From contig JAJDAN010000013.1 of NCBI GenBank assembly GCA_029261855.1, positions 1 to 64,000 of the forward strand: a stretch of 64,000 nucleotides of DNA, written 5' to 3'. The notes beneath the pieces are model-generated. The model searched no databases. It saw nothing but the letters and a program-made list of their open reading frames with translations, and was not told the DNA's origin. The DNA comes from Deltaproteobacteria bacterium (GTDB lineage: Bacteria > Myxococcota_A > UBA9160 > UBA4427). Position 1 is the first letter of the stretch; each line of letters begins with the position of its first letter. This document shows, piece by piece, positions 1 to 64,000 of this stretch. Both the position numbers and the translations under genes were made by a program.

Positions 1-417
1 CATCATGCTGTGCATGTCGGTGACCCGAAGATGGCCAGGGTTCCCGATGGCCCCGCGCTGCTCCGAGGTCTGGACGATGTAGGGAAGGAAACCGGTCGCC
101 TCACGGAGGGCTTCGCACAGCATCGAGTGGAGTTCCTGATCCTTAGGAACAACGAGAGCGACCTGCCTCCCGATGTCGGCTCGTATTCCCGCCTTCACGA
201 GAACAGGGCCGAGAGTTGCATCACCGGCGGCGATGTTGTCGGCAAGGTTGCGATCGAAGTTTGGAGCCGGAACCACATACTGGATTCGCACCTGCTCGAC
301 CGCGCACTCCAAGGCCTCCTCGACTTCGGTGACCTCCTCGGCTGTCAGCGGACGGTCGATGTAGTAGGTGCGCAGCGCAGCCACAGGCTCAGTGAATCTC
401 CTGCCACGCGCGCTCAT
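1..417 (-). CDS. Hypothetical protein, partial (runs off left edge)
   Basis: The reading frame is open on the minus strand from an ATG at 417 to the window edge (139 codons visible). An alternative GTG start is at 384, just after the stop of the upstream gene at 389. The protein begins MSARGRRFTEPVAALRTYY and has an acidic helical segment (EEVTEVEEALECAVEQV) followed by a mixed alpha/beta region. I do not recognise a family. It is the third gene of a tightly packed minus-strand set (889-1218, 389-889, 1-417) with overlapping ends, so the three are probably co-transcribed. The C-terminus is missing. Confidence 0.55.
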   Translation of the reverse strand, partial: MSARGRRFTEPVAALRTYYIDRPLTAEEVTEVEEALECAVEQVRIQYVVPAPNFDRNLADNIAAGDATLGPVLVKAGIRADIGRQVALVVPKDQELHSMLCEALREATGFLPYIVQTSEQRGAIGNPGHLRVTDMHSMM

Positions 418-889
418 CCAGCATCATGCGGTCCGTGAGGTCGGGCTCCGCTTCGAGGGGGACGAACTCCCACGAGCCTCCCGGGACGGCGTAGACGTGG
501 GCGTTGAGCCTGACAGACTCGCGGAACAGGAGCCCCATTGCCCCATTTGAAATGTCCGTGAAGTCTGCCGCGATCCACGTATGCTCCCTCTCGCGGATGA
601 GGATCGGGGTACGCTCCTCAACATCGAGAAAGTGTCTCTGCTCTCTTTCCACGATCTCCTTGCACAGCCCTACGTGTTCAGCGCAAGGTGGGCACTCGAT
701 TGCTGATGCCGGCGGGTCGGTAGTAGCTTCGAAGAGCGCAAGGCCGCAGGGTGCGACGAGCTTCCCGTCGTCTGCTGCATCCCATACGATGTGCCACGTT
801 TCATCGTCAGGATTGCGCAGGTACTCGGTGGGCTCGGCCTCGGAGGCTGGTTGTCGAGACAGAAGGCGGAGGAAGTCTTCGCGATCCAC
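389..889 (-). CDS. Hypothetical protein with possible zinc-binding cysteines
   Basis: A 166-residue protein starting at GTG 889. The start overlaps the TAG stop of the upstream gene (TAGTG), suggesting translational coupling. Residues 33-71 hold a possible metal site: H33, C48, C66 and C69 (spacing CGLALF...ECPPCAEH), resembling short zinc-ribbon modules of small actinobacterial and phage-like proteins. The C-terminal half (about 85-166) is acidic and may be a small alpha/beta domain. No catalytic motif or membrane segment is seen, and no function is proposed. It lies between two other unknown genes of the same strand in the island. Confidence 0.6.
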   Translation of the reverse strand: MDREDFLRLLSRQPASEAEPTEYLRNPDDETWHIVWDAADDGKLVAPCGLALFEATTDPPASAIECPPCAEHVGLCKEIVEREQRHFLDVEERTPILIREREHTWIAADFTDISNGAMGLLFRESVRLNAHVYAVPGGSWEFVPLEAEPDLTDRMMLDERAWQEIH

Positions 890-1218
890 TACGCATCACT
901 CCACTCGGACAGCAGTTCCCAGTTCTCGAAGTTGTTGGCCTGGGTGAGGTAGCCTGCCTCCCGGAAAGCGTGGAGAAGGAAGTCTGCGTCTCCCTCCCAA
1001 TCCATAGCTCCGGCTATGGACTTGGCAGAGAACCCAGAAAGGTCGCCATCGGGAGCGTACTCGGCAGTGAAGTGCAGGAGCGTCTCGACCAGACCAATCG
1101 CCGAGACTCTCGCAGTCCGGTTGTCCTGCGTTTCGCACGTCGTCAGCAGGTCGGCCAGCGTGACCAGCCGCTCGTCTTCGATGGCGTCATGGTTCATGTG
1201 GGCGTCCGCCTGGACCAT
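889..1218 (-). CDS. Hypothetical protein, possible winged-helix type
   Basis: About 109 residues from ATG 1218 (GGAG four bases upstream); the frame stays open to 1290, and an in-frame ATG at 1197 is also possible. The body is helical, with SAIGLVETLLHFTAEYAPDG followed by a segment ending in FLLHAFREAGYL. This is the kind of helix-turn-helix plus small-domain layout seen in phage replisome-organiser-like proteins, but the similarity is by eye only. It is the first gene of the three-gene minus-strand set at the left edge, and its stop overlaps the next start. Confidence 0.5.
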   Translation of the reverse strand: MVQADAHMNHDAIEDERLVTLADLLTTCETQDNRTARVSAIGLVETLLHFTAEYAPDGDLSGFSAKSIAGAMDWEGDADFLLHAFREAGYLTQANNFENWELLSEWSDA

Positions 1219-1331
1219 TATGCTCCAACCACCCAGAAGACGCCGGGCGACTCGGAGGCACGGAAAAAGGGGAAGATACCGCACAGCCACGGTACGGAAA
1301 CGAAGACGGCGTTCTGGGTGGGGATTTCGGG

Positions 1332-1880
1332 CTACAGAAGCCCCGCTCCAGAGCGATCCTCGAACAGGCCCGCGCGCCGGACGCTCGGACAGTTTCCACG
1401 GAGCGGTGCCGGGCTTGGTCCATCAGCCGGAACAAGGTGGCCCCGTTGGCGGCGGCCGAGGTGGCGAAGCCCGAGCGTCGGCTGTGCCCGCCGAAGTCGT
1501 CGGGATCGAGCCCGGCCAGGGCGGCGTAGTGCTTGACGACCGTCGCGATGGTTCTGGGAGCGATAGGGTCCGCGGTGACGTGACCGCCCCGGCGCAGCCT
1601 GCGGAACAGCGGCCCATCGGTGGATCGAGGGAGCCTCCAGCCCGCTCTTCAGAGCCGACACCGGGCATGCCTTCTTGTCCCCGACGACCGCGATCTCTTG
1701 GCCCTGGCGCTCCTGACCTCCCTTGCTGTGCGGGATCAGCACGCGGAATCCATTGGGAACTTCCGTCAGGTGCGAGGCCATCAGCCCCCGGCAGCTCCGA
1801 CCGCCGGCACGCACTGGTGAACGCGAACAGCAGGAGGGCCCGGTCCCGAACGCCACGGAGGTCACCGCGGTGCTGCCGTT
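1332..1880 (-). pseudogene. Decayed tyrosine recombinase (phage integrase family)
   Basis: Read on the minus strand, pieces of a tyrosine recombinase catalytic domain appear in order but in different frames. About 1725-1855 reads LRGVRDRALLLFAF then SACRRSEL (box I arginine). About 1640-1760 reads HLTEVPNGFRVLI and later GQEIAVVGDKKACPVSALK. About 1385-1625 reads DGPLFRRL..GHVTADPIAP and then GGHSRRSGFATSAA..TLFRLMDQARHRS (HxxR and following histidine regions). The tail RRAGLFEDRSGAGLL ends at TAG 1332-1334. At least three frameshifts and an in-frame TAA upstream of the first segment show the gene is dead. The N-terminal SAM-like domain is not recognisable. Confidence 0.85.
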
Positions 1881-2600
1881 ATCGCGAACACCGAAGATCC
1901 TGCGCAGCATCGCGTACTGGCCGCAGCAGAAGGCACCGGGCACCGTCGAGGTCGTGCTCGATATGGTGCAGCCGGAACACTCGCTCGACACGGCGGTCAG
2001 GGTTCTCGGCCGAGCGTTGCTAGTTGATACCGACGGCCGAACCCGGAGCCCTGGTGCTACAGCGCTGGCAGGGTGGCCGGGATGACGGTGGTCAAGGTGG
2101 AGCAGGTGGAGCGGGCGTTTCGAGCAGTGCGGCCTCGACGCGCTGATCTGCACGGTCCCGTTCGATCTAGCCGTCACGGCAGCCGGAACGCGCGCTCTAC
2201 AGGTGGTCAGAGGGAACGCCGTCGAGGTGCGAGCCAGAGGGCTCCGGGTGCGACGAGTAGGCTGGAGGCGCGGGGGACCGGTGCGTTCCTCCATCCTGCA
2301 TCCGCCCTGTCAACGCCCGGGCTGTAGAGTCAGCAAGGCTCCCCATGCTCTCGAAGGCAAATCCACACACTCCAAGTGGACACGGAGCTGTGTTCAGCAC
2401 TAATCCAACATGTACTCTCGCTTTCATGTCAACATTGCAGTCGAGCAGTCCCGCAGAACGTGCAGCCGCTGATCGCCTCAAGCCGAGCGACTTCTGAGCT
2501 GGCATCCCTACTTGAGGTGATGCTGCGAGCGGGGTGATTCCGATCGGAGCGATACAGGTACTCCGCCCGCACCAGCGGGAAACAGGGAGAAAACAGTCTC
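1881..2600. other. Gene-free stretch upstream of the thiaminase gene
   Basis: No convincing protein is encoded here on either strand; the short frames have arginine- and proline-rich translations typical of non-coding high-GC DNA. The stretch contains the first copy of a 25-bp imperfect repeat at 2182-2206. Immediately upstream of the thiaminase ATG (2601) there is a ribosome-binding site, GGGAG at about 2585-2589 with an 11-base spacer. I see no TPP riboswitch: the conserved CUGAGA and ACCUGAUCUGG elements are absent. The composition changes from GC-rich near the dead integrase to more AT-rich beyond about 2330. Confidence 0.6.
2182..2206 (+). repeat. 25-bp imperfect direct repeat, copy 1
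   Basis: This 25-base segment matches 4051-4075 at 23 of 25 positions and shares the exact core CGCTCTACAGGTGG. The two copies are in the same orientation and bracket the thiaminase gene (2601-4004), about 1.87 kb apart. A decayed integrase lies just to the left. Such a pair could be footprints of site-specific or other recombination that brought in the thiaminase segment, but no mobile-element ends are visible. Confidence 0.6.
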
Positions 2601-4004
2601 ATGGGCAAGTCTTGGAGACTCGGTGCGCTAGCTCTTCTGGGAATACTCTTGCTCGTGGGCTGTGGTACGCCAAGCGGAACCGGCGTGCGACCGGACGCCG
2701 AAGCACGTACTACTGCGACCGAGCCTGCTGCGGAGACCCTGGTGGTTGGGCTTTACCCCTGGGTCCCGAGACCAGAGCAGTTGCAGAATGCGATTTTGGA
2801 AGCCTGGAGCGAGCTACATCCGGGGGTGGCGCTGCGTTTCGACGCTGATTGGGATGGCGGCTACGCAGCAGACCCATCAGGAATGGATGTGTTCGTGTTC
2901 GACGCAATATTCCTCGATTACTTCCGAAGCCGGAATCTTCTCGCGGGCATGGACCCGAGCACTATTTCCGATCTTGACGACTACGTTCGATACGCGATCG
3001 ACGGCGCAGAGCATGAAGGAAAATACTACGGCCTGCCGATGTTCGGCTGCGCCAACATTCTCTTCTACCGGACGGGGGATGAGCCGGTCGCGAACGCGAA
3101 TACGCTCACTGCACTCACTCAGGCAGTCGGTCAGTGTAGCTACACTAGCCAGATACCACCTGATGAGCGTGGCCTCCTGATTGATCTGGCGGGTGGAACC
3201 ACCAATGCCTGTATGTACATTGATCTGGCGGAAAGTATCGACGGGCAGTGGCCTGTGCCTCTGCCAACCGAGCCGAGCGAACTCAACGCCACCGCAATTG
3301 TGGGCGGCAAGTCGCTCCTGAGCACAGCCAGCTTCTACAATGCAACGAAGGACCCGAGTGACGGACCCTATGCCCGAGCGGCGTGGTTCTCGGAGGGAAA
3401 CGGTCGCATTCTCATGGGGTTCACCGAGGCCATGTCCGCGATGACTGCGGACACGCGAGCGAATCTTGAGTTCAAGCCCTTCCCGCTGGGCGACGATGCT
3501 GCCGCGAGTTCACTCTTCTACTCCGATCTCATCGGCATCAGCCCAGAGACTCGCAATCCCGCGCTCGCCGCTGAGCTTGCGAACCTAATGGCCTCGACAG
3601 ATGTGCTGGTAGCTGGAATGAAAGGCACGGGTTCCGATTCTCCCCAATTCCTAATGCCAGTCCGAACTTCAGTCTTTCGATCCTTGGAGCGAGAGAATGC
3701 CCTCTATACCCGTATGTACGAGATGGTGATGGACGCCAATCCGATCTTGTTCAATCTGGGCACTGAATCCCGGGAGTACATTTCCAATATGAAGGGCGCG
3801 ATCAAGCAGCAGATTCGGGCAGACTACCCCTGCGGCTGTGACCAAGATGGCGGCACGATTGCTACGCAGTCACAGGCTGATGCGACTTGCCCCGCAGTTT
3901 GCGAGTCCTTCGGCGGCTGGAACGGACAGTGGACGCCCTATCCGCCGGGCGGAACCTCCGGCTGGAAGAGTGGTTGCGGCTGTAACGCATGCCCAGCTCC
4001 GTAG
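2601..4004 (+). CDS. Thiaminase I (thiamine pyridinylase), lipoprotein with C-terminal lectin-like tail
   Basis: A 467-residue protein. Residues 1-21 are a lipoprotein signal with lipobox LVGC (C21), so the enzyme should be exported and lipid-anchored. Residues 46-405 match bacterial thiaminase I (EC 2.5.1.2), an enzyme with a periplasmic-binding-protein fold that swaps the thiazole of thiamine for another nucleophile. Recognisable segments are YPWVPRPEQLQNAILEAW, DVFVFDAIFL, GLPMFGCANILFYR with the catalytic Cys (C150), AGGTTNACMY, the GFTEAM segment with the catalytic Glu (E276), and FYSDLIGISPETRNPALA. Residues 410-467 are an extra Cys-rich tail (C411, C413, C430, C434, C459, C461, C464) with QADATCPAVCESFGGWNGQW, resembling MVL-type mannan-binding lectin repeats. 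No other thiamine gene is nearby. Function is confident from recall of the Paenibacillus enzyme; the lectin call is tentative. Confidence 0.9.
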   Translation: MGKSWRLGALALLGILLLVGCGTPSGTGVRPDAEARTTATEPAAETLVVGLYPWVPRPEQLQNAILEAWSELHPGVALRFDADWDGGYAADPSGMDVFVFDAIFLDYFRSRNLLAGMDPSTISDLDDYVRYAIDGAEHEGKYYGLPMFGCANILFYRTGDEPVANANTLTALTQAVGQCSYTSQIPPDERGLLIDLAGGTTNACMYIDLAESIDGQWPVPLPTEPSELNATAIVGGKSLLSTASFYNATKDPSDGPYARAAWFSEGNGRILMGFTEAMSAMTADTRANLEFKPFPLGDDAAASSLFYSDLIGISPETRNPALAAELANLMASTDVLVAGMKGTGSDSPQFLMPVRTSVFRSLERENALYTRMYEMVMDANPILFNLGTESREYISNMKGAIKQQIRADYPCGCDQDGGTIATQSQADATCPAVCESFGGWNGQWTPYPPGGTSGWKSGCGCNACPAP

Positions 4005-4050
4005 GGCGGCAAGGCTCAGCCGAGCTTGCGATCACCGCAGCACCGGGGTA

Positions 4051-4075
4051 GCCGAAACGCCCGCTCTACAGGTGG
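4051..4075 (+). repeat. 25-bp imperfect direct repeat, copy 2
   Basis: Second copy of the repeat at 2182-2206 (23/25 identical, same orientation). It begins 46 bases after the thiaminase stop codon. This copy, unlike the first, also forms the left arm and loop of a hairpin (see 4051-4084). Confidence 0.6.
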
Positions 4076-4084
4076 CGGTTCGGC
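4051..4084 (+). other. Hairpin downstream of thiaminase gene
   Basis: GCCGAAACGCC (4051-4061) and GGCGGTTCGGC (4074-4084) pair at 10 of 11 positions around a 12-base loop. There is no T-run after it, so it is not a standard Rho-independent terminator. It could stabilise the 3' end of the thiaminase mRNA, act as a weak terminator, or be part of a recombination site, since its left arm and loop belong to the repeated 25-mer. The length and lack of canonical R boxes argue against an integron attC site. Confidence 0.5.
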
Positions 4085-4187
4085 TTCGGCGGAAGCACCA
4101 GGGCTAGGATCGAGCCCCGTTCCACCTGCGGGCATTGCTCCGGCTGCCGATCACGAGTGAGAAGATTGAACCCGGCCTAGTGGATCG

Positions 4188-5078
4188 TTACGGTGATGGG
4201 GTCGGGTGGAGGCGATCCCTTCTCCGTTCCATCGCGGCGATCTCGCGGTGCATCTCTGGAATCAGGTCACGGAACGCCTGCTCCGCAAGATTTAGATCTA
4301 CACGGATTGGCTCTCGATCATTGGGACGAGCGCGACCTAGCAAGTCCCAAATCAGTGCTTCAGCCAGAGCGGGCTCCTGAACATCTCGATAGCGATGGAC
4401 CTCCCAGCCATCCCGGTCATTGCCTTCGTAGAAGCGATCGAGTGTTTCAAGCGTTAGTTCAACCTTGATGAGCCCAGGCTTCTCGGGATGAATCATCAGG
4501 CAAAGGAAGCCGGACCCTGCCGCCTGTTCAATCTCTTCGGCATCCTTCTCGCCGACCGCACACTGCGGACAGCCTTCGCCCGCCGCCACATTCGCAGGTA
4601 CCGTTCGCCACGCATGGCCGTTGATGCACTGAAAGTCGGACCTTCCATACTTGCTTCGGACATGTCCAACGAGTGTGATGCCGCGTCCTGCAAGTCTCTT
4701 TCTCATCCAAGCCGTGTACACGTAGACGTGATCCGGGGTGGGCTGCGGTGGCCGCACGCCCGCTTCTCTCGCGGCGTTCAAACCCGCCTGTACCGTCTTC
4801 CACTCCATTCGCTCAACTTCGACCCCGCCTCGATACGGGATATCGGTCAGGCCCGTTGCTCCCCAGAAAACAGCTTCGGCATGCACTGGGTCAGGAACTT
4901 CGATGTATTCCTTTAGCTCCCACTTCTGACCGGTCTCTTTGACGATTTGGCCCGCAATCTTGGCGTAGTCGGTGTTGTGCTGGGCGATTCGTCGTTCGAG
5001 TTTCTGCGTGGTGCGTCCGACCTTCACAAGGGCCGGGTCGGAGGGGTGAACCAGTACGTAGATGTACCCAGGCTTCAT
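4188..5078 (-). CDS. Double T5orf172 (GIY-YIG-like) protein with central zinc ribbon
   Basis: A 296-residue protein. Residues 3-75 form a T5orf172 domain, a GIY-YIG-related fold: GYIYVLVHPSDPALVKVGRTT, then a basic R/H segment and a VPDPVHAEAVFW helix. Residues about 148-175 look like a treble-clef or zinc-ribbon module (C151, H155, C170, C173). Residues 190-250 repeat the first pattern in degenerate form (FLCLMIHPEKPGLIKVELT, then ALAEALIWDLL), so the protein is an internal duplication. It is the last gene of a minus-strand set with ardC, a ribbon-helix-helix protein and a small unknown protein. DNA binding or nicking is plausible from the family; whether it cuts is unknown. Confidence 0.75.
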   Translation of the reverse strand: MKPGYIYVLVHPSDPALVKVGRTTQKLERRIAQHNTDYAKIAGQIVKETGQKWELKEYIEVPDPVHAEAVFWGATGLTDIPYRGGVEVERMEWKTVQAGLNAAREAGVRPPQPTPDHVYVYTAWMRKRLAGRGITLVGHVRSKYGRSDFQCINGHAWRTVPANVAAGEGCPQCAVGEKDAEEIEQAAGSGFLCLMIHPEKPGLIKVELTLETLDRFYEGNDRDGWEVHRYRDVQEPALAEALIWDLLGRARPNDREPIRVDLNLAEQAFRDLIPEMHREIAAMERRRDRLHPTPSP

Positions 5079-5146
5079 CGTGTCCCCCGGAGATCCCGTC
5101 GATCAAGCGCACATGACTCCCCGTGCGCCGCAACGCGGTTGCCCGC

Positions 5147-5560
5147 CTACGCTGGCGTGTGGCTGTGACAGATTGGGTCACAGCGGTGGCCTCCGCCAGC
5201 ACGCCGACTACGGAGCCTATCGAGTTCCACCTGCGGCTCTGGTTTCGGTCGCCGGATCAGGGGTTGTTCGGAGAAGGCGAAAGGCTCGTGTATGAACGCC
5301 GCGATCTCGACGAGTCGCTCCGGCCCGAGGTGTCGTTGGATGTTCGCGGACTCGATTTGCTGACGGGGGAATAGCGGCTCCCACCCTCCGAGAATCCGAT
5401 GGCGGATCGCAGCAACGGCATAGCGGACGAGCCCACGAAGGTGATCGTTCAGGTTGATGTCGTGCGCAACCAGAAAATCCTTGGGATTGGCCGCTTCCTC
5501 TTCGATGGCTTGCCAGCGCTGTAGCTCGGCCTCCATCTCGCGGGTCCAGAGTTGTCTCAT
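5147..5560 (-). CDS. Hypothetical protein in ardC operon
   Basis: About 137 residues from ATG 5560, chosen because AGGAGG sits eight bases upstream; the open frame extends to 5671 without such a site. The protein starts MRQLWTREMEAELQRWQAIEEEAA and is mostly helical. The tail is proline/arginine-rich with a final CDPICHSH that could be fortuitous. No family is recognised. It lies 40 bases after the ribbon-helix-helix gene and 68 bases before the T5orf172 gene on the same strand, so it is probably co-transcribed with both. Confidence 0.6.
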   Translation of the reverse strand: MRQLWTREMEAELQRWQAIEEEAANPKDFLVAHDINLNDHLRGLVRYAVAAIRHRILGGWEPLFPRQQIESANIQRHLGPERLVEIAAFIHEPFAFSEQPLIRRPKPEPQVELDRLRSRRAGGGHRCDPICHSHTPA

Positions 5561-5600
5561 GTCAGTAGCCTCCTGTATGACCTGTGCGCCGTGCGTCGAC

Positions 5601-5819
5601 CTATCGTGCAGCTTTGCCCTGCTTGCGGCGGCGCGGCTTGTCCGGGGTACTCGCGTCCTTCGCAGCGCCAACCTGCGCCACGACCGGTTGGTCCCGAATC
5701 CAGAATCTCAGAAGCACCTCGAACATTGCGCTGCGTGAGAGCCCCATGGCATCGCGTTCGCGATCGAGGATCTCTAGACCCTGCTCGGTCAGGCTGACGT
5801 TGATTCGTTCCCTGGACAT
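5601..5819 (-). CDS. Ribbon-helix-helix (CopG/Arc-like) DNA-binding protein
   Basis: A 72-residue protein. Residues 4-12 (RINVSLTEQ) are a typical beta strand of the ribbon-helix-helix fold, followed by helix GLEILDRERDAMG and helix LSRSAMFEVLLRFWIRDQ. The C-terminal 25 residues are basic (DKPRRRKQGKAAR) and probably contact DNA non-specifically. It starts 15 bases after the ardC stop in the same direction, so a role as autoregulator of the ardC operon is the simplest reading. The inverted repeats at 6783-6816 upstream of ardC are candidate operators. A plasmid-type antitoxin role is possible, but no toxin partner is obvious. Confidence 0.75.
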   Translation of the reverse strand: MSRERINVSLTEQGLEILDRERDAMGLSRSAMFEVLLRFWIRDQPVVAQVGAAKDASTPDKPRRRKQGKAAR

Positions 5820-5834
5820 GCTTCCCCCTCAGGA

Positions 5835-6731
5835 CTACGCGGCCCGAGCCTCCAGAGTCGCCTCAAACTCGCGCCCGGTGATGTGGTCAACTGCACGCTG
5901 CGCTTGGGCTCCGGCGAGCACAACGAGCTTCGGGTCGTTCTTGAGCGCCTTCAGCCAGCTCGCCACGTAGGCGGCGGAATTGTCCACGAGGGCCTCGCTG
6001 TCGATCCCGGCTTCGGCGAGCAGGAACGCTGCACCCATCTCGGCGACCAATTCTTCCTGGGAATACTCGTGGCTCCCGTACCGGGTGGGGCTGGTGACGC
6101 CGGGGCGAGCCAGCCGGGCCTCGTGCCCGGTCGAATGTCCCATCTCGTGAAACAGCGTCGCGTAGAATTGCTCCTCGGAATCGAAGGTCTCCCGTTTCGG
6201 CATGTGGATCGAGTCAGTTGCGGGTCGGTAGTATGCTGACGCCCGACCGTCCTCGGTGATTGAAGGCGCATCGGCATAGCCCGCGACGATCGCCTCGGCG
6301 GTCTCGATCGGGCTGAAGGGCGCGGGCTCCTCGGTCTCGGCCTCCAGCCTCTTGTGGCTGATCCCGTCGCACTGCTCGACGTTGAAGACCGAGTAGTAGC
6401 GGACGAGCGGGATCTGCTTCGTCGTGATCTCGCCGGTCGCCGGGTTCTCGGTGTCGCGATTGAGGAACTTCCAGAAGATGCAGGGCGTCGAGCGCTCACC
6501 CTTGCGAACGGTGCCGCCGAGCTGCTTCGCCTGCTTGAAGGTCACCCAGTAGGGCGACGAGAAGTCCTGGCTCCCCAGCAGCCAGACGTTCACACCTCGG
6601 TACTCCTTGCCGGACACGAGGTTCTTGGGGCAGCCACCCGCCGACCACGGCTTCCGCCACGGCACCGTGCCCGCCTCCAGCTTCTCAAGGATTCGTTCGG
6701 TCACGATGTCGTAAACGCTCTTCTTTGCCAT
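5835..6731 (-). CDS. ardC: ArdC-like anti-restriction protein
   Basis: About 298 residues from ATG 6731 (GGAG eight bases upstream; the frame is open to 6845). The N-terminal half (about 1-135) is the ssDNA-binding ArdC_N domain: SVYDIVTERILEKLEAGTVPWRKPW, then GVNVWLL and SPYWVTFKQAKQLGGTVRKG. The C-terminal half is a zinc metallopeptidase-like domain with HEMGH at 195-199 and a downstream helix EELVAEMGAAFLLAEAGI. ArdC proteins come from conjugative plasmids and protect incoming ssDNA from restriction. The gene heads a probable four-gene minus-strand operon and faces a 254-base divergent control region. Its presence beside a type I restriction operon suggests that parts of the island were acquired separately. 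Confidence 0.9.
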   Translation of the reverse strand: MAKKSVYDIVTERILEKLEAGTVPWRKPWSAGGCPKNLVSGKEYRGVNVWLLGSQDFSSPYWVTFKQAKQLGGTVRKGERSTPCIFWKFLNRDTENPATGEITTKQIPLVRYYSVFNVEQCDGISHKRLEAETEEPAPFSPIETAEAIVAGYADAPSITEDGRASAYYRPATDSIHMPKRETFDSEEQFYATLFHEMGHSTGHEARLARPGVTSPTRYGSHEYSQEELVAEMGAAFLLAEAGIDSEALVDNSAAYVASWLKALKNDPKLVVLAGAQAQRAVDHITGREFEATLEARAA

Positions 6732-6782
6732 TCCATCAGCTCCGAACCCCTCCGAAGTGATGAGATACTTATCGGCCAAATT

Positions 6783-6816
6783 GTGTGTAACTTGAGCACA
6801 CGATTGCCTCGGCAAT
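6783..6816. promoter_or_regulatory. Two inverted repeats in the ardC control region
   Basis: The divergent region 6732-6985 contains GTGTG (6783-6787) paired with CACAC (6797-6801), and immediately after it a perfect ATTGCC-TC-GGCAAT (6803-6816). Both are of operator size and lie 50-85 bases upstream of the ardC start. The ribbon-helix-helix protein encoded in the same operon is the obvious candidate ligand. No clear sigma-70 hexamers with good spacing could be assigned. Confidence 0.45.
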
Positions 6817-6985
6817 TGATGCGCAAGAGCAGCGCAAGTCTGCACACGCGCGCATCAGTCAGAGCAGGCGTCGTTAGTGATTCCGGCAGGTTTGCGCTGA
6901 ACGGACCGCGAGGCTCTGGAGGTGTGGCAGTCTTGGATCTCGTTGTGGGTTGAGATGGTTTGGTCTGCGCGGGGAACGAGTCGCC

Positions 6986-8260
6986 ATGAGCGAACACGAC
7001 AACCACTTTGGCCGCATGCTCGCCGAGACGGTGGATTTCAGTTTCCTTGCTGAGGAGTTGGGCCGTGATGCGAACGAGTCGCTGAGCTTGGGGCTGGAAG
7101 CAGGCGCGGTGATGCCGAGTGCAGGTCAGCCCGTGGATCATTTGCGCCACGCCATCGCCGAAGCCATCGGTGACATTACTTCACACGCCCGTTGGGACCT
7201 CTTTCAGCGCTTTCTGGAACACGGACCAACGGATGTCGAAGAAACGGATTCCAATCCCGAGCGGCTCACCCAGGCCGAAACCGCCAATGTGATCTCCTTC
7301 ATCTGGGGCCACACTGTCAACAGTTTTCAAGGCGCGATTACCGAGTTGCTCGCGGTCAAGCCCTGCGTGCGAATTCTCAAGAGGCTGCAACAGGAAGGGC
7401 GTCTAGATCAAGAAACGCGCCTTTACGTGGGCGATGTAGTCATGGCGTCCCGCTTGCGCGGTTTCCGTTTTGCCAAGGGCGCGGATGTTCACATGTTGGC
7501 CGTTCGTGACGAGTCGGCAGGTTGCCCGTCCGTCACCGTCCTGGGCGTGGGCGAAGTGAAGTCATACTTCTGCCGAGAACGAGTTCTCCAGGGGCAGTTG
7601 GCGAAGCATGTCGCCAGGGCGCGGCGTGGCTTACGCATCTCTGGGAAAGACTATTCAAAGGATGCAATCAGGGCGCGATACGAATCTCAAGGCGAGGTGA
7701 TACGGATCGTGGTTCTGCCGAGCGATTGGCCACTGCCTCGCGGGTTTGGTTGGCGGCAGGAGGGCGAGACGCGCGTACTTGAAGTCGTGCCGGGATCGCC
7801 GCCCACAGCCACGGACAAAATCACAGCAGTGAGTGAAACAGAATGGCGCGTGGAGCTGAGATGGTCCCGGGAGGCCCTCGCTGCTGCGGCCTACGAGATG
7901 ACATTCTGGTTCATGGCTCAGATCGGCGAGGTCATTTACCGAGGCGGCGTCCCTTCAGAATGGTCCGAGATGACCCCAGCGGAAGCGGGTTACAACGCCG
8001 CAAAGGAGAAGCTCTATTACGCCATCCGCCCCTACGCCGTCAAAGCGGAAGAGAGCAAACGGCCGGGCGCTCCCAAGCTGACGCGCAAGGAAGTGTTGGA
8101 AATGCAGAGGGCTATCGCGCTGTACAACAGTTACGGCTTCGGATACGCGCTGGGAATGAACTTCAAGAACCGTGCTCGCAAGCGCGAGATGCTGTGGCCG
8201 CAAGACTTGGACGAGATTCTGGAATCCGGTGAGACAACGACTGGATGCAGGATTATGTAG
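6986..8260 (+). CDS. PD-(D/E)XK nuclease-like protein of unknown system
   Basis: About 424 residues from ATG 6986 (GGGGAA nine bases upstream; a TTG at 6950 is also in frame). The N-terminal 140 residues are helical and unrecognised. Residues 160-210 look like a PD-(D/E)XK nuclease core: GADVHMLAV (D167), a strand PSVTVLGVGEVKSY giving E190-x-K192, and a following helix with Q202/Q204 (LQGQLAKHVARARRG). The C-terminal part is unrecognised and ends in a basic segment. The gene is divergent from ardC and convergent with the HEPN-like gene at 8404. Function in DNA cleavage or phage defence is inference from the motif and context. Confidence 0.6.
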   Translation: MSEHDNHFGRMLAETVDFSFLAEELGRDANESLSLGLEAGAVMPSAGQPVDHLRHAIAEAIGDITSHARWDLFQRFLEHGPTDVEETDSNPERLTQAETANVISFIWGHTVNSFQGAITELLAVKPCVRILKRLQQEGRLDQETRLYVGDVVMASRLRGFRFAKGADVHMLAVRDESAGCPSVTVLGVGEVKSYFCRERVLQGQLAKHVARARRGLRISGKDYSKDAIRARYESQGEVIRIVVLPSDWPLPRGFGWRQEGETRVLEVVPGSPPTATDKITAVSETEWRVELRWSREALAAAAYEMTFWFMAQIGEVIYRGGVPSEWSEMTPAEAGYNAAKEKLYYAIRPYAVKAEESKRPGAPKLTRKEVLEMQRAIALYNSYGFGYALGMNFKNRARKREMLWPQDLDEILESGETTTGCRIM

Positions 8261-8403
8261 GGTCGGCGTGCGGCGAAGGCAAAATTGCCGCGCGGCAGGA
8301 CGCCCGGGCCGGGCTGTTCGGTAGACGCACGAGGAGTCAATGGCTAGCAGCGTGATTCTGGGCTACAGCGGCCCTGCATAGTGTCGATGAGCTGTTGCGG
8401 CGA

Positions 8404-9645
8404 TCAGCGCGACTTGTCTCGCTCCGCCGCCGTCGCCGCCGCCTCCAGCTCGGCGAGAATGATGCCGAGCGTCTTCTCACGGTCCTGCTTCACCGGGTTC
8501 GCAGGAACCCCGGCCTCCAGCGAGACTTCGAGCCTGTCGGACAGGTGGAAAGATTGCCACCGCTCGCCGTCGAAGACCGCCAGCTCCCACCACCTCCAGA
8601 ACCGTTCGTCGTCTTCCATGTCGAAGGGCTCGCCGAGAATGCGAACCAGCTCCCTTCGCTCGGCCAGGAAGTCGTGGATCGCCTGGGCGGTGCGACCTTC
8701 GGGCGTGTCTGCTCCCCTCCACGCCTTGGCCCACGACATCGGTCCCGCCGGTCTGAATCGCCGTGGTTGCACCAGCCTCGGTGTGAGACGGTTCGCCTCC
8801 CGCAGGTCGAAGGTGGAGGGCGCCACCTCATCAATCAGCGAGTACCCACGCGCCGCCGCCTCGGCGATGGCTCGGAAGTCCTCTGACTTGACGAGTGTGC
8901 CTATCGCCACTGGGGTCTCGGCAAGGCGGGCGGCCTGCGCTGCCGGTGCGACGCTGTAGTCACTCCCGCCGATCTCCTCCGTCAACACCTCGATCGACTC
9001 GTTGAGCCTCGCCCTGACGCTCGGTAGCCGGGTCCCGACCGGTCCGAACACCTCGACGTGTTTCTCGATCAGCGCCACCACGGCGTGATGAGCTGCTCTC
9101 TCCCAGTTGTGATTTCGATAGCGCCGGTAGCGATCGAAGAGCACCTCGTGGTGCGGCATCAGGGAGACCGGCGGCTCTTCCTTCACTAGCTCCCGGAAGT
9201 GTTCGTGAACGAGCCGGGACACAAGACGCCGTGCTCCGGCCAGCATCCGCTCGTAGGACTCGGGATCGGGAAGCTGGGCATGGTGCTTCGCATCTCCCCG
9301 GTGCTTCTGGAGGCTTCGAAACACCCCGATGAAGGGCATCTCGAAGCCGAGCTTCCGGTACTCTGCGAGAGCCTGATCCAAGCCGATCGTCTGTTGCCCG
9401 GACTTGTAGACATCCACGTCGTGCGCCAGAAGGATTTCGTAAAGCATGAATTCGATGGCGTCGTGCAGAAGCGACACCACATGGCGGGGGCTGGCGGCTT
9501 TGAAAGCCGGGCTGTACCGGGGAACTGCTTCTCGCCCCGGCTCCTGCGAAGCAATCTGATAGGCGAAGGCGAAGTCCCGAAGCGCCGCTTGGAGGAACGG
9601 ATACTCCGAACGTGCCGGGCGCTTCTTGTCGTTGGGGAGCTTCAT
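8404..9645 (-). CDS. HEPN-like domain protein
   Basis: About 413 residues if translation starts at ATG 9645 (GAGGG eight bases upstream); the frame is open to 9807, so a longer N-terminus is possible. Residues 52-150 are helical and look like a HEPN domain: HVVSLLHDAIEFMLYEILL, a long helix, then HRGDAKHHA, which contains R116-x4-H121, the Rx4-6H signature of HEPN RNases. The remaining 260 residues are charged, with a cluster of aromatics (ERFWRWWELAVFDGERW) near the C-terminus, and are unrecognised. HEPN proteins are common toxins and defence effectors. No adjacent nucleotidyltransferase antitoxin is present, although the divergent gene at 9876 has a cyclase-like look. Confidence 0.6.
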   Translation of the reverse strand: MKLPNDKKRPARSEYPFLQAALRDFAFAYQIASQEPGREAVPRYSPAFKAASPRHVVSLLHDAIEFMLYEILLAHDVDVYKSGQQTIGLDQALAEYRKLGFEMPFIGVFRSLQKHRGDAKHHAQLPDPESYERMLAGARRLVSRLVHEHFRELVKEEPPVSLMPHHEVLFDRYRRYRNHNWERAAHHAVVALIEKHVEVFGPVGTRLPSVRARLNESIEVLTEEIGGSDYSVAPAAQAARLAETPVAIGTLVKSEDFRAIAEAAARGYSLIDEVAPSTFDLREANRLTPRLVQPRRFRPAGPMSWAKAWRGADTPEGRTAQAIHDFLAERRELVRILGEPFDMEDDERFWRWWELAVFDGERWQSFHLSDRLEVSLEAGVPANPVKQDREKTLGIILAELEAAATAAERDKSR

Positions 9646-9875
9646 TCCCGAGACCCTCGTACCGCCAGCGAGAAAGGGTACCTGAGCATCTCCCTCTGCT
9701 TCCCCCATAGTCCGGGGCGTGCGTGCGTTGCTAGACGCCATTGAGACGAGGGGGGATTCCGCCGCAGTACGAAGTGATCGAGGATCTGGGAAGGCGTCGC
9801 ACAGCACATCAAGAGTCGGATACGGCCGGCCGATGATCCCCGGAAGAGCGGTTCGCGACTTTTCGGAGAGAATCA

Positions 9876-10670
9876 GTGGTAGAGACGCCCCAGCCCGGGT
9901 GCTTCAAGCTGGTCGAGACTGCCGCCGCTTGGATCGATCTGCTGGGATACGGCAGCCAACTCCAAATGGCTGGGCATGACCTCTCGTCATCAGAGGCGCA
10001 GCACGCGATTCGCCGAGCGCTTGAGTTTCAGCAGGTCTTCAATCGTCGGGAAACATTCATGCGGGTAGCCGTCTTCAACGATGGCGCCTTGTTAGTGTCT
10101 GATCTTGAAGACGCTGGCGACTACCGCGGAAGTCGAATCTTCGTGTCAGATCCGTGGAAGTTCGTGCGACACGCTTTGGTCCTGCACGCCAGGGTGAATG
10201 AGGTTGAAAGCGGGAGTGAGCATCCTGGCGCCCGGATGATCGTCTGCCGTGGTCAGCGTGTACTTCGTGGAAGGCAGGTGCCGCATCTCCAGAAGAAGAA
10301 TCTAGACTACGCAATGCGAAACATCTCAAAACGCGCGACTGGCCCGTCGGGAGAGCAGACGAAGCTGGATAGGATGACCGATGAGGCTCATGAACCTACG
10401 ATCCTCGCTCCGTCGCACTTACAGTTCAATAGCGCCTTTGCCCGTGCCTACACAGCAGACAACTTGGGCCAGCGTGCAGGGCTTGGCGGCCCCTTTGCCT
10501 TCGTTGACACCCGCCTCCTCAATCCAATTCAGGAGCGATGCCCGTGGTCATTCCACTCGGTGGGCATCGTAGACAGTGAAGATGAGCAGCCGAGGAATCG
10601 GGTGCTTGGTGAGGCTATCGAGTTCAAGAAGGCAGTACAGATAAAGCACACCAAGTTGGTGGGTGCTTAG
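9876..10670 (+). CDS. Hypothetical protein with cyclase-fold-like features
   Basis: A 264-residue protein from GTG 9876. Residues 16-28 (AAAWIDLLGYGSQ) and 67-76 (VFNDGALLVS) resemble the two metal-site strands of degenerate class III nucleotidyl cyclase-fold proteins, often FxDxxGF followed by an (S/N)DG strand. The segment ending GARMIVCRGQRVLRG would then be the following helix-strand. The remainder is not recognised. It is divergent from the HEPN-like gene with a shared 230-base intergenic region (9646-9875) and convergent with the integrase at 10680, only nine bases apart. If the fold is right it could be a signalling or sensing partner of the HEPN protein, but that is speculative. Confidence 0.5.
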   Translation: MVETPQPGCFKLVETAAAWIDLLGYGSQLQMAGHDLSSSEAQHAIRRALEFQQVFNRRETFMRVAVFNDGALLVSDLEDAGDYRGSRIFVSDPWKFVRHALVLHARVNEVESGSEHPGARMIVCRGQRVLRGRQVPHLQKKNLDYAMRNISKRATGPSGEQTKLDRMTDEAHEPTILAPSHLQFNSAFARAYTADNLGQRAGLGGPFAFVDTRLLNPIQERCPWSFHSVGIVDSEDEQPRNRVLGEAIEFKKAVQIKHTKLVGA

Positions 10671-10679
10671 GACGGGATT

Positions 10680-11702
10680 CTAAGTCGAGAACACGTAGGG
10701 CACGGTGATCGTCTCGGCAGCCGCGTGCTTCGCGCGCTCACCTCGACGGTCGTACCTAGCGGTGATTGCAGGCCCGGAAGCGTGGCCGACGAGCTTCGAT
10801 ACGACCGAGAGATCCACACCTCGGTCGAGCAGGGTCGAGATGTAGGTTCGCCGCATGTCGTGCGGTGTGAAAGCGGGTATACCCGCTTGCTCGGCACGTC
10901 GCGCGCAAACTCGGTAGATGGCTTCCGGGGAAAGCGCACGACCATGTTGGATCTTGCCGCCCTTGAGCACGGGGCAGAACAAGGGGCCGGACTCCTGGCC
11001 GCGGTGCGAGAGCCACGCGCGGAGCGCATCGACCGCGCCGTTCTTGAGAGGCACCTCGCGAACCTGACTGCCCTTTCCATCGACGGTCAGCACCCAGGTG
11101 TTCTGATCGAGGCTGCGGGGCAGGACGAGGCCGCCGAGTTCCTGTCGCCGCAGACCGCCACCGGCGATGCCGAGTGCGAGAATCGCGGCGTCCCTGGCTG
11201 CGGCCGGGGAGTCATCGCGCTGGAGGACATGGAAGAGGGCCGCGACCTCGTTGGGTTCGAGGGCTCGCCCGCGCAGCACCGAGGCCCCGCGAACGGGTTC
11301 GAGGTCGATCGCCCGGTGGTAGTCCTCCGCCGACATCTGGCCGAGACGCCACGCCTCGCGGAGCACGCCACGCAAGGCACACAGGGTCTTGTTGATCGAG
11401 GCCGGGCTGAGCGGCCGGCCGGTGCGGGGGGACACCGTGTCGCGCAGGGCAGCGCGGATCGCCTGGGTGTGCTCGTAGCGGAGCGCCGCCCAGGGGAGAC
11501 GCTCGGGCCCGAGTTGGCCGCCGGTGGCGATCCGGGCGACCTGATCGAGCGCCTGAGCCATGGCGCGCCGGCTTCCGGCCGCCAGTCCGGCGAGATAGAT
11601 GGGGGCGGGGTCCTGGCCGGGGCGCTCCAGGGGGAGGGCGACCAGCTCGGCGGGCACCCCATTTCCCAGGGGGATATCGGTCCTGCGAATTTGGATTCTC
11701 AC
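10680..11702 (-). CDS. Tyrosine recombinase (integrase), apparently intact
   Basis: A 340-residue protein with an N-terminal SAM-like core-binding domain (about 35-140) and a catalytic domain (145-330). All catalytic residues are present: R185 in GGGLRRQEL, K210 in VDGKGSQVREVPL, H281 and R284 in TPHDMRRTY, H307 in LVGHASG and the nucleophile Y317 in TARYDRR. It is therefore probably active, in contrast to the dead copy at 1332-1880. It sits in the middle of the island rather than next to the tRNA-Gly scar at 22 kb, so either it belongs to an inner element or the island was extended after integration. No excisionase-like gene is seen beside it. Confidence 0.9.
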   Translation of the reverse strand: MRIQIRRTDIPLGNGVPAELVALPLERPGQDPAPIYLAGLAAGSRRAMAQALDQVARIATGGQLGPERLPWAALRYEHTQAIRAALRDTVSPRTGRPLSPASINKTLCALRGVLREAWRLGQMSAEDYHRAIDLEPVRGASVLRGRALEPNEVAALFHVLQRDDSPAAARDAAILALGIAGGGLRRQELGGLVLPRSLDQNTWVLTVDGKGSQVREVPLKNGAVDALRAWLSHRGQESGPLFCPVLKGGKIQHGRALSPEAIYRVCARRAEQAGIPAFTPHDMRRTYISTLLDRGVDLSVVSKLVGHASGPAITARYDRRGERAKHAAAETITVPYVFST

Positions 11703-11832
11703 ACCAAAAGTAATCGGAAGCGTCAGGTCAAAACTTTAGCGAAACTTAGACGAAAGTCGGAGCCTCGTGGCGCTCTCGCCGTACGCAGGTGAGTATCAAT
11801 CCGGCACGGGCCACGCGATCGAAGGTAATTCC

Positions 11833-13848
11833 ATGAAGTCGATTTCAGTTCAAGTTCAGGCCGATCACCTCCAGAAGCTTGCCCGTGCGCGCAAGCCCGT
11901 TCTGGCGATCGCGGAGCTGGTCTGGAATGCCTTGGATGCTGACGCTCAGGAGGTTCGCGTCGAGTTCGATACGAACGATCTCGGCGGCATTGACGAGATC
12001 AGGGTGGTGGACGACGGCCACGGCATCGCATACGACGAAGTGGAGGCTGTGTTCGCGAAACTCGGCGGCTCGTGGAAGCGCACGGCCGCGCACTCCCGAT
12101 CCGAACACCGCTTACTTCACGGCAAAGACGGCAAGGGGAGGTTTCGAGCGTTCGCCCTGGGTGAAAACGTCCGCTGGGACACGCAATCGCACAGTGAATC
12201 TGGAACAGTTGAATTCTCGATTAGCACGTCCACTCATAAACTCGGCACGTTCGAAGTTGGAGATCCACGAGCAAGCGATCGCGACGACACCGGCACAACT
12301 GTGGTCATCTCGAATCTACCGAAACCATTCGGGTCATTAGTTGGCGCGTCAGCCATTCTTGAATTCAGCACCATATTTGCGCTTTACCTCCGCCAGTACC
12401 CGACAGTCCGCCTGCGGTACAACGGTCAGAGAGTCTCAACGAGCGACCTTGAGAGTCACATCGCCGAGTACCCGCTCAATCAGATCGAAGTGGCCGCCGG
12501 GACAACCGTCGATGCCCATTTGACTGTTGTCGAGTGGAACTGCGCGATGGAGAGAGCCCTCTTCCTCTGCGACGAGGATGGATTTGCCCTATTCGAGATT
12601 CCGGCAGGCGTCCAAGCGCCGGGCTTCAACTTCACTGCATATCTCAAGGCAAACTACTTCCGCGAGCTTGAAGATGAAAACATCTTGGAAGTATCAGACA
12701 TGCACCCCGGCGTCCAGAAAGTCGTCGGAACCGCCCGGGAGTGCATACGGACCCATTTTCGCCGTCGGACCGCCGAGCTTGCCACGGATATAGTTGCGTC
12801 GTGGAAGCGCGATGACGTTTATCCATACCAAGGTGAGCCGACGAGCGTAATTGAACGTGCGGAACGCGAGGTCTTCGAGGTCGTCGCACTCAATGTCAAT
12901 TCATACCTGCCGGACTTTCGTGACCTCGACACCAAGAGCAAAAAGTTCTCATTTCGACTATTGAAGGAGAGTTTGGAAGAGAGTCCTGAGGCAGTCCAAC
13001 GAATCATCAAGGACGTGCTGGACTTGCCTAAGTCCAAGCAAGAAGAACTCGCGACTCTGCTTCAGAAGACCACGCTCTCCGCGATAATCAGTGCATCGAA
13101 AGTCGTTGCAGATCGCCTCGACTTCCTCAGAGGTCTTGAGCTTCTTGTCTTCGACCCCGATTCGAAGGACCAACTCTTGGAGCGCAGCCAACTGCATCGA
13201 GTCGTGGTTGATGAGACGTGGATATTCGGAGAGGAGTACGCCCTCGCCGTTGATGACGAGTCACTTACGGAAGTTTTGCGGAAGCACATCGAGGCAACCG
13301 GCCAAGACATCGAGATACTCGATCCGGTGACTCGTGAGGAGGGGAAAAGAGGAATCGTAGACCTCATGTTTTCCCGAACGATTCCGCAGCCACGCGCGAC
13401 TGAGCATGAACACCTCGTCGTCGAGCTGAAGCGCCCGAAAGTCTCGATCGGACACGAAGCCCTAACGCAGATAAAGAGCTACGCCTTCGCAGTAGCGGAG
13501 GACGAACGCTTCAGGGACACCGAAACGCGGTGGACCTTCTGGGCAATCTCGAACGAGATGAGCGATTTTGCTCGCAAGGAAGCGAACCAAACAGGGAGAC
13601 CGTTCGGGCTCGTGTTCGACGACGACAAGCACCGGATACGTATCTGGGTCAAGACCTGGGCGCAGGTGCTTGATGAAGGTCGAGCTAGATTGCAGTTCTT
13701 TCGGGAGAAGTTGGAGTATTCAGCGGACCGGCAATCTGGGCTTGATTACCTCAGGCGAGTCCACGCAGCGCTGCTCCCCGATGCTCTGTCGAACTCTGAC
13801 GATGGCAGCGATCAGGACGACGAAACCGATCGGCCCGAAGCAGAGTAG
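11833..13848 (+). CDS. GHKL ATPase fused to PD-(D/E)XK-like nuclease domain
   Basis: About 671 residues from ATG 11833 (an in-frame extension reaches 11767). The N-terminus is an Hsp90/gyrase B/histidine-kinase-type ATPase: N-box with E28 and N32 (AIAELVWNALDADA), G1 box VVDDGHGI (60-65), a glycine-rich lid GKDGKGRFRAFALG (97-110) and a later TTVVISNL strand. The middle (about 230-480) is helical and charged. Residues 505-560 carry a nuclease-like core: VDLMF (D510), LVVELKRP (E531-x-K533) and a helix with ALTQIKSYAF. The acidic tail (DDGSDQDDETD) ends the protein. ATPase-nuclease fusions of this type are frequent in defence islands. It is convergent with the RES-domain gene, ten bases away. 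Confidence 0.8.
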   Translation: MKSISVQVQADHLQKLARARKPVLAIAELVWNALDADAQEVRVEFDTNDLGGIDEIRVVDDGHGIAYDEVEAVFAKLGGSWKRTAAHSRSEHRLLHGKDGKGRFRAFALGENVRWDTQSHSESGTVEFSISTSTHKLGTFEVGDPRASDRDDTGTTVVISNLPKPFGSLVGASAILEFSTIFALYLRQYPTVRLRYNGQRVSTSDLESHIAEYPLNQIEVAAGTTVDAHLTVVEWNCAMERALFLCDEDGFALFEIPAGVQAPGFNFTAYLKANYFRELEDENILEVSDMHPGVQKVVGTARECIRTHFRRRTAELATDIVASWKRDDVYPYQGEPTSVIERAEREVFEVVALNVNSYLPDFRDLDTKSKKFSFRLLKESLEESPEAVQRIIKDVLDLPKSKQEELATLLQKTTLSAIISASKVVADRLDFLRGLELLVFDPDSKDQLLERSQLHRVVVDETWIFGEEYALAVDDESLTEVLRKHIEATGQDIEILDPVTREEGKRGIVDLMFSRTIPQPRATEHEHLVVELKRPKVSIGHEALTQIKSYAFAVAEDERFRDTETRWTFWAISNEMSDFARKEANQTGRPFGLVFDDDKHRIRIWVKTWAQVLDEGRARLQFFREKLEYSADRQSGLDYLRRVHAALLPDALSNSDDGSDQDDETDRPEAE

Positions 13849-13857
13849 CTCGCGACG

Positions 13858-15078
13858 CTAATCGGCATCGCGTGTTTCGAGAGATCCGCATTCCAATACA
13901 AGCCAATCCGTCACAAACATCGCGCGATCAGTTCGCCCGTCATCGTCAACGCACTGCTCGTGCTCAAAGAACAGAACAGAGCACGCCCCTCCGTCGCGAC
14001 GCGAGCTTGGAAACACGATCCCGTCGAGGGATTGCTGACCTCGATCCCGGTAGACCCGCCGAAAATACTCAGTGACTACCTGAGTGGGCACATACTCGAT
14101 GTGCTCCATTCCGTTCTTCGCGATTGGCTTGGCCAGATCCTCGACAAATCCCATCAAGAATTTGCGCACCACGTACTCCGATCGCTTCTCTAGATCAAAG
14201 AAGCTTGGGGGCGTCGGGATGTGCCTTAGGTCGAGGACTCGGAGGGGTCGAGAAGCTGTGAACACACCTGATGTCACCTGCTTGTCTAGAGATGGCCTAT
14301 CGGGGTCAGTTACTTCGTCTAGAGCCGTGTCTCGCTCCAATGCGCCATAGAACATCCCAATTCCAGCCGGGCTCATTCTATTTGAGAAACGAGCTTCGGG
14401 AGGCGTCCCTAACGCGGCCCCGCAATCGACTTTCTCGCGCGCCCCGTGAATCCGCGCGCGGAACCATTTCTCGTGAGAATCTCGAACCAGTTCAGAATTC
14501 GAGATCATCCGAGAGAGATGATCCAAGAAGTCGGCCGGGGCAATTTCCTCGTCATCCATAGCCTCCCGATCCGCTCGCACGGAGAAGAAGTACCGCGAAC
14601 GATGCTTCACCTGCGATACGAAACCCTTCCATCCTGAAGCCAACACTTCGCGATCAGACATCCTGTAAGGGCTGATATCGCAGACAATCCACGTTTGATC
14701 GAAGATTGCGTCGGCTACCCATTCGTGGAACTCATCCGAGAAAGTTCCCCCGAATAGCCCGTGTACCGCGTCGTGAGTATCCGTCGTAGGAACGAGATAC
14801 CCACCTTCCCTGGAGTTGTAGCTAGCCACATGAACAGGGTCCGTGTAGACGGAATAGAACGCAGCGCCGATTGCTTCCATCACGGCCTCGACTGGAGCCG
14901 CAATGGGCTTCGCGCCGCTGCGCTGGTGACAGAAATCGCATTCTTCGGCCGAAGCCTCTGTCTCGACGATGGCCCTTAGGAACTCGTCACCAACGCAATC
15001 ACCACATACGAACTCCCCGTCACCGGACGACCAGCCCCGCTCTTCGTCCTCCATCATCTGCGCTTTCGCTAGGCCCAA
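13858..15078 (-). CDS. RES-domain protein with N-terminal zinc ribbon (probable NAD-targeting toxin)
   Basis: A 406-residue protein. The start is taken as TTG 15078 because GAGG lies five bases before it; ATG codons at 15057 and 15054 are alternatives. Residues 25-50 hold two CxxC pairs (C25, C28, C47, C50). Residues 60-185 form a helical region like the HEPN-type domain often found before RES domains. Residues about 205-370 are the RES domain: FRARIHGA, then ARFSNRMSPAGIGMFYGALERDTALDEV, containing the conserved Arg, Glu and Ser region. RES proteins such as MbcT and Res degrade NAD+. No Xre-type antitoxin gene is adjacent, so it may work alone in an abortive-infection role or with the convergent GHKL gene. 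Confidence 0.75.
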   Translation of the reverse strand: MGLAKAQMMEDEERGWSSGDGEFVCGDCVGDEFLRAIVETEASAEECDFCHQRSGAKPIAAPVEAVMEAIGAAFYSVYTDPVHVASYNSREGGYLVPTTDTHDAVHGLFGGTFSDEFHEWVADAIFDQTWIVCDISPYRMSDREVLASGWKGFVSQVKHRSRYFFSVRADREAMDDEEIAPADFLDHLSRMISNSELVRDSHEKWFRARIHGAREKVDCGAALGTPPEARFSNRMSPAGIGMFYGALERDTALDEVTDPDRPSLDKQVTSGVFTASRPLRVLDLRHIPTPPSFFDLEKRSEYVVRKFLMGFVEDLAKPIAKNGMEHIEYVPTQVVTEYFRRVYRDRGQQSLDGIVFPSSRRDGGACSVLFFEHEQCVDDDGRTDRAMFVTDWLVLECGSLETRDAD

Positions 15079-15125
15079 TTGAACCTCATACCTACCAAGG
15101 CAAGCTACTCATTCCAGAGGCGTGC

Positions 15126-16757
15126 TCACGCGAAACTCGCGACCGCCGAGCTTGAAAACGACGCCAGTGTGTCCCGCGCACGTTCGAGTCGAACTTCGAG
15201 GCGATCGCAGAGAGCTATCACCTCGGTCACTTTCTCGACAATTCTCTGCTGCTCATCGAGCGGCGGGATCAAGACCATCCTCGGGTAGATGCGCCGTCCA
15301 GAAATGACGGGCTGTGCCGTCGCCTTGTTGTCCCGGCCAAGTTTCGCGGCTCGTAGCAACAGCACTAAGAAATCTCGGTTTAGGTTTTCCCTAGAGAACG
15401 ACACGACGAATGCGTTGTCGGTGACCCAAGCACTCTCACCTGTTAGGTGAACGTTGCCGCACAAAGCACCAACCCGTCCGATTACAATCGTCTGCCCTTC
15501 GACGTTCGCCTCGTCGTGGAAGCCCGCGACACCGTTTCCTCCATAGACAGGGACGGAGCCCGTCTTCATCTTCTTCGCAGGAAGGTTGTCGCCGGAACTC
15601 ACTTGAATTACATCGCCGAGACGCACGGCAGCCCATCCGCTCGGCAACTCGAAAGGAAGGTCTTCGTCGAGAATCTCGGGCAGCCGCTTCGGCTGCCTGA
15701 TCTTCTTTTTCTTGACCAGCAATGCTCTCTCCGCCCCGATCCGCTCGACAAGCCGAGCAGCGGGCTCTTCATCGGAGTGTTGGGGGACAAGCCTACCCCC
15801 AACCCCAAGCTGTAGGGCAAGATCGCGCAGCGGAGCGATATCGCCGGGGCCAGCAACGAGGTGGGAGAAATTGTCACGAGTGCGAGTCCAGGCGGATTGC
15901 GCGGTCTCGGGGTCGTCAGCGGCGCGGAGGGCGGAGAGGGCGGCGGCGCGGAGGGCCTGACGGGTGGCTTCACGCGAACCTTGGGCTGCCTCCAGTCGAT
16001 CCAAGAGGGCCATCAGCTCGTCCACTTGTTCCGCAATCCGCCGCTGCTCTGGGAGAGGGGGCACGGGTATCGGAATCAGAGCCACCTCCTTGCCAGAGAC
16101 CTCCTTGAAGGTCGTACCGGTCGCTGCCGCGTCGATTTCCGGGCCTATCTTCTTCAGATAGAGGTAGATGTACTCGCTCATACCCGAGGAATAGGGGACG
16201 CAGGACTTGAAACCCTGATTCGTCGCCAAGTCCTGACCAGCGATTCCAACGTGACCAATAGGTGCTCGGCTCGAAAAGAGGACCGTACCCGCAGGCATGA
16301 GGCGTGCTGAAGACGATTCCAGGCCAACCTTGGATATGTCGCGACTTCCTCGGGAGACATACCTCGATTCCTGGCGTCGCATGTCAGCAGGAGTAAGCCA
16401 CGGAACGCCCTCGTCTACCCAACATTTGGGATCTTTGCTCTTCGGAGTACCGCCGCCGACAATTGCGCCGACATCACCGAGCCGCATCCATACCCAGCTA
16501 CTCGGTACCTCATAGGGGGGGGTCCCGACTGGCTCGCCTTCGGGATGTCGAGGAACAGCAATCGTTCCGTTTTCGATGAGTTCGTCCTTGTTCACCCCGA
16601 ATGTCGAGATCAGATCATCTGCGGAACCTTCCGCAGGATTCTGACTCACCAGGGTGCCTCGGACAGCCAGCGCTAAGACCAACTCGCGCAGTCGCGCGAT
16701 TCCATCTGGTGCATCGGCTAGAACCTCGAAGGCGTCGATCAACTCCTTCGGGGTCAT
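15126..16757 (-). CDS. hsdS: Type I restriction enzyme specificity subunit HsdS
   Basis: A 543-residue protein with the two-half HsdS layout: target recognition domain 1 (about 70-245, with SSWVWMRLGDVGAIVGGGTPK), a conserved helix (PLPEQRRIAEQVDELMALLDRLEAAQ), target recognition domain 2 (about 345-495, with SGWAAVRLGDVIQVSSGDN) and a second helix (PLDEQQRIVEKVTEVIALCDRLE). These set the DNA sequence methylated and cut by the HsdMRS complex. A leader of about 60 residues precedes the first domain, as in EcoEI-like systems. Its ATG overlaps the hsdM stop (ATGA, 16754-16757), so it is translationally coupled. The recognised sequence cannot be predicted. Confidence 0.95.
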   Translation of the reverse strand: MTPKELIDAFEVLADAPDGIARLRELVLALAVRGTLVSQNPAEGSADDLISTFGVNKDELIENGTIAVPRHPEGEPVGTPPYEVPSSWVWMRLGDVGAIVGGGTPKSKDPKCWVDEGVPWLTPADMRRQESRYVSRGSRDISKVGLESSSARLMPAGTVLFSSRAPIGHVGIAGQDLATNQGFKSCVPYSSGMSEYIYLYLKKIGPEIDAAATGTTFKEVSGKEVALIPIPVPPLPEQRRIAEQVDELMALLDRLEAAQGSREATRQALRAAALSALRAADDPETAQSAWTRTRDNFSHLVAGPGDIAPLRDLALQLGVGGRLVPQHSDEEPAARLVERIGAERALLVKKKKIRQPKRLPEILDEDLPFELPSGWAAVRLGDVIQVSSGDNLPAKKMKTGSVPVYGGNGVAGFHDEANVEGQTIVIGRVGALCGNVHLTGESAWVTDNAFVVSFSRENLNRDFLVLLLRAAKLGRDNKATAQPVISGRRIYPRMVLIPPLDEQQRIVEKVTEVIALCDRLEVRLERARDTLASFSSSAVASFA

Positions 16758-18205
16758 GTGCGCCCTTCAAGAGCGTCGGAGAGAACCTTACGAAGCTGTT
16801 CGCGGATCTCTCCTGCTGCTGCCTTCTGCTCCTCGTAGCGAGCAAGAAGCGTGTCGGGGTCCTCATGGGTGTGTTCGGGGGCGTTCGGGTTCTTGATGTC
16901 GAGGTTGAACTTTCGCTGGCGGATTTCGTCGATCGTGACGCGCCAAGCATTCTCAGATTCCTTGCGTTTCTTCCACCACGTCTTCTCCGGCTCGAACTCC
17001 TCGATGAGCATAGGCTTGGTCTTCGAGTACGACTTGTAGCCATCGGGATAGGGGTGCTCGTAGTACCAGACCTCTTCCGTAGCGTTTCCCTTCTCGAAGA
17101 AGAGGACGTTGGTGTTGATAGAGGTGTAGGGCGCGAAGACACCCTTCGGCAACCGCACGATCGTGTGCAGGTTGCAGTCGGTAAGAAGCTTCTCTTTGAG
17201 TCGCGTCTTCATGCCCTCGCCGAAAAGGGTTCCATCGGGGAGAACGACGGCAGCACGCCCCTTCTTCTTCAAGAGAGTCATGATGAGAACGAGGAAGAGA
17301 TCGGCGGTTTCCCTCGTGCGAAAATCGGCCGGGAAGTTGTTCTCAATGCCGTCCTCTTCCATGCCTCCGAATGGAGGATTCGTAAGGATGACATCTACGC
17401 GGTCCTTATCCGTGTAGTCCCGCAGCGGACGGCTCAGCGTGTTGTCGTGGAGAATCTGATTCGGCACGTCAATGCCGTGGAGGATCATATTCGTGGTGCA
17501 GAGAAGATGCGGCAGCGGCTTCTTTTCTACGCCGTGGATGCTGGCCTGAAGCTTTGCTTCGTCCTTGGGCTTCTTGACCTGATTCTTGCGAATCGTCTCG
17601 ATGGCGCAGGCAAGAAATCCGCCTGTCCCGCAAGCCGGATCGAGGATGGACTCGCCGAGCTGTGGAGCAACCATGTCCACAGCGAACTGGGTAACGGCGC
17701 GCGGGGTGTAATACTCACCTGCGTTGCCCGCACCCTGTAGGTCGCGGAGGACCTGCTCATAGATCTCGCCTAGGGCGTGGCGCTTCTTGCTGTCGTTGAA
17801 GTCGATGTCCTGATTTAGGCGATTAACGACTTGCCGCATCAGGGTGCCGGATTTCATGTAGTTGTAGGCGTCGCGGAAGATCTCGCGCACGAGGATGGCG
17901 CGATCGTGGCCAGGGCCTTCGGCGCTGAGTTCTTTGAGCTGTGGAAATAGCTTTGCGTTCGTGAAGTCGAGCAGCTCGTCACCCGTCATACCCTCGTCGT
18001 CGGCAGCCCAAGTTCGCCATCGCAGCGGTTCCGGGATGACAGAGACGAACTTCTCGTCCATCAATTCCTGCTCGGACTCTCGGTCGTCGTAGAGCTTCAA
18101 GAAGAGCATCCACACGAGCTGGCCAATGCGCTGGGCATCACCATCGACACCCACGTCCTTGCGCATGATGTCTTGTATGGCTTTGATGGTGGTGCTGAGG
18201 CTCAT
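16754..18205 (-). CDS. hsdM: Type I restriction-modification DNA adenine methyltransferase HsdM
   Basis: A 483-residue N6-adenine methyltransferase. Residues 1-135 are the HsdM N-terminal helical domain (IKAIQDIMRKDV.., QLVWMLFLKLYDDRE). The catalytic domain shows the SAM-binding motif DPACGTGGF and the catalytic ILTNPPFGG motif. The C-terminal tail is helical and charged (EEQKAAAGEIREQLRK) and docks HsdS. The start ATG 18205 has AGGA eight bases upstream. The gene follows hsdR by 69 bases and overlaps hsdS by four bases in one minus-strand operon. The order hsdR-hsdM-hsdS is complete and without frameshifts, so the system is probably active. Confidence 0.95.
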   Translation of the reverse strand: MSLSTTIKAIQDIMRKDVGVDGDAQRIGQLVWMLFLKLYDDRESEQELMDEKFVSVIPEPLRWRTWAADDEGMTGDELLDFTNAKLFPQLKELSAEGPGHDRAILVREIFRDAYNYMKSGTLMRQVVNRLNQDIDFNDSKKRHALGEIYEQVLRDLQGAGNAGEYYTPRAVTQFAVDMVAPQLGESILDPACGTGGFLACAIETIRKNQVKKPKDEAKLQASIHGVEKKPLPHLLCTTNMILHGIDVPNQILHDNTLSRPLRDYTDKDRVDVILTNPPFGGMEEDGIENNFPADFRTRETADLFLVLIMTLLKKKGRAAVVLPDGTLFGEGMKTRLKEKLLTDCNLHTIVRLPKGVFAPYTSINTNVLFFEKGNATEEVWYYEHPYPDGYKSYSKTKPMLIEEFEPEKTWWKKRKESENAWRVTIDEIRQRKFNLDIKNPNAPEHTHEDPDTLLARYEEQKAAAGEIREQLRKVLSDALEGRT

Positions 18206-18274
18206 CGGTGAATTCCTAGTTGTTGGAGATGACCACTTCCGGGCCGTCTGAATGCCGAGGTCTGGCCAGATTTC

Positions 18275-20674
18275 CTATGCAGCACCCTCGCTGGGCACGG
18301 AGTAGAGGGCCTCCTCCAACTCCTGAACAGCTTGCTGATAGGCCGACTTATCTCCGAAGAGACGTACCAGCTCGATGGGGGTGCCCATCTCGTTGAAGGG
18401 CTGCACGTTCAGCACGGCCATCTTCTCGATGGGCCCGATCCCTTCGTCGGCATACTTGTCGAGGAGGGCTTCGAGGACCTTGCGGGCCTGTTCACCGTAC
18501 TTGGTGAATACATCGCGCTTCTTGACGCCGAGGGCACGCTCGCGGCGAGTGAGTGGGGGCTGCCCGAAGGCGATGTGGCAAATGAGATCGAACGGGTCCA
18601 TGTCCCTGCCCGCCTGCTCCTGTAGAGCCTCAATGATGATGCCTTTGTCGAGAAGCTCATCGAGGATGACCTGCTTACGATCGGCGGTCTTCCACGTCTT
18701 CAGGAAGCCATCCAGCGTCCGAAAGTGTTCGAGGACACCACGCCGGGTGTAGTCCTTCAGGGATTCGGTGATGAGCTTGCCGTCCTGGCCGTAGTATTGG
18801 ACGCGCTCGGCGACAATCGAGACTTCGACATCCCCGACGTAGTATTTCGTGGGGCCGGTCCCGTCAGGGTCATCGGTCGGGTCGATGGGAGTCCAATCGT
18901 CGCCCCCGTCCTCGTCGCCGTCTTCGCCGGTATCCTCCTCGTCGCCAGTAGCGGGCGGGGTGGTCTCATCCTCGCCGGGTTCGATGACGGTCCCGTCGTC
19001 ATCAATAATGACCACCGGTTCCCCGTCGAAATCGGGGTCGGCGAAGAGTTCGGTGGCCTTCTTGAAGTCGATGATCGTGAAGTAGAGCTTTGCCGCATCC
19101 GGGTACAGGCGCGTGCCGCGACCAATCGTTTGCTTGAACTCGGTCATGGACTGGATGCGCTGGTCGAGGACCACGTACTTGCACGTTCTGGCGTCCACAC
19201 CCGTCGTCATCAGCTTCGACGTGGTGGCGATGACCGGGTAGCGCTCTTCGGGGTGGATGAAGTTGTCGAGCTGCGCCTTACCCTCGGGGTTGTCGCCCGT
19301 AATGCGCATGACATAGCGCAGGTCTTCTTGCGCCCGCTCCGGGTTGGCGTTCACGATGGCCTGCCGCATTCGCTCTGCGTGGTCGATGTCCTCACAGAAG
19401 ATGATCGTCTTCGCGTAGGGGTCGTTGGCTTCGAGCTGTTCTACGACCTTCTCGGCCACGAGCTTCGTCCGCTTATTCAGGACGAGAATGCGGTCGAAGT
19501 CCTTTTGGTTGTAGATGCGGTCCTCAATGTCGGCCCCAAGGTCATCCACTGCCCCCCTCTCGGGACGCCAGCCTTCGAGGTCACGGTCGATATCGACGCG
19601 GATGACCTTGTAGGGGGCAAGAAATCCGTCTTCAATCCCCTGCTTGAGGGAGTAGGTGTATACCGGCTCGCCGAAGTACGTGATGTTGGAAACGTCCTTG
19701 GTTTCCTTCGGCGTGGCCGTCATGCCGATCTGTGTGGCCGAGGAGAAGTATCTCAGGATGTCATGCCACGCTGAGGCTTCCCGCGCGCTGCTGCGATGGC
19801 ACTCGTCTACGACAATCAGGTCGAAGAAGTCCCGGCTGAATTGCTTGTAGATGTTGGCCTCTTCTTCAGTACCGGTGACGGCTTGGTAGAGCGCGAGGTA
19901 GATCTCGTAGCTCTTGTCCACATTGCGGTGCTGCACCTTCGTCATAGCCGCGCCGAAGGGCTTGAAGTCATTGGTCTTGGTCTGATCGACAAGAATGTTG
20001 CGGTCGGCCAGGAAGAGAATTCGCTTCTTATGGCCACCTTTCCAGAGCCGCCAGATGATCTGGAAGGCCGTGTAGGTCTTACCTGTGCCGGTGGCCATGA
20101 CGAGGAGAATGCGGTCCTGGCCTCGTGCTACGGCCTCCACGGTGCGGTTGATGGCGACCCGCTGGTAGTAGCGAGGCGCTTTCCCCGTGGCGTCCTCGTG
20201 GTAGGGCTCGGTAACGACTTCCAGGGCGGGGGCAGCCTCCAGGCCCTTCCATTTTCGATAGCGCTCCCAGAGAAGCTCGGGAGAGGGAAACTCCTCCATT
20301 GCCAGTGTCGATTCCGTCTGGTCGCCCAGGCCGGTACGGTCGTGGAACTGGAAGCCGTCGCCATTCGAGGAGAAAACGAAGGGCACATCGAGGCAGTCCG
20401 CGTAGCCCAGGGCTTGCTGCATGCCGGAAGCGATCGAGTGTTTGTTGTCCTTGGCCTCTATCACGGCGATCGGAAGGTTCTTCTTCCAGTAGAGCACGTA
20501 ATCGGCGCGCTTCTTCTTGCCCCGCTTCCAGAGCTTGCCCCGGACGATGACCTTCCCGTCTGTAAACGTAAGTTCCCGGCGAACCTGGGTTTGCAGGTCC
20601 CACCCGGCCGTCTCGATGGCCGGGTTGATGAACTTCATGCAGATGTCGCTCTCGCTGAGGCCCTTCTTACTCAT
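18275..20674 (-). CDS. hsdR: Type I restriction enzyme motor/endonuclease subunit HsdR
   Basis: A 799-residue EcoEI-type HsdR. The N-terminal nuclease domain has D58 and E73-A-K75 (ADYVLYW...[11 protein letters not shown]), followed by GMQQALGYA. The SF2 translocase has Walker A MATGTGKT at 193-200, a DECH box in [18 protein letters not shown], and the helicase C motif with [18 protein letters not shown] and [10 protein letters not shown] very acidic stretch with [15 protein letters not shown] lies near 560-600, and the C-terminus is the EcoEI_R_C domain ([16 protein letters not shown]). It is the first gene of the hsdRMS operon. The intergenic region to the divergent GIY-YIG gene (20675-20933) must hold the promoters. 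Confidence 0.95.
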
Positions 20675-20832
20675 CGGAGGGGAAAATACTGCGAACTCGG
20701 GGATTTAGCAGCGGTTGCGTCGAGCGGTTTGGGCCTGGAGCAGCATTTTCTCTAAGTCGATAGGACATCTGCCGGAGCGACCCTGCGGACCCAACGAGAC
20801 GAATTGTGACTGTCGAGGTGGATTCAGGATTG

Positions 20833-20858
20833 CGGGATCTAGCAGCCTTTCGATCCCG
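20833..20858. promoter_or_regulatory. Inverted repeat between hsdR and the GIY-YIG gene
   Basis: A perfect 7-bp inverted repeat, CGGGATC (20833-20839) and GATCCCG (20852-20858), is separated by 12 bases in the divergent control region 20675-20933. It could be an operator for the restriction operon or a short hairpin in the leader of the GIY-YIG transcript. No controller (C) protein gene is seen in the window. Confidence 0.35.
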
Positions 20859-20933
20859 GCTCCGTCCACGCTGGCTGCGACCGAAACCAGTAGGCTTCGA
20901 GTACGCCCGATAAACGCGCGTCTGGAGAAGACC

Positions 20934-21755
20934 ATGGCCATCAAGCTTGCCGACATCCTCGAATTCGAAGATCCCAGGGACTACAAGGTCCATTTGGCTA
21001 CTTGGAACGGCAAGAACCAGCCCCTCAATGTATTCGTGAGCGATCTCGACAAATGGGAGAACTGGAACTCGTATCGGGGTGTTAACGACGACTTCAGCAG
21101 GAAGTTCATCTTCAGCTTGACCGACTTCTATCACGAGGCAGACAACTGGCTGTTTGGTGGCTGCTACGAAGTCGTTAAACGCCTCAACAAGACCAAGGGG
21201 AAGGGATACGAAGTCGAACTTACCGACCAGTTCAGGCCCTTCATCGGGAGGCTCAAGCTCAAATGGAAGAGATCGGGGCGCGCAAAGGCACGGCGCTTAG
21301 AGAACTGCATCGACAACTTCGAGGTCACGGAGATTCTCGCGGAGCGATACACAGGCGAAGCATTCTGCGGCTACGAGAACATCAACCACGACTTCCACGT
21401 CCTCGAAAACATCTTCCAGTCTGGCAAGCCCGACTGGAAGGCGGCGCTCGCCAACGTGAAGGGCGTGTATCTCATCACGGATCGAAAGAACGGGAAGAAG
21501 TACGTCGGATCGGCGTATGGGGGCTCAGGTATATGGTCGCGATGGTCCTGCTACGTGGGCACCGGGCACGGCCACAATGACGAACTCACGAAGCTCATCA
21601 AGAAGGAGGGGATGGACTACGCTCGCACGAACTTCCAGTTCTCGCTCTTGGAGTATCGACCTATGAAGACGGACGACCACGACATCATCGAGAGGGAGAC
21701 CTACTGGAAGGAAGTCCTGCTATCGCGCGGAGACTTTGGCTACAACAAGAATTAG
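20934..21755 (+). CDS. GIY-YIG nuclease family protein
   Basis: A 273-residue protein from ATG 20934, chosen because GGAG lies six bases upstream; the frame extends to 20715. Residues 1-165 are unrecognised and contain many aromatic residues (FSLTDFYHEADNWLFGGCYEV). Residues 175-260 are a GIY-YIG domain: KGVYLITDRKNGKKYVGSA with the two tyrosines, R in IWSRW, and a following helix with NDELTKLI; the final part (DIIERETYWKEVL) provides the metal-binding Glu helix. It is divergent from hsdR and is the last gene of the island before the tRNA scar. It could be a stand-alone defence nuclease (possibly a type IV-like enzyme) or a homing-type enzyme. Confidence 0.8.
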   Translation: MAIKLADILEFEDPRDYKVHLATWNGKNQPLNVFVSDLDKWENWNSYRGVNDDFSRKFIFSLTDFYHEADNWLFGGCYEVVKRLNKTKGKGYEVELTDQFRPFIGRLKLKWKRSGRAKARRLENCIDNFEVTEILAERYTGEAFCGYENINHDFHVLENIFQSGKPDWKAALANVKGVYLITDRKNGKKYVGSAYGGSGIWSRWSCYVGTGHGHNDELTKLIKKEGMDYARTNFQFSLLEYRPMKTDDHDIIERETYWKEVLLSRGDFGYNKN

Positions 21756-21998
21756 CTGAGAGAAGGAAATCATCGAGGCGCTCCGGCTCATGGGAATCCG
21801 GTCGGGTCCAGGACCAGACAGGACGGGTCCCGGGCAACGGGGGCCTGTCATATGCCCAGTCGGGTGTTCGAACCGCTGTTTCGAAGCATGCCTGCAAGGA
21901 AATCTAGGTCTGTTTTCGCTTCCCCCACTATTGACCGAAACGCATCGATATGACCGCTTCGGGCGAATTTCCTCAATGAAATCAACCCCGGCATCTCC
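21756..21998. other. Island terminal non-coding segment
   Basis: No gene is seen between the GIY-YIG stop codon and the tRNA fragment. The stretch has several short repeats: GGGTCC, AGGACC and GGACGGGTCC near 21804-21835, and two TTCGAA hexamers near 21870-21885. Such repeats next to an attachment site could be arm-type or accessory protein sites for the integrase that inserted the island, but this is only a positional argument. Confidence 0.35.
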
Positions 21999-22043
21999 TT
22001 GCCAACGTGAGGGTCGCCGGTTCGAACCCGGTCTCGTGCTCCA
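21999..22043 (+). tRNA. Orphan 3' half of tRNA-Gly(GCC); island attachment scar
   Basis: The 45 bases fold exactly as tRNA positions 32-76: anticodon loop TTGCCAA (anticodon GCC), stem CGTGA, variable loop GGGTC, T-arm GCCGG-TTCGAAC-CCGGT, acceptor strand CTCGTGC, discriminator T and encoded CCA. The T73 discriminator is typical of tRNA-Gly. Upstream bases (TCTCC) do not pair properly with the anticodon stem, and no D-arm or matching acceptor strand precedes it. The 5' half has therefore been separated from it, as happens when an integrase crosses over in the anticodon loop. The intact tRNA-Gly should sit at the other end of the island, outside the window. Confidence 0.88.
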
Positions 22044-22052
22044 GAGAACGAA

Positions 22053-22086
22053 AGCCTCCGCGACCCCCTGGGCGCGGGGGCTTTTT
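22053..22086 (+). terminator. Rho-independent terminator of the original tRNA-Gly gene
   Basis: AGCCTCCGCG (22053-22062) pairs with CGCGGGGGCT (22073-22082) with one G-T wobble around a ten-base loop, followed by TTTT. It lies nine bases after the CCA of the tRNA fragment and is the expected chromosomal terminator of that tRNA. This supports the view that 22044 onwards is the original chromosome. Confidence 0.85.
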
Positions 22087-22148
22087 CGTCTGGGGGTGCC
22101 GCCCAGCTCGTGAGATCGCGTCCACACGGATCTTGTTATTCTGGCCGC

Positions 22149-22754
22149 ATGCCGCCGCCTCGCGCGCCCCGCCTGCCGGCCACCTCGCGGCGAAACCACG
22201 CGCTGGCGCTCCTGGGTCTGTGGCTGTCGGTCGCCTTCGGCGCCGGCTGCGCTTCTTCGCCGGACGTGCAGACCGTGCCGGTGCGCTCGGAGATCGTGAG
22301 CCCTTCGCGGCTGTATTCGATCGTGCCGAAGTCGGTCGGGTGGTTGAGGGTCGCGAATCCCGCGGAGATGGGAACGGACGCCGACGTTGCGCTCTTTCAT
22401 CCCGCCGAAGGCGTAACGGTCTTCGTCTACGTCGTGCGCGGCGCGCGCGAGTCGGTCGATGAACTCGTGCTGGCCCGCCGACAGCTCATTCTCGCCAACA
22501 ACGAAGTGCTCTCGTTCGGGGAGGTGCGGCGCTTCGTGGAGGGCGGCTCGTTTCGGCCTGTCTCCATCGCGACCTACCAGGTGCGCAGATCTCCGGCGGT
22601 GATGGAGAGTCTGGTGGTCTCGGCCATCGTTCGAGCCGAGACCGCCCTGGTCGAGATCATCGCGATGGGAGGAGCGCCGCCACAGACCCACCACCTGGTC
22701 GACGATCTCGTCGCGGGCTTGCGGATCCCGGCGAATGGCGTGGAGCAGCCATGA
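22149..22754 (+). CDS. Predicted lipoprotein, function unknown
   Basis: About 201 residues from ATG 22149 (frame open to 22110). A basic N-terminus and hydrophobic stretch LALLGLWLSVAFGAGC end in a lipobox (AGC), so it is probably lipid-anchored. The mature part (SRLYSIVPKSVGWLRVANPAEMGTDADVALFHP...) has a strand-rich layout like small periplasmic domains of the PsbP/DUF type, unrecognised. The stop overlaps the start of the DUF3857 gene (ATGA, 22751-22754), so the two are translationally coupled and probably act together at the cell envelope. It is the first chromosomal gene after the island. Confidence 0.75.
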   Translation: MPPPRAPRLPATSRRNHALALLGLWLSVAFGAGCASSPDVQTVPVRSEIVSPSRLYSIVPKSVGWLRVANPAEMGTDADVALFHPAEGVTVFVYVVRGARESVDELVLARRQLILANNEVLSFGEVRRFVEGGSFRPVSIATYQVRRSPAVMESLVVSAIVRAETALVEIIAMGGAPPQTHHLVDDLVAGLRIPANGVEQP

Positions 22755-24682
22755 TCCGCCGGCTCGGGCTCCTGCTGTGGGTCTTGTCCTTCCTGACGGC
22801 AGAGGCCGGCGCGAGCGAACGGCTCCCGGATTGGCTCAGCGTCTCGCCGTCCCTGGGGACGTTCAGCGCTGACGGCGATCCGGAGACGCCGCCGGCCGAA
22901 GCCCTCGCCCGGTGGCAGGCCGCGGGTCACGGCTACGTCGACCTGCTCTGGACGGTAGACATCAGCGTCCGGCGGTCGGGAGAGGTCATCTCGCGAACCC
23001 GGCTCGTCCGGTACTTCCTCTCCGAATCGGGGACCACCCAGGGCGGCAATCTCGAGTTCTGGGCGGACGCGGCACGCGATCGGGCGAGCGTCGATGCGGC
23101 CTATTCCGAGTCGGCGTCTGGCGATCGGACACCCCTCGATCCGGAAACGATCGAGGTTCTGCCGGACCAGACGCCGAACGTGTTTTCGGACTGGGAGCGG
23201 GTGATCCTGCCGGTGCCCGGGCTCGAGCCCGGGCACCGGGCGACCTACGTCGGCACGCGGCGCTTCCAGTCGGGAGACTTCCCGCTTCCCTGGTCGAGAG
23301 AAATCATGCTGGGGAGCGCGGTCCCGGTCGCACGCGTCGAGATCGTCGTGTCGGTCGAGGAGGGTGCGCCGGAGATCGTGTGGCAGACCAACGATCCGGG
23401 CCTCGCGTGCGAGCGCCAGGGCAGGGGGGTCGCTTGCGTCCGGCTGGACCTTCCCGCGATCGCCATCGACCGCGACGTTCTGAGCTACCGCGACCTGGTT
23501 CCGTCCTTCTACGTCGGGTTCGTCCAGGACTGGGCCGGCGTCCAGGCGGCGGTCTGGGGGCTGGTCGAGGCGGCGGCTTTGCCGACGCCCGCGTTGCGAG
23601 AGAAGCTCGCCGAGCTGGAGATCGACTCCAGCCTGCCGCCGGAAGAGCGACTCCTGCGCCTCCTGCGATTCGTTGCGGACGAGATCCGCTACGTGAGTCT
23701 CGCGCACGGAGACGGCACGGTCGTGCCGCGGAAGGCCGAAACGACGCTGTCGCGCCGCTACGGAGATTGCAAGGACAAGGTCACGCTGCTGGTCGCCTTG
23801 GGGCGTCTCGTGGATCTCGAGCTGACACCGGTCCTCACGAGCTCGGAACGCAAGGACACGTCTCGGGTGATGAGGCCTTCGAGCAGCTACTTCGATCACA
23901 TGATCGCTTGTCTGGGGGCAGACCCCAGTGAGGCGGTCTGTGTCGATCCGACTCAGGCATACGCGGGGCTCGAACTTCCGCCGCAGCTGGCGGGCGCGAT
24001 CGCGCTACCGCTCACGCCGGCCAGCGTGCCCGCGCTGACACGACTCGCCACGCGTGACTTCGGATGGGAGATCAGCGTTTCGCGAACCCGACGCTTCGAG
24101 CGCGATGGGAGCATCGCGCTTCACGACATCCGCACCTTCACCGGGCCCGGAGCGCCCATGCTGCGCGCCGATCTGCTGGCGTTGTCTTCTGCGGATCGAC
24201 GAGCCCAGCTGGAAGCCGAGTACCGCCAGGCCTTCGGAGCGACGGCGATGCCGACCTTCTCCCTGCGATCGCTGCGCGACGCCGCTCAGCCGCATGGGAT
24301 CGAGTCCCAAATCACGATCCCGGGTGGCTACGCGTCGGACAGGAAGGCGTTCCTCGATTTCGATCGCTGGCTCGTCTACTACGCGCAGACCTTCATCTCC
24401 GTGAATCGTCATCACCCGTACCGCATGCTCGGGTTGAGGTACAGCGCGGAGGAGCGGATCTCGCTGTGCTGCGCGAAGGCCGACCACTACGGGGCCGCGC
24501 TCGAGTTCGAGTCCGACTACGGAAGTCTTCGACGCAGCTTCCACGAGGTGGACGGAGACCTGGTCGTGAAGACGGTCCTCGAACTCCCCGCTGCGTTGAT
24601 TCCGGCGGCGGAGGTTCCCCGTTTCGAAGCGTTCGTCATGCAGTCGCTGCGCGAGAGTGGGGTCTGGATCTCGTGGCGCTGA
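22751..24682 (+). CDS. DUF3857/transglutaminase-like exported protein
   Basis: A 643-residue protein with a signal peptide (residues 1-21, cleavage near AGA-SE). Residues about 50-250 match DUF3857 (strand-rich, with RTRLVRYFL), and residues 295-400 a transglutaminase-like domain with the catalytic-type Cys C340 in RRYGDCKDKVTLLVALGR and a following HMIA/VDPTQ segment. The C-terminal part is a further strand-rich domain. Proteins of this family are periplasmic in Bacteroidota and deltaproteobacteria, and their substrates are not established. It is coupled to the upstream lipoprotein gene and overlaps the 3' end of the opposite-strand nuclease gene by 47 bases. Confidence 0.85.
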   Translation: MIRRLGLLLWVLSFLTAEAGASERLPDWLSVSPSLGTFSADGDPETPPAEALARWQAAGHGYVDLLWTVDISVRRSGEVISRTRLVRYFLSESGTTQGGNLEFWADAARDRASVDAAYSESASGDRTPLDPETIEVLPDQTPNVFSDWERVILPVPGLEPGHRATYVGTRRFQSGDFPLPWSREIMLGSAVPVARVEIVVSVEEGAPEIVWQTNDPGLACERQGRGVACVRLDLPAIAIDRDVLSYRDLVPSFYVGFVQDWAGVQAAVWGLVEAAALPTPALREKLAELEIDSSLPPEERLLRLLRFVADEIRYVSLAHGDGTVVPRKAETTLSRRYGDCKDKVTLLVALGRLVDLELTPVLTSSERKDTSRVMRPSSSYFDHMIACLGADPSEAVCVDPTQAYAGLELPPQLAGAIALPLTPASVPALTRLATRDFGWEISVSRTRRFERDGSIALHDIRTFTGPGAPMLRADLLALSSADRRAQLEAEYRQAFGATAMPTFSLRSLRDAAQPHGIESQITIPGGYASDRKAFLDFDRWLVYYAQTFISVNRHHPYRMLGLRYSAEERISLCCAKADHYGAALEFESDYGSLRRSFHEVDGDLVVKTVLELPAALIPAAEVPRFEAFVMQSLRESGVWISWR

Positions 24683-27080
24683 CGCGGCGCGAGACGAATG
24701 CTGCGCGTCGTCGCTGACCTCTTCGCAGGGCGGCCAGGGCGAGTACAGCCGCCAGGGTCGAGTGCAGCGCGCCGGGTTCGGGGACGCGCTGCAGTTGGAC
24801 CGTCGAGCGCACGCCCAGATGGTCGGAGGCCCACAGCACGGTCTGGCATACCGCGCCCGGGTCGCAGTCGTCGGTCGAAATGCAGGCGGGCGCGACGGGG
24901 GTGCAGGTCCCGCTGACGGCGTCGCAGAGATGACCGACGGGGCACTCGGCCGACAGCAGGCACGCGAGGGGCGGGTCGAAGGCGCACTCGGGGGTGGGGT
25001 CGGGCTGGGGGGCGTCGGCGAAGGTGCTGCTGGTGCCCCCCTCCTGCGCGCCGGAAATGGTCCCGGCGGGTCCGGCGAAGATGCCGTCGATGCGCCGGGT
25101 CGTGGTGTCGGTTGCGGCGCGCAGGTCCTGCCCGCTGGTGCAGCCCGAGGGGTTGCTCGGGGGATCGCACGGGGCGTCGAGGCCGTCGAAGAACGGCGTG
25201 TAACCGGCGTCGATCCAGCGTTCGATGGGCGGGTCGTTCGTCTGCTGCCCGTCCGGAGGCGTACCGCGGTGGGCGTTGAAGTCGGCGCCCACCAGCACCG
25301 GGTGTCCGGATTCGCGTGTTGCGGCCACGAAGTCGATGACGTCGAGAGTCTGCACCTCGCGCTCTTCGCTGGTGCAGCTCGCGCAGAAGTGCAGGCCGTA
25401 GACGTCGAGCGGGCCCACGGGCGAATACACCACCGCACGGCCGAAGATGCGCGGGTCCGAGAAGCCCGGGGCGTCCTGCTCGCTGGGCAGCTGGACGGCT
25501 TCACGGATCTCCACCGGCCACTTGCTGATGACGGCCTGGCCGGCGGAGGTCTGGCCGTACCTCACGCCGCGGTAGAAGAGCCCATGACGAACGCGAAGGT
25601 GCTCGATCAGGATGTCCTGGGCGTCGCGACCGTCGACGACGGCGACCTCCTGGAAGGTGGCGATGTCGGGCTCGATGGCGGCGAGGGCGTCGGCGGCCAG
25701 GGAGAGCCGCACCTCGATGTCGTTGTCCTCGAACAGGGCGTGCAGCAGGTTCAGATTCGCGATCTCGAGCTGGAACGGCAGCTCGGCGGTGCAGCTGGCG
25801 CTGCAGCCGTCGCCACTTTCGAGATTGCCATCGTCGCACTCCTCTCCGTCGTCCACGAAGGTGTTGCCGCAGCCGGACGGGGGCACGCAGCCGCAGAAGC
25901 GGCCGCACAGGTCCCCGGGCGTGCAGGTGTCGAGGCCGGTCTCGCAGGTCTCGCCGGCGCTGGCGTTCAGGGTGCCGTCGCCGCAGGTCGCGAGGCTGCA
26001 GTCGGCGTTGCAGTCCGCCGATTCGCCGGCCTCGTCGCAGTCCTCGCCGAACTCCGTCTCGCCGTTGCCGCAGATCGGCGCCGGGATGCACGCGCAGGCC
26101 GGCGTGCAGATCTCGTCCGGACCGCACGCGAAGCTGCCGTCACAGTCCTCGCCGGCGCTCGCGTTCAGCACGCCGTCGCCACAGACGGGAAGACTGCAGT
26201 CGTCGTCACAAACGATCGACTCCCCCGAGTCGTCGCAGGCTTCACCGGGATCGACCAGGGCGTTGCCGCACAGGGTGGCTGCCAGCAGGGTGCCGCCGGC
26301 GAGGTCGAAGGGCGCCAGGGGATCCTGCTCCTCGTTGACCGTGGTGCGTACCAGGACACCGCCCGAGTGCGGGGCCGTCCACTCTTCGCAAGACAGGTTC
26401 TCCCCGGCCAGCGCGGCCACTGTCGCGAAGCCCCCGCACCAGTTCTGCGCACTCGCCGTCATGCTGCCCGTGGTGAAGATCATGGGACGTGCCGGGGCGT
26501 AGCTGTCGACGCCGTTTCCTTCGGGAACGGCGTCGCAGTCGGGCATGGCACCCGACTGGCGGAAGTTCGCCTCGGCCACCATGCAGGTCAGGATCATGGC
26601 GCCGGATCCGCTGTCGCTCGGGTTCACGATCGTCGAGATCGTGGGCAGGGCACCGGTCCCGCCGAGCCCCTGGCAGCCCATGCTGTCGAGGGTGGATTCG
26701 ACGTCGGCGTTGACGCCACCCTGGCAATACACCTCTCCCGTGCAGGACTCGAAGCGCCGACAGATCCGCCCCTGCGCGCCCCCGAGCACGTCGACCACCA
26801 GCAGACCCGCGCCGGTGACGGACGCGATTCCCTGGGCGTCGGGCACGCCGCCTTCGAGGACCAGGTCGCCCCGCCACGGACCGAGGGCGATCGCACCGTT
26901 CACGAATGCGAAGAACTGGCTGTCGCCTCCCAGTTCGAAGACCCGGGTGCCGAGGGCTGGGGCGCCGGCGCGGGGAGCGGAGGCCGCGACCGCCGCGAGC
27001 GCGACCACCGCGGCGACCAGGAGAATCCCCCGCTTTCCGGCGAACGGACCCGCTGCCTTCAGATCGGGCACAACAGCCAT
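24636..27080 (-). CDS. Secreted endonuclease/exonuclease/phosphatase with Cys-rich repeats and PEP-CTERM tail
   Basis: About 814 residues from ATG 27080 (upstream in-frame ATG codons at 27110 and 27179). A signal sequence (GILLVAAVVALAAVAAS) is followed by a domain with several Cys, then four to five Myxococcus-type cysteine-rich repeats (CGNALVDPGEACDD, CGDGVLNASAGEDCD, CGNGETEFGEDCDE, CGNTFVDDGEECDDGN). The EEP domain follows, with N-L, TFQEV, GLHFCAS, GADFNAH and SDHLGV catalytic segments. A disulfide-rich insert (CPVGHLCDAVSGTC and CISTDDCDPGAVC) sits between GADFNAH and SDHLGV. The C-terminus is a PEP-CTERM signal (VPEPGALHSTLAAVLALAAL then RRGQRRR), so exosortase sorting is expected. 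Likely a cell-surface or extracellular DNase or phosphodiesterase. Confidence 0.88.
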   Translation of the reverse strand: MAVVPDLKAAGPFAGKRGILLVAAVVALAAVAASAPRAGAPALGTRVFELGGDSQFFAFVNGAIALGPWRGDLVLEGGVPDAQGIASVTGAGLLVVDVLGGAQGRICRRFESCTGEVYCQGGVNADVESTLDSMGCQGLGGTGALPTISTIVNPSDSGSGAMILTCMVAEANFRQSGAMPDCDAVPEGNGVDSYAPARPMIFTTGSMTASAQNWCGGFATVAALAGENLSCEEWTAPHSGGVLVRTTVNEEQDPLAPFDLAGGTLLAATLCGNALVDPGEACDDSGESIVCDDDCSLPVCGDGVLNASAGEDCDGSFACGPDEICTPACACIPAPICGNGETEFGEDCDEAGESADCNADCSLATCGDGTLNASAGETCETGLDTCTPGDLCGRFCGCVPPSGCGNTFVDDGEECDDGNLESGDGCSASCTAELPFQLEIANLNLLHALFEDNDIEVRLSLAADALAAIEPDIATFQEVAVVDGRDAQDILIEHLRVRHGLFYRGVRYGQTSAGQAVISKWPVEIREAVQLPSEQDAPGFSDPRIFGRAVVYSPVGPLDVYGLHFCASCTSEEREVQTLDVIDFVAATRESGHPVLVGADFNAHRGTPPDGQQTNDPPIERWIDAGYTPFFDGLDAPCDPPSNPSGCTSGQDLRAATDTTTRRIDGIFAGPAGTISGAQEGGTSSTFADAPQPDPTPECAFDPPLACLLSAECPVGHLCDAVSGTCTPVAPACISTDDCDPGAVCQTVLWASDHLGVRSTVQLQRVPEPGALHSTLAAVLALAALRRGQRRRAAFVSRRVSATRSRPHSRAATA

Positions 27081-27227
27081 CTCCCGCAAGGCGATGAGCG
27101 TAGCCCGCATTCTCGCACGACTGGCGGCGCCGGACGCCAGGCGCGCCAGCCAGGCCCCGGTGTTACGGTCCCGCTCCATGCGGCCGGGAGACTCGCTTCA
27201 GCACGAGCCGATGTCGGCGGCAGCGGC

Positions 27228-27929
27228 ATGAGCCCGCGGGATTCGTCCCTGCGGCTCCGCGAGGTCGTGCGTCGCGCACCCTGGCTCGGTCGCCTGCTGT
27301 CGCGGCTGCCGTTCGCCGGCGGGGCCCGCAGCAGCGGGGACTACTGGGAACGCCGCTACAAGGCAGGCGGCGACTCGGGGACAGGGTCGAGCGGACCCCT
27401 CGCCGCGTTCAAGGCCGACTTCCTGAACGCCTTGGTCGCGCGACACGGCATCGGGCGCGTGGTCGAGTTCGGGTGCGGGGACGGCCAGCAGCTGTCCCTG
27501 GCGGCGTATCCCGAATACGTGGGCCTCGACGTCTCGGCCAGTGTGGTGGCGCGTTGCCAGGAACGCTTTGCGTCCGATGCGACGAAGGCGTTCTTCGTCT
27601 ACGACGCAAACGCATTCCACGATGCGCTCGGGCTGTTCCGCGCGGACCTCGCCCTGTCCCTGGACGTCATCTACCACCTGGTCGAGGACGCGATCTTCGC
27701 GCGGCACCTGTCGCACCTGTTCGGGGCTGCGGGTCGCTTCGCGGTCATCTACTCGAGCGACGTCGACCGGCCGGTGTCGGCGCACGTACGCCACCGGCAC
27801 TTCAGCGCTTACGTCGAGGCGCAGCATCCGGACTGGCGCATGGTCGAACGCGTGCCGAACCCACTGCCCAAGGACGAGCTCGGCGGCGCCGGTTCGGAAG
27901 CCGACTTCTTCATCTATGAGCGCCGCTAG
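27228..27929 (+). CDS. SAM-dependent methyltransferase (class I)
   Basis: A 233-residue protein from ATG 27228. The SAM-binding motif I is VVEFGCGDGQQL, followed by VGLDVSASVVARC (motif II acidic Asp) and a motif LALSLDVIYHLVED typical of small-molecule methyltransferases. The N-terminal 50 residues are basic with SGDYWERRYKAGGDSGTGS, the common entry helix of this group. Substrate unknown; related proteins sit in glycan or natural-product loci. It is divergent from the secreted nuclease gene and convergent with the exported coiled-coil gene at 27970. Confidence 0.85.
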   Translation: MSPRDSSLRLREVVRRAPWLGRLLSRLPFAGGARSSGDYWERRYKAGGDSGTGSSGPLAAFKADFLNALVARHGIGRVVEFGCGDGQQLSLAAYPEYVGLDVSASVVARCQERFASDATKAFFVYDANAFHDALGLFRADLALSLDVIYHLVEDAIFARHLSHLFGAAGRFAVIYSSDVDRPVSAHVRHRHFSAYVEAQHPDWRMVERVPNPLPKDELGGAGSEADFFIYERR

Positions 27930-27969
27930 CGCGGTCGACGACCAGCCCCCGCTCGGGAGCTACGCTGAA

Positions 27970-28746
27970 CTACTCGTGGGCCTGCTCGTAGAGTTCGAGC
28001 ACACCGGACGAGATGCCCGCCTTGCGACCCTGTTCGACCAGCGGTTCCATGGCGGCGTGTGCCGCTGAGACCTCGGCCCGCGCCTGCTGGCGGCGCTCGG
28101 CCAGGGCCGGATCGACGGAGCCGCCGGTCTTGTATGCCTTGTACTCGGCGTCGGCCAGCTGCTTGCTCACGGCATCGAGGTGGTTCTGCGCCGCCACCCA
28201 CTTCTTGTGGGCCGCGATCAGCTCGTTCCGCAGCTGCTTGCTGGCATGGGGCGTGAACTCTTCGGCGATCGTTTCGGGCTGCGGGGCGGGTGCCATCTTG
28301 GCCGCGGCAGGTGCCGGAGCCGCCTGACGGGGCGCCGACCCGGACTGCGTCTGGGTGGTCTCGACGTCGTCCTCGTAGTAGTCCCCGTCGTCGTCATAGT
28401 AGTAGTCGCAAGCGACGCCAGCTCGGCGCACACCGCGCCGACATCCGACTCGGTCCCCGTCCCGGCGTTCGTCGACTCGCACGTCGCGGCGCGTGTCGTC
28501 GCCCAAGAGGGGATCTCCCTCGACGGGGCGACCCTGCTCGCCGGGTGTCGCGGTGCGGGTCGCGCGTTCGACCGCGGGGCCCTCGTGGGCCGGCGCGCGC
28601 GCGCCGCCTCGCATGCGTTGGGCGTCGGCTTCGGGCACCAACGCCAGGCTCAGTAGCCCCGTCAGGAACGGGATCGAGAGCTGGATTGCGAGTCGGCGCG
28701 AGAGTCGAGAAACAGTCTGCACGGGTAGGCCCCTCCGGTACGGCAC
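27970..28746 (-). CDS. Exported coiled-coil protein, unknown function
   Basis: A 258-residue protein. The N-terminus has a signal peptide (LAIQLSIPFLTGLLSLALVPEADAQ, cleavage near ADA-Q). A low-complexity region follows, arginine- and acid-rich, with a DYYYDDDGDYYEDD tract near 113-127 and a proline/alanine linker (residues 138-160). The C-terminal 90 residues are helical (LRNELIAAHKKWVAAQNHLDAVSKQLADAEYKAY) and probably form a coiled coil. No enzyme motif is seen. It resembles small periplasmic proteins of deltaproteobacteria, and no partner is evident from the neighbours. Confidence 0.75.
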   Translation of the reverse strand: MPYRRGLPVQTVSRLSRRLAIQLSIPFLTGLLSLALVPEADAQRMRGGARAPAHEGPAVERATRTATPGEQGRPVEGDPLLGDDTRRDVRVDERRDGDRVGCRRGVRRAGVACDYYYDDDGDYYEDDVETTQTQSGSAPRQAAPAPAAAKMAPAPQPETIAEEFTPHASKQLRNELIAAHKKWVAAQNHLDAVSKQLADAEYKAYKTGGSVDPALAERRQQARAEVSAAHAAMEPLVEQGRKAGISSGVLELYEQAHE

Positions 28747-28850
28747 TCGGCCGTCTGGGGGCTTATCGGAGGTCGGGTGCGGTCACTTTATGCCCCCAGG
28801 ACGGGGGAGGCCTGGAGGGCGGACCTCGCGTATCGTCCGGGCGCCGACCC

Positions 28851-29711
28851 ATGACGGACCCTGCTGCCGCCGAAAACCGCCGCCACCGCACTCGCGTCCG
28901 CGCTCTCGTCGCCGTCGTCGGGCTCGCCTTGGTCGTGTCGGCGTGCGCGGCGGGCGCCGTCCTCCTGATTCGCGGCAGCCGCATGTTCCAAGAGGTCGAC
29001 CCGGTCTTGCTGGGGGCCTCCGCCCCCCGGCGGGAGGAGCTCGGTGCCGGCCCCGGCATCGTGCTCCTGGGAGACAGTTGGGTGGCCTACGACAAGCTGA
29101 CCCAACCGTTGGTCGAGGGCCTAGCCGAACGCGGGCTGAGAGCCCACGCGAGAAGTTACGGCCATCCCGGTGCGACGTCGCGCCGAATCCTACGGAACCT
29201 CTTCGAGCCCGAGACGGCTCCGCACGCGAGCGCCGCGGCGCTCGCAGACCCGACCGTCCGCTTCGCCGTCGTGATCGCCGGCGTCAACGATTCGGCCAGT
29301 CACCTGGGTGCGGACTTCTACGCGTACCATGTCGTGCAGATCGCGCGCGTCCTTCGCAGTCATGGAATCGAGGTCCTGCTGCTCGAGCTGCCGGAGTACG
29401 GCATCGAGCAGGTACACGCGGCGCGTGATCCGGCAAGGTGGCTGAAGCACGAGCTGTTCGTCCAGGCCGTCGATGACGGTGAGGTCGACGTGATCGGTGG
29501 CTACCGCTCCGTCTTGCGCAGGGAGCTGGCCGCGGCGGGACTCGAAGGCGAAGTGCACGTGATCGGCTTCGAGGGTGTCGTCGCTTCGTACGAGGAAGAG
29601 ACGGACCTCTTCCGCGATCCGGCCCATCTGAACGAGGCCGGCCAGGAGCGTCTCGTGACGGCGATTGCGGACGCGCTCGCCGCCCGGATGCGTCCTTCTA
29701 GTCTTCCGTAG
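28851..29711 (+). CDS. SGNH/GDSL hydrolase-like protein, membrane anchored
   Basis: A 286-residue protein from ATG 28851. A basic N-terminus and a transmembrane or lipoprotein-like segment (VAVVGLALVVSACAAGAVLLI) are followed by block I GIVLLGDSWVAY (nucleophile S76), a block III-like AGVNDS, and DPAHLNEAGQ near the C-terminus (catalytic Asp and His). SGNH proteins remove acyl groups from lipids or glycans. The gene is convergent with the glycosyltransferase gene at 29698 (14-base tail overlap), and a second SGNH gene lies at 32404, suggesting a surface-glycan modification locus. Confidence 0.82.
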   Translation: MTDPAAAENRRHRTRVRALVAVVGLALVVSACAAGAVLLIRGSRMFQEVDPVLLGASAPRREELGAGPGIVLLGDSWVAYDKLTQPLVEGLAERGLRAHARSYGHPGATSRRILRNLFEPETAPHASAAALADPTVRFAVVIAGVNDSASHLGADFYAYHVVQIARVLRSHGIEVLLLELPEYGIEQVHAARDPARWLKHELFVQAVDDGEVDVIGGYRSVLRRELAAAGLEGEVHVIGFEGVVASYEEETDLFRDPAHLNEAGQERLVTAIADALAARMRPSSLP

Positions 29712-30654
29712 CCTCGGGCTGGGGCCATCGGCGCTGCACGAAGTACAAGGGTCGCCCCTTGACCTCGTTGAACACCCGGCCCAGGTATTCGCCGACGATC
29801 CCGAGCGTGGTCAGTTGGACTCCGCCGAGCATCAGGATCGCGGTCATGAGAGACGGATACCCCGCCACGGGATCTCCGAACCAGAGCGTCTTGTACACGA
29901 TCCAGGCCGCGTAGACGAAGGCCACGAACGCGACGGCGATGCCCAGGAAGGTCGCCAGCCGCAGGGGCGCGATGCTGTGCGACGTGATGCCCTCGACGGA
30001 AAGCATGACCAGGCGCCGGTAGTTCCACTTGCTCTGTCCCGCGAAGCGGGGATCCCGGTCGTAGAGGATCGAGGCTGTTCGAAACCCGACGGTCGCGAAC
30101 AGGCCCTTCAGGAAGCGGTGTCGCTCGCGCATCTGGCAGAAGGCGTCGAGGGCGCGACGGCCGATGATCCGGAAGTCTCCGGTGTCCGCCGGCACGTCCG
30201 CGGTTTCCGAGACGCGCCCGAGAATCCGGTAGAAGGCCGCCGCCGTCGCCCGCTTGTGCCAGCTTTCGCCGCTGCGACTCCGGCGGGTCGCGTAGACCAT
30301 GTCGAAGCCCTCGCGCCACTTCTCGACTAGCTGGGGGATCACCTCCGGCGGGTCCTGCAGGTCGGCGTCGATGGGGATCGCGGCGTCGCCACGCACGCTG
30401 TCCAGGCCCGCCGTCAGAGCGATCTCCTTGCCAAAGTTGCGGCTCAAATCCAGCACGGAGACGCGGGGGTCGGCGTTGGCGAGCGCGACCAGCATCTCGA
30501 GGCTCGAGTCCGTGCTGCCGTCATTGACGAAGATCACCTCGCAATCGCAGTCGAGCCGGTCGAACACCGCAACCAGTCGGGTCCAGAATTCGGGCAGCAC
30601 ATCGGCTTCGTTGTACACCGGCACGACGACGGCCACCGGACCTGTCGAGGTCAT
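29698..30654 (-). CDS. Family 2 glycosyltransferase (DPM1/GtrB-like)
   Basis: A 318-residue protein. The GT-A domain (1-230) has VVVPVYNEADVLPEF, VIFVNDGSTDSSLEML, DADLQDPPEVIPQL (DxD equivalent) and GDFRIIGRRALDAFCQM. Two C-terminal transmembrane helices (about 235-290) match polyprenyl-phosphate sugar synthases such as GtrB and ArnC, which make undecaprenyl-phosphate-linked glucose, mannose or aminoarabinose. It overlaps the stop of the downstream GT39-type gene by four bases (30651-30654) in the same direction. That gene could use the lipid-linked sugar made here. Confidence 0.9.
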   Translation of the reverse strand: MTSTGPVAVVVPVYNEADVLPEFWTRLVAVFDRLDCDCEVIFVNDGSTDSSLEMLVALANADPRVSVLDLSRNFGKEIALTAGLDSVRGDAAIPIDADLQDPPEVIPQLVEKWREGFDMVYATRRSRSGESWHKRATAAAFYRILGRVSETADVPADTGDFRIIGRRALDAFCQMRERHRFLKGLFATVGFRTASILYDRDPRFAGQSKWNYRRLVMLSVEGITSHSIAPLRLATFLGIAVAFVAFVYAAWIVYKTLWFGDPVAGYPSLMTAILMLGGVQLTTLGIVGEYLGRVFNEVKGRPLYFVQRRWPQPEATED

Positions 30655-32252
30655 GCAGCTTCTCCGGTCCGCGTGGTCGCAGGCTCAGGGCGTTGCTCGG
30701 GTGGCCGTGGACGCGACTTCGGAGCCCCGTAGACCTTTATCTGTCCGTAGTAGCCGGCGTCGACTTCGCCGAGAAGAGTCCAGCCGTGCTCCTCGACGTG
30801 CGCATTGAGGTCGGCCCGAAGCGCGCCCCACCTCTTCTTCGGGTCTGCCATGTCGAGGTCGTCGACGATCATGACGTTGGGGTCGTGATCCTCCAGCGCG
30901 CGTTGCCAGTTCTTTCGCATATAGGGCACGAAGGTGTGGTTCCGAAGCCCGAGCCAGAACGTGATCGATCCGTACACGCGGCTGTCGGGGGGAATCAGCT
31001 CGTTGAGGGACTCCACCGTGGCGACGTAGTCCGCCGATCGGGCGCGCCACAGGTAGAGCCCGTTGCCGGCGATCTGGGAAAGCCCGAGCCCGACGACGAT
31101 CGTGACTGCGAGCAGCGCCCGCGGCTGAAGGATCCCGGGCGCTACGCGATTCGTGAAGAGCGCATGGGTCCACTGACCGGCGATCACCGCGACGATGGGA
31201 ATCAGCGGCGTCATATAGCGGACGCTCGAAACCGAGTTGTTGACGAAGATGAAGAACAAGAGCTGCAGGACGCAGCAGATACCAAGGGCGCGGAGTGTCC
31301 GGTCCCTGCTGAGCAGGGACCGGCCGATCACGAGGATCGAGATCAGGGCGATGTGTATTCGATATGGCGCCTGCAGAAAGCCCGACCAGCGGCCACGCAT
31401 CTCCGCTTCGACCAGAGCGAGGATCGACCCCGCGAGAGTGGGAGTCTCTTCGGCAAGGCGCCCGTAGCGTCCCAGCCAGTGGCTCTTGAAGCCCTCGAAG
31501 CCGCTGGGGCCGTCATTCACCACGATCCAGACCACCAGTGGGACCATGGCGAGCAGGGTCCAGCACCCGAGCTCGAGTGTCTTCTTGAGCCCCGTGATTC
31601 CCAGGCCCGCGCGAGCAAGAAGCAGGATGGCGGCGCAGCCGGGAGCCAGTAGGCCGTTCGGGTGGCTGGATACGCCGAGACCGGAAATGAGCCCCGCGAG
31701 GAGGAGGTCGCGGCGGCTCGTCCCCCTCGCGATCGCGAGCAACGCCAGGGCGACGAAGAGCGCCACCAGGATCTCGGGGCGCACCGTTCGCGCGGCGAGG
31801 AAGACCAGGTTGTCGGAAGCAACCAGGCCCGCAGCGAGGAGGCCGACCCCCTCGCCGTACAGCTTCCGGCCGAGGAAGTAGGCCGTGACGATCAACGCGC
31901 AGCCGAACGCGAGCGGGATCATCCGCGCGCGGCTCGCCGTCAGCGGTTGGACCACTTCCGACAGCGCCTCGCTGTAGGTCAGGAGGGGCGGTTGCGGCCA
32001 GAACTCGTCGTCGCCTGGGATAGTCGGAATCCGAAACCGTCCCTCTTCGAGGATGGACGGGATGGGCATCAAGTACCAGGATTCGTCGATCGTCCAGCGG
32101 TGCGAGAGATACACGCTCTGCAATGCGAGGAACGCTGCGACGATCCCGAGCAGACAGAGTCGGGCGTGCGCGCGGGTCATCGGGCCCCGCCAGCGGCCCG
32201 CGCGGGACCGAATCGTGCCGTCGGTTGTCGGGTCATCGACGAATAGCTCCAT
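30651..32252 (-). CDS. GT-C (family 39/ArnT-like) membrane glycosyltransferase
   Basis: About 533 residues from ATG 32252; the frame is open to 32423 and an alternative ATG is at 32180. It has roughly a dozen hydrophobic helices (LCLLGIVAAFLALQSVYL; AGLVASDNLVFLA; LLAMVPLVVWIVV; ALISILVIG; LLFFIFVNNSV; MTPLIPIVAVIAG). After the first helix comes the acidic loop WTIDESWYLMP, equivalent to the catalytic DE motif of GT39/83 enzymes. The C-terminal 120 residues are soluble. It probably transfers a polyprenyl-phosphate sugar to an acceptor on the outer face of the inner membrane. It is the downstream partner of the GtrB-like gene (four-base overlap). Confidence 0.85.
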   Translation of the reverse strand: MELFVDDPTTDGTIRSRAGRWRGPMTRAHARLCLLGIVAAFLALQSVYLSHRWTIDESWYLMPIPSILEEGRFRIPTIPGDDEFWPQPPLLTYSEALSEVVQPLTASRARMIPLAFGCALIVTAYFLGRKLYGEGVGLLAAGLVASDNLVFLAARTVRPEILVALFVALALLAIARGTSRRDLLLAGLISGLGVSSHPNGLLAPGCAAILLLARAGLGITGLKKTLELGCWTLLAMVPLVVWIVVNDGPSGFEGFKSHWLGRYGRLAEETPTLAGSILALVEAEMRGRWSGFLQAPYRIHIALISILVIGRSLLSRDRTLRALGICCVLQLLFFIFVNNSVSSVRYMTPLIPIVAVIAGQWTHALFTNRVAPGILQPRALLAVTIVVGLGLSQIAGNGLYLWRARSADYVATVESLNELIPPDSRVYGSITFWLGLRNHTFVPYMRKNWQRALEDHDPNVMIVDDLDMADPKKRWGALRADLNAHVEEHGWTLLGEVDAGYYGQIKVYGAPKSRPRPPEQRPEPATTRTGEAA

Positions 32253-32403
32253 AGCCAGGGCGCGCGGGCGGAGCCGGATCCTACCACTCGCGTGCGTTCG
32301 ATGTCTATCGCGACACAGGTAACGCGCGGGCTCCGGTGCGGCGACGTTGCCGCCGTGTTGCGCAAGCACGAACCTCTCGGTGGGCCCGCTATGATCCGGC
32401 GCG

Positions 32404-33489
32404 ATGACGCGAGGGCCCACCACACTGCTGCAGCGACTGCTGCTGCTGACCGCTTCGATAGCGATTGCGATCGTCCTGTCCGAACTATTGCTGCGTCTCC
32501 TTTGGACGAATCCCTACGCAGGCGAGGACCCGGACCGGGTGTTGTGGCTGCGGATGCCGCATGCGCGAATGGACCGGGTCATCGACCGCTCGCAGGTCTT
32601 TCCCGACAGCCCCTCGGCGATCCTTCGCACGGATGACCGCGCCTATGCGATCCCCTCGTTTCGACACGTCGATCCGGATCTCACGGTCGCGTTCCTGGGC
32701 GGGTCGACGACCGCGAATACCGTCGTCTCCGAGGAGGATCGCTTTCACATCGTCGCCGCCCGGGCGCTCGAGCGAGATGGCTTGCGGGTCAATGCGCTCA
32801 ACGCGGCGCGCCCTGCTGGAACCCTGCAGGACAGCCTGAATGTCCTGCTGAACCACGTGGTCTTTGACGAGCCGGACGTCGTCGTGCTGATGCACGCGAC
32901 GAACGACATCGGCACTCTCTCGCGACCTCGCGGGTATCGGGTGCGCGAGCCCGAGCCGGTCTCGGTTCCCCTGCTCGGCCGCTGGTCTGCGCAGATGTTG
33001 TCGGGCCGCATCCATCTGGTGGCGCTGGCGCGACTGGCGTACGCCGGAGTCGTGGTCGCGGAGCCGGCGGAGAACATGAACGTGAAGAACGACCCGGCGC
33101 GCCCGAAGCCGCCGACGGCGCCGTTTCGCGCGCGGCTGCTCAGCTTCGTGCATCTCTGTCGCGACTTCGGCATCGAGCCGGTGCTGATGACCCAGCCACT
33201 CTCGAGCAGCCGCAGCGCGCTGACTCCCGACTGGGCGGACCTCGGCAACCAGGACGTCTTCAACGCGATCATTCGCGAGGTGGGTCGAGAGGAGAACGTG
33301 CTCGTCATCGACCTCGTCTCGCGTCTGCGTGACGAGGTCCCCGGTTGGGACGAGCCCGGCCGGGTCTTCTGGGACGGCATGCACGTGACCGACGAGGGCT
33401 CGCGCATCGTCGGTGAGATGATTGGCGAGGAGCTGCAGCCTCTGGCCGTCCGCATGATCGCCGAGCGGGCCGAGCGGGCCGGCGACTGA
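32404..33489 (+). CDS. SGNH hydrolase-like protein, membrane anchored
   Basis: A 361-residue protein. One N-terminal transmembrane helix (LLLLTASIAIAIVLSELLLRLLW) is followed by a periplasmic domain with VAFLGGSTTANTVVS (block I GGST instead of GDS), VVVLMHATNDIGTLSR (block III, ND) and FWDGMHVTDEGSRIVGE (Asp and His dyad). This form is common in O-antigen and exopolysaccharide acylation or deacylation loci. It is divergent from the GT-C gene, and a second SGNH gene is at 28851. Substrate unknown. Confidence 0.85.
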   Translation: MTRGPTTLLQRLLLLTASIAIAIVLSELLLRLLWTNPYAGEDPDRVLWLRMPHARMDRVIDRSQVFPDSPSAILRTDDRAYAIPSFRHVDPDLTVAFLGGSTTANTVVSEEDRFHIVAARALERDGLRVNALNAARPAGTLQDSLNVLLNHVVFDEPDVVVLMHATNDIGTLSRPRGYRVREPEPVSVPLLGRWSAQMLSGRIHLVALARLAYAGVVVAEPAENMNVKNDPARPKPPTAPFRARLLSFVHLCRDFGIEPVLMTQPLSSSRSALTPDWADLGNQDVFNAIIREVGREENVLVIDLVSRLRDEVPGWDEPGRVFWDGMHVTDEGSRIVGEMIGEELQPLAVRMIAERAERAGD

Positions 33490-33520
33490 GGCAGCCGCGA
33501 CTGTCGCTAGAATCGCGGCC

Positions 33521-35023
33521 ATGAGCGATGCGACCGACGGAAGCGGCGGACCCAGGGACTGGAAGGAAGTACTGGCCGTGCTCGAGCGGCGGCGCGCCGC
33601 GGCGCGGGCCATGGGAGGTCTCGAGCGCGTCGACCGCTTGATGACCCAGCGCGGCAAGCTCGACGCGCGCGCGCGTCTGGCGCTGCTCTTCGACGACGGC
33701 CGCTTCGACGAGCTGGGCACCCTGGTGGGCGGCGAGCACGTTCCCGGCGATGCGTTGGTGGCGGGTCACGGCCTCGTGAACGGGCGCCGGACCCTGGCGG
33801 CCGCCGAGGACTTCACGGTGCTCGGCGGATCCATCGGCAGCGGGTCCATGGCCAAGCGCAATCGCGTGTGCGAGCTGGCGCTGCAGGAACGCATCCCCCT
33901 CGTCTTCATGCTGGACGGCGCCGGGCACCGCCTGACCGAGGCGGGGTCCGTCGGCCGTGCTCCCAGCGACCTGATCGGCCTGGCCGAGTGCTCGGGCGAG
34001 ATCCCGATGGTGTGCCTGGTCCTGGGCGCGTCTGCGGGTCACGGCGCCCTTACGTCACCGCTCTCGGACTTCACGGTCATGACCGAGGCCGGGTCCATGT
34101 TCACCGGCGGACCGCCGCTCGTGAAGGCAGCCATCGGTGAGGACGTCACGAAGGAAGAGCTGGGCGGTCCGAGGGTCTGCGCCGAGATCGCGGGCACGGC
34201 CCACAACGTGGCGGCGGACGACCCGGCCGCGATCGAGATGGCGCGCCGCTATCTGGCGTTCATGCCACGTCATCGCTCGGAGCCCGCGCCCCGGCGCGAG
34301 GGGGAGGACACCGGCCCGCGCCGCATCGAAGAGATGCTCGACTGGGTACCCCTCGACGACCGCAAGCCCTACAAGATGCGCAAGGTGATCGCGGGGGTCG
34401 TGGACGCGGACAGCTTCCTCGAGATCCAGCCGAAGTACGGCGCTTCCCTGGTGACGGGGCTCGCCTTCCTCGGCGGCCAGGCGGTCGCCCTCGTGGCCAA
34501 CGACCCGTCGGTGCGGTCCGGCGCCGTCGACAGCGCCGCGGCCATCAAGGGCATGGACTTCATCTCCACGGCCGACACCTTCAACCTGCCGCTCGTCTTT
34601 TTCGCCGACAACCCGGGGGTGCTGGCGGGTAGCAGGGCCGAGCGCGAGGGCATCCTCAAGTGGGGCGGCAAGATGTTCAAGGCCCAGCACCGGGCGCGGG
34701 TGCCCAAGCTGCACGTGACCTTCCGCAAGGCATTTGGCTTCGGCTCGACGGTCATGGCCCAGAACCCCTGCGACGACCAGACCCTGGTGGTCACGTTCCC
34801 GGCGGTGACGATGGGCGCCATGCCGGCCGCCAGCGGTGGGCGTTCGGCGAAGCTCGATGCGGACACCCAGGCCCAGGTCGAGCGCGCCCAGGAAGCGGGG
34901 CCCTGGGGCATGGCCGCCGCCATGGCCTACGACGAGGTCATCGATCCCCGGGACATCCGCGACGTGCTGTTGTCGGGGCTGGCTCTCGCGTCCGACCGCA
35001 TCCGCCGCGGACCGGCGGGCTAG
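33521..35023 (+). CDS. Acyl-CoA carboxylase carboxyltransferase (beta) subunit-like protein
   Basis: A 500-residue protein with the two crotonase-fold halves of a carboxyltransferase: N-half with LDARARLALLFDDGRFDELG, VLGGSIGSGSMAKRNRV and MTEAGSMFTGGPP; C-half with YGASLVTGLAFLGGQ, ADNPGVLAGSRAEREGILKWG and FRKAFGFGSTVM. This matches propionyl-, methylcrotonyl- or geranyl-CoA carboxylase beta chains. No biotin carboxylase or biotin carrier gene is adjacent, so the partner must be elsewhere or the protein has another role. It begins 31 bases after the SGNH gene on the same strand. A hairpin (35027-35045) directly follows the stop. Confidence 0.88.
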   Translation: MSDATDGSGGPRDWKEVLAVLERRRAAARAMGGLERVDRLMTQRGKLDARARLALLFDDGRFDELGTLVGGEHVPGDALVAGHGLVNGRRTLAAAEDFTVLGGSIGSGSMAKRNRVCELALQERIPLVFMLDGAGHRLTEAGSVGRAPSDLIGLAECSGEIPMVCLVLGASAGHGALTSPLSDFTVMTEAGSMFTGGPPLVKAAIGEDVTKEELGGPRVCAEIAGTAHNVAADDPAAIEMARRYLAFMPRHRSEPAPRREGEDTGPRRIEEMLDWVPLDDRKPYKMRKVIAGVVDADSFLEIQPKYGASLVTGLAFLGGQAVALVANDPSVRSGAVDSAAAIKGMDFISTADTFNLPLVFFADNPGVLAGSRAEREGILKWGGKMFKAQHRARVPKLHVTFRKAFGFGSTVMAQNPCDDQTLVVTFPAVTMGAMPAASGGRSAKLDADTQAQVERAQEAGPWGMAAAMAYDEVIDPRDIRDVLLSGLALASDRIRRGPAG

Positions 35024-35026
35024 CGG

Positions 35027-35045
35027 CCGGAACCGAAGGTTCCGG
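35027..35045 (+). other. Perfect hairpin after the carboxyltransferase gene
   Basis: CCGGAACC (35027-35034) and GGTTCCGG (35038-35045) form a perfect 8-bp stem with a 3-base loop, starting three bases after the TAG stop. There is no T-run, so it is at best a weak terminator or a 3' mRNA stabiliser. Confidence 0.5.
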
Positions 35046-35096
35046 ATTGCCGCGTGCGCGGCCTTCTGCCGCGCGCAGGGCCAGGGCTGCCGTGTC

Positions 35097-35921
35097 CTAG
35101 GGCGGCAAGGGCCCTGGCGGCGAAACGTCCCGGATCGCGCCCTCGAGGTCTTCTCGGTTCGCTTCGATCCAGCCGAGCGACGCCTCCACCGGCTCGAGCA
35201 GGCCGTTCGCGATGAGTTGCTGGAAGGCTCGCTCACCGCGCTCGGCGGCGGCCGTGATGCGTTCGATGCTGGCGACGAGGCGCGCGTGGACGCGCTCGAG
35301 GAAGTCGCCCCGGCCCTCGAGCCCGTAGACGTCGAGGAACAGCCGCAACCGCCGGGGACGGTCGTCCAGCGCGCGAAAGCCCAGGCGCCGGCACTCGTCA
35401 TCGGGATGCAGCGGCGCGAAGCTTCGCGCTGCGAAGGCCACGTCGTCCACCGCGGGCCCGGGGCCCGCCACGTCCCAGTCGATCAGCGCCAGCCTGCCGT
35501 CCGGACCCCGCACCAGGTTGTAGGGCGCGACGTCGTTGTGGCAGACGATCTCGCGGGGTGTCAGTGGGCGCGAGGCCAGGCGGAAGTGCGCGTCGGGCGG
35601 TGGCGCGAAGTCGGCGACTGCTTCGTGATAGCGCCGGAGCAGACGGGCAACGCCGACGAGGGTCTCGTCCGTCCAACACCAGGCGGGCCAGGGCTTCTCG
35701 TCCCCCACGCAGTCCCCGGGCAGATAGGACAGGATCTCGCGGCCTTCTTCGTCGAGGCCGCGCGCCCGGGGCGCGGCCTCGAAACCCTTGCGTTCCAGGT
35801 GGTCGAGCAGGGCGTGCACGGCCGGTGTCCAGTCTCCGGCGGGGCGGCGGACACTGTCGCCGACGCGCACGACCCGGGACAGGTTGCCGCCGGCGAGTTC
35901 GTGCTCTTCCAGGTCCGTCAC
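35097..35921 (-). CDS. APH-fold phosphotransferase
   Basis: About 274 residues from GTG 35921. The sequence is typical of the aminoglycoside/choline kinase-like fold: a short N-lobe (LAGGNLSRVVRVGDSVRRP), ILSYLPGDCV in the hinge, the catalytic VCHNDVAPYNLV (HxDxxxxN, here HNDxxxYN) and the metal-binding LALIDWDVAGPG. Substrate unknown. It starts 29 bases after the stop of the myo-inositol oxygenase gene on the same strand, so the two are probably co-transcribed. A sugar or inositol-derived substrate is therefore conceivable but not shown. Confidence 0.82.
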   Translation of the reverse strand: MTDLEEHELAGGNLSRVVRVGDSVRRPAGDWTPAVHALLDHLERKGFEAAPRARGLDEEGREILSYLPGDCVGDEKPWPAWCWTDETLVGVARLLRRYHEAVADFAPPPDAHFRLASRPLTPREIVCHNDVAPYNLVRGPDGRLALIDWDVAGPGPAVDDVAFAARSFAPLHPDDECRRLGFRALDDRPRRLRLFLDVYGLEGRGDFLERVHARLVASIERITAAAERGERAFQQLIANGLLEPVEASLGWIEANREDLEGAIRDVSPPGPLPP

Positions 35922-35949
35922 GCTGCCCGCATCGAGGCCCGCACAAGAG

Positions 35950-36720
35950 TCACCACTGCAGGCGGTCGGGCAGGAAGTCCGCGACGAGGTCCTCGTAGTA
36001 GGGGCGCAGGCTGGCGAAGTCCGGGCGCTCGGATGACTTCGAGTAGAGGTCGTAGCGGTTGAAGTCGCGCACGTGCTCGAAGAGCTTTCGATCGTCATCG
36101 TTCATCAGGAAATCGTACGCGCCTTCCCGGTGGCCCGCGTAGAACGAGTGATACCGGATGATGGCGAGGGCCTCGTCGCTCAGGTGGTCTTGCAGCACGT
36201 GATAGAGGTACTCGTCGTGGCCCCAGGACATGCGCACCCGATCGAGCCCGCAGCCCGGGGTGTAGACACCGACTTCGCTCGCATAGTCGGCGTGCGTGCT
36301 GTCGGGGTTGTCGGCGAACAGCTCCGGAAACACGATGCGCTGCGAGAACGCGCAGCCGACGGGGAAGGTGTCTCCCACCACCGCCCATTGGGGCTCGCCG
36401 AACAGACACAAGACCTTGCCGAGGTCGTGTACGAAGCCCGTCAGCACGAGCCAGCGCGGCCGGCCGTCTGCGCGCAGGGCTTCGGCGGTCTGCAGCGCGT
36501 GGTCGATCTGCGGCAGGTCGAGATCGGGGTCGCTGTCGTCGACGATCTGGCCCAGGGCTTCGAGGGCTTGCCAGATGCCCATCCGCCGGCGTCGCAGGGG
36601 CAGGTACTCGCGCCGCTTGGACGAGACGAAGGCGTAGGTCTGGCGGGTGTGGTTGAGGGCGTAGAAGTCGCGGACCCTGGGCCGCGCCAAGTGATCGAAG
36701 TCGCGGTGGCTCGTCGTCAC
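35950..36720 (-). CDS. Myo-inositol oxygenase family protein
   Basis: A 256-residue protein matching MIOX, the di-iron enzyme that cleaves myo-inositol to D-glucuronate. All six metal ligands are recognisable: H74 ([10 protein letters not shown]), H98 and D99 (TGFVHDLGK), H168 ([11 protein letters not shown]), H191 (RYHSFYAGH) and D224 (FNRYDLYSK). The substrate-loop segment [12 protein letters not shown] is also conserved. Length is close to eukaryotic MIOX, which is about 285 residues. It is upstream of the APH-fold kinase gene. Bacterial MIOX genes are uncommon; the usual idh/iol pathway genes are not in the window. Confidence 0.9.
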
Positions 36721-36799
36721 GCGTCCAACGCTAGCCCCGCGTGGTCATGTCTCCGCTGGCGCAAGTTTTCCCCCAGGGGCCCGAGAGACCCGCGCACGG

Positions 36800-38911
36800 T
36801 CAGACCGGGCTGGCTGCGTCGAGCGTGTCCCGGATCTTCGCCAGCAGATCCCGGGGAGAGCAGGGCTTTTGCAGGAAGTTGCCGAGCACCACGCTGCGGG
36901 TGTGCTCGGCGGTGCGTTCGAGTGGATGTCCGGACACGAAGAGCACCGGCATTCCCGGGTGCAGCCCCCGCAGCCGTCGCGCCAAGGCGACGCCGCCCAT
37001 CCGAGGCATCACCACGTCCGTGACGAGGCCGTGGATGGGCCCGCTGTGGTTCTCGGCAATCTCAACGGCGTCGAGGCCGTCCCGTGCCTCGAGCACCGCA
37101 TAACCTGCCTGGGACAGCACCCGGCGCAGCAGCTTGCGGACGGGCGCCTCGTCTTCGGCCAGCAGGATGGTTTCCGAACCGCGCGTCGCCAGGACGGCAG
37201 GCATGACGGCCGCGACCTCGGGGGCGCCCTCCACCGTCGGGAGGTAGATCCGCAACGTGGCACCGCGTCCGGGTTGGCTCCACAAGGTGATGGCGCCGTT
37301 CCACTGGCGCACCAGGCTGTAGACGATGGAGAGCCCGAGCCCCGTCCCGCGACCGGGCTCGCGGGTGGTGAAGAAGGGCTCGAAGACTCTTGCCTGGGTG
37401 GCCTCGTCCATGCCGCAGCCGTCGTCGCGCACGGTGAGGACCGCGAACTCGCCGGGCCCCGCGAGGCCGATGCGGTGGGCCTCGGGCGCGTCGATGCGCC
37501 GGCCCCGGGTCGAGATCACCAGGGTGCCACCGCTGGTCATCGCATTGCGGGCGTTCATCGCCAGGTTCACGACCGCCTGCTCGAATTGACCCGGATCGAC
37601 CTGGACGGAGCCGAGCAGGGCATCGACCTCGAGCCGCAAGGTCAGGTCTTCGCCCAGCAGCCGACTGACGATCTCGCGCAGCCCCTGGATCGTGGCGTTC
37701 AGGTCCACGCGCTGGGTGCTGACCACTTGCCGTCGACTCAGGGTGAGCAGCTGCTCGGTCAGCTTCGACGCCTTGGCGACGGCATGCTCGATTTCCTGTG
37801 CGTCCGCTTTGCCGGCATGCTCGGGAGGAAGCTCCTCGGCGAGACTGGCACTGAAACCGCCGATCACCATCAGCAGGTTGTTGAAGTCGTGGGCGATGCC
37901 ACCGGCGACCCGACCGACGGCTTCCATCTTCTGCGCCTGGATGAGCTGGATACGACTGTCTTCGAGGGCATTCTCCCGCTGGAGTCGATCCAGTGAGCTC
38001 GCGAAGATGTCGGCGCACAAGGACAACAAGGTGATGTCTTCGATGGTCCAGCCGTGCTCACTCGCCGTGGTCTCGAACAAGAGCATGCCGATCTGGTTCG
38101 ACGCCGCGTGCAACGGGATGCCGAGCAGGCTCTTGACGCCGCGGTCCGCCAGCTCGCTGCGGTCCGTGTCGGCTTCGGACGGCAGCTCGGACAGGATCTC
38201 GCAGTCCACCAGTCGACCCGTCTGGATCTGTCCACTCAGCCACGGCAGCCGCGCGAGGTCGAGCGTCGGGTCCGCCGCGGGTCGCCACTCGTACTGGTCC
38301 AAGCCTTCGTCGCCGGACGCGCGCCGCGCGACCAGGAAGGCACGGTCCGCACCGGCCAGCTGTCCAGCGACGGCCAGGGACTCGTCGAGCGCGCGACTGA
38401 GCTGTCTTGCGTCGAGGGAAAGCAGGTTTCCCGATAGCTGCAGCAACTGCTGCTCCGCGGCGAGCCGGCGCGACAGGGTCTCCTCTGCATAGTGGCGCTC
38501 GGTAATGTCACGCCCCAGGGACACGAAGCGCAGCTCGCCGTTGATGGTGCGATAGGCCCGCCCCGAGTTGTCGAACCAGCGCCAGCTCCCGTCCGCGTGC
38601 AGCAGCCGGTGGATCGAGTTCGATTCGCGCATGCCGTCGAGGGCTTCGCTGAAGCGCGACGTGGAATTGTCGAGGTCTTCCGGGTGGATCAGCTCGTTGG
38701 GCGTGCTGCCGATCAGGTCTTCGGGGTCGCGCCCCAGCAAGGTCCGATAGCTCGGACTCGCGTACAGGTATCGGCCGGATTGATCGAATTCCGCGACCAG
38801 CTCGGTCGCGTGGTCAGCAAGTGCCCGGAAGCGCTCGTCGTCTGCCGACGTCGCCGCGGCGCTCCCGGGGTTGCTTCCCTTGCGCGGTGCATCGTCCCTG
38901 CTGCGAGCCAT
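36800..38911 (-). CDS. Hybrid sensor histidine kinase (PAS-GAF-HisKA-HATPase-receiver)
   Basis: A 703-residue cytoplasmic protein without transmembrane helices. Order: PAS with PAC (about 25-145, YLYASPSYRTLLGRDPEDLIG), GAF (about 165-310), HisKA with the phospho-accepting H in VAGGIAHDFNNLLMVIGG (about 340-350), HATPase (VNLAMNARNAMTSGG N-box; DDGCGMDEATQ; GTGLGLSIVYSLV) and a C-terminal receiver (LLAEDEAPVRKLL, phospho-Asp in VTDVVMPRMGG, VSGH and LQKPCS). The self-contained receiver with no output domain suggests relay to another protein. No response regulator gene is adjacent. It is divergent from the efflux genes at 39036, which it could control, though this is only proximity. Confidence 0.92.
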   Translation of the reverse strand: MARSRDDAPRKGSNPGSAAATSADDERFRALADHATELVAEFDQSGRYLYASPSYRTLLGRDPEDLIGSTPNELIHPEDLDNSTSRFSEALDGMRESNSIHRLLHADGSWRWFDNSGRAYRTINGELRFVSLGRDITERHYAEETLSRRLAAEQQLLQLSGNLLSLDARQLSRALDESLAVAGQLAGADRAFLVARRASGDEGLDQYEWRPAADPTLDLARLPWLSGQIQTGRLVDCEILSELPSEADTDRSELADRGVKSLLGIPLHAASNQIGMLLFETTASEHGWTIEDITLLSLCADIFASSLDRLQRENALEDSRIQLIQAQKMEAVGRVAGGIAHDFNNLLMVIGGFSASLAEELPPEHAGKADAQEIEHAVAKASKLTEQLLTLSRRQVVSTQRVDLNATIQGLREIVSRLLGEDLTLRLEVDALLGSVQVDPGQFEQAVVNLAMNARNAMTSGGTLVISTRGRRIDAPEAHRIGLAGPGEFAVLTVRDDGCGMDEATQARVFEPFFTTREPGRGTGLGLSIVYSLVRQWNGAITLWSQPGRGATLRIYLPTVEGAPEVAAVMPAVLATRGSETILLAEDEAPVRKLLRRVLSQAGYAVLEARDGLDAVEIAENHSGPIHGLVTDVVMPRMGGVALARRLRGLHPGMPVLFVSGHPLERTAEHTRSVVLGNFLQKPCSPRDLLAKIRDTLDAASPV

Positions 38912-39035
38912 CGCGGGAGGATCGCGCGCCTGGGGTGCAGGGCAAGTGCTGCGTTTGCCATCCGCCGATGTCGTGCGCGCGCATCAATGCCGTCGTGTTC
39001 CGCTAGATTAGGCCCTTCCCGACGAGAGGATCCGG

Positions 39036-40232
39036 ATGGACCGGCGGCGCGTTCCGATCATCGTCATCGCGGTGGCCTTCACCCTGGCTGGGATGGGCCT
39101 CGTGCTGAGTTGGAACTCCGAGGCCGCGCGTAGCGAACGCGAGCGCGCCGAGCGCCTTGCCGAAGTCGAGCAGGCCGAAGGGGGGGCTGTTCGCAGCGAG
39201 CAGGCCGTGATCGCCATCGACGCCCTCGAGGTCCTGCCGACGGAAGCGCGCGTGGTGGTCGACGTCTCTGTCACGCTCGAGGCGGTCCGCACGGTGGTCG
39301 TTGGAGCAGAGGTCGCCGGTCGCATCGTCGAGGTCCCCGTCGAGGAGTACCAGCATGTGGACGCGGGTCAGGTCCTGGTGCGGCTCGACGCGAAGCTCCC
39401 GGAGGCGGCTGTGGAGCAAGCCCGCGCGAACCTGCTGCGAGCGCGTTCGACCTCAGCGCTCGCCACCCAGCAGCACGGGCGTCAGCGCAACCTGTCGGAC
39501 AAGGGCGTGAGCTCCGACGCGGACTTCGACCGCACGGAAACCGAGGAGACGCGGAGTGACGCCGATGTCGCCGCCGCGCGCGCCGCCCTCAACGATGCAG
39601 AGACTCGTCTCGAGAAGACGCGCATCACCGCGCCGTTCCCCGGCGCGGTGAGCGAGTTGGATCTCGAGCCTGGGGCCTATCTGCGCGTCGGCGATCCCGT
39701 CGCGCGCGTGTCGGACCTCTCGCAGATCGAGGTCGAGGTCGGCGTGGACGATCGCCAGATCCTCGCGCTGAGCCTGGGCCATGCGGCCCGGCTGGCGGTG
39801 GATGCCTTCCCGGGCGAGTGGTTCGATGGCGTGGTCACCGGCCTCGCCCGCACGCCAGACCCGGCCACGCGGAAGTACCCGGTGCCCGTGCTCGTCTCGA
39901 ATCCGGGCGAGCGTCTGCTTCCCGGGATGTTGGGCCGCGTGCGCTTCGAGCTGGGGGATGCCAGTGCGGTGCTGCGGATCCCGCGCCGCGCGGTGTACCC
40001 GGAATTCGAAGTCGACTATGTCTACGTGCTCGAAGCCTCGGGGGCGCCAGAGCAGGCGCGGGTGAGCCGGCGACGCGTAAGGGTCGACGTCGTTCCCTTC
40101 CGTCCGGACCTGCTCGACATTCGCAGCGGTCTCGAGCCCGGTGACCGGATCGCGATCTCCGGCGTCCGCGACCGGCGGGATGGCCTGCTCGTGCGGGTCC
40201 GGGAGCAGAGTGTGGGCTGGAGCCGCCCGTGA
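39036..40232 (+). CDS. RND efflux periplasmic adaptor (membrane fusion protein)
   Basis: A 398-residue protein with an N-terminal signal anchor (VPIIVIAVAFTLAGMGLVLSW). The lipoyl domain half-motifs (VVVGAEVAGRIVEVPVEEYQHVDAGQVLVRLD and ITAPFPGAVSELDLEPGAYLRVGD) flank a short helical hairpin (AVEQARANLLRARSTSALATQ). A beta-barrel and membrane-proximal domain follow. It couples an RND pump to an outer-membrane channel; no TolC-type gene is seen here. Its TGA overlaps the GTG start of the pump gene (40229-40232), so the pair is translationally coupled. Confidence 0.92.
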   Translation: MDRRRVPIIVIAVAFTLAGMGLVLSWNSEAARSERERAERLAEVEQAEGGAVRSEQAVIAIDALEVLPTEARVVVDVSVTLEAVRTVVVGAEVAGRIVEVPVEEYQHVDAGQVLVRLDAKLPEAAVEQARANLLRARSTSALATQQHGRQRNLSDKGVSSDADFDRTETEETRSDADVAAARAALNDAETRLEKTRITAPFPGAVSELDLEPGAYLRVGDPVARVSDLSQIEVEVGVDDRQILALSLGHAARLAVDAFPGEWFDGVVTGLARTPDPATRKYPVPVLVSNPGERLLPGMLGRVRFELGDASAVLRIPRRAVYPEFEVDYVYVLEASGAPEQARVSRRRVRVDVVPFRPDLLDIRSGLEPGDRIAISGVRDRRDGLLVRVREQSVGWSRP

Positions 40233-43200
40233 CCCTCCCGGAGCTCAGTCTCCGCCAGCCGGTCTTCGTGAACATCCTGTTCTTCGTGTGCCTGCTCGGG
40301 GGCATCGCCGCCTTCTCGCGGATCCCCGTCGAGTATTACCCGGACGTCACGCTCAACGCAGTCTCGATCACCACCGTGTGGCCCGGTGCGTCGGCGGAAG
40401 AGGTCGAGCGTCTCGTTACCCAGAAGCTCGAGGAGGAGCTGTCCCAGGTCAGCGACGTGCACGAGATGCGGTCCACGTCCCAGGCCGACCTGTCGCAGAT
40501 CCTGATCGATCTCGACGAGATGCTCGACGAGGCAGAGTACGAGTCGGCGATCAACGACGTGCGCGCGGCCCTCGACCGGGTCGACGACCTGCCGGAGGAC
40601 GCCGAGGAGCCGCTGCTCTTCGAGATCATTGCCCAGGCGCCGGTGGTGTCGGTCGCCCTGGTGGACGTGGGCGGAGTGGGCGAGACGGCTCTGCGCGAGA
40701 TCGCGCGCGATGCCGGGCGGCGGCTCGAGCAGCTGCCGGGGGTCAAGACCGCGGGTCGGCGCGGCGCCCAGGAACGCGAGATCCGGGTGCTCGTCGACCA
40801 GGATGCAGCATCTCGCTACGGCCTCGGTGTCGCCGACGTCGCCGGCCGCATCCGCCGCCACAACCTCAACCTGTCGGCGGGGACCTTCGGCGCGGCCGAC
40901 GGCGAGACGACGGTCCGGGCGCAAGGGGACTACCGCGATCTCGAGGAGATCCTCGACACCGTCGTGGCCGAGAACGACAACGGCAGCCTGGTTCGCCTGC
41001 GCGAGGTCGCGCAAGTGAACCTCGGGCTCGAGAAGCGTCGCTACGCTTCGCGCTTCGGCGGGCACCCCGCGCAGCTCCTGACGGTGATCAAGAAGGACGA
41101 TCAGGACGCCATCGAGCTCGTCGAACGCGTCGACGCCTGGATGGCGGACTACCGCAAGCGTCTCCCGGCCGAGGTCGAGATCGAGAAGGCGCTGGATACG
41201 GCGGCCTTCGTCGCGCCCCAGATGCAGACCCTCGTCGAGAACCTGATGCTCGGCATCGCCCTCGTGATCGCCATCCTGTGGTTCACGATCGGCTTCCGGA
41301 ACGCGGCGCTCACGAGCATCGCGATTCCCTTCAGCTTCCTCACGGCGATGATCTTCTTTCCGCTCCTCGATATCAGCATCAATGCCTCGACCCTGATCGG
41401 CATGTTGCTGGTTTCGGGAATGCTCGTGGACGACGCGATCATCGTGCTCGAGAACATCTACCGGAAGATCGAGGAAGGGCTGCCGCTGCAGCGCGCGATC
41501 CTCGACGGCAGCCACGAGGTCATGTGGCCCGTGATCGCGGCGGTGGCCACGACCTGCGCCGCATTCGCGCCGCTGCTGCTGGTGGGCGGCACGGCCGGCA
41601 AGTTCGTCTCCATCCTTCCGAAGTGCGTGCTGGTCTGCCTGCTGGCGTCGCTCTTCGAGTGTCTCGTGATCCTGCCGGCGCACTACCTGGACTTCGGGAG
41701 TCGCAAGCGTCCCGACCACGATGTCGAGGGCGGCTCGGGATCGGGCGGCTTCGGCCGCTTGACGGGAAGAGTGCGCGCCCGGGTGGACCGTGCGATCGAC
41801 GCCGCCCGTCAGGGCTATGCGCGCGCGCTGCAACCGGTCCTTGCGCACAAGCTGTCGTTTCTCGGCCTGCTGGTGGGCCTCGTCCTGTTCGCCTGGGGGT
41901 CTTCGCGCCATCTCGAGGTCGAACTCTTCCCGGGAGAGTTCGACACCTTCAATGTGCTGCTCGAGTCCGAGTCCGACTACAGCCTCGACCAGACCGAGCA
42001 GCTCGTGCTCGCCATGGAGCCGGTGCTGCTCGAATCCATGGGCGGCGACGTGAAGGCGCTCTCGACGGTGGTCGGCTCGAGTGTGGACTCGAACTACGAC
42101 CGCCTCACCGGGCCGAACCTCGCCATGTCCTTCCTCGTCATGAACCGGTCCGAGAACACGGCCTCGGCACCGGAGAAGGTGCTGCAGAACGTCAAGCGGC
42201 GGATGGATGAGTGGGCGCGGGAGAACCCCGAAGGCATCGTCGAGCTGCGCGTCGCCGCGCAGCAGGACGGGCCACCGGTCGGCGCGCCCGTGGAGATGCG
42301 GATCCAGGGCAGCGAGTACGCACTCGGCAAGGCCATCGCACAGGAAGTGATGGCCTACCTCGAGACGGTGCCGGGCGTCTTCAACATCGAGGACAACCTG
42401 AAGGAGGGGCCGGCGGAGGCCCGCCTGCTCGTGGACGCCCAGCGCGCGGCGCGCCACGGGCTGTCGTTCGAGGAGGTCGCACTGGCCTTGCGCTCGTCCA
42501 ATGACGGTGTCGTGGCATCGACCTTCCGCGCGCCGACCATCGACGAGGACATCGACATCCGCGTGCTGCTCGAAGAACGCTATCGCGGCAGTCTCGGTGA
42601 CCTGCTCGACGTCGAGCTGCGCACGCCCGCCGGCTACCTCGTCAAGCTGCGCGACGTCGCCGATGTCGAGATCGCCCGGGGCTTCCTGGCGTACAAGCGC
42701 TACGACGAACGGCGTACGGTGACGGTATTCGCGGACGTGGACAACGAGCTCGCGACGTCGCGGTCTGTCAACCAGAAGCTGATGGCCCGCTTCGCGGACC
42801 TCGAGGCGCGCTACCCGGGCATCACCATCGATTACAGCGGAGAGTTCGCGAGCCAGGGCGAGGCCTTCGCGGACCTGGCGCGCGCCTTCCCGGTGGCCTT
42901 CCTCGCGATGTACATGATCCTGGCGGCGCTGTTCCGCAGCTACCTGCAGCCTCTGGTCGTGGCGGCGTCGATCCCGTTCGGGCTCATGGGCGTTGCCTTC
43001 GGCGTGGGACTGCTGGGCTACAAGGTGAGCTTCATCTTGATGTACGCGACGATCGGCCTCACCGGCGTGGTGGTGAACGATGCCCTGGTGATGGTCGACT
43101 TCGTCAACCGTGCGCGAGCCGGCGGCATGCCCCTACGCGAGGCCGTCGCCCAGGCCGGCGTGATCCGCTTCCGGCCGATCCTCCTGACCACCCTGACGAC

Positions 43201-43432
43201 GGTGATGGCGCTGTTGCCCATGGCGCTGGGATTCGGCGGTGAGTCGAAGACCTACGGCCCCTTCGCTGCGGCCATCTCGTTCGGATTGATCTTCGCGATG
43301 GTCGGGACCTTGTTCGCCGTGCCGCTGGCCTACACCGCGCTGGTCGAGATCGGCGACGTCTCGCGCCGCAAGCTGCGCGACTGGACGGGTCTGGGTGGGA
43401 GCGACCGCGACGACGGCTACTCCTCGATCTGA
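40229..43432 (+). CDS. RND family efflux permease (HAE-like)
   Basis: A 1067-residue inner-membrane pump with 12 predicted helices and two large periplasmic loops. TM1 begins at FVNILFFVCLLGGIAAFSRIP. The proton-relay Asp pair is in TM4 (SGMLVDDAIIVLENIYRKIEEG, D401-D402), with GGTAGKF nearby, and TM10 has GVVVNDALVMVDFVNRARAGG. The sequence ends in a short cytoplasmic tail (RRKLRDWTGLGG). Together with the upstream adaptor it should export hydrophobic or amphipathic compounds; the substrate is unknown. Its 3' end overlaps the convergent acyl-CoA synthetase gene by 16 bases. Confidence 0.93.
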   Translation: MTLPELSLRQPVFVNILFFVCLLGGIAAFSRIPVEYYPDVTLNAVSITTVWPGASAEEVERLVTQKLEEELSQVSDVHEMRSTSQADLSQILIDLDEMLDEAEYESAINDVRAALDRVDDLPEDAEEPLLFEIIAQAPVVSVALVDVGGVGETALREIARDAGRRLEQLPGVKTAGRRGAQEREIRVLVDQDAASRYGLGVADVAGRIRRHNLNLSAGTFGAADGETTVRAQGDYRDLEEILDTVVAENDNGSLVRLREVAQVNLGLEKRRYASRFGGHPAQLLTVIKKDDQDAIELVERVDAWMADYRKRLPAEVEIEKALDTAAFVAPQMQTLVENLMLGIALVIAILWFTIGFRNAALTSIAIPFSFLTAMIFFPLLDISINASTLIGMLLVSGMLVDDAIIVLENIYRKIEEGLPLQRAILDGSHEVMWPVIAAVATTCAAFAPLLLVGGTAGKFVSILPKCVLVCLLASLFECLVILPAHYLDFGSRKRPDHDVEGGSGSGGFGRLTGRVRARVDRAIDAARQGYARALQPVLAHKLSFLGLLVGLVLFAWGSSRHLEVELFPGEFDTFNVLLESESDYSLDQTEQLVLAMEPVLLESMGGDVKALSTVVGSSVDSNYDRLTGPNLAMSFLVMNRSENTASAPEKVLQNVKRRMDEWARENPEGIVELRVAAQQDGPPVGAPVEMRIQGSEYALGKAIAQEVMAYLETVPGVFNIEDNLKEGPAEARLLVDAQRAARHGLSFEEVALALRSSNDGVVASTFRAPTIDEDIDIRVLLEERYRGSLGDLLDVELRTPAGYLVKLRDVADVEIARGFLAYKRYDERRTVTVFADVDNELATSRSVNQKLMARFADLEARYPGITIDYSGEFASQGEAFADLARAFPVAFLAMYMILAALFRSYLQPLVVAASIPFGLMGVAFGVGLLGYKVSFILMYATIGLTGVVVNDALVMVDFVNRARAGGMPLREAVAQAGVIRFRPILLTTLTTVMALLPMALGFGGESKTYGPFAAAISFGLIFAMVGTLFAVPLAYTALVEIGDVSRRKLRDWTGLGGSDRDDGYSSI

Positions 43433-45099
43433 GTCGCCTCGGCGGTCCCCTGCAGCACGTTCTTGAGGACCTTGCCGGCGGCGTTTCGCGGGAGCGGCTC
43501 CGCGCGGATCTCCCAGAGGCTCGGCACCTTGAAGGCTGCCAGGGTCTCCGCGCACCAGCTCGCGAGCTTCTCGGGGTCCGGCTGCTTGCCCGGCTCGGGG
43601 ACCACGATGGCCTTCACTTCCTGGCCGAGCTCGGGATGGTCGACGCCGATCACCGCGGACTCGCGCACCTCCGGGTGCGCGTCCAGCCGGTACTCGATCT
43701 CCACCGGGTACACGTTCTCGGCGCTGCGCAGGATCATGTCGCGCGCGCGGGAGTTGATGTAGAGGCGACCGTCGTGGATGCGCCCCACGTCACCCGTGGC
43801 GAGCCAGCGACCGGGCCCGATGGTCTTCGCCGTGGCTTCCGGGTCCCCCCAGTACTCGCGCATCAGGTACGCGCTGCGCACGAAGATCTCGCCTTCCTCG
43901 TCTGCGGGGAGCACTTCGCCGGATTCAGAGCGGATCTCGACCTCGTGCATCGGCATGACGCGGCCGGCAGATTCCGGGTAGAGGGCGTACTCCGGCCCCC
44001 GGATCGTGGACACCACGGCGACGGTCTCACTGCTGCCGTAGCCGATGCCCAGGCTCTGGGCCGCGGTCGGGAATGCCTTCCGCAGCAGCTCCTGCACCGC
44101 AGGGCTGGCGGGGGCACCACCGAAGCCGATGCTGCGGAGGCTCGACAGGTCGTAGCGGTCGATGTCCGGGTGCGTCGCCACGCGGGGGCCCATGGCGCCG
44201 AGGGCGCTCCACATCGTGATCTTCTCGGTCTCCATCAATCTCAAGACCTCACCCGGGTCGAAGCGTCCCGAGCGCGTGACGATCTTGCCGCCCATCTGGA
44301 GCTGCATGACGATGCCCGCATACAGGCCGGACATGTGGAACATGGGGGAGGTCGCGAGGCTGATCTGCTGGGCCGGCGGGTTTGGATCCGGCGGCGGGGC
44401 ACTGCCGTCCTTCGCCGCCGTGACGGCGGAGATGGCGCCGCCCACCACGTTCACCTGGTGGAATCCGACGATGCCGCGGTGGGTGCTGACGGCACCCTTC
44501 GGCCGGCCCGTCGTGCCACTGGTGAACAGGATGACCGCCGGATCGTCCTCGTCGATGGGGGTCTCCGGCAGCCCGGCGTCCGGGGCATGGGCGTAGATCG
44601 CGTCGCGCTCGGCTTCGAGCTCGAGCACCGGCACGTCGAGGCCGAGTCCGGACAGTCGTTCGAGACGCTTGCGGTCGCCGACGATCAGCTTCGGAGTCGT
44701 GCGCTCGATTCCGTAGGCGATCTCGTCCGGGGTCCACCAGCCGTTCATGGCGGCCACGACGGCGCCCATGCTCACCACGGACCAGAAGAAGATGGGCCAA
44801 TCGGGTCCGTTCGCGGCCAGGATGGCGACGACGTCTCCCTTTCCGATGCCGTAGCGCTCGGCCAATGCCCGGCTGGTCGACGCCACGATGCGCGCATGCT
44901 CGGCGTAGCTGATCCGGCGGTCTTCGTGAACCAGGTACTCGGCGTCGCCGTGGAGCGCCGATGTCGCGAGCACCTCGCGCAGGGAGTGCGGGCGGTTCTT
45001 GACGACTTGCAGCAGCTCTCCGAGCACCGGCTCCGTGACGATCTCGAACGGCGCACCCGGGCCCGTGAGCTGGGCGGTGACGTCGTCGCGGATTCCCAT
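43417..45099 (-). CDS. Acyl-CoA synthetase (AMP-forming, fatty-acid or aromatic-acid CoA ligase type)
   Basis: A 560-residue ANL-superfamily enzyme from ATG 45099. Signatures: VILFTSGTTGRPKGAVSTHRG (AMP-binding P-loop), LGIGYGSSETVAVVS (adenine loop), RWLATGDVGRIHDGRLYINSRARD and the C-terminal Lys region (PRNAAGKVLKNVL). It activates a carboxylic acid to its CoA thioester via an acyl-AMP. It is the last gene of a six-gene minus-strand set (50057 to 43417) that also has three SDRs, an aldehyde dehydrogenase and a crotonase, so the acid could be made in the pathway from an alcohol and aldehyde. Substrate unknown. Confidence 0.9.
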   Translation of the reverse strand: MGIRDDVTAQLTGPGAPFEIVTEPVLGELLQVVKNRPHSLREVLATSALHGDAEYLVHEDRRISYAEHARIVASTSRALAERYGIGKGDVVAILAANGPDWPIFFWSVVSMGAVVAAMNGWWTPDEIAYGIERTTPKLIVGDRKRLERLSGLGLDVPVLELEAERDAIYAHAPDAGLPETPIDEDDPAVILFTSGTTGRPKGAVSTHRGIVGFHQVNVVGGAISAVTAAKDGSAPPPDPNPPAQQISLATSPMFHMSGLYAGIVMQLQMGGKIVTRSGRFDPGEVLRLMETEKITMWSALGAMGPRVATHPDIDRYDLSSLRSIGFGGAPASPAVQELLRKAFPTAAQSLGIGYGSSETVAVVSTIRGPEYALYPESAGRVMPMHEVEIRSESGEVLPADEEGEIFVRSAYLMREYWGDPEATAKTIGPGRWLATGDVGRIHDGRLYINSRARDMILRSAENVYPVEIEYRLDAHPEVRESAVIGVDHPELGQEVKAIVVPEPGKQPDPEKLASWCAETLAAFKVPSLWEIRAEPLPRNAAGKVLKNVLQGTAEATQIEE

Positions 45100-45146
45100 G
45101 GCGTCTCCCTCGCTTTCTTCCCGGGTTCCTTGCGTCGAGCGCGGGC

Positions 45147-46007
45147 TCAGCGCTGGGGCGGCTTGCCGTCGAGTACGTCGCGCCCGTGCATGGCCTCGGC
45201 AAACTGCGTGAAGTCGGGGCCGCGTCGCAGGCCGTGCCCGCCGTCCACATTGATGGCGGTGCCGGTGATCCATGACGAATCGGGACCGATCAGGAAGCGG
45301 CAGAGCTTCGCGACGTCTTCGGGTTGCCCCACGTCCTGCATCGGCGTCTGCTCGAGGTAGCTCTTGTAGACATCGCTGTCCCGGGGCACGCCGGCCATCA
45401 GCTCCGTGGCGATGAAGCCGGGGCGGACGGCGTTGAAGCGGACCTTCGCGTGGCCGTACTCGTCCGCCGCGTTGCGCATCATGGCCTCGATGCCCGCCTT
45501 GCCGGCCGGGTACGCGCCGAACCAGAGGTGCGTCTGGTGCCCCGCGATGGACGACATCCCGACGAACGACCCGCCGCCGTTCGCGACCATGTGCGGAACG
45601 CTGTGCTTGATGCAGAGCAGGGTGCCGAGCACGTTGAGGTGCAGGACCCGTAGGAAGTCGTCGACGTTCTGGACGTGATACGGACCGATCCCGCCACCGC
45701 CGCCCGCGTTGGCGATCACGCCGTCGAGGGTGCCGGTGGGCTCGAGGGCCCTGGCGACCGCCGTCTCGACCTCGGCTTCCTTCGTGACGTCTGCCGCGAT
45801 CCACTGGATGCTGCCGCCGTGACCGACATGGGGCGCGATCTGCTTGGCGGCTTCTTCGAGCTTGGCCTGGGTGCGGCCGCAGATGGTGACCGCGGCGCCG
45901 TCGGCGGCGAGGCGTTCCGCGCAGGCGCGGCCGATTCCGGTGCCGCCGCCGGTCACGAGGGCCGCGAGTCCTTCGAGGCCGCCCGAGGGCTGATGGGGGG
46001 TGAGCAT
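45147..46007 (-). CDS. Short-chain dehydrogenase/reductase
   Basis: A 286-residue SDR from ATG 46007. TGGGTGIGRACAERLA is the cofactor-binding motif; ANAGGGGGIGP is the NAG strand motif with an unusually glycine-rich loop; Ser in SSIAGHQTH and the Tyr-Lys pair in YPAGKAGIEAMM form the catalytic triad region. The substrate-side loop has VRPGFIATELMAG and the tail has SSWITGTAINVDGGHGL. The family includes many 3-hydroxyacyl-CoA- and alcohol-acting enzymes. It lies 47 bases upstream of the acyl-CoA synthetase gene in the same operon. Confidence 0.88.
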   Translation of the reverse strand: MLTPHQPSGGLEGLAALVTGGGTGIGRACAERLAADGAAVTICGRTQAKLEEAAKQIAPHVGHGGSIQWIAADVTKEAEVETAVARALEPTGTLDGVIANAGGGGGIGPYHVQNVDDFLRVLHLNVLGTLLCIKHSVPHMVANGGGSFVGMSSIAGHQTHLWFGAYPAGKAGIEAMMRNAADEYGHAKVRFNAVRPGFIATELMAGVPRDSDVYKSYLEQTPMQDVGQPEDVAKLCRFLIGPDSSWITGTAINVDGGHGLRRGPDFTQFAEAMHGRDVLDGKPPQR

Positions 46008-46054
46008 GCTTCTCTCCTCGTTTCGTTGTCGCGCGGAAGCCGTCAGGGGCCGAG

Positions 46055-46966
46055 TCAGTCGGGGTCGATCAGGAAGCCGCGCTCGTCCCGGATCTCGGGT
46101 CCGTTCGCGCGGGCGCGGCCGTCTCCGAACTTGGCGTCGCGTTCCCGGATCGCTTCCTTGACGCCCTTCTCCATGGCCGTCTTCCGGAAGCCCGCCGCGC
46201 TCGGGGTCTGGTGTCCGCGCGCGTCGTTCTCGGCGGCGAGCCGCTGCAGGGTGCGGGCGCCCATCAGCTCGAGGCCCAGGTTCACGATGCGCTTGTTGGC
46301 CGACAGCAGCTCGATGTCGATCTGCGCCATGCGGTCGAGCAGCCCCTCGACCTCGGCCTCGAGTAGCTTGCCGGGGACCGACTTCATCACGAGCCCGAGC
46401 TGCGCGGCTTCCCGGCCCGTGATGGTGTCGCCCGTCATGGTGAGCCGCTTTGCCCACTGGGGTCCGAGATTGTAGAGCCACATGTTGTTGGGGAGCGCGC
46501 CCAGATCCCGCGCGGGCGGGAAGCCGAAGACGGCATCGTCGGCGGCGATGATCATGTCACAGAGCAGCGCGATGTCCGTTCCGCCGGCGAGGCAGTGGCC
46601 GTGGATCTGCGCGATCACCGGCTTGTGCATGTCGAAGATCGCCATGCGGAAACGCTGCTCGCGCTCGAGCTGCCAGGAATCGTCCTCGAAGCTGCGGTAA
46701 CCCCGGTACTTGCGCTCGGGATCGCCCCGGGGCGGCAGGCCGTCCGGCGATCCGGTCAGGTCGTAGCCGGCGCAGAATGACTTGCCCGCACCGCGCAGCG
46801 CCACCGCATGGACGGCTCGGTCGTTGTCCGCCTCCCACAGCGCGTCGCACAGCTCGCGCTGGAGCTGCCAGGACAGCGCATTGCGCTTCTCCGGGCGGTT
46901 CAAGGTGATGCGGGCACGCCCGGCATCGACCTCGTAGAGCACGTGCTCGAACGCGGGAACCGTCAC
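46055..46966 (-). CDS. Crotonase (enoyl-CoA hydratase/isomerase family) lacking the canonical acids
   Basis: A 303-residue crotonase from GTG 46966, whose start overlaps the aldehyde dehydrogenase stop (GTGA). The oxyanion-hole motifs are present (ALRGAGKSFCAGYDLTG and HGHCLAGGTDIALLCDM). The two glutamates of true enoyl-CoA hydratases are not: the first position is Asp in GGTDIAL, and the second is absent in FGFPPARDLGALP. The enzyme may therefore have another crotonase-fold activity such as hydrolysis, retro-aldol cleavage or isomerisation. The tail is long and charged (EAIRERDAKFGDGRARANG). Confidence 0.88.
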   Translation of the reverse strand: MTVPAFEHVLYEVDAGRARITLNRPEKRNALSWQLQRELCDALWEADNDRAVHAVALRGAGKSFCAGYDLTGSPDGLPPRGDPERKYRGYRSFEDDSWQLEREQRFRMAIFDMHKPVIAQIHGHCLAGGTDIALLCDMIIAADDAVFGFPPARDLGALPNNMWLYNLGPQWAKRLTMTGDTITGREAAQLGLVMKSVPGKLLEAEVEGLLDRMAQIDIELLSANKRIVNLGLELMGARTLQRLAAENDARGHQTPSAAGFRKTAMEKGVKEAIRERDAKFGDGRARANGPEIRDERGFLIDPD

Positions 46967-48366
46967 TTCGCGACGCTCAGTACCTGCAGCTCGGTGAAGG
47001 CCGCGAGTCCCCAGGGACCGTTCTCGTAGCCGATGCCCGACCACTTGCGGCCGCCGAAGGGTGCGAAGGGCGTCAACGCCCCGTGCTGGTTGACCCAGCC
47101 CGTGCCGCATTCGAGGTCGCGGGCGAGCGCGACACCGCGGTCGACATCCGCCGTCCAGATCGAGCCGCCGAGTCCGAAGTGGCTGGCGTTCGCGCGCTCG
47201 ATGGCGTCCTCGGCGCTGCGCACCGGGATGATGGGGAGCACCGGGCCGAACTGCTCCTCGTCCACCAGGCGCGAGCCGTCCTCGATGCCGGTCACGAGGG
47301 TGGGGTCGACGAAGTAACCCGGGCGGTCCGGGACGTCGCCACCGGTCACGAAGGTCGCGCCGTCCTGACGCGCGGAACCGATCAGGTCCTTGACGCGCTC
47401 GTACTGGGGCAGGTTGTTGATGGGCCCCATCTGGGTGGTGGGTTCGAGGCCGCTGCCGACCACCACGCCACGCGCGACCTCTGCCAGGGCGTCCACCAGC
47501 GGCTGGTAGATCTTCTCCTCGGCGTAGATCCGCTTCACTGCGATGCAGATCTGGCCCGCGTTGTTGAAGGCTCCCCAGAAGAGCTTCTCGGCGATCTTCT
47601 TCGGGTCGGCGTCGGCGAGCACGATGGCCGGGTCGTTTCCGCCCAGCTCGAGGGTCACGCGCTTGAGGTCCGGTGCCGCCACGGCGGCGATCTTCTTTCC
47701 CGTCGCGACGGAGCCGGTGAACGAGATCTTGCGGACGGCCGGATGCTCGCTGACCCACTTGCCCAGCTCGTCGCCGCCGGCGACCACGTTCAGCACGCCG
47801 GGCGGCAGTGCTTCCTGCATGGCGCGGCCCATGGCGAGGCTCGACAGCGGGGTGAAGGGCGAGGGCTTCAGCACCATCGAGTTCCCGGCGAGCAGCCCGG
47901 ACGCGATCTTCCACATGGACAGGATGATCGGGAAGTTCCACGGCGTGATGGCGGCCACCACACCCAGGGGGCGCCTTCGCATCTCGATGCGGGTCTCGTC
48001 GTCTTCGTGCAGGGCTTCGACGGGAAGCGCGAGGCCGGCGGTGTGCTGCAGCCAGAAGGCCGCGCCGTGGACCTCTCCGATGGCGTCCTTGAGCGGCTTG
48101 CCTTGCTCGCGCGTCAGGAGGGCGCCGATCTCGTCGGCCTTCGGCGCCAGGGCTGCCGCACATGCGACCAGCGCTTTGCGGCGCGCGTCCTCGTCCGCCG
48201 CCCAACTCCGGAAGGCCGTCTGTGCCGCACTCATGGCATCTTCGAGCTGTGCCTGACTGCAGTCGGGGCAGTCGGCGAACGCCTCGCCGGTGGACGGGTC
48301 GATCACGGGGAAGGTGGCGTCGGCGGTGACGGCCTGGCCGTCGATGATGAGTGCGTGGTCGGCCAT
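46963..48366 (-). CDS. Aldehyde dehydrogenase (NAD(P)+)
   Basis: A 467-residue ALDH. The NAD-binding and catalytic motifs are GVVAAITPWNFPIILSMWKIA, the general base Glu in VTLELGGNDPAIV, and the nucleophilic Cys in NAGQICIAVKRIYAEE. The C-terminus has PFGGRKWSGIGYENG. It oxidises an aldehyde to the acid that the operon's acyl-CoA synthetase could then activate. It overlaps the following crotonase gene by four bases and starts 13 bases after the upstream SDR gene. Confidence 0.93.
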   Translation of the reverse strand: MADHALIIDGQAVTADATFPVIDPSTGEAFADCPDCSQAQLEDAMSAAQTAFRSWAADEDARRKALVACAAALAPKADEIGALLTREQGKPLKDAIGEVHGAAFWLQHTAGLALPVEALHEDDETRIEMRRRPLGVVAAITPWNFPIILSMWKIASGLLAGNSMVLKPSPFTPLSSLAMGRAMQEALPPGVLNVVAGGDELGKWVSEHPAVRKISFTGSVATGKKIAAVAAPDLKRVTLELGGNDPAIVLADADPKKIAEKLFWGAFNNAGQICIAVKRIYAEEKIYQPLVDALAEVARGVVVGSGLEPTTQMGPINNLPQYERVKDLIGSARQDGATFVTGGDVPDRPGYFVDPTLVTGIEDGSRLVDEEQFGPVLPIIPVRSAEDAIERANASHFGLGGSIWTADVDRGVALARDLECGTGWVNQHGALTPFAPFGGRKWSGIGYENGPWGLAAFTELQVLSVAK

Positions 48367-48378
48367 GGCCTGGGCTCC

Positions 48379-49245
48379 TCAGTCGTTGCTCGTCGTTGCG
48401 ACGAAGGTGGGGTTGCGTTCTGCGCGGATGTCGTCGAGACGCGTCTCGCAGGCGCGGCGCCAGCCGTTGCCCGCGGGCGACAGCACGTAGAAGCGGTTCT
48501 CGCGAACGGCCGCGAGGGCCCGGTCCGCCAGCAGGGTGGGGGGGGCGCCGGTCTTCGTGAAGGTCTGGATCGCCTGGGCGACGAGATCGCGTTCGGGATG
48601 GTCCTCGGCGTCGTCCTTGCGCGCGAAGATCTCCGGCCGGTTGCGCTCCGCGAACCCGATGCGGGTGTCCACCAGCTCGGGGCACAGGACGGATACACCG
48701 ATCGGCGCGCCCCGCTGCTCGAGCTCGTGGAAGAGGGTTTCGGAAAGCGAGAGGGCCGCGTGCTTGCTCGAGAAGTAGGCGGCGGAGAGCGGCGAGCTCG
48801 TCACAGCCGCCATCGAGGCGGTGTTCAGGATGTGCGCCTCCTGCCCCTGTTCGAGCAGGATCGGGACGAAGGTGCGGACACCGTGAACGATGCCCATGGT
48901 GTTCACGGCGAACTGCCACTCGAAGTCGGCGACGGGGGTCTCCCACATCGCGCCGCCCGCTGCGAAGACGCCGGCGTTGTTGCAGAGCAGATGGACGCCG
49001 CCGAAGGCCTCGAGGGTGCGGTTGGCCAGCTCGCGCAATGCGTCGGGTCGGGTGACGTCGGTGACGACGCCGATGGCGCGGGCGCCCGTCGCCTCGATGG
49101 TCTCGACCGCGTCGCGCAGGCTGTCGCCTTCGACGTCCGCGAGCGCAACGTTCATCCCCGCTGCCGCCGAGCGCTCAGCGAGCGCGCGGCCGATCCCCGA
49201 AGCGGCGCCGGTTACGACCGCCGTCTTGCCTGCAAGCTCCCGCAT
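48379..49245 (-). CDS. Short-chain dehydrogenase/reductase
   Basis: A 288-residue SDR from ATG 49245. VTGAASGIGRALAERSAAAG, LADVEG (NAD-preferring Asp), CNNAGVF, TASMAAVTSSPLSAAYFSSKHA (Ser-Tyr-Lys catalytic set) and VLCPELVDTRIGF are visible. The C-terminal part (YVLSPAGNGWRR...) is like that of SDRs often annotated as NAD-dependent alcohol or steroid dehydrogenases. It starts two bases after the next SDR's stop (49248) and is second in the operon. Confidence 0.88.
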   Translation of the reverse strand: MRELAGKTAVVTGAASGIGRALAERSAAAGMNVALADVEGDSLRDAVETIEATGARAIGVVTDVTRPDALRELANRTLEAFGGVHLLCNNAGVFAAGGAMWETPVADFEWQFAVNTMGIVHGVRTFVPILLEQGQEAHILNTASMAAVTSSPLSAAYFSSKHAALSLSETLFHELEQRGAPIGVSVLCPELVDTRIGFAERNRPEIFARKDDAEDHPERDLVAQAIQTFTKTGAPPTLLADRALAAVRENRFYVLSPAGNGWRRACETRLDDIRAERNPTFVATTSND

Positions 49246-49247
49246 GG

Positions 49248-50057
49248 CTAGAGCAGCAGCCCCGGGCGTTCTTCCATGAAGACCTGGCCCGTGTAGCCGT
49301 AGTCGACGAAGAAGTTGACCCCGCTCACGAAGCGCGCCGCCTCGCTGTTCAGCAGGATCAACGGCTCCGCCATCTCTTCCGCCGTGGCGTTGCGGCCAAC
49401 GGGCGCCTGGAAGTGCTCGTCCATGAACTCCTGGGGAGCTGCCTCGTAGAAGGCCGGCATCATCGGTGTGTCCGTCGGGGCCGGGCTCAGGCAGTTCATG
49501 CGGATCTTCCCGGGCGCGAGCTGGCCGGCGCGGGTCAGCGTGTAGCCGATGATCATCGCCTTCGAGAAGAGGTAGCCGTTGGCCACGTCGGGGTTCGCCT
49601 CGCACCAGTCGCGCGCGGCCGAGAAGTCGTCGATGGCCAGCAGCTCTTTCACCTTCGCGAGATTCTTCTGGTAGCCCATGCCGGCGACGGAGGTGATGCT
49701 CGCGATCGCGCCGCCTTCGGGAATGCGCGGGATCAGGGCCTCGGTGAGGTGCTTCAGGCCGACGTAGTTGACGACCATCGTGTCGAGGGCGCTGAAGCGC
49801 GGCGCTCCGGGGATGCCCGCGCAGTTGAAGAGCCGATCGATCTTCCCCGGCAGCTTGGACACGACTTCGTCGATGGACGACTGCTGCAGCAGGTCGAGGT
49901 GGAGGGACTCCTTGACCGGGAGGTTCACGTCCTGGACGTCGAGGCCGATGACCTCGGCGCCGAGTTCGACGAGGGTGCGCGCGCAGGCTTCCCCCATGCC
50001 GGACGCCGCGCCGGTCACGACGCAGACCTTGCCTTCGTATTTCAGGATGTCGATCAC
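49248..50057 (-). CDS. 3-alpha-hydroxysteroid-dehydrogenase-like SDR (first gene of operon)
   Basis: A 269-residue SDR from GTG 50057 with GGAG nine bases upstream. It has VTGAASGMGEACARTLV, GLDVQDVNLPVK, NCAGIPGAPRFSALDTMVVNYVGLKHL, SITSVAGMGYQK with an inserted helical segment before the catalytic GYLFSKAMIIGYTL (Tyr-x3-Lys). The shortened NAD domain and the insertion are like 3-alpha-hydroxysteroid dehydrogenase/carbonyl reductase and coniferyl-alcohol dehydrogenase-type SDRs. It is the promoter-proximal gene of the set reading left to 43417. The 114-base gap to the divergent gene at 50172 probably holds both promoters. Confidence 0.85.
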   Translation of the reverse strand: MIDILKYEGKVCVVTGAASGMGEACARTLVELGAEVIGLDVQDVNLPVKESLHLDLLQQSSIDEVVSKLPGKIDRLFNCAGIPGAPRFSALDTMVVNYVGLKHLTEALIPRIPEGGAIASITSVAGMGYQKNLAKVKELLAIDDFSAARDWCEANPDVANGYLFSKAMIIGYTLTRAGQLAPGKIRMNCLSPAPTDTPMMPAFYEAAPQEFMDEHFQAPVGRNATAEEMAEPLILLNSEAARFVSGVNFFVDYGYTGQVFMEERPGLLL

Positions 50058-50171
50058 GGTGGGGGGCTCCTGGGCTGAGGCTGTGCGAGAGGGAGCCGAA
50101 AGCCTACCGTCTCCCGCCGCTCGCGAGAAGGTGTTGTCTCGCGCAGAACGAGCCCGACCCGAGGAGTCTCC

Positions 50172-50963
50172 GTGAGTGAAGAATGCGTCCTGCAGGACTA
50201 CGACGACGGCGTCCTGCGCATCACCCTGAATCGGCCTCACAAACGCAATGCCTTCCACGACCCGCAGTGGGACGGCCTGCGCGACGCGCTGAACCGGGCC
50301 CGGGCCGACGCTTCGGTGGCCGTCGTCGTCTTGACCGGGGCCGGCGAGGACTTCTCCGCCGGTCAGGACCTGGGCGCCTTCGGGTCGGCGGGCGAACCGC
50401 GCACCGACGGCAACGCCACGGGCTTCTACGGTTGCGTGGACGCCGTCTTCGCCTGCGACAAGCCGATGTTGGCGGCGGTGAAGGGCGTGGCGGTGGGGGG
50501 CGGCGCCACTCTCGCCATCGCCTGCGACATCGTCTACGTCGGTGAGAGCCTGCGGCTACGGCTCCCCTTCGTCAGCCTCGGCCTCGTGCCCGAGATCGCC
50601 AGCAGCTACACGCTGCAGGCGGCCATCGGAAGGCAGCGCGCCGCCGAACTCTTCTACACGGCCGAATGGGTGGATGCGGAGCGCGCCCTCGACGTCGGGC
50701 TGGCGGCGCGGTCCTTTCCGGACGCACAGCTGCTCGATGCCACGATGACCAAGGCGCGGGAGATCGCGCAGTGGCCCGTGAGCGCCCTGCAGGCGACCAA
50801 GCGCACGCTCCAGGTCGCCCACGCCGCCGGCATCCAGGCGGCGCGTCGCGCCGAGGACGACGGCATGGCCCAGCGCGCCGGCTCCCCAGAGAACGTGGAG
50901 GCCGTGACCGCCTTCCTGCAGAAGCGCGCCCCGGACTTCCGGCAGTTCCGCAAGAAGGGCTGA
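50172..50963 (+). CDS. Enoyl-CoA isomerase-like crotonase
   Basis: A 263-residue protein from GTG 50172 (GAGGAG seven bases upstream). The fold motifs are VLTGAGEDFSAGQDL and KGVAVGGGATLAIACDIVYVG. The conserved acid is in SLGLVPEIASS, the position used by delta3-delta2-enoyl-CoA isomerases, while the two hydratase glutamates are replaced by Thr and Phe. It probably shifts a double bond in an unsaturated acyl-CoA. It is divergent from the SDR-led operon and convergent with the CoA transferase at 50979. Confidence 0.88.
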   Translation: MSEECVLQDYDDGVLRITLNRPHKRNAFHDPQWDGLRDALNRARADASVAVVVLTGAGEDFSAGQDLGAFGSAGEPRTDGNATGFYGCVDAVFACDKPMLAAVKGVAVGGGATLAIACDIVYVGESLRLRLPFVSLGLVPEIASSYTLQAAIGRQRAAELFYTAEWVDAERALDVGLAARSFPDAQLLDATMTKAREIAQWPVSALQATKRTLQVAHAAGIQAARRAEDDGMAQRAGSPENVEAVTAFLQKRAPDFRQFRKKG

Positions 50964-50978
50964 AGCCGAACGGTCCCC

Positions 50979-52205
50979 CTACAGGATCGCCTTCTCGGCC
51001 TTGTACCGCTCGATGCGCTCCCACTCGATTCCCATGTCGAGCAGCACCTCTTCCGTGTTCTGGCCGCACTCGGGTGCGCCCCCGAGCTCGTAGGGCTGCT
51101 CGTCGAACTGCACGGGGTTGGCGACGAGCTGTGCGGTGGTGCCGTCGTTGAGCGTCGCTTCGGGGAGGTAGCCGTTGGCGATGACCTGCGGATCGTCGTA
51201 GAGCTCGAGGGGATGTTGGACGGGCGCCCACACGCCGTCCGTGGTGGCGAGCGCCTGCTTCCAGTCTTCGAGGCTGCGGCTGCGGAAGATCTCGTCGAGT
51301 ACCGCCACGCACTCCGCGCCGTTCTCCTTCCGCTTGTCTGCGGTGGCGAAGCGAGGGTCATCGATCAGGTCGTCGCGCTCGAGGTGCCGGCAGAGGTCCG
51401 GCCAGTTGCGGTCCGACTGCAGCATGATCAGCATGATCCAGCGGTCGTCCTTCGTCGGGTACGCGTTGACGATGGGGTTGGGCACTCGGCTGCGGTCCAT
51501 CTTGGGCATCCCGCCTTTGAGCCCCAGGGACTCGAGGGCCTTGGCCATGGTGAGGTCGGCGGAGATGTTCCACATCGCCACGGCCAGTAGGGAGATGTCG
51601 ATGACCGAGGGCTCTCCCGTGCGCTCCCGTTTGAACAAGGCGCTGGCGATGCCGCCGGCAATGGTCATGCCGCCGATGCTGTCGCCGAAGGCCGGCCGCT
51701 GACTCACCGGCGGTCCGTCGTGTCCTGCGCCGGTGATGGCCGACGCGATGCCGCCGCGCGCCCAGTACGACGCGCCGTCGTAGCCGCCGCGCCGGGCGTC
51801 GGGACCGCGCACGCCCTGGCCGCTGCCCCGGGCGTAGATGATCTTGGGGTTGACCTTACGGATGTCGTCGACGTCGATCTTCAGGTTCTCGCGGGCGTCG
51901 GGCAGGAAGCTCGTGAGGAAGACGTCGGACTGACGCGCCAGGTCGTAGATCAGCTCGCGTCCGCCGTCGGTCTTGATGTCGATTCCGACGCTCTTCTTGC
52001 CGCGGTTCGGCTGCTCCCACATGAAGTTGAAACCACCGACGGGCAGCAGGCCCGACGTGACGAGACCGCGTTGGGGGTCGCCGACTTCGGGGTGCTCGAC
52101 CTTGATGACCTCGGCGCCCCAGTCCGAGAGCAGCGCGCCGGCGCTGGGCACGAACCACCACTGGGCGACTTCGAGGATGCGGATGCCTTCGAGGGGCTTG
52201 CTCAT
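50979..52205 (-). CDS. CaiB/BaiF family CoA transferase (class III)
   Basis: A 408-residue class III CoA transferase: LEGIRILEVAQWWFVPSAGALLSDWGAEVIKVEHP, RGKKSVGIDIKTDGGRELI, and the catalytic Asp in EPSVIDISLLAVAMWNI. The RGSGQGVRGPDARRGGYDGASYWARGG segment is typical of the formyl-CoA- and bile-acid-CoA-type enzymes. It moves CoA between acids without ATP. It heads a minus-strand run with the APH-fold kinase and sulfotransferase upstream (gaps of 47 and 38 bases). Partner acids cannot be read from sequence. Confidence 0.92.
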   Translation of the reverse strand: MSKPLEGIRILEVAQWWFVPSAGALLSDWGAEVIKVEHPEVGDPQRGLVTSGLLPVGGFNFMWEQPNRGKKSVGIDIKTDGGRELIYDLARQSDVFLTSFLPDARENLKIDVDDIRKVNPKIIYARGSGQGVRGPDARRGGYDGASYWARGGIASAITGAGHDGPPVSQRPAFGDSIGGMTIAGGIASALFKRERTGEPSVIDISLLAVAMWNISADLTMAKALESLGLKGGMPKMDRSRVPNPIVNAYPTKDDRWIMLIMLQSDRNWPDLCRHLERDDLIDDPRFATADKRKENGAECVAVLDEIFRSRSLEDWKQALATTDGVWAPVQHPLELYDDPQVIANGYLPEATLNDGTTAQLVANPVQFDEQPYELGGAPECGQNTEEVLLDMGIEWERIERYKAEKAIL

Positions 52206-52252
52206 GGGGTCTCCGGTTCGCTGCGAGTTCGGTCCGGCGGGGTCGGATCGGT

Positions 52253-53332
52253 CTAGGTCAGCAGGGCCTCGGCGTCGAGATCCGTCGCGTGGGCGACGTG
52301 CCGCGTCGCCATGACCATGAACATGTCATCGCCGCGCTCGGTCTGTTCGACGATCATGGAAGCGACGACTGCCATGACGATGCCCCCGAAGCTGGCGCGC
52401 CGGTACTCGCGGAAGCAGCGGTCCCAGTCGTATCCCGAGACCCCCGCCGCGCACAGCTGCTCGTGGTAGTCGCGCAACAACGCTTCTTCGTGCTTGCGTC
52501 GCTCGTCGGGCAGCAGGCCTGCGCCCACGAAGTAGGCGACGTCCGACGGGCCCGCGCCGAGGCCGAGGGTCTGCCAGTCGACCACCGCCAAGGGATAGCC
52601 GCCTTCGGGGGTGCCGTAGAGCATGTTGTCGAGACGGAAGTCACCGTGCACGAGTGTGAGTGGACTGTCGCCGTCCAGTAGCCAGCGCGACAGTCGCGGT
52701 CCGACACGCTCGATGAGACCCAGCTCGTCCTCGGACAACCGAGCCTGGTAGCGCTCGGCGAAGCCCGGGAAGAGCGCCTGGTACAGCGCCTGGAGGATCG
52801 TCGCGGACTCTTGACTCGGCCCGCGCAGGAAGTCGAAGTTGGCGAGGTCGGGATCGCCCCAGCGTGGGGCGTGCAGGCGCGCGGCCTCGGTCAGCGCCAG
52901 TGCTGCGGCGTCCGGGCCGCAGCCCGCGAGCTGGTCCCCCTGGATCGCCGGCGTGAGGTCCTCGAGGATCATCACGAAGTCGCCGGTGGCGGGCTCCACA
53001 TCGGCGAAGTAGCAGCGGGGCGTCCGGATCTCGACGGTGCTCGCGAGTTCCCGGTAGAAGCGCACTTCCTTCTCGTAGGCACCCTGTGCTGTCCCCGTCG
53101 CTCGGCTCTTGGGATCGTCAGAGGGGAACTTGCCCACCACGCTTCGGGGCGCGTCTCCGGGGTCGCCTTCCCAGCGCAGATCGAAACGGACGTTGCGTCC
53201 CATCTGGCCGGTGCCGACGCCCCGGCGTTCGATGCCCGCCACGCGTGCGTCGGTCGCCACGCCCGCGGCGTGGAAGACGTCCGTCAACCACTGGGCGTCG
53301 ATCTGCTGGGGGGCTGAGACGAGGCGGGGCAC
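52253..53332 (-). CDS. APH-fold phosphotransferase (EcKinase/acad10-like)
   Basis: A 359-residue kinase-like protein. The catalytic loop is LTLVHGDFRLDNMLYG and the metal-binding motif is LAVVDWQTLGLGAGPSDVAYF; FVMILEDL in the hinge and a Lys-bearing SVVGKFPSDDP N-lobe strand are present. This subgroup often lies beside acyl-CoA metabolism genes and may phosphorylate a hydroxy-acyl or sterol-like hydroxyl. It is between the sulfotransferase and CoA transferase genes on the same strand. Confidence 0.87.
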   Translation of the reverse strand: MPRLVSAPQQIDAQWLTDVFHAAGVATDARVAGIERRGVGTGQMGRNVRFDLRWEGDPGDAPRSVVGKFPSDDPKSRATGTAQGAYEKEVRFYRELASTVEIRTPRCYFADVEPATGDFVMILEDLTPAIQGDQLAGCGPDAAALALTEAARLHAPRWGDPDLANFDFLRGPSQESATILQALYQALFPGFAERYQARLSEDELGLIERVGPRLSRWLLDGDSPLTLVHGDFRLDNMLYGTPEGGYPLAVVDWQTLGLGAGPSDVAYFVGAGLLPDERRKHEEALLRDYHEQLCAAGVSGYDWDRCFREYRRASFGGIVMAVVASMIVEQTERGDDMFMVMATRHVAHATDLDAEALLT

Positions 53333-53370
53333 CGCCAGAGCTTACCCCCGATTCCGGTCTCCGGTTCGGG

Positions 53371-54174
53371 CTACAACCGGAGGCGACTGGCGGCGGCTTC
53401 GATCCGACGGGCGTCCTCGTCGGGGAGATAGTCGACCCAGCCGCCGACCTGCCCGCGGCGCACCTTGAACGATTCCGGGTCGCTGGGGTCGCCGGGCCTC
53501 AGGAGCCGTCGGTCGAAGCGGTTCTCGCTCTCCATGTTCTTCATGTTGTCGAAAGAGGCGAACTCGACACTCTCGGCGATGCGCGCCTCGTCCGGGTCCT
53601 GGAAGCCCAGGTGCGTGAGTACCGCACGCAGGGATTCACACGGGTCCTTGCGCGCCTCCTCGTAGCTCCAGACGAGACAGCGGCCGCTGTCTCGCCACTC
53701 GGCGAGCCACAGATTCAGCACGTCGACACTTCTCGCCGCACCGAAGCGCGGGTCCCCGATCATGTCCGTGAGTGTCCCGTCGTAGCGTGCCCCGGACCGG
53801 AAGCCCCGGCGCGTCAGCTGGAGGTGCAGCGAGACCATCACGTCGCGCAGGTCGCGCACCGCCAGGATGATCCGTGCGGTGCGCCGGGGTCGCGGCGGGA
53901 TCAGGTACTTGCCCCGAACCCGGTCGACCCAGCGGGGCGCCGTCAGGTGCTCCCAGAGGTCGTGGCTGCAATGGACCAACGGGAGGTGACGAGGCTCGTC
54001 GTCGCCGGGGTCGATGGCGAACGGGATCCCGGCCTGGGCGCACAGGTAGTGGCGCAGGGAGAAGCGCAGCCAGGTGCGACCGCTCTTGGGGATCGACACC
54101 AGAAAGGCGTCGGCGTTCGCATAGCGTCGCCGGGCGTTGCGGGCCCAGTTGCGCCGAAAGACGTGTAGTGACAA
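53371..54174 (-). CDS. Sulfotransferase
   Basis: A 267-residue PAPS-dependent sulfotransferase. The 5'-phosphosulfate loop is VSIPKSGRTWLRF near the N-terminus, and the 3'-phosphate-binding segment is ILAVRDLRDVMVSLHLQLTR. Downstream, LVWSYEEARKDPCESLRAVLTHLGF and VRRGQVGGWVDYLP are the conserved C-terminal helix and RKGxxGdW-type loop. It would sulfate a hydroxyl group on a small molecule or glycan. It lies upstream of the APH-fold kinase gene. Confidence 0.9.
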   Translation of the reverse strand: MSLHVFRRNWARNARRRYANADAFLVSIPKSGRTWLRFSLRHYLCAQAGIPFAIDPGDDEPRHLPLVHCSHDLWEHLTAPRWVDRVRGKYLIPPRPRRTARIILAVRDLRDVMVSLHLQLTRRGFRSGARYDGTLTDMIGDPRFGAARSVDVLNLWLAEWRDSGRCLVWSYEEARKDPCESLRAVLTHLGFQDPDEARIAESVEFASFDNMKNMESENRFDRRLLRPGDPSDPESFKVRRGQVGGWVDYLPDEDARRIEAAASRLRL

Positions 54175-54267
54175 GGGTTTGTGGCTCCACGGCCTGCTCG
54201 GTACCGCTATCGACGCCGCTTCTGCCCTGCTTGAGGAGGCCCTGCCGTCGTTGCGTCTCGCGCCGCC

Positions 54268-54762
54268 TCAGGCCCGGGTGTCGTGTCGGCGGGTCCAGCG
54301 GCGGTGCAGGAGCACACCGGTCAGCAGCAACGCCGGCTTGATGAAGTCGCCGTAGAGCACCGGGCCGGTGTTGTTCGGTGAGTCGTTGCCGTGCGCCGCC
54401 CAGTCGACCACGTGGGTGATGCCGGCTCCGACCAGGAAGATCCCCCAGCCGATGCTGGTCGCCAGCCAGAAGTCGCCGCGGAAACGAAGGCAGAGCAGGC
54501 CGAGGGTTCCGAACGCGAGGTTGGTGAACGCCACCTCGGTCTGGAAGGGGTTGCCTGCCGGCCAGCCGATCTGCTGTGCGACGTCGTCGGCGACGAGGGT
54601 GTGGCCGACGAAGCCGAACAGGCCGCTGAAGCCGACGAGCACCGCGAAGTAGTAGAGCAACGCCAGCTCGAGTCCGCGCGCGCGCGAGCGCGGCCGGGCG
54701 ATCCAGACCCCGGGGACCGCGAAGCCGATCAGCGCAAGCGCGATGAAGACGAGTACGTGCAT
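54268..54762 (-). CDS. DUF6790-like membrane protein
   Basis: A 164-residue protein from ATG 54762 with four to five hydrophobic helices (LVFIALALIGFAVPGVWI; LELALLYYFAVLVGFSGLFGFVGHTL; EVAFTNLAFGTLGLL; LATSIGWGIFLVGAGITHVVDW; FIKPALLLTGVLL). Recognisable conserved bits are FVGHTLVADDVAQQIGWPAGNPFQTEVAF. Function unknown. It starts 25 bases after the TetR stop in the same direction, so it is probably controlled by that regulator. Confidence 0.8.
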   Translation of the reverse strand: MHVLVFIALALIGFAVPGVWIARPRSRARGLELALLYYFAVLVGFSGLFGFVGHTLVADDVAQQIGWPAGNPFQTEVAFTNLAFGTLGLLCLRFRGDFWLATSIGWGIFLVGAGITHVVDWAAHGNDSPNNTGPVLYGDFIKPALLLTGVLLHRRWTRRHDTRA

Positions 54763-54787
54763 GGGGTGCCTCCGGCGGATTGGAACG

Positions 54788-55393
54788 TCACGGGAGGCGA
54801 CTGGCGTCTTCCGCCAGCGCCTCGAGGAATGCGAGCTGTTCCGGGGACGCGGCTCCTTCGCCGAACAGCACGCGGCCGATGGCCATGCCCTGCAGCACGT
54901 CGACGATGACGTCCCAGGTGACGTCGAAGCGCGGGTTCGCGGCGGCGGCCTCGGGGAAGAGCAGGCGGGCGCCGGCCCGGAAGTTCGCGCCATGGGCCGA
55001 CGCGACCGGCGTGAACGCGGACCGCAGCGCAGGGTCCGTGCGCGAGGCGAAGTAGATCTCGAGGGCGGCGTAGGAGCGCGGGTCCTGGAAGGACTCCCAC
55101 CACAGCCGGACCGCGGCCGCCGCGCGCCCGGGGCCGGAGGGCAGCGCAGCGAAGGGCCCGCGGTAGTCCGCCGCGAGGCCTTCGAGCAGGTGGCGGACGG
55201 CATGGGTGAGGAGCTCGATCTTGCTGGGGAAGTGATGGCGCTCGGCGCCCAGGGAAACGCCGGCGCGGCGGGCGACTTCCTCGACGGTGGTGCCCGCATA
55301 CCCCCGCTCGGCGAGGCAGGAGACCGCGGCATCGAGGATGCGTGCGCGGGTGCCGGCGGTGCGCTCGGCCTGGGTTCGGCGGGCGGGGCTCAT
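54788..55393 (-). CDS. TetR/AcrR family transcriptional regulator
   Basis: A 201-residue regulator from ATG 55393. The N-terminal helix-turn-helix is TRARILDAAVSCLAERGYAG followed by TTVEEVARRAGVSLGAERHHFPSKIELLTHAV. The ligand-binding domain is helical and unrecognised. A 28-bp near-perfect palindrome at 55418-55445, 25 bases upstream of the start codon, is the expected autoregulatory operator. The downstream DUF6790 gene is very likely in the same transcript. Confidence 0.93.
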   Translation of the reverse strand: MSPARRTQAERTAGTRARILDAAVSCLAERGYAGTTVEEVARRAGVSLGAERHHFPSKIELLTHAVRHLLEGLAADYRGPFAALPSGPGRAAAAVRLWWESFQDPRSYAALEIYFASRTDPALRSAFTPVASAHGANFRAGARLLFPEAAAANPRFDVTWDVIVDVLQGMAIGRVLFGEGAASPEQLAFLEALAEDASRLP

Positions 55394-55417
55394 CGGGCGG
55401 AGCTTGGGCAAACCAGA

Positions 55418-55445
55418 AACAAAAAACAAGTACTTGTTGTTTGTT
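55418..55445. promoter_or_regulatory. Palindromic operator for the TetR regulator
   Basis: The 28-bp segment is a palindrome at 13 of 14 base pairs, centred on the perfect 14-mer AACAAGTACTTGTT (55425-55438), in a strikingly AT-rich patch of otherwise GC-rich DNA. It lies between the TetR start codon (55393) and the stop codon of the GNAT gene (55477), so it can only serve the tetR-DUF6790 transcript or one running through it. Confidence 0.8.
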
Positions 55446-55476
55446 GGTCTCGCCTGGGAAGGCTGCAGGCCCGTCC

Positions 55477-56355
55477 TCAGTGCCGCGCGAGGGGCGGGAC
55501 CATCCCCCGGGGGTCTTCTCCGGTGTTCTCTCCGTACGGGAACTCGCCCCGCACCATCAGCCAGTCGTCCCGCATGGGCTCGGGGGTGGCCTCGTCCACC
55601 AGGTCCCAGGGCGCGAAGTGGAACCGCACACCCTGCACCGGCTCGGGGATGTGGGCGAGGATCTGATCGAGGCGAGGCAGCTCGGGCGCGATCACATCGA
55701 GCAGCTCCAGGCGCCCGTCGGGACTTCGGGACCACACGCACGACAGATCCATGGCCTCGCAGTAGTACACCTCGCCACCGCCGCCGAGGTTGAATTTGAA
55801 GACGGCCTGCTCGCGGACCACCCCGAGCCGGCGCGATACCGGCGCGCGTCGCATCAGCGCGGAGTCCAGGATCGCGCGGTCTTCCGGACGCGAGAGGTCC
55901 AGACGGCGGAAGCCCGGGCGTCCGCCCGACGAGTCGACGTGTGCCACGAAGCGGAACTCGGGCACCCGGCGGAATCCGAACGGCTCGTAGTATTCCGGAT
56001 TCTCGGTAGACAGCTCGACCGTCGCATAGCGCTCGTCGCAGTGGGCGAGCGCCTCTTCCATCAGTCCGCGATACAGGCCCTTGCGTCGCTCGGCAGCGAG
56101 GGTGCAGACCGCATGAATGCCGCCGACGCGTCGCGTCTCACCGTGGCAGACGAGATCCAGCTCCAGGACCCCGACGTGGGACAGGACCTGGCGGTCCCGC
56201 TCGTGCACGAAGGGCGTCGAGACGTCCTCCCAACGCCACGCCCCGAAGGACGCAGCTCGCCGTCGCATGACCGGCAGGGCGGGGATCCAGGTCTCGAGCA
56301 GGTCGAAGACGCGGTCGCAGAGCGTGGGGTCGTCGGCAAAGTCGCGGCGATACAT
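55477..56355 (-). CDS. GNAT acetyltransferase (Eis-like)
   Basis: About 292 residues from ATG 56355; the frame is open to 56529 but the N-terminal extension looks non-coding. The GNAT core has LELDLVCHGETRRVGGIHAVCTLAAERRKGLYRGLMEEALAHC (acetyl-CoA-binding R/Q-x-x-G-x-G/A variant) and YYEPFGFRRVPEFRF. The C-terminal half (GGEVYYCEAMDLSCVW, VRFHFAPWDLV) resembles the sterol-carrier-like and second domains of Eis proteins. Substrate unknown. It is upstream of the TetR gene on the same strand. Confidence 0.82.
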   Translation of the reverse strand: MYRRDFADDPTLCDRVFDLLETWIPALPVMRRRAASFGAWRWEDVSTPFVHERDRQVLSHVGVLELDLVCHGETRRVGGIHAVCTLAAERRKGLYRGLMEEALAHCDERYATVELSTENPEYYEPFGFRRVPEFRFVAHVDSSGGRPGFRRLDLSRPEDRAILDSALMRRAPVSRRLGVVREQAVFKFNLGGGGEVYYCEAMDLSCVWSRSPDGRLELLDVIAPELPRLDQILAHIPEPVQGVRFHFAPWDLVDEATPEPMRDDWLMVRGEFPYGENTGEDPRGMVPPLARH

Positions 56356-56471
56356 GGGACGGGAGAGATGTTGGAGGAACTGTCGTGAAAGCTGTCTGGT
56401 TCGGGCGGCGTCGGCCCCGAAGCATCCCGTAGAATGCAGGCACCCGCCATCGGATGCCGAACGGAGGTCGC

Positions 56472-58907
56472 GTGAAGGGTCTCGAAGGAATGCGCGTGCT
56501 CGAGCTCGGAGACATGGTCTCCGCGGCATTCGCCACGAAGATGATGGCGGACCTCGGCGCGGACGTAGTCAAGATCGAGCCGCCGGAGGGAGAGCGCGCG
56601 CGCCGTCGCGGCCCCTTCCCGAAGAATGCACCCGGCGACCCGGAACAGAGCGGGCTTCACCTGGCGATCAACACCAACAAGCGCGGGCTCGTGCTCGATC
56701 TCGAAGACGCCGCCGACCGCGACGGGCTGGACGCCCTCGTTGCCGCGAGCGATGTCCTCGTCCACAACTTCGCGCCAGCGCGGATGCACGCCCAGGGCCT
56801 GGACTACGAACGCCTGCGGGCGATCCGCCCCGAGCTGGTGATGTGCTCGATCACGCCGTTCGGTCTGACGGGCCCGCACCGGGATTTCCGCGCGGAGGAG
56901 ATCACGGTGCAGCACGCGGGCGGCTGGGGTTGGCTGAGCCCCGGCCAATCGGACTTCCCGGACCTGCCGCCCCTCAAGGCCTTCGGGCACCAGTGCGACT
57001 TCCAGGCGGCCATCGCGGCGAACGCGGCGACCGTCGCCGCCTGGTACCGCGCGTTGCGCACGGGGCAGGGAGAACACATCGACTTCGCCCAGCAGGCCTA
57101 CGTTGCGTCCTTCATCGAGATCGCACTCATCTACTGGACCTATCCCGGGGTGGTCGCGGGCCGCTTCGGTCCCAAGGGCCTGCAGCCCTGGGGAATCTTC
57201 CCGTGTCGCGACGGCCTGATCTTCATGGCGACGCCCGAGGAGGACCAGTGGCATCGACTCGTCGAGCTCATGGGAAGCCCCGACTGGGCGAGCCTCGAGA
57301 TCTTCGACGGCATGCGCAACCGCATGGAGAACTACGACGCTCTGCGCATCCTGCTCCAGGAATGGACCGCCGACTGGGAGGTCGATGCCCTGTTTCACGA
57401 GGCCCAGAAGCGTCGCATCTGCTTCGCGCCGGTCCTGTCCCTCGAGCAGTTCGGCGCCCAGGAACAGCTGCGATTGCGCGACTACTTCGTGCCCGTCGAA
57501 CATCCAGTGGCGGGGCGCTTCGAAGTCATCGGCTCGCCCTACGTGCTGCGCGACAAATGGTGGGAGCTCAGGCGCCCGTCCCCGCGCATCGGCGAGCACC
57601 AGGACGAGGTGTTGGCGGAGCTGGCGGCGCCGACCCCGACCCCGACGCGGCCCCGGACCCCGGCCGCGGGGTCGTCTTCCCGCTTGCCCCTCGAAGGGGT
57701 TCGCGTCCTCGATCTCTCCTGGGTCTGGGCGGGGCCCTTCGGCGCCATGCACCTCGCGCATCTCGGCGCCGAAGTCATCAAGGTCGAGTCGGAGGCACGT
57801 CCGGATCTCGGTCGTCGACTGGCCGTCTTCTCGAAAGAAGCGGGTCAGGGCATCAACCGGTCCGGCTATTTCAACCAATGGAATCAGGGCAAGAAGAGCG
57901 TCAGCCTGAATCTGTCCGATCCCGCTGCGGTCGACATCGTGAAGCAGCTCGTGGCCCACTGTGACGTGCTGGTCGAGAACTTCGCGACGGGCGTGATGGA
58001 CCGCCTGGGGCTGTCCTACGACGCCCTGCTCGAACACCGGCCGGACCTCATCATGGCGTCGATCTCGGGCTACGGAGAAACGGGCCCCTGGCGCAAGTAC
58101 ATGGGCTACGGGCCCGCGATCTCGCCGCTGTCGGGCCTGTCCGCGTCCAGCGGATACGTGGGGGAGGGCCCTTCAGAGGTCGGGCTTTCACTCGGTGATC
58201 CGTGCGCCGGCATCACCGCCGCGGCCGCCGTTTGTGCGGCGCTCGCGGCGCGTGACCGCAACGGCGGTGGGCAGCACATCGACGTCTCGCTGTGGGAGTC
58301 GACCGCGGTGGGCTCCGTCGAGAGCTGGATGGGCTGGCAGCTGCGCGGTGAGGAGCCGGTGCGCATGGCCAATCGCGACCCGTTGATGTGTCCCCACGGC
58401 GTGTTCCGCTGTCGCGAGGACGACAGCTGGGTCACGATCGCCTGCGCGACCGAAGGCGAGTGGCGTGCGCTGTGCGGCGTCGTGGACGCCGCGGGCACGA
58501 CCTCTCCGGTCCTGGTCGACGATCCCCGCTTCGCGACATCCGCACTGCGCAAGCAGAACGAGGACGCTCTCGAAGCGGCGCTGGAAGGGTTCACGGCGTC
58601 GCGCGACCGCTGGGAGGTCACGCGCGCGCTGCAGGCGGTGGGTGTTGCGGCGTTTCCCTCGCTGACGCCGAAGGACGTCGCCGAGGACGAGCACCTGTGG
58701 GCGAGGGGCTTCTTCGAAACGCTGCCACATCCCGAAGTCGGCGAGCGGCAGCACGCGGGCATCCCCTGGCGTCTCCACAACGGACCCAACGGCGTGCGCG
58801 CGGTTGCGCCGTGCCTGGGTGCGGACACCGAGGAGGTGTTCGGCGAGCTGCTCGGCTACTCGGAAGAACAGATCCAGTCCCTGCGCGAGCGCAAGATCGT
58901 CTTCTGA
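56472..58907 (+). CDS. Tandem CaiB/BaiF CoA transferase fusion
   Basis: About 811 residues from GTG 56472 (GGAGG four bases upstream; an ATG at 56454 is an alternative). It contains two complete class III CoA-transferase units: residues 1-385 (LEGMRVLELGDMVSAAFATKMMADLG; catalytic-type D204 in GEHIDFAQQA) and 402-811 (LEGVRVLDLSWVWAGPFGAMHLAHLG; D604 in GQHIDVSLWES), joined by a proline/threonine linker (TPTPTRPRTPAAGSS). Single-unit enzymes form interlocked dimers; here both subunits are in one chain, with distinct sequences. It would transfer CoA between two acids. It is convergent with the thiolase-like gene at 58941. Confidence 0.9.
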   Translation: MKGLEGMRVLELGDMVSAAFATKMMADLGADVVKIEPPEGERARRRGPFPKNAPGDPEQSGLHLAINTNKRGLVLDLEDAADRDGLDALVAASDVLVHNFAPARMHAQGLDYERLRAIRPELVMCSITPFGLTGPHRDFRAEEITVQHAGGWGWLSPGQSDFPDLPPLKAFGHQCDFQAAIAANAATVAAWYRALRTGQGEHIDFAQQAYVASFIEIALIYWTYPGVVAGRFGPKGLQPWGIFPCRDGLIFMATPEEDQWHRLVELMGSPDWASLEIFDGMRNRMENYDALRILLQEWTADWEVDALFHEAQKRRICFAPVLSLEQFGAQEQLRLRDYFVPVEHPVAGRFEVIGSPYVLRDKWWELRRPSPRIGEHQDEVLAELAAPTPTPTRPRTPAAGSSSRLPLEGVRVLDLSWVWAGPFGAMHLAHLGAEVIKVESEARPDLGRRLAVFSKEAGQGINRSGYFNQWNQGKKSVSLNLSDPAAVDIVKQLVAHCDVLVENFATGVMDRLGLSYDALLEHRPDLIMASISGYGETGPWRKYMGYGPAISPLSGLSASSGYVGEGPSEVGLSLGDPCAGITAAAAVCAALAARDRNGGGQHIDVSLWESTAVGSVESWMGWQLRGEEPVRMANRDPLMCPHGVFRCREDDSWVTIACATEGEWRALCGVVDAAGTTSPVLVDDPRFATSALRKQNEDALEAALEGFTASRDRWEVTRALQAVGVAAFPSLTPKDVAEDEHLWARGFFETLPHPEVGERQHAGIPWRLHNGPNGVRAVAPCLGADTEEVFGELLGYSEEQIQSLRERKIVF

Positions 58908-58940
58908 GGGCTAGCGCCGGTCTGCCGACCCTTGTGCGGG

Positions 58941-60410
58941 CTAGATGCTGAAGCGACCGGCGCCGTCGATGCGCGCGTTGCGGCCGCAGAATTCCTCGCG
59001 CGTCATCGCGGCCGCTAGATCGACGTCCTCGCTGTTCGCCCAGGTGCGTCGCCCGTCGTTCAGCAGGAACGCGGCGTGCGCACGTTCGGGGCCGTCGGCG
59101 CCGAACATGACCGTGTAGGACTCGAGCACCGCGGGGCCGTCGTGCTCTACGACCGCGTCACGGCTCGGCGTCGCGTCGACGGCGGCCTGACAGCTTTCGT
59201 ACTGAAACCCCCGCTCGGGAGGCTCACTGGAGTAGATGCCGAATGCGTGCTTCGTGAGGAAGCCCCCGTTGGCGGTGCAGAGTCCCTTTTGACCCGGGTG
59301 CGCGCGCAGGACCTCGCCCATGCGCGCGAGGCCGTGCATCACGTAGTTGTTGAGAGGCCCCCCGCCGAAGGTGAGACCCCCGGTGACCGTGAGCGGGCGC
59401 TCTTCCGAGAGCCCGAGCTCCTGGGCCGCGACCTGTACCGCGGACGGGAAGCAGCTGTAGAGATCGACGTGATCGAGGTCGTCGGGCTCGAGGCCCGCGA
59501 GCTCGAGGGCCCGGCCACCGGCGATGCGGATGGCCGGGGAGGAGTGGAGATCCTGTCGGTTGGAAACGAAGGGCGTGTCGTGCGCGTCGGTCCCTGCGTG
59601 CAGGAAGAGCCAGCGTTCCCGGGGTACGCCGAAGCGCTGTGCGGCCTCCGCCGAGCACAGGATCAGCGCGGCGGCCATGTCCACCTTGTCGTTCGAGTTC
59701 ATCAGCAAGGTGTACGGGAAGCCCAGCATGCGGTTGGAAGGGGAAGGGGTTGCGATCCGATCCGCATCCATGGGCTCGCGGATCCAGGCGTGGGGATTGT
59801 CGACGGCGACGGCGTTGAAGCGCGCCCACAGCCGGGCCACCCGCGCCCGGTGGGCGTCGATGGACTCGCCCCGCGCGTAGCGGATGGCGGTCTCGAAGAT
59901 GGGATACATGGCGATGGGCTGGACGAGCTTCCGCGCCATCTCCGCCTCGTGGACCATGTTCAGCTCGTGGCCGATCTGCAGGTCGGGGGTTCCCGGTGCG
60001 TCGCTGAACGGGAGCTTCACGTCCTGCTTGCGGGCCCGGGACTGGCTGCGGCCGATCTCCGCGCCGGTCAGGATGGCCACGTCGCGTCGCCCGGCTGTGA
60101 TGTCCGCGGCGAAGTGGTTGACTGCGGCCTGCACCACATTGCCACCGAAGGGTGTGCCCGCGCTCTCGGCCCGGGTCGCGCCGATGCGCTCCGCGACGGC
60201 ACCCGCCGGGTTCTCGTAGCGCCAGCGCCCGCGGATCGCGCACACGACGTCGGCGGCCTCGAGCAGGGCCTTGCTGCCCGCGTCCCGGCCCGCGGCCTCC
60301 ACGGCCGAGATCATCATCTCCAGCGGCTCGGCGCCCTGGCTCGGGTCGTCGACCCGTTGAGACAGCTGATGGAGACCGACCAGGACGGGACTTCGCGGGT
60401 CGACGGACAT
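58941..60410 (-). CDS. Thiolase-like protein (acetyl-CoA acetyltransferase family, no nucleophilic Cys)
   Basis: A 489-residue thiolase-superfamily protein from ATG 60410. It has PVLVGLHQLSQRVDD, the N-terminal region with GGNVVQAAVNHFAADI where the nucleophilic Cys of thiolases would be (no Cys here), DHVDLYSCFPSAVQVAAQELGL and CTANGGFLTKHAFGIYS (His region). This layout is typical of the large SCPx-like acetyltransferase-annotated group whose members lack the classical Cys. It may act in C-C bond cleavage or formation with a partner protein, or be catalytically different. It lies in the CoA-metabolism region. Confidence 0.87.
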   Translation of the reverse strand: MSVDPRSPVLVGLHQLSQRVDDPSQGAEPLEMMISAVEAAGRDAGSKALLEAADVVCAIRGRWRYENPAGAVAERIGATRAESAGTPFGGNVVQAAVNHFAADITAGRRDVAILTGAEIGRSQSRARKQDVKLPFSDAPGTPDLQIGHELNMVHEAEMARKLVQPIAMYPIFETAIRYARGESIDAHRARVARLWARFNAVAVDNPHAWIREPMDADRIATPSPSNRMLGFPYTLLMNSNDKVDMAAALILCSAEAAQRFGVPRERWLFLHAGTDAHDTPFVSNRQDLHSSPAIRIAGGRALELAGLEPDDLDHVDLYSCFPSAVQVAAQELGLSEERPLTVTGGLTFGGGPLNNYVMHGLARMGEVLRAHPGQKGLCTANGGFLTKHAFGIYSSEPPERGFQYESCQAAVDATPSRDAVVEHDGPAVLESYTVMFGADGPERAHAAFLLNDGRRTWANSEDVDLAAAMTREEFCGRNARIDGAGRFSI

Positions 60411-60622
60411 GACGTGCTCCTCTGCTTTCTCGGGTAGGGAGGCCCAGGGATAGCGTGACTGCGTCCCGGTTCCCCGTTTCCGGTCGCGGGCCGCCTCGGC
60501 TGCGGGCGATCTGCGTACGGACTGCCGGATGATTGCACGCGATACAGGGGCCCGCGCGGGAGGATCCCCGGCATCACGATGCGCGCTTTCAGCCCGCGGC
60601 ACCGATCGCCGATGAAGGGAGA
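60411..60622. promoter_or_regulatory. Divergent intergenic region
   Basis: The 212-base gap between the thiolase-like gene (minus) and the small lipoprotein gene (plus) must hold promoters for both. Reading frames extend into it from 60623, but their translations (MHAIQGPAREDPRHHDARF) look non-coding. AAGGGAGA directly precedes the lipoprotein ATG at 60623. No clear operator was found. Confidence 0.35.
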
Positions 60623-60943
60623 ATGCGTCTCCGCTGCAGTCTTCTCGTGGGAGTCGCCCTGACGGTCTCCGTGGGGTGCGCCTGGGTCCCTCTGTCGGAC
60701 GAAGGCGAGAGCGTTCAGCTCGTCGCGAATACCGAGGTCACGGGTTGCGAAAGGGTCGCCAACACCCACGCGGCGGTTCTCGACAAGCTGTGGTTCGTGC
60801 CGAGGCAGGAAGCCATCGTACACCGTGAACTCGCCATCCTCGCGCGCAATGAAGGCGCGAAGCTCGGTGGCAACACGGTCACAGCGCTCCCGGTTCAGCT
60901 CGAGGGAGAGCGCGACTTCGTGGTCTACCGCTGCGACGATTGA
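60623..60943 (+). CDS. DUF4156-like small lipoprotein
   Basis: A 106-residue protein from ATG 60623. Signal and lipobox: LLVGVALTVSVGC (C19). The mature part matches the DUF4156 pattern: VQLVANTEVTGCERVANTHA, then a helix (VHRELAILARNEGAKLGGNTV) and a final strand EGERDFVVYRC. Function unknown; related proteins are small outer-membrane-facing lipoproteins of gamma- and deltaproteobacteria. A GC-rich hairpin follows the stop. Confidence 0.82.
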   Translation: MRLRCSLLVGVALTVSVGCAWVPLSDEGESVQLVANTEVTGCERVANTHAAVLDKLWFVPRQEAIVHRELAILARNEGAKLGGNTVTALPVQLEGERDFVVYRCDD

Positions 60944-60961
60944 GCCGGCGAGTGCGCCGGC
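60944..60961 (+). other. Hairpin after the DUF4156 gene
   Basis: GCCGGCG (60944-60950) and CGCCGGC (60955-60961) form a perfect 7-bp stem with a 4-base loop directly after the TGA. There is no T-run, so termination is uncertain; it separates the lipoprotein gene from the hydrolase gene at 61001. Confidence 0.4.
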
Positions 60962-61000
60962 GGCTGGGCTAGCGTTCGCCTCTCACTCGAGGAGAGCGGC

Positions 61001-61882
61001 GTGGCGCAGGTGGTGGCGAACGGCATTCGAATCGAAGCGGAGCGGCTCGGCGATCCCGATGCGGACGCGATCCTGCTCATTCGCGGTCTCGGGACCCAGC
61101 TGTGCCAGTGGCCCGCGTCGTTCCTGGAAGGGCTGAGTCGCGAGCTGCAGGTCGTCGTCTTCGACAACCGCGACGTCGGGCAGTCCCAGAAGCTCGACGA
61201 GGCCGGCGCGCCGGATCTGGCCGCGATCATGCGTCGGGGAGGCGACACAACAGCCGTCCCCTATCTGCTGCGGGACATGGCGGCCGATTGCGTGGGCGTG
61301 CTCGACGCCTTCGGGATCGAGCGGGCGCACGTCTTCGGGATGTCGATGGGCGGCATGATCGCCCAGGAGCTGGCCGGCCGATTCCCCGAGCGCGTCCGTA
61401 GCCTGACGTCCGTGATGTCCAGCTCGGGCGATCCCTCGGTGCCGCCCGCGACGCCCGAAGCCATGAGGGTCCTGACCGAAGCGCCCGCACGTCCTGGAGA
61501 TCGCGACTGCGTGGTCGAGCACGGACTGGTTGGACGTCGGGTGATCGGTAGCCCAGGCTACGTCGACCCGGACGACGTCGTTCGCGCCGAACTCGGCGCG
61601 GCGTTCGACCGTTGCCATCATCCGGTCGGTGTGGCGCGTCAGCTGGCGGCGGTGGTTGCGAGCGGATCGCGGACCGGGCTGCTGCAGGAGATTCGCGTGC
61701 CCAGCCTCGTGATCCACGGCCTCGACGACCCGCTCGTGCACCCGGAAGGTGGACGTCATACCGCTGCGCAGATTCCGGGCGCGCGCCTCGAGGAGATCCC
61801 GGGCATGGGGCACGACCTGCCTCTCGGCCTGGTCCCACTTCTTCTCGAACTCGTCCTCGACCACACCCGCAAGGCGAGCTGA
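61001..61882 (+). CDS. Alpha/beta hydrolase
   Basis: A 293-residue alpha/beta hydrolase from GTG 61001 (GGAG six to seven bases upstream). Nucleophile elbow GMSMGGMIAQELA, oxyanion-hole segment LLIRGLGTQLCQWP, acid in VIHGLDDPLVHPEGG and base in GMGHDLPLGL complete the catalytic triad. The cap region is typical of esterases or C-C bond hydrolases acting on small substrates. It is convergent with the VOC gene (four bases apart). Confidence 0.9.
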   Translation: MAQVVANGIRIEAERLGDPDADAILLIRGLGTQLCQWPASFLEGLSRELQVVVFDNRDVGQSQKLDEAGAPDLAAIMRRGGDTTAVPYLLRDMAADCVGVLDAFGIERAHVFGMSMGGMIAQELAGRFPERVRSLTSVMSSSGDPSVPPATPEAMRVLTEAPARPGDRDCVVEHGLVGRRVIGSPGYVDPDDVVRAELGAAFDRCHHPVGVARQLAAVVASGSRTGLLQEIRVPSLVIHGLDDPLVHPEGGRHTAAQIPGARLEEIPGMGHDLPLGLVPLLLELVLDHTRKAS

Positions 61883-61886
61883 ATCG

Positions 61887-62666
61887 TCAGTCGGGCGCGA
61901 CGACCCGCATCAAGGTGATGACTCCGCCCTGGGGATCGGCCACGACGCCGAAGCGGCCCTGGGGAATGTCCATCGGAGGCATGAGGAGTTGGCCGCCCAA
62001 CTCCGTGGCTCGCGCGAGGCTGGCATCGCAGTCCTCGACAGCCAGGTAGACCCCCCAATGGGGAGGCGTCCCTTCGCGCTCCTGCCCGAGCCCCATGATG
62101 CCGCCGTTGGCGCGTCCCTCGTTCTCGATGACCCGGTAGCCGTCGTCCGTGGCCACTTCGATCGACCAGCCGAACAGGTCGCGATAGAAGCCCGACGCCC
62201 GCTCGGGGTCTGACGTGGCGAGCTCGTTCCAGCTCAGGGACACCGGCTCGTTCACGATCGCCGCGCCGATGTGCTCTCCCGGTTCCCACAACGAGAAGTG
62301 GGCGCCCGTCGGATCGGAAAGAATGGCCATGCGCCCCGCGTCCATGACCTGCATGGGCGGCATCACGACCGTCGCCCCGAGCTGACGGGCACGTTCAGTG
62401 GTGGCCTCGACGTCCTGCACGCTCACGTAGCTGTTCCATACGGCGGGCGCGCCCGATGCCTTCATCTCCGGACCCATCTCGCCGAGCCCGGCCACGGGCT
62501 GGCCGCGAACGAGGAACTGGGTGTAGACGCCACCTTGGTCCGTGGGGTTGTCCAGTACGTCCCAACCGCAAAGTGCCTGATAGAAACGCTTTGACGCCGC
62601 GGCGTCCGGGGACATGAGATCGACCCAGGAGAAGGTCCCGGGTGCGTACTTGCTGAAGGTCGTCAT
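61887..62666 (-). CDS. VOC (glyoxalase/dioxygenase superfamily) protein, two modules
   Basis: A 259-residue protein built of two VOC modules: residues 8-125 (TFSWVDLMSPDAAASKRFYQALCGWDV ... FSLWEPGEHIG) and 135-255 (SWNELATSDPERASGFYRDLFGW ... GVVADPQGGVITLM). This is the layout of the two-domain VOC proteins near hydroxylases and drug-resistance genes in actinobacteria. Metal or substrate cannot be fixed from sequence. It is the first gene leftward from 62666. Confidence 0.88.
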   Translation of the reverse strand: MTTFSKYAPGTFSWVDLMSPDAAASKRFYQALCGWDVLDNPTDQGGVYTQFLVRGQPVAGLGEMGPEMKASGAPAVWNSYVSVQDVEATTERARQLGATVVMPPMQVMDAGRMAILSDPTGAHFSLWEPGEHIGAAIVNEPVSLSWNELATSDPERASGFYRDLFGWSIEVATDDGYRVIENEGRANGGIMGLGQEREGTPPHWGVYLAVEDCDASLARATELGGQLLMPPMDIPQGRFGVVADPQGGVITLMRVVAPD

Positions 62667-62804
62667 GGCGTGCCTCCCTGAAGGATGATCGCCCCAGCCT
62701 ACGCCCGCCGGTGTCGCGACTCAATCCGAAATCAGAGGGAGCAGCCGTCTCTGCTGACAGCTTGCCGCCACCCAAGGAGGCCGACCCAGGACTCCGTCTT
62801 GGGA

Positions 62805-63644
62805 TCAGTCGAAGAGTCGGTCGGCCAGGCGCCGCATGCCGTCCAGCGCCTGGCGGCTCCGCTGCCAGGGGGTCGCGATGATGCGCGTCACTCCGACGTC
62901 CTCGAAGCGCCGCACCTCGTCGCGATCGGCGGGGTTCGCCCCCACGATGCAGGCGAAGTCCTCCTGCTCGCGTCCGTAGTCGCGACGCAGGGCCGTCAAC
63001 GCGTCGATCAGCGGGCGTGCGGAATCGGGGGTGTGGTGCAGACCCAGCCAGCCGTTGCCGTCGCGCGCGGCGCGTCGCAGCGCGGCGTCGGATTCGCCCC
63101 CCACGTGGATCGGTGGATGCGGTCGCTGCTGCGGCTTCGGTTCGAACGCCACGGGCTCGAAGCTGTAGAACGCACCGTCGTGGGCAACCACCTCCTCGCT
63201 CCACAGGCGCTTGCAGACCGCCAGGGCCTCGTCGAGGCGGCGGCCGCGCGTGCCCGGGTCGAGACCCGCGGCGACCCATTCCTGCCGCAACCATCCCGAC
63301 CCGATGCCGATCTCGGCGCGTCCTTCCGAGACGACGTCGAGTGTCTGGATCGCGCGGGCAGCGACGAACGGATGGCGCAATCCCAGCAGGTAGACGTGGG
63401 TGCCGAGTCGCAGCTTGTGGGTGCGGCCCGCCAGGAACGACAGATAGGCGAACACGTCGAAAACGGGTGTCGTGGCCGGTACCGGTGGGTGATCGGCGCC
63501 GGGGAAGGGCGAGCCTGTCATGTCGACGGGGAAGACGAGATGTTCCGGCAGCCAGACGGATTCGTAGCCGAGCTTCTCTGCTTCGAGGCTGGCGTCCAGG
63601 AAGAAGCCCGGGTGGAGGGCGCCGAGTCCGATGCCGAACTGCAC
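62805..63644 (-). CDS. Luciferase-like (LLM) F420-dependent oxidoreductase, TIGR03619-like
   Basis: About 279 residues from GTG 63644 (VQFGIGLGAL...); longer starts up to 63695 are possible. It is a TIM-barrel of the LLM class: FFLDASLEAEKLGYESVWLPEHLVFP, FDVFAYLSFLAGRTHKLRLGTHVYLLGLRHPFVAARAIQTLDVVSEGRAEIGIGSGWL, RGRRLDEALAVCKRLW, and PHPPIHVGGESDAALRRAARDGNGWL. This subgroup is generally F420-linked, suggesting the organism makes F420. It may act on a small redox substrate. The gene is divergent from the outer-membrane barrel gene. Confidence 0.88.
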   Translation of the reverse strand: MQFGIGLGALHPGFFLDASLEAEKLGYESVWLPEHLVFPVDMTGSPFPGADHPPVPATTPVFDVFAYLSFLAGRTHKLRLGTHVYLLGLRHPFVAARAIQTLDVVSEGRAEIGIGSGWLRQEWVAAGLDPGTRGRRLDEALAVCKRLWSEEVVAHDGAFYSFEPVAFEPKPQQRPHPPIHVGGESDAALRRAARDGNGWLGLHHTPDSARPLIDALTALRRDYGREQEDFACIVGANPADRDEVRRFEDVGVTRIIATPWQRSRQALDGMRRLADRLFD

Positions 63645-63693
63645 CCGCACAGGGTAGGGGGGGCGAGCTATGGTGCCAGCTCCGGGGGTTCGC

Positions 63694-64000
63694 ATGCGTC
63701 ACCGCTTCTCGTCACCTTTTCTGACTGCTCCGCTGGCACTTGCGTTGCTGGTCCTCGGCGTTCCGATTCTCGCGCCCCAAGGCGCGGCCGCGGACCCGGC
63801 GACCCTGGCCCCCCACGCGCTGTCCGTGGATTCACTCGCGCTGCAGGGCGACGATCCCGAGGCGAGCGCGGCCCCTTCCTTCTCGAGGGCCGGCGGCTAC
63901 CTGGGCGCGGGTGGCGCCTTTGCACTCCAGAACTTCGACATCCCCGGCGAACAGAAGAACGCCGCGAGCATCGCGTTCCGCGCCGGCTACCGCGGCTACT
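63694..64000 (+). CDS. Outer-membrane beta-barrel protein, N-terminus (partial)
   Basis: The gene runs off the right edge after 102 codons. ATG 63694 starts a clear signal peptide (APLALALLVLGVPILAPQGAAA-D); an in-frame ATG at 63670 is possible. Residues from about 65 have the alternating aromatic and glycine pattern of a barrel start: AGGYLGAGGAFALQNFDIPG and ASIAFRAGYRGY. It is probably an OmpA-like or other small porin-type barrel. The remainder of the protein is outside the window. Confidence 0.75.
   Translation, partial: MRHRFSSPFLTAPLALALLVLGVPILAPQGAAADPATLAPHALSVDSLALQGDDPEASAAPSFSRAGGYLGAGGAFALQNFDIPGEQKNAASIAFRAGYRGY

What the first reader, a model, noticed from the sequence alone, without database searches (positions are those of the whole stretch)
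2601..4004. Lipoprotein thiaminase I with a fused lectin-like cysteine-rich tail
Bacterial thiaminase I proteins are usually secreted and about 400 residues long. This one has a lipobox and a 60-residue extra tail with seven cysteines and the QADATCPAVC and GGWNGQW segments that recall MVL-type mannan-binding repeats. A surface-anchored thiamine-destroying enzyme able to bind glycans could act against neighbouring cells or predators, or salvage thiamine precursors. The gene lies in an island, not in a thiamine-salvage locus.
Basis: partly seen in the sequence, partly recalled or inferred. Interest (0 to 1): 0.75.

Follow-up and report, generated by a model that had tools for sequence, protein, structure and literature searches.

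The report
Thiaminase I with lectin-fold tail
A mobile DNA island in this bacterium carries a membrane-anchored enzyme that should destroy vitamin B1, joined to a small domain with the fold of a sugar-binding lectin; the same rare fusion occurs in unrelated bacteria, which suggests a vitamin-destroying enzyme that is tethered or aimed rather than simply released.

Summary
ORF 2601-4004 (+, 467 aa) is a thiaminase I: TIGR04541 339.8 bits against a cut-off of 175; about 35% identical to Paenibacillus thiaminase I; model TM 0.93-0.94 to solved thiaminases; Cys150 and Glu276 kept. It has a lipobox (LVGC). The last ~60 residues are an MVL-type domain: Pfam MVL 29.6 bits (cut-off 25), 38-40 bits in two relatives, and the tail's own model best matches MVL (1zhq, Z 7.2, next 3.2).

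The main addition is that the fusion is not unique. Five further thiaminases (Ca. Binatia, SZUA-336, two Alphaproteobacteria including Aquibium, and G635 from Aquibium's order) carry the same Cys-rich tail and form one clade (99/99) apart from untailed thiaminases. It is very rare and scattered.

The gene lies in a tRNA-Gly integrated island (exact 50-bp att copy at 21999-22048), with no thiamine locus or TPP riboswitch.

Lipoprotein thiaminases are already known from myxobacteria, where OMV-borne CcThi1 starves Phytophthora (PMC10499793). The MVL fusion was not found in the literature searched. Glycan binding is unproven: all six tails lack the GPxW tryptophan of MVL domains. Best reading: a tethered thiamine-depleting enzyme with a lectin-fold adhesion module, a new variant of a known kind.

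The parts
2601..4004 (+). Whole gene: lipoprotein thiaminase I with C-terminal MVL-type domain, 467 aa
2601..2663 (+). Signal peptide residues 1-20 and lipobox cysteine C21 (LVGC, Gly at +2, no Asp retention signal)
   Evidence: Sequence inspection; lipoboxes also in L033 (LSAGC) and L034 (CVAC); plain Sec signals in L035, L036, L049
2733..3812 (+). Thiaminase I catalytic domain (periplasmic-binding-protein fold), residues about 45-404
   Evidence: TIGR04541 and PF22141; PDB 2thi/4kys by sequence and by fold, TMt 0.93-0.94; pLDDT mostly 80-98
3048..3050 (+). Cys150, predicted catalytic nucleophile
   Evidence: Invariant; taken to correspond to C148 of CcThi1, mutated in PMC10499793 (family knowledge, not aligned here)
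3426..3428 (+). Glu276, predicted catalytic base
   Evidence: Invariant; taken to correspond to E269 of CcThi1 (family knowledge, not aligned here)
3825..4001 (+). Cys-rich tail, residues 409-467, MVL-type beta-alpha-beta-beta domain with seven cysteines
   Evidence: PF12151 at 3867-3983; conserved in five relatives; model matches 1zhq
21999..22048 (+). Right attachment site of the island: exact 50-bp copy of the 3' end of tRNA-Gly(GCC)
1..21998 (.). Right-hand part of the tRNA-Gly genomic island that carries the gene (GC about 0.60 against 0.69 beyond)
   Evidence: ArdC, tyrosine recombinase, type I restriction-modification, RES/HEPN

Best explanation
The gene makes an exported lipoprotein. 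Its catalytic domain is a thiaminase I that cleaves thiamine by swapping the thiazole for another nucleophile (Cys150 nucleophile, Glu276 base). The C-terminal unit is a disulphide-rich MVL-fold domain that works as an adhesion module, holding the enzyme to a glycan-bearing surface such as extracellular polysaccharide or a neighbour's envelope. Anchored in the outer membrane or shed on vesicles, the enzyme removes thiamine next to the cell, starving auxotrophic neighbours. Shown here: the domain identities, catalytic residues, lipobox, conservation of the fusion, and island location. Inferred: enzyme activity, disulphides, outer-membrane or vesicle location, glycan binding, and the antagonistic role.
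For: Thiaminase I family, fold and catalytic residues. MVL homology by three routes: Pfam; profile-profile comparison with Cys-bearing bacterial MVL domains, E 1.6e-9, these in turn matching 1zhq at 6.9e-26; fold of the tail alone, 1zhq Z 7.2 with the next unrelated at 3.2. Fusion kept in six proteins, four of them 46-49% identical to the window protein, one clade at 99/99, with conserved cysteines and GGWxGxW. No shared neighbours and no thiamine genes seen at the homologous loci, no TPP riboswitch, ThiC present in the genome: arguments against a salvage pathway. Precedent for a lipoprotein thiaminase carried on OMVs as a weapon: PMC10499793.
Against: Glycan binding was not tested. The tails lack the GPxW tryptophan that is invariant in MVL and in the bacterial MVL domains compared, and only one unit is present. 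Three of the six family members have ordinary signal peptides, so surface anchoring is not general. ThiC presence does not exclude use of thiaminase for salvage or nutrition. The MVL score of the window protein itself is borderline (24.5 whole, 29.6 tail).
Confidence: 0.55

Rival explanations
1. The tail is a disulphide-stapled MVL-derived cap that no longer binds glycans and only stabilises the enzyme outside the cell (protease or redox resistance, dimerisation). The enzyme still depletes thiamine.
For: Loss of the GPxW tryptophan and three extra cysteines compared with ordinary MVL domains, conserved among the tailed thiaminases; single unit; MVL itself is a homodimer with an extensive interface (PMC3407925).
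Against: The GGWxGxW motif, which aligns with the TGQW region of MVL, is kept in all six; untailed thiaminases are secreted and stable without such a cap (family knowledge).
Confidence: 0.27
2. Salvage or nutrition: the lipoprotein cleaves thiamine or thiamine analogues at the cell surface to supply pyrimidine or thiazole precursors to the cell, the tail being incidental.
For: Salvage has been proposed for thiaminase I of Burkholderia thailandensis (cited in PMC10499793).
Against: No salvage or transport genes seen near the gene in the window or at the homologous loci; no TPP riboswitch; ThiC present, so the pyrimidine can be made; island cargo.
Confidence: 0.15
3. The tail only resembles MVL by chance composition (Cys, Gly, Trp) and is an unrelated small Cys-rich fold.
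For: The window protein's own full-length Pfam score is just below the cut-off, and the direct profile match to 1zhq is weak, E 1.3.
Against: Two relatives score 38-40 bits; five of six tails match MVL and nothing else in Pfam; hhalign E 1.6e-9; the tail fold's best match is MVL, far above the next.
Confidence: 0.03

Closest known systems
Thiaminase I / thiamine pyridinylase BcmE (TIGR04541; PDB 2THI, 4KYS)
   Same: Catalytic domain, fold, Cys and Glu catalytic residues, about 35% identity to Paenibacillus
   Different: The known members compared end at about 400 aa without a tail and are soluble secreted enzymes; here a lipobox and an MVL-type domain are added
Myxobacterial lipoprotein thiaminase CcThi1/MxThi1 (PMC10499793)
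   Same: Lipoprotein thiaminase I of a Gram-negative bacterium; same presumed catalytic pair; plausible outer-membrane or vesicle location
   Different: CcThi1 is only about 18% identical to 2THI by the paper, and no lectin is mentioned in its text. The untailed lipoproteins found here in two 13-Mb genomes of the same phylum (L007, L008) are distant: L007 falls apart from the window protein in the tree and shares 26% with it. Whether they are CcThi1 orthologues was not tested
MVL, mannan-binding lectin of Microcystis viridis (PF12151; PDB 1ZHQ/1ZHS)
   Same: Tail has the same predicted beta-alpha-beta-beta fold and the GQW-type motif
   Different: MVL has two tandem units and no cysteines in the aligned units; the tail is one unit with seven cysteines, lacks the GPxW tryptophan, and is fused to an enzyme
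Cys-bearing bacterial MVL domains in other secreted proteins of the same phylum (L010, L012-L015)
   Same: CPxxC...W(N/T)GQW...SVCxC pattern
   Different: Different partner domains; they keep AGPxW, and lack the extra CxC before and the extra C after

Membership tests
Thiaminase I (TIGR04541) | Score above the curated cut-off of 175 bits | tested here: met
   339.8 bits
Thiaminase I (TIGR04541) | Catalytic Cys and Glu | tested here: met
   C150 and E276 invariant over 12 sequences
Thiaminase I (TIGR04541) | Thiaminase fold | tested here: met
   3thi E 3.9e-37 TMt 0.93; 4kys TMt 0.94
Thiaminase I (TIGR04541) | Cleaves thiamine with a nucleophile | not testable with these tools
   Needs an enzyme assay
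Outer-membrane lipoprotein | Signal peptide with lipobox, no Asp at +2 | tested here: met
   Read from the sequence, LVGC-G; no signal-peptide predictor was run
MVL (PF12151) | Score above the Pfam cut-off of 25 bits | tested here: met
   29.6 bits for the tail, 29.8 in the genome search; 24.5 for the whole protein; relatives 40.1 and 37.6
MVL (PF12151) | MVL fold | tested here: met
   Model of the tail: 1zhq TMq 0.64, rmsd 1.7; Z 7.2 over 52 residues, next 3.2; model pLDDT 77.5
MVL (PF12151) | Tryptophan of the AGPxW segment (invariant in the MVL domains compared; whether it defines the family or contacts sugar was not checked) | tested here: not met
   Absent in all six tails; present in the domains and in both units of 1zhq
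MVL (PF12151) | Binding of the oligomannoside core | not testable with these tools
   Needs a glycan array or ITC
Integrated genomic island at tRNA-Gly | Direct repeat of tRNA 3' end at both borders, integrase next to the intact tRNA, composition shift | tested here: met
   50-bp exact repeat, integrase and GC shift; the link between contigs C60 and C13 is inferred

The most novel reading that the evidence does not exclude
A horizontally spreading class of lectin-aimed thiaminases: the MVL-type tail directs a vitamin-B1-destroying enzyme, on the cell surface or on vesicles, to glycan-coated neighbours (algae, fungi, oomycetes, protists or other bacteria), making thiamine depletion a local weapon.
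Probability: 0.3. Interest if true: 0.75.

Novelty: new variant of a known kind. Interest (0 to 1): 0.52.

Why it matters
The biological role of bacterial thiaminase I has long been called a mystery (PMC10499793). A conserved fusion to a lectin-fold domain, seen in distant bacterial groups and carried on a mobile island here, points to action at a surface rather than diffuse secretion. It gives a direct test: does the tail bind a glycan, and does removing it abolish local thiamine depletion or antagonism? One member is in an assembly of Aquibium sp. A9E412, whose record is not marked as a MAG, so a cultured host may exist.

Tried and rejected
A genome-contig scan with the single protein found nothing; the alignment-based scan worked. 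No relative in viral contigs. The only plasmid matches are R. fascians bcmE, without a tail. TPP riboswitch: none in the window or at homologous loci. Conserved neighbourhood: none among the tailed homologues checked. Searching orders or phyla of the relatives found only one further tailed member, G635. The MVL sugar-contact residues could not be checked because the primary structure papers are not held. Literature searches for thiaminase with a lectin or mannan-binding domain gave nothing relevant. The chance-composition reading of the tail was rejected. A search for the name SZUA-336 with Myxococcota, to name the host phylum, found no paper.

Full report
OBSERVATION. The window holds an intact 467-aa ORF at 2601-4004 (+), present once in the genome. 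Residues 39-394 match the NCBIfam equivalog thiamine pyridinylase with 339.8 bits, cut-off 175. Pfam gives Thiaminase-1_dom 147.7 bits. The closest solved proteins are thiaminase I of Paenibacillus (E about 1e-69) and of Clostridium (E 5e-57). The two predicted catalytic residues, Cys150 and Glu276, are invariant over twelve homologues. The predicted structure has mean pLDDT 82.6 and matches 3thi and 4kys with target TM-scores of 0.93 and 0.94. The N-terminus reads as a lipoprotein signal, ILLLVGC-G; no predictor was run.

THE TAIL. Pfam MVL covers residues 423-461 with 24.5 bits in the full protein, just below the cut-off of 25, and 29.6 bits in the tail alone. Taken alone this would be borderline, so it was tested in other ways. 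In the Aquibium and alphaproteobacterial relatives the same tail scores 37.6 and 40.1 bits, and five of six tails match MVL and no other Pfam family. A profile of the six tails aligns with ordinary Cys-bearing bacterial MVL domains at E 1.6e-9, and a profile of those domains finds the MVL crystal structure 1zhq at 6.9e-26. The tail folded alone (five homologous sequences, mean pLDDT 77.5) is beta-alpha-beta-beta. Foldseek's best PDB match is 1zhq, E 0.25, probability 0.99, query TM 0.64, rmsd 1.7, and VIA-align gives Z 7.2 over 52 residues against 3.2 for the next entry. Z below 8 can arise from common arrangements, but here it agrees with the sequence evidence and stands well clear of the other rows.

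THE FUSION IS CONSERVED. A scan of one genome per species found four relatives whose match runs to the end of the tail: a Candidatus Binatia MAG (L033), Proteobacteria MAG SZUA-336 (L034, evidently the same contig as G088 in this genome's class), an Alphaproteobacteria MAG (L035) and Aquibium sp. A9E412 (L036). A fifth, more divergent, came from a genome in Aquibium's order (G635, L049). The thiaminases of Paenibacillus, Lacrimispora, another Clostridia MAG, Rhodococcus fascians and a Nitrosopumilaceae MAG end without it. Seven cysteines are invariant in five tails, and six of them remain in L049. A tree built with the tails removed puts the six tailed proteins on one side of a branch with support 99/99, so one origin of the fusion followed by spread across distant groups is the simplest reading. 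L049 has a long branch, so its exact place inside the clade is unsure. The family is rare: 2 of 379 genomes of the phylum exceed the cut-off, both tailed; 2 of 297 in the order of Aquibium, 1 of 247 in the Binatia genome's phylum, 1 of 43 in the order of L035, each count including the starting genome.

SETTING. Window 1 to about 22 kb has GC about 0.60, against 0.69 beyond. At 21999-22048 lies an exact 50-bp copy of the 3' end of tRNA-Gly(GCC). The intact tRNA lies on contig C60, is followed directly by a tyrosine integrase, and the low-GC stretch runs on to that contig's end. The gene is therefore cargo of a tRNA-integrated island of at least about 41 kb, if the two contigs belong to one element, which is inferred. 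Other cargo: ArdC, a tyrosine recombinase, type I restriction-modification, RES/HEPN and a T5orf172 protein. No thiamine gene was seen beside the thiaminase in the window or at the homologous loci, and no TPP riboswitch. The genome has ThiC, so it probably makes the thiamine pyrimidine itself.

HOW IT LIKELY WORKS. Established for the family: thiaminase I replaces the thiazole of thiamine by another nucleophile. Published for myxobacteria: the lipoprotein thiaminase CcThi1 sits in membranes, leaves on outer-membrane vesicles, and inhibits thiamine-auxotrophic Phytophthora; 129 of 138 myxobacterial homologues have lipoprotein signals (PMC10499793). By analogy, the window protein would deplete thiamine close to the cell or on vesicles. 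The MVL-type tail would hold it at glycan-bearing surfaces. That last step is the weakest: all six tails lack the tryptophan of the AGPxW segment that is invariant in the MVL domains compared, although GGWxGxW is kept; there is one unit, not two; and binding was not tested. A stabilising cap is the main rival. Salvage is less likely but not excluded.

NOVELTY. The enzyme, the lipoprotein form and the lectin fold are each known. Their conserved combination was not found in the papers searched (open-licence papers only), so it is a new variant of a known kind. The host phylum is not named by the tools; two 13-Mb genomes in it suggest Myxococcota, which is inference.

Noticed in passing
window 21999-22048 and G000:C60:80713-80762: A 50-bp exact direct repeat of the 3' end of tRNA-Gly(GCC) marks both borders of a genomic island; the intact tRNA and a tyrosine integrase are on contig C60.
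   Followed up: yes
L057 16703-19729 (-) (G000:C60, same island): A 1009-aa ORF with a caspase-like (Peptidase_C14) N-terminus joined to a DEAD-box helicase resembling HamB-type defence helicases; possibly a defence gene.
   Followed up: partly
window 1290-2300, minus strand: Frames that read like a frameshifted remnant of a tyrosine recombinase lie just upstream of the thiaminase gene; no Pfam match for the longest ORF, identity judged by eye.
   Followed up: partly
window 11767-13848 (+): 693-aa HATPase (GHKL-type ATPase) protein with no PADLOC match, next to a RES/HEPN protein and a type I restriction-modification system.
   Followed up: partly
L010, L012, L013, L014, L015: Proteins of the same phylum carry Cys-bearing MVL domains next to other, repeat-like extracellular regions (partner domains judged by eye); MVL modules appear to be widely reused.
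   Followed up: partly
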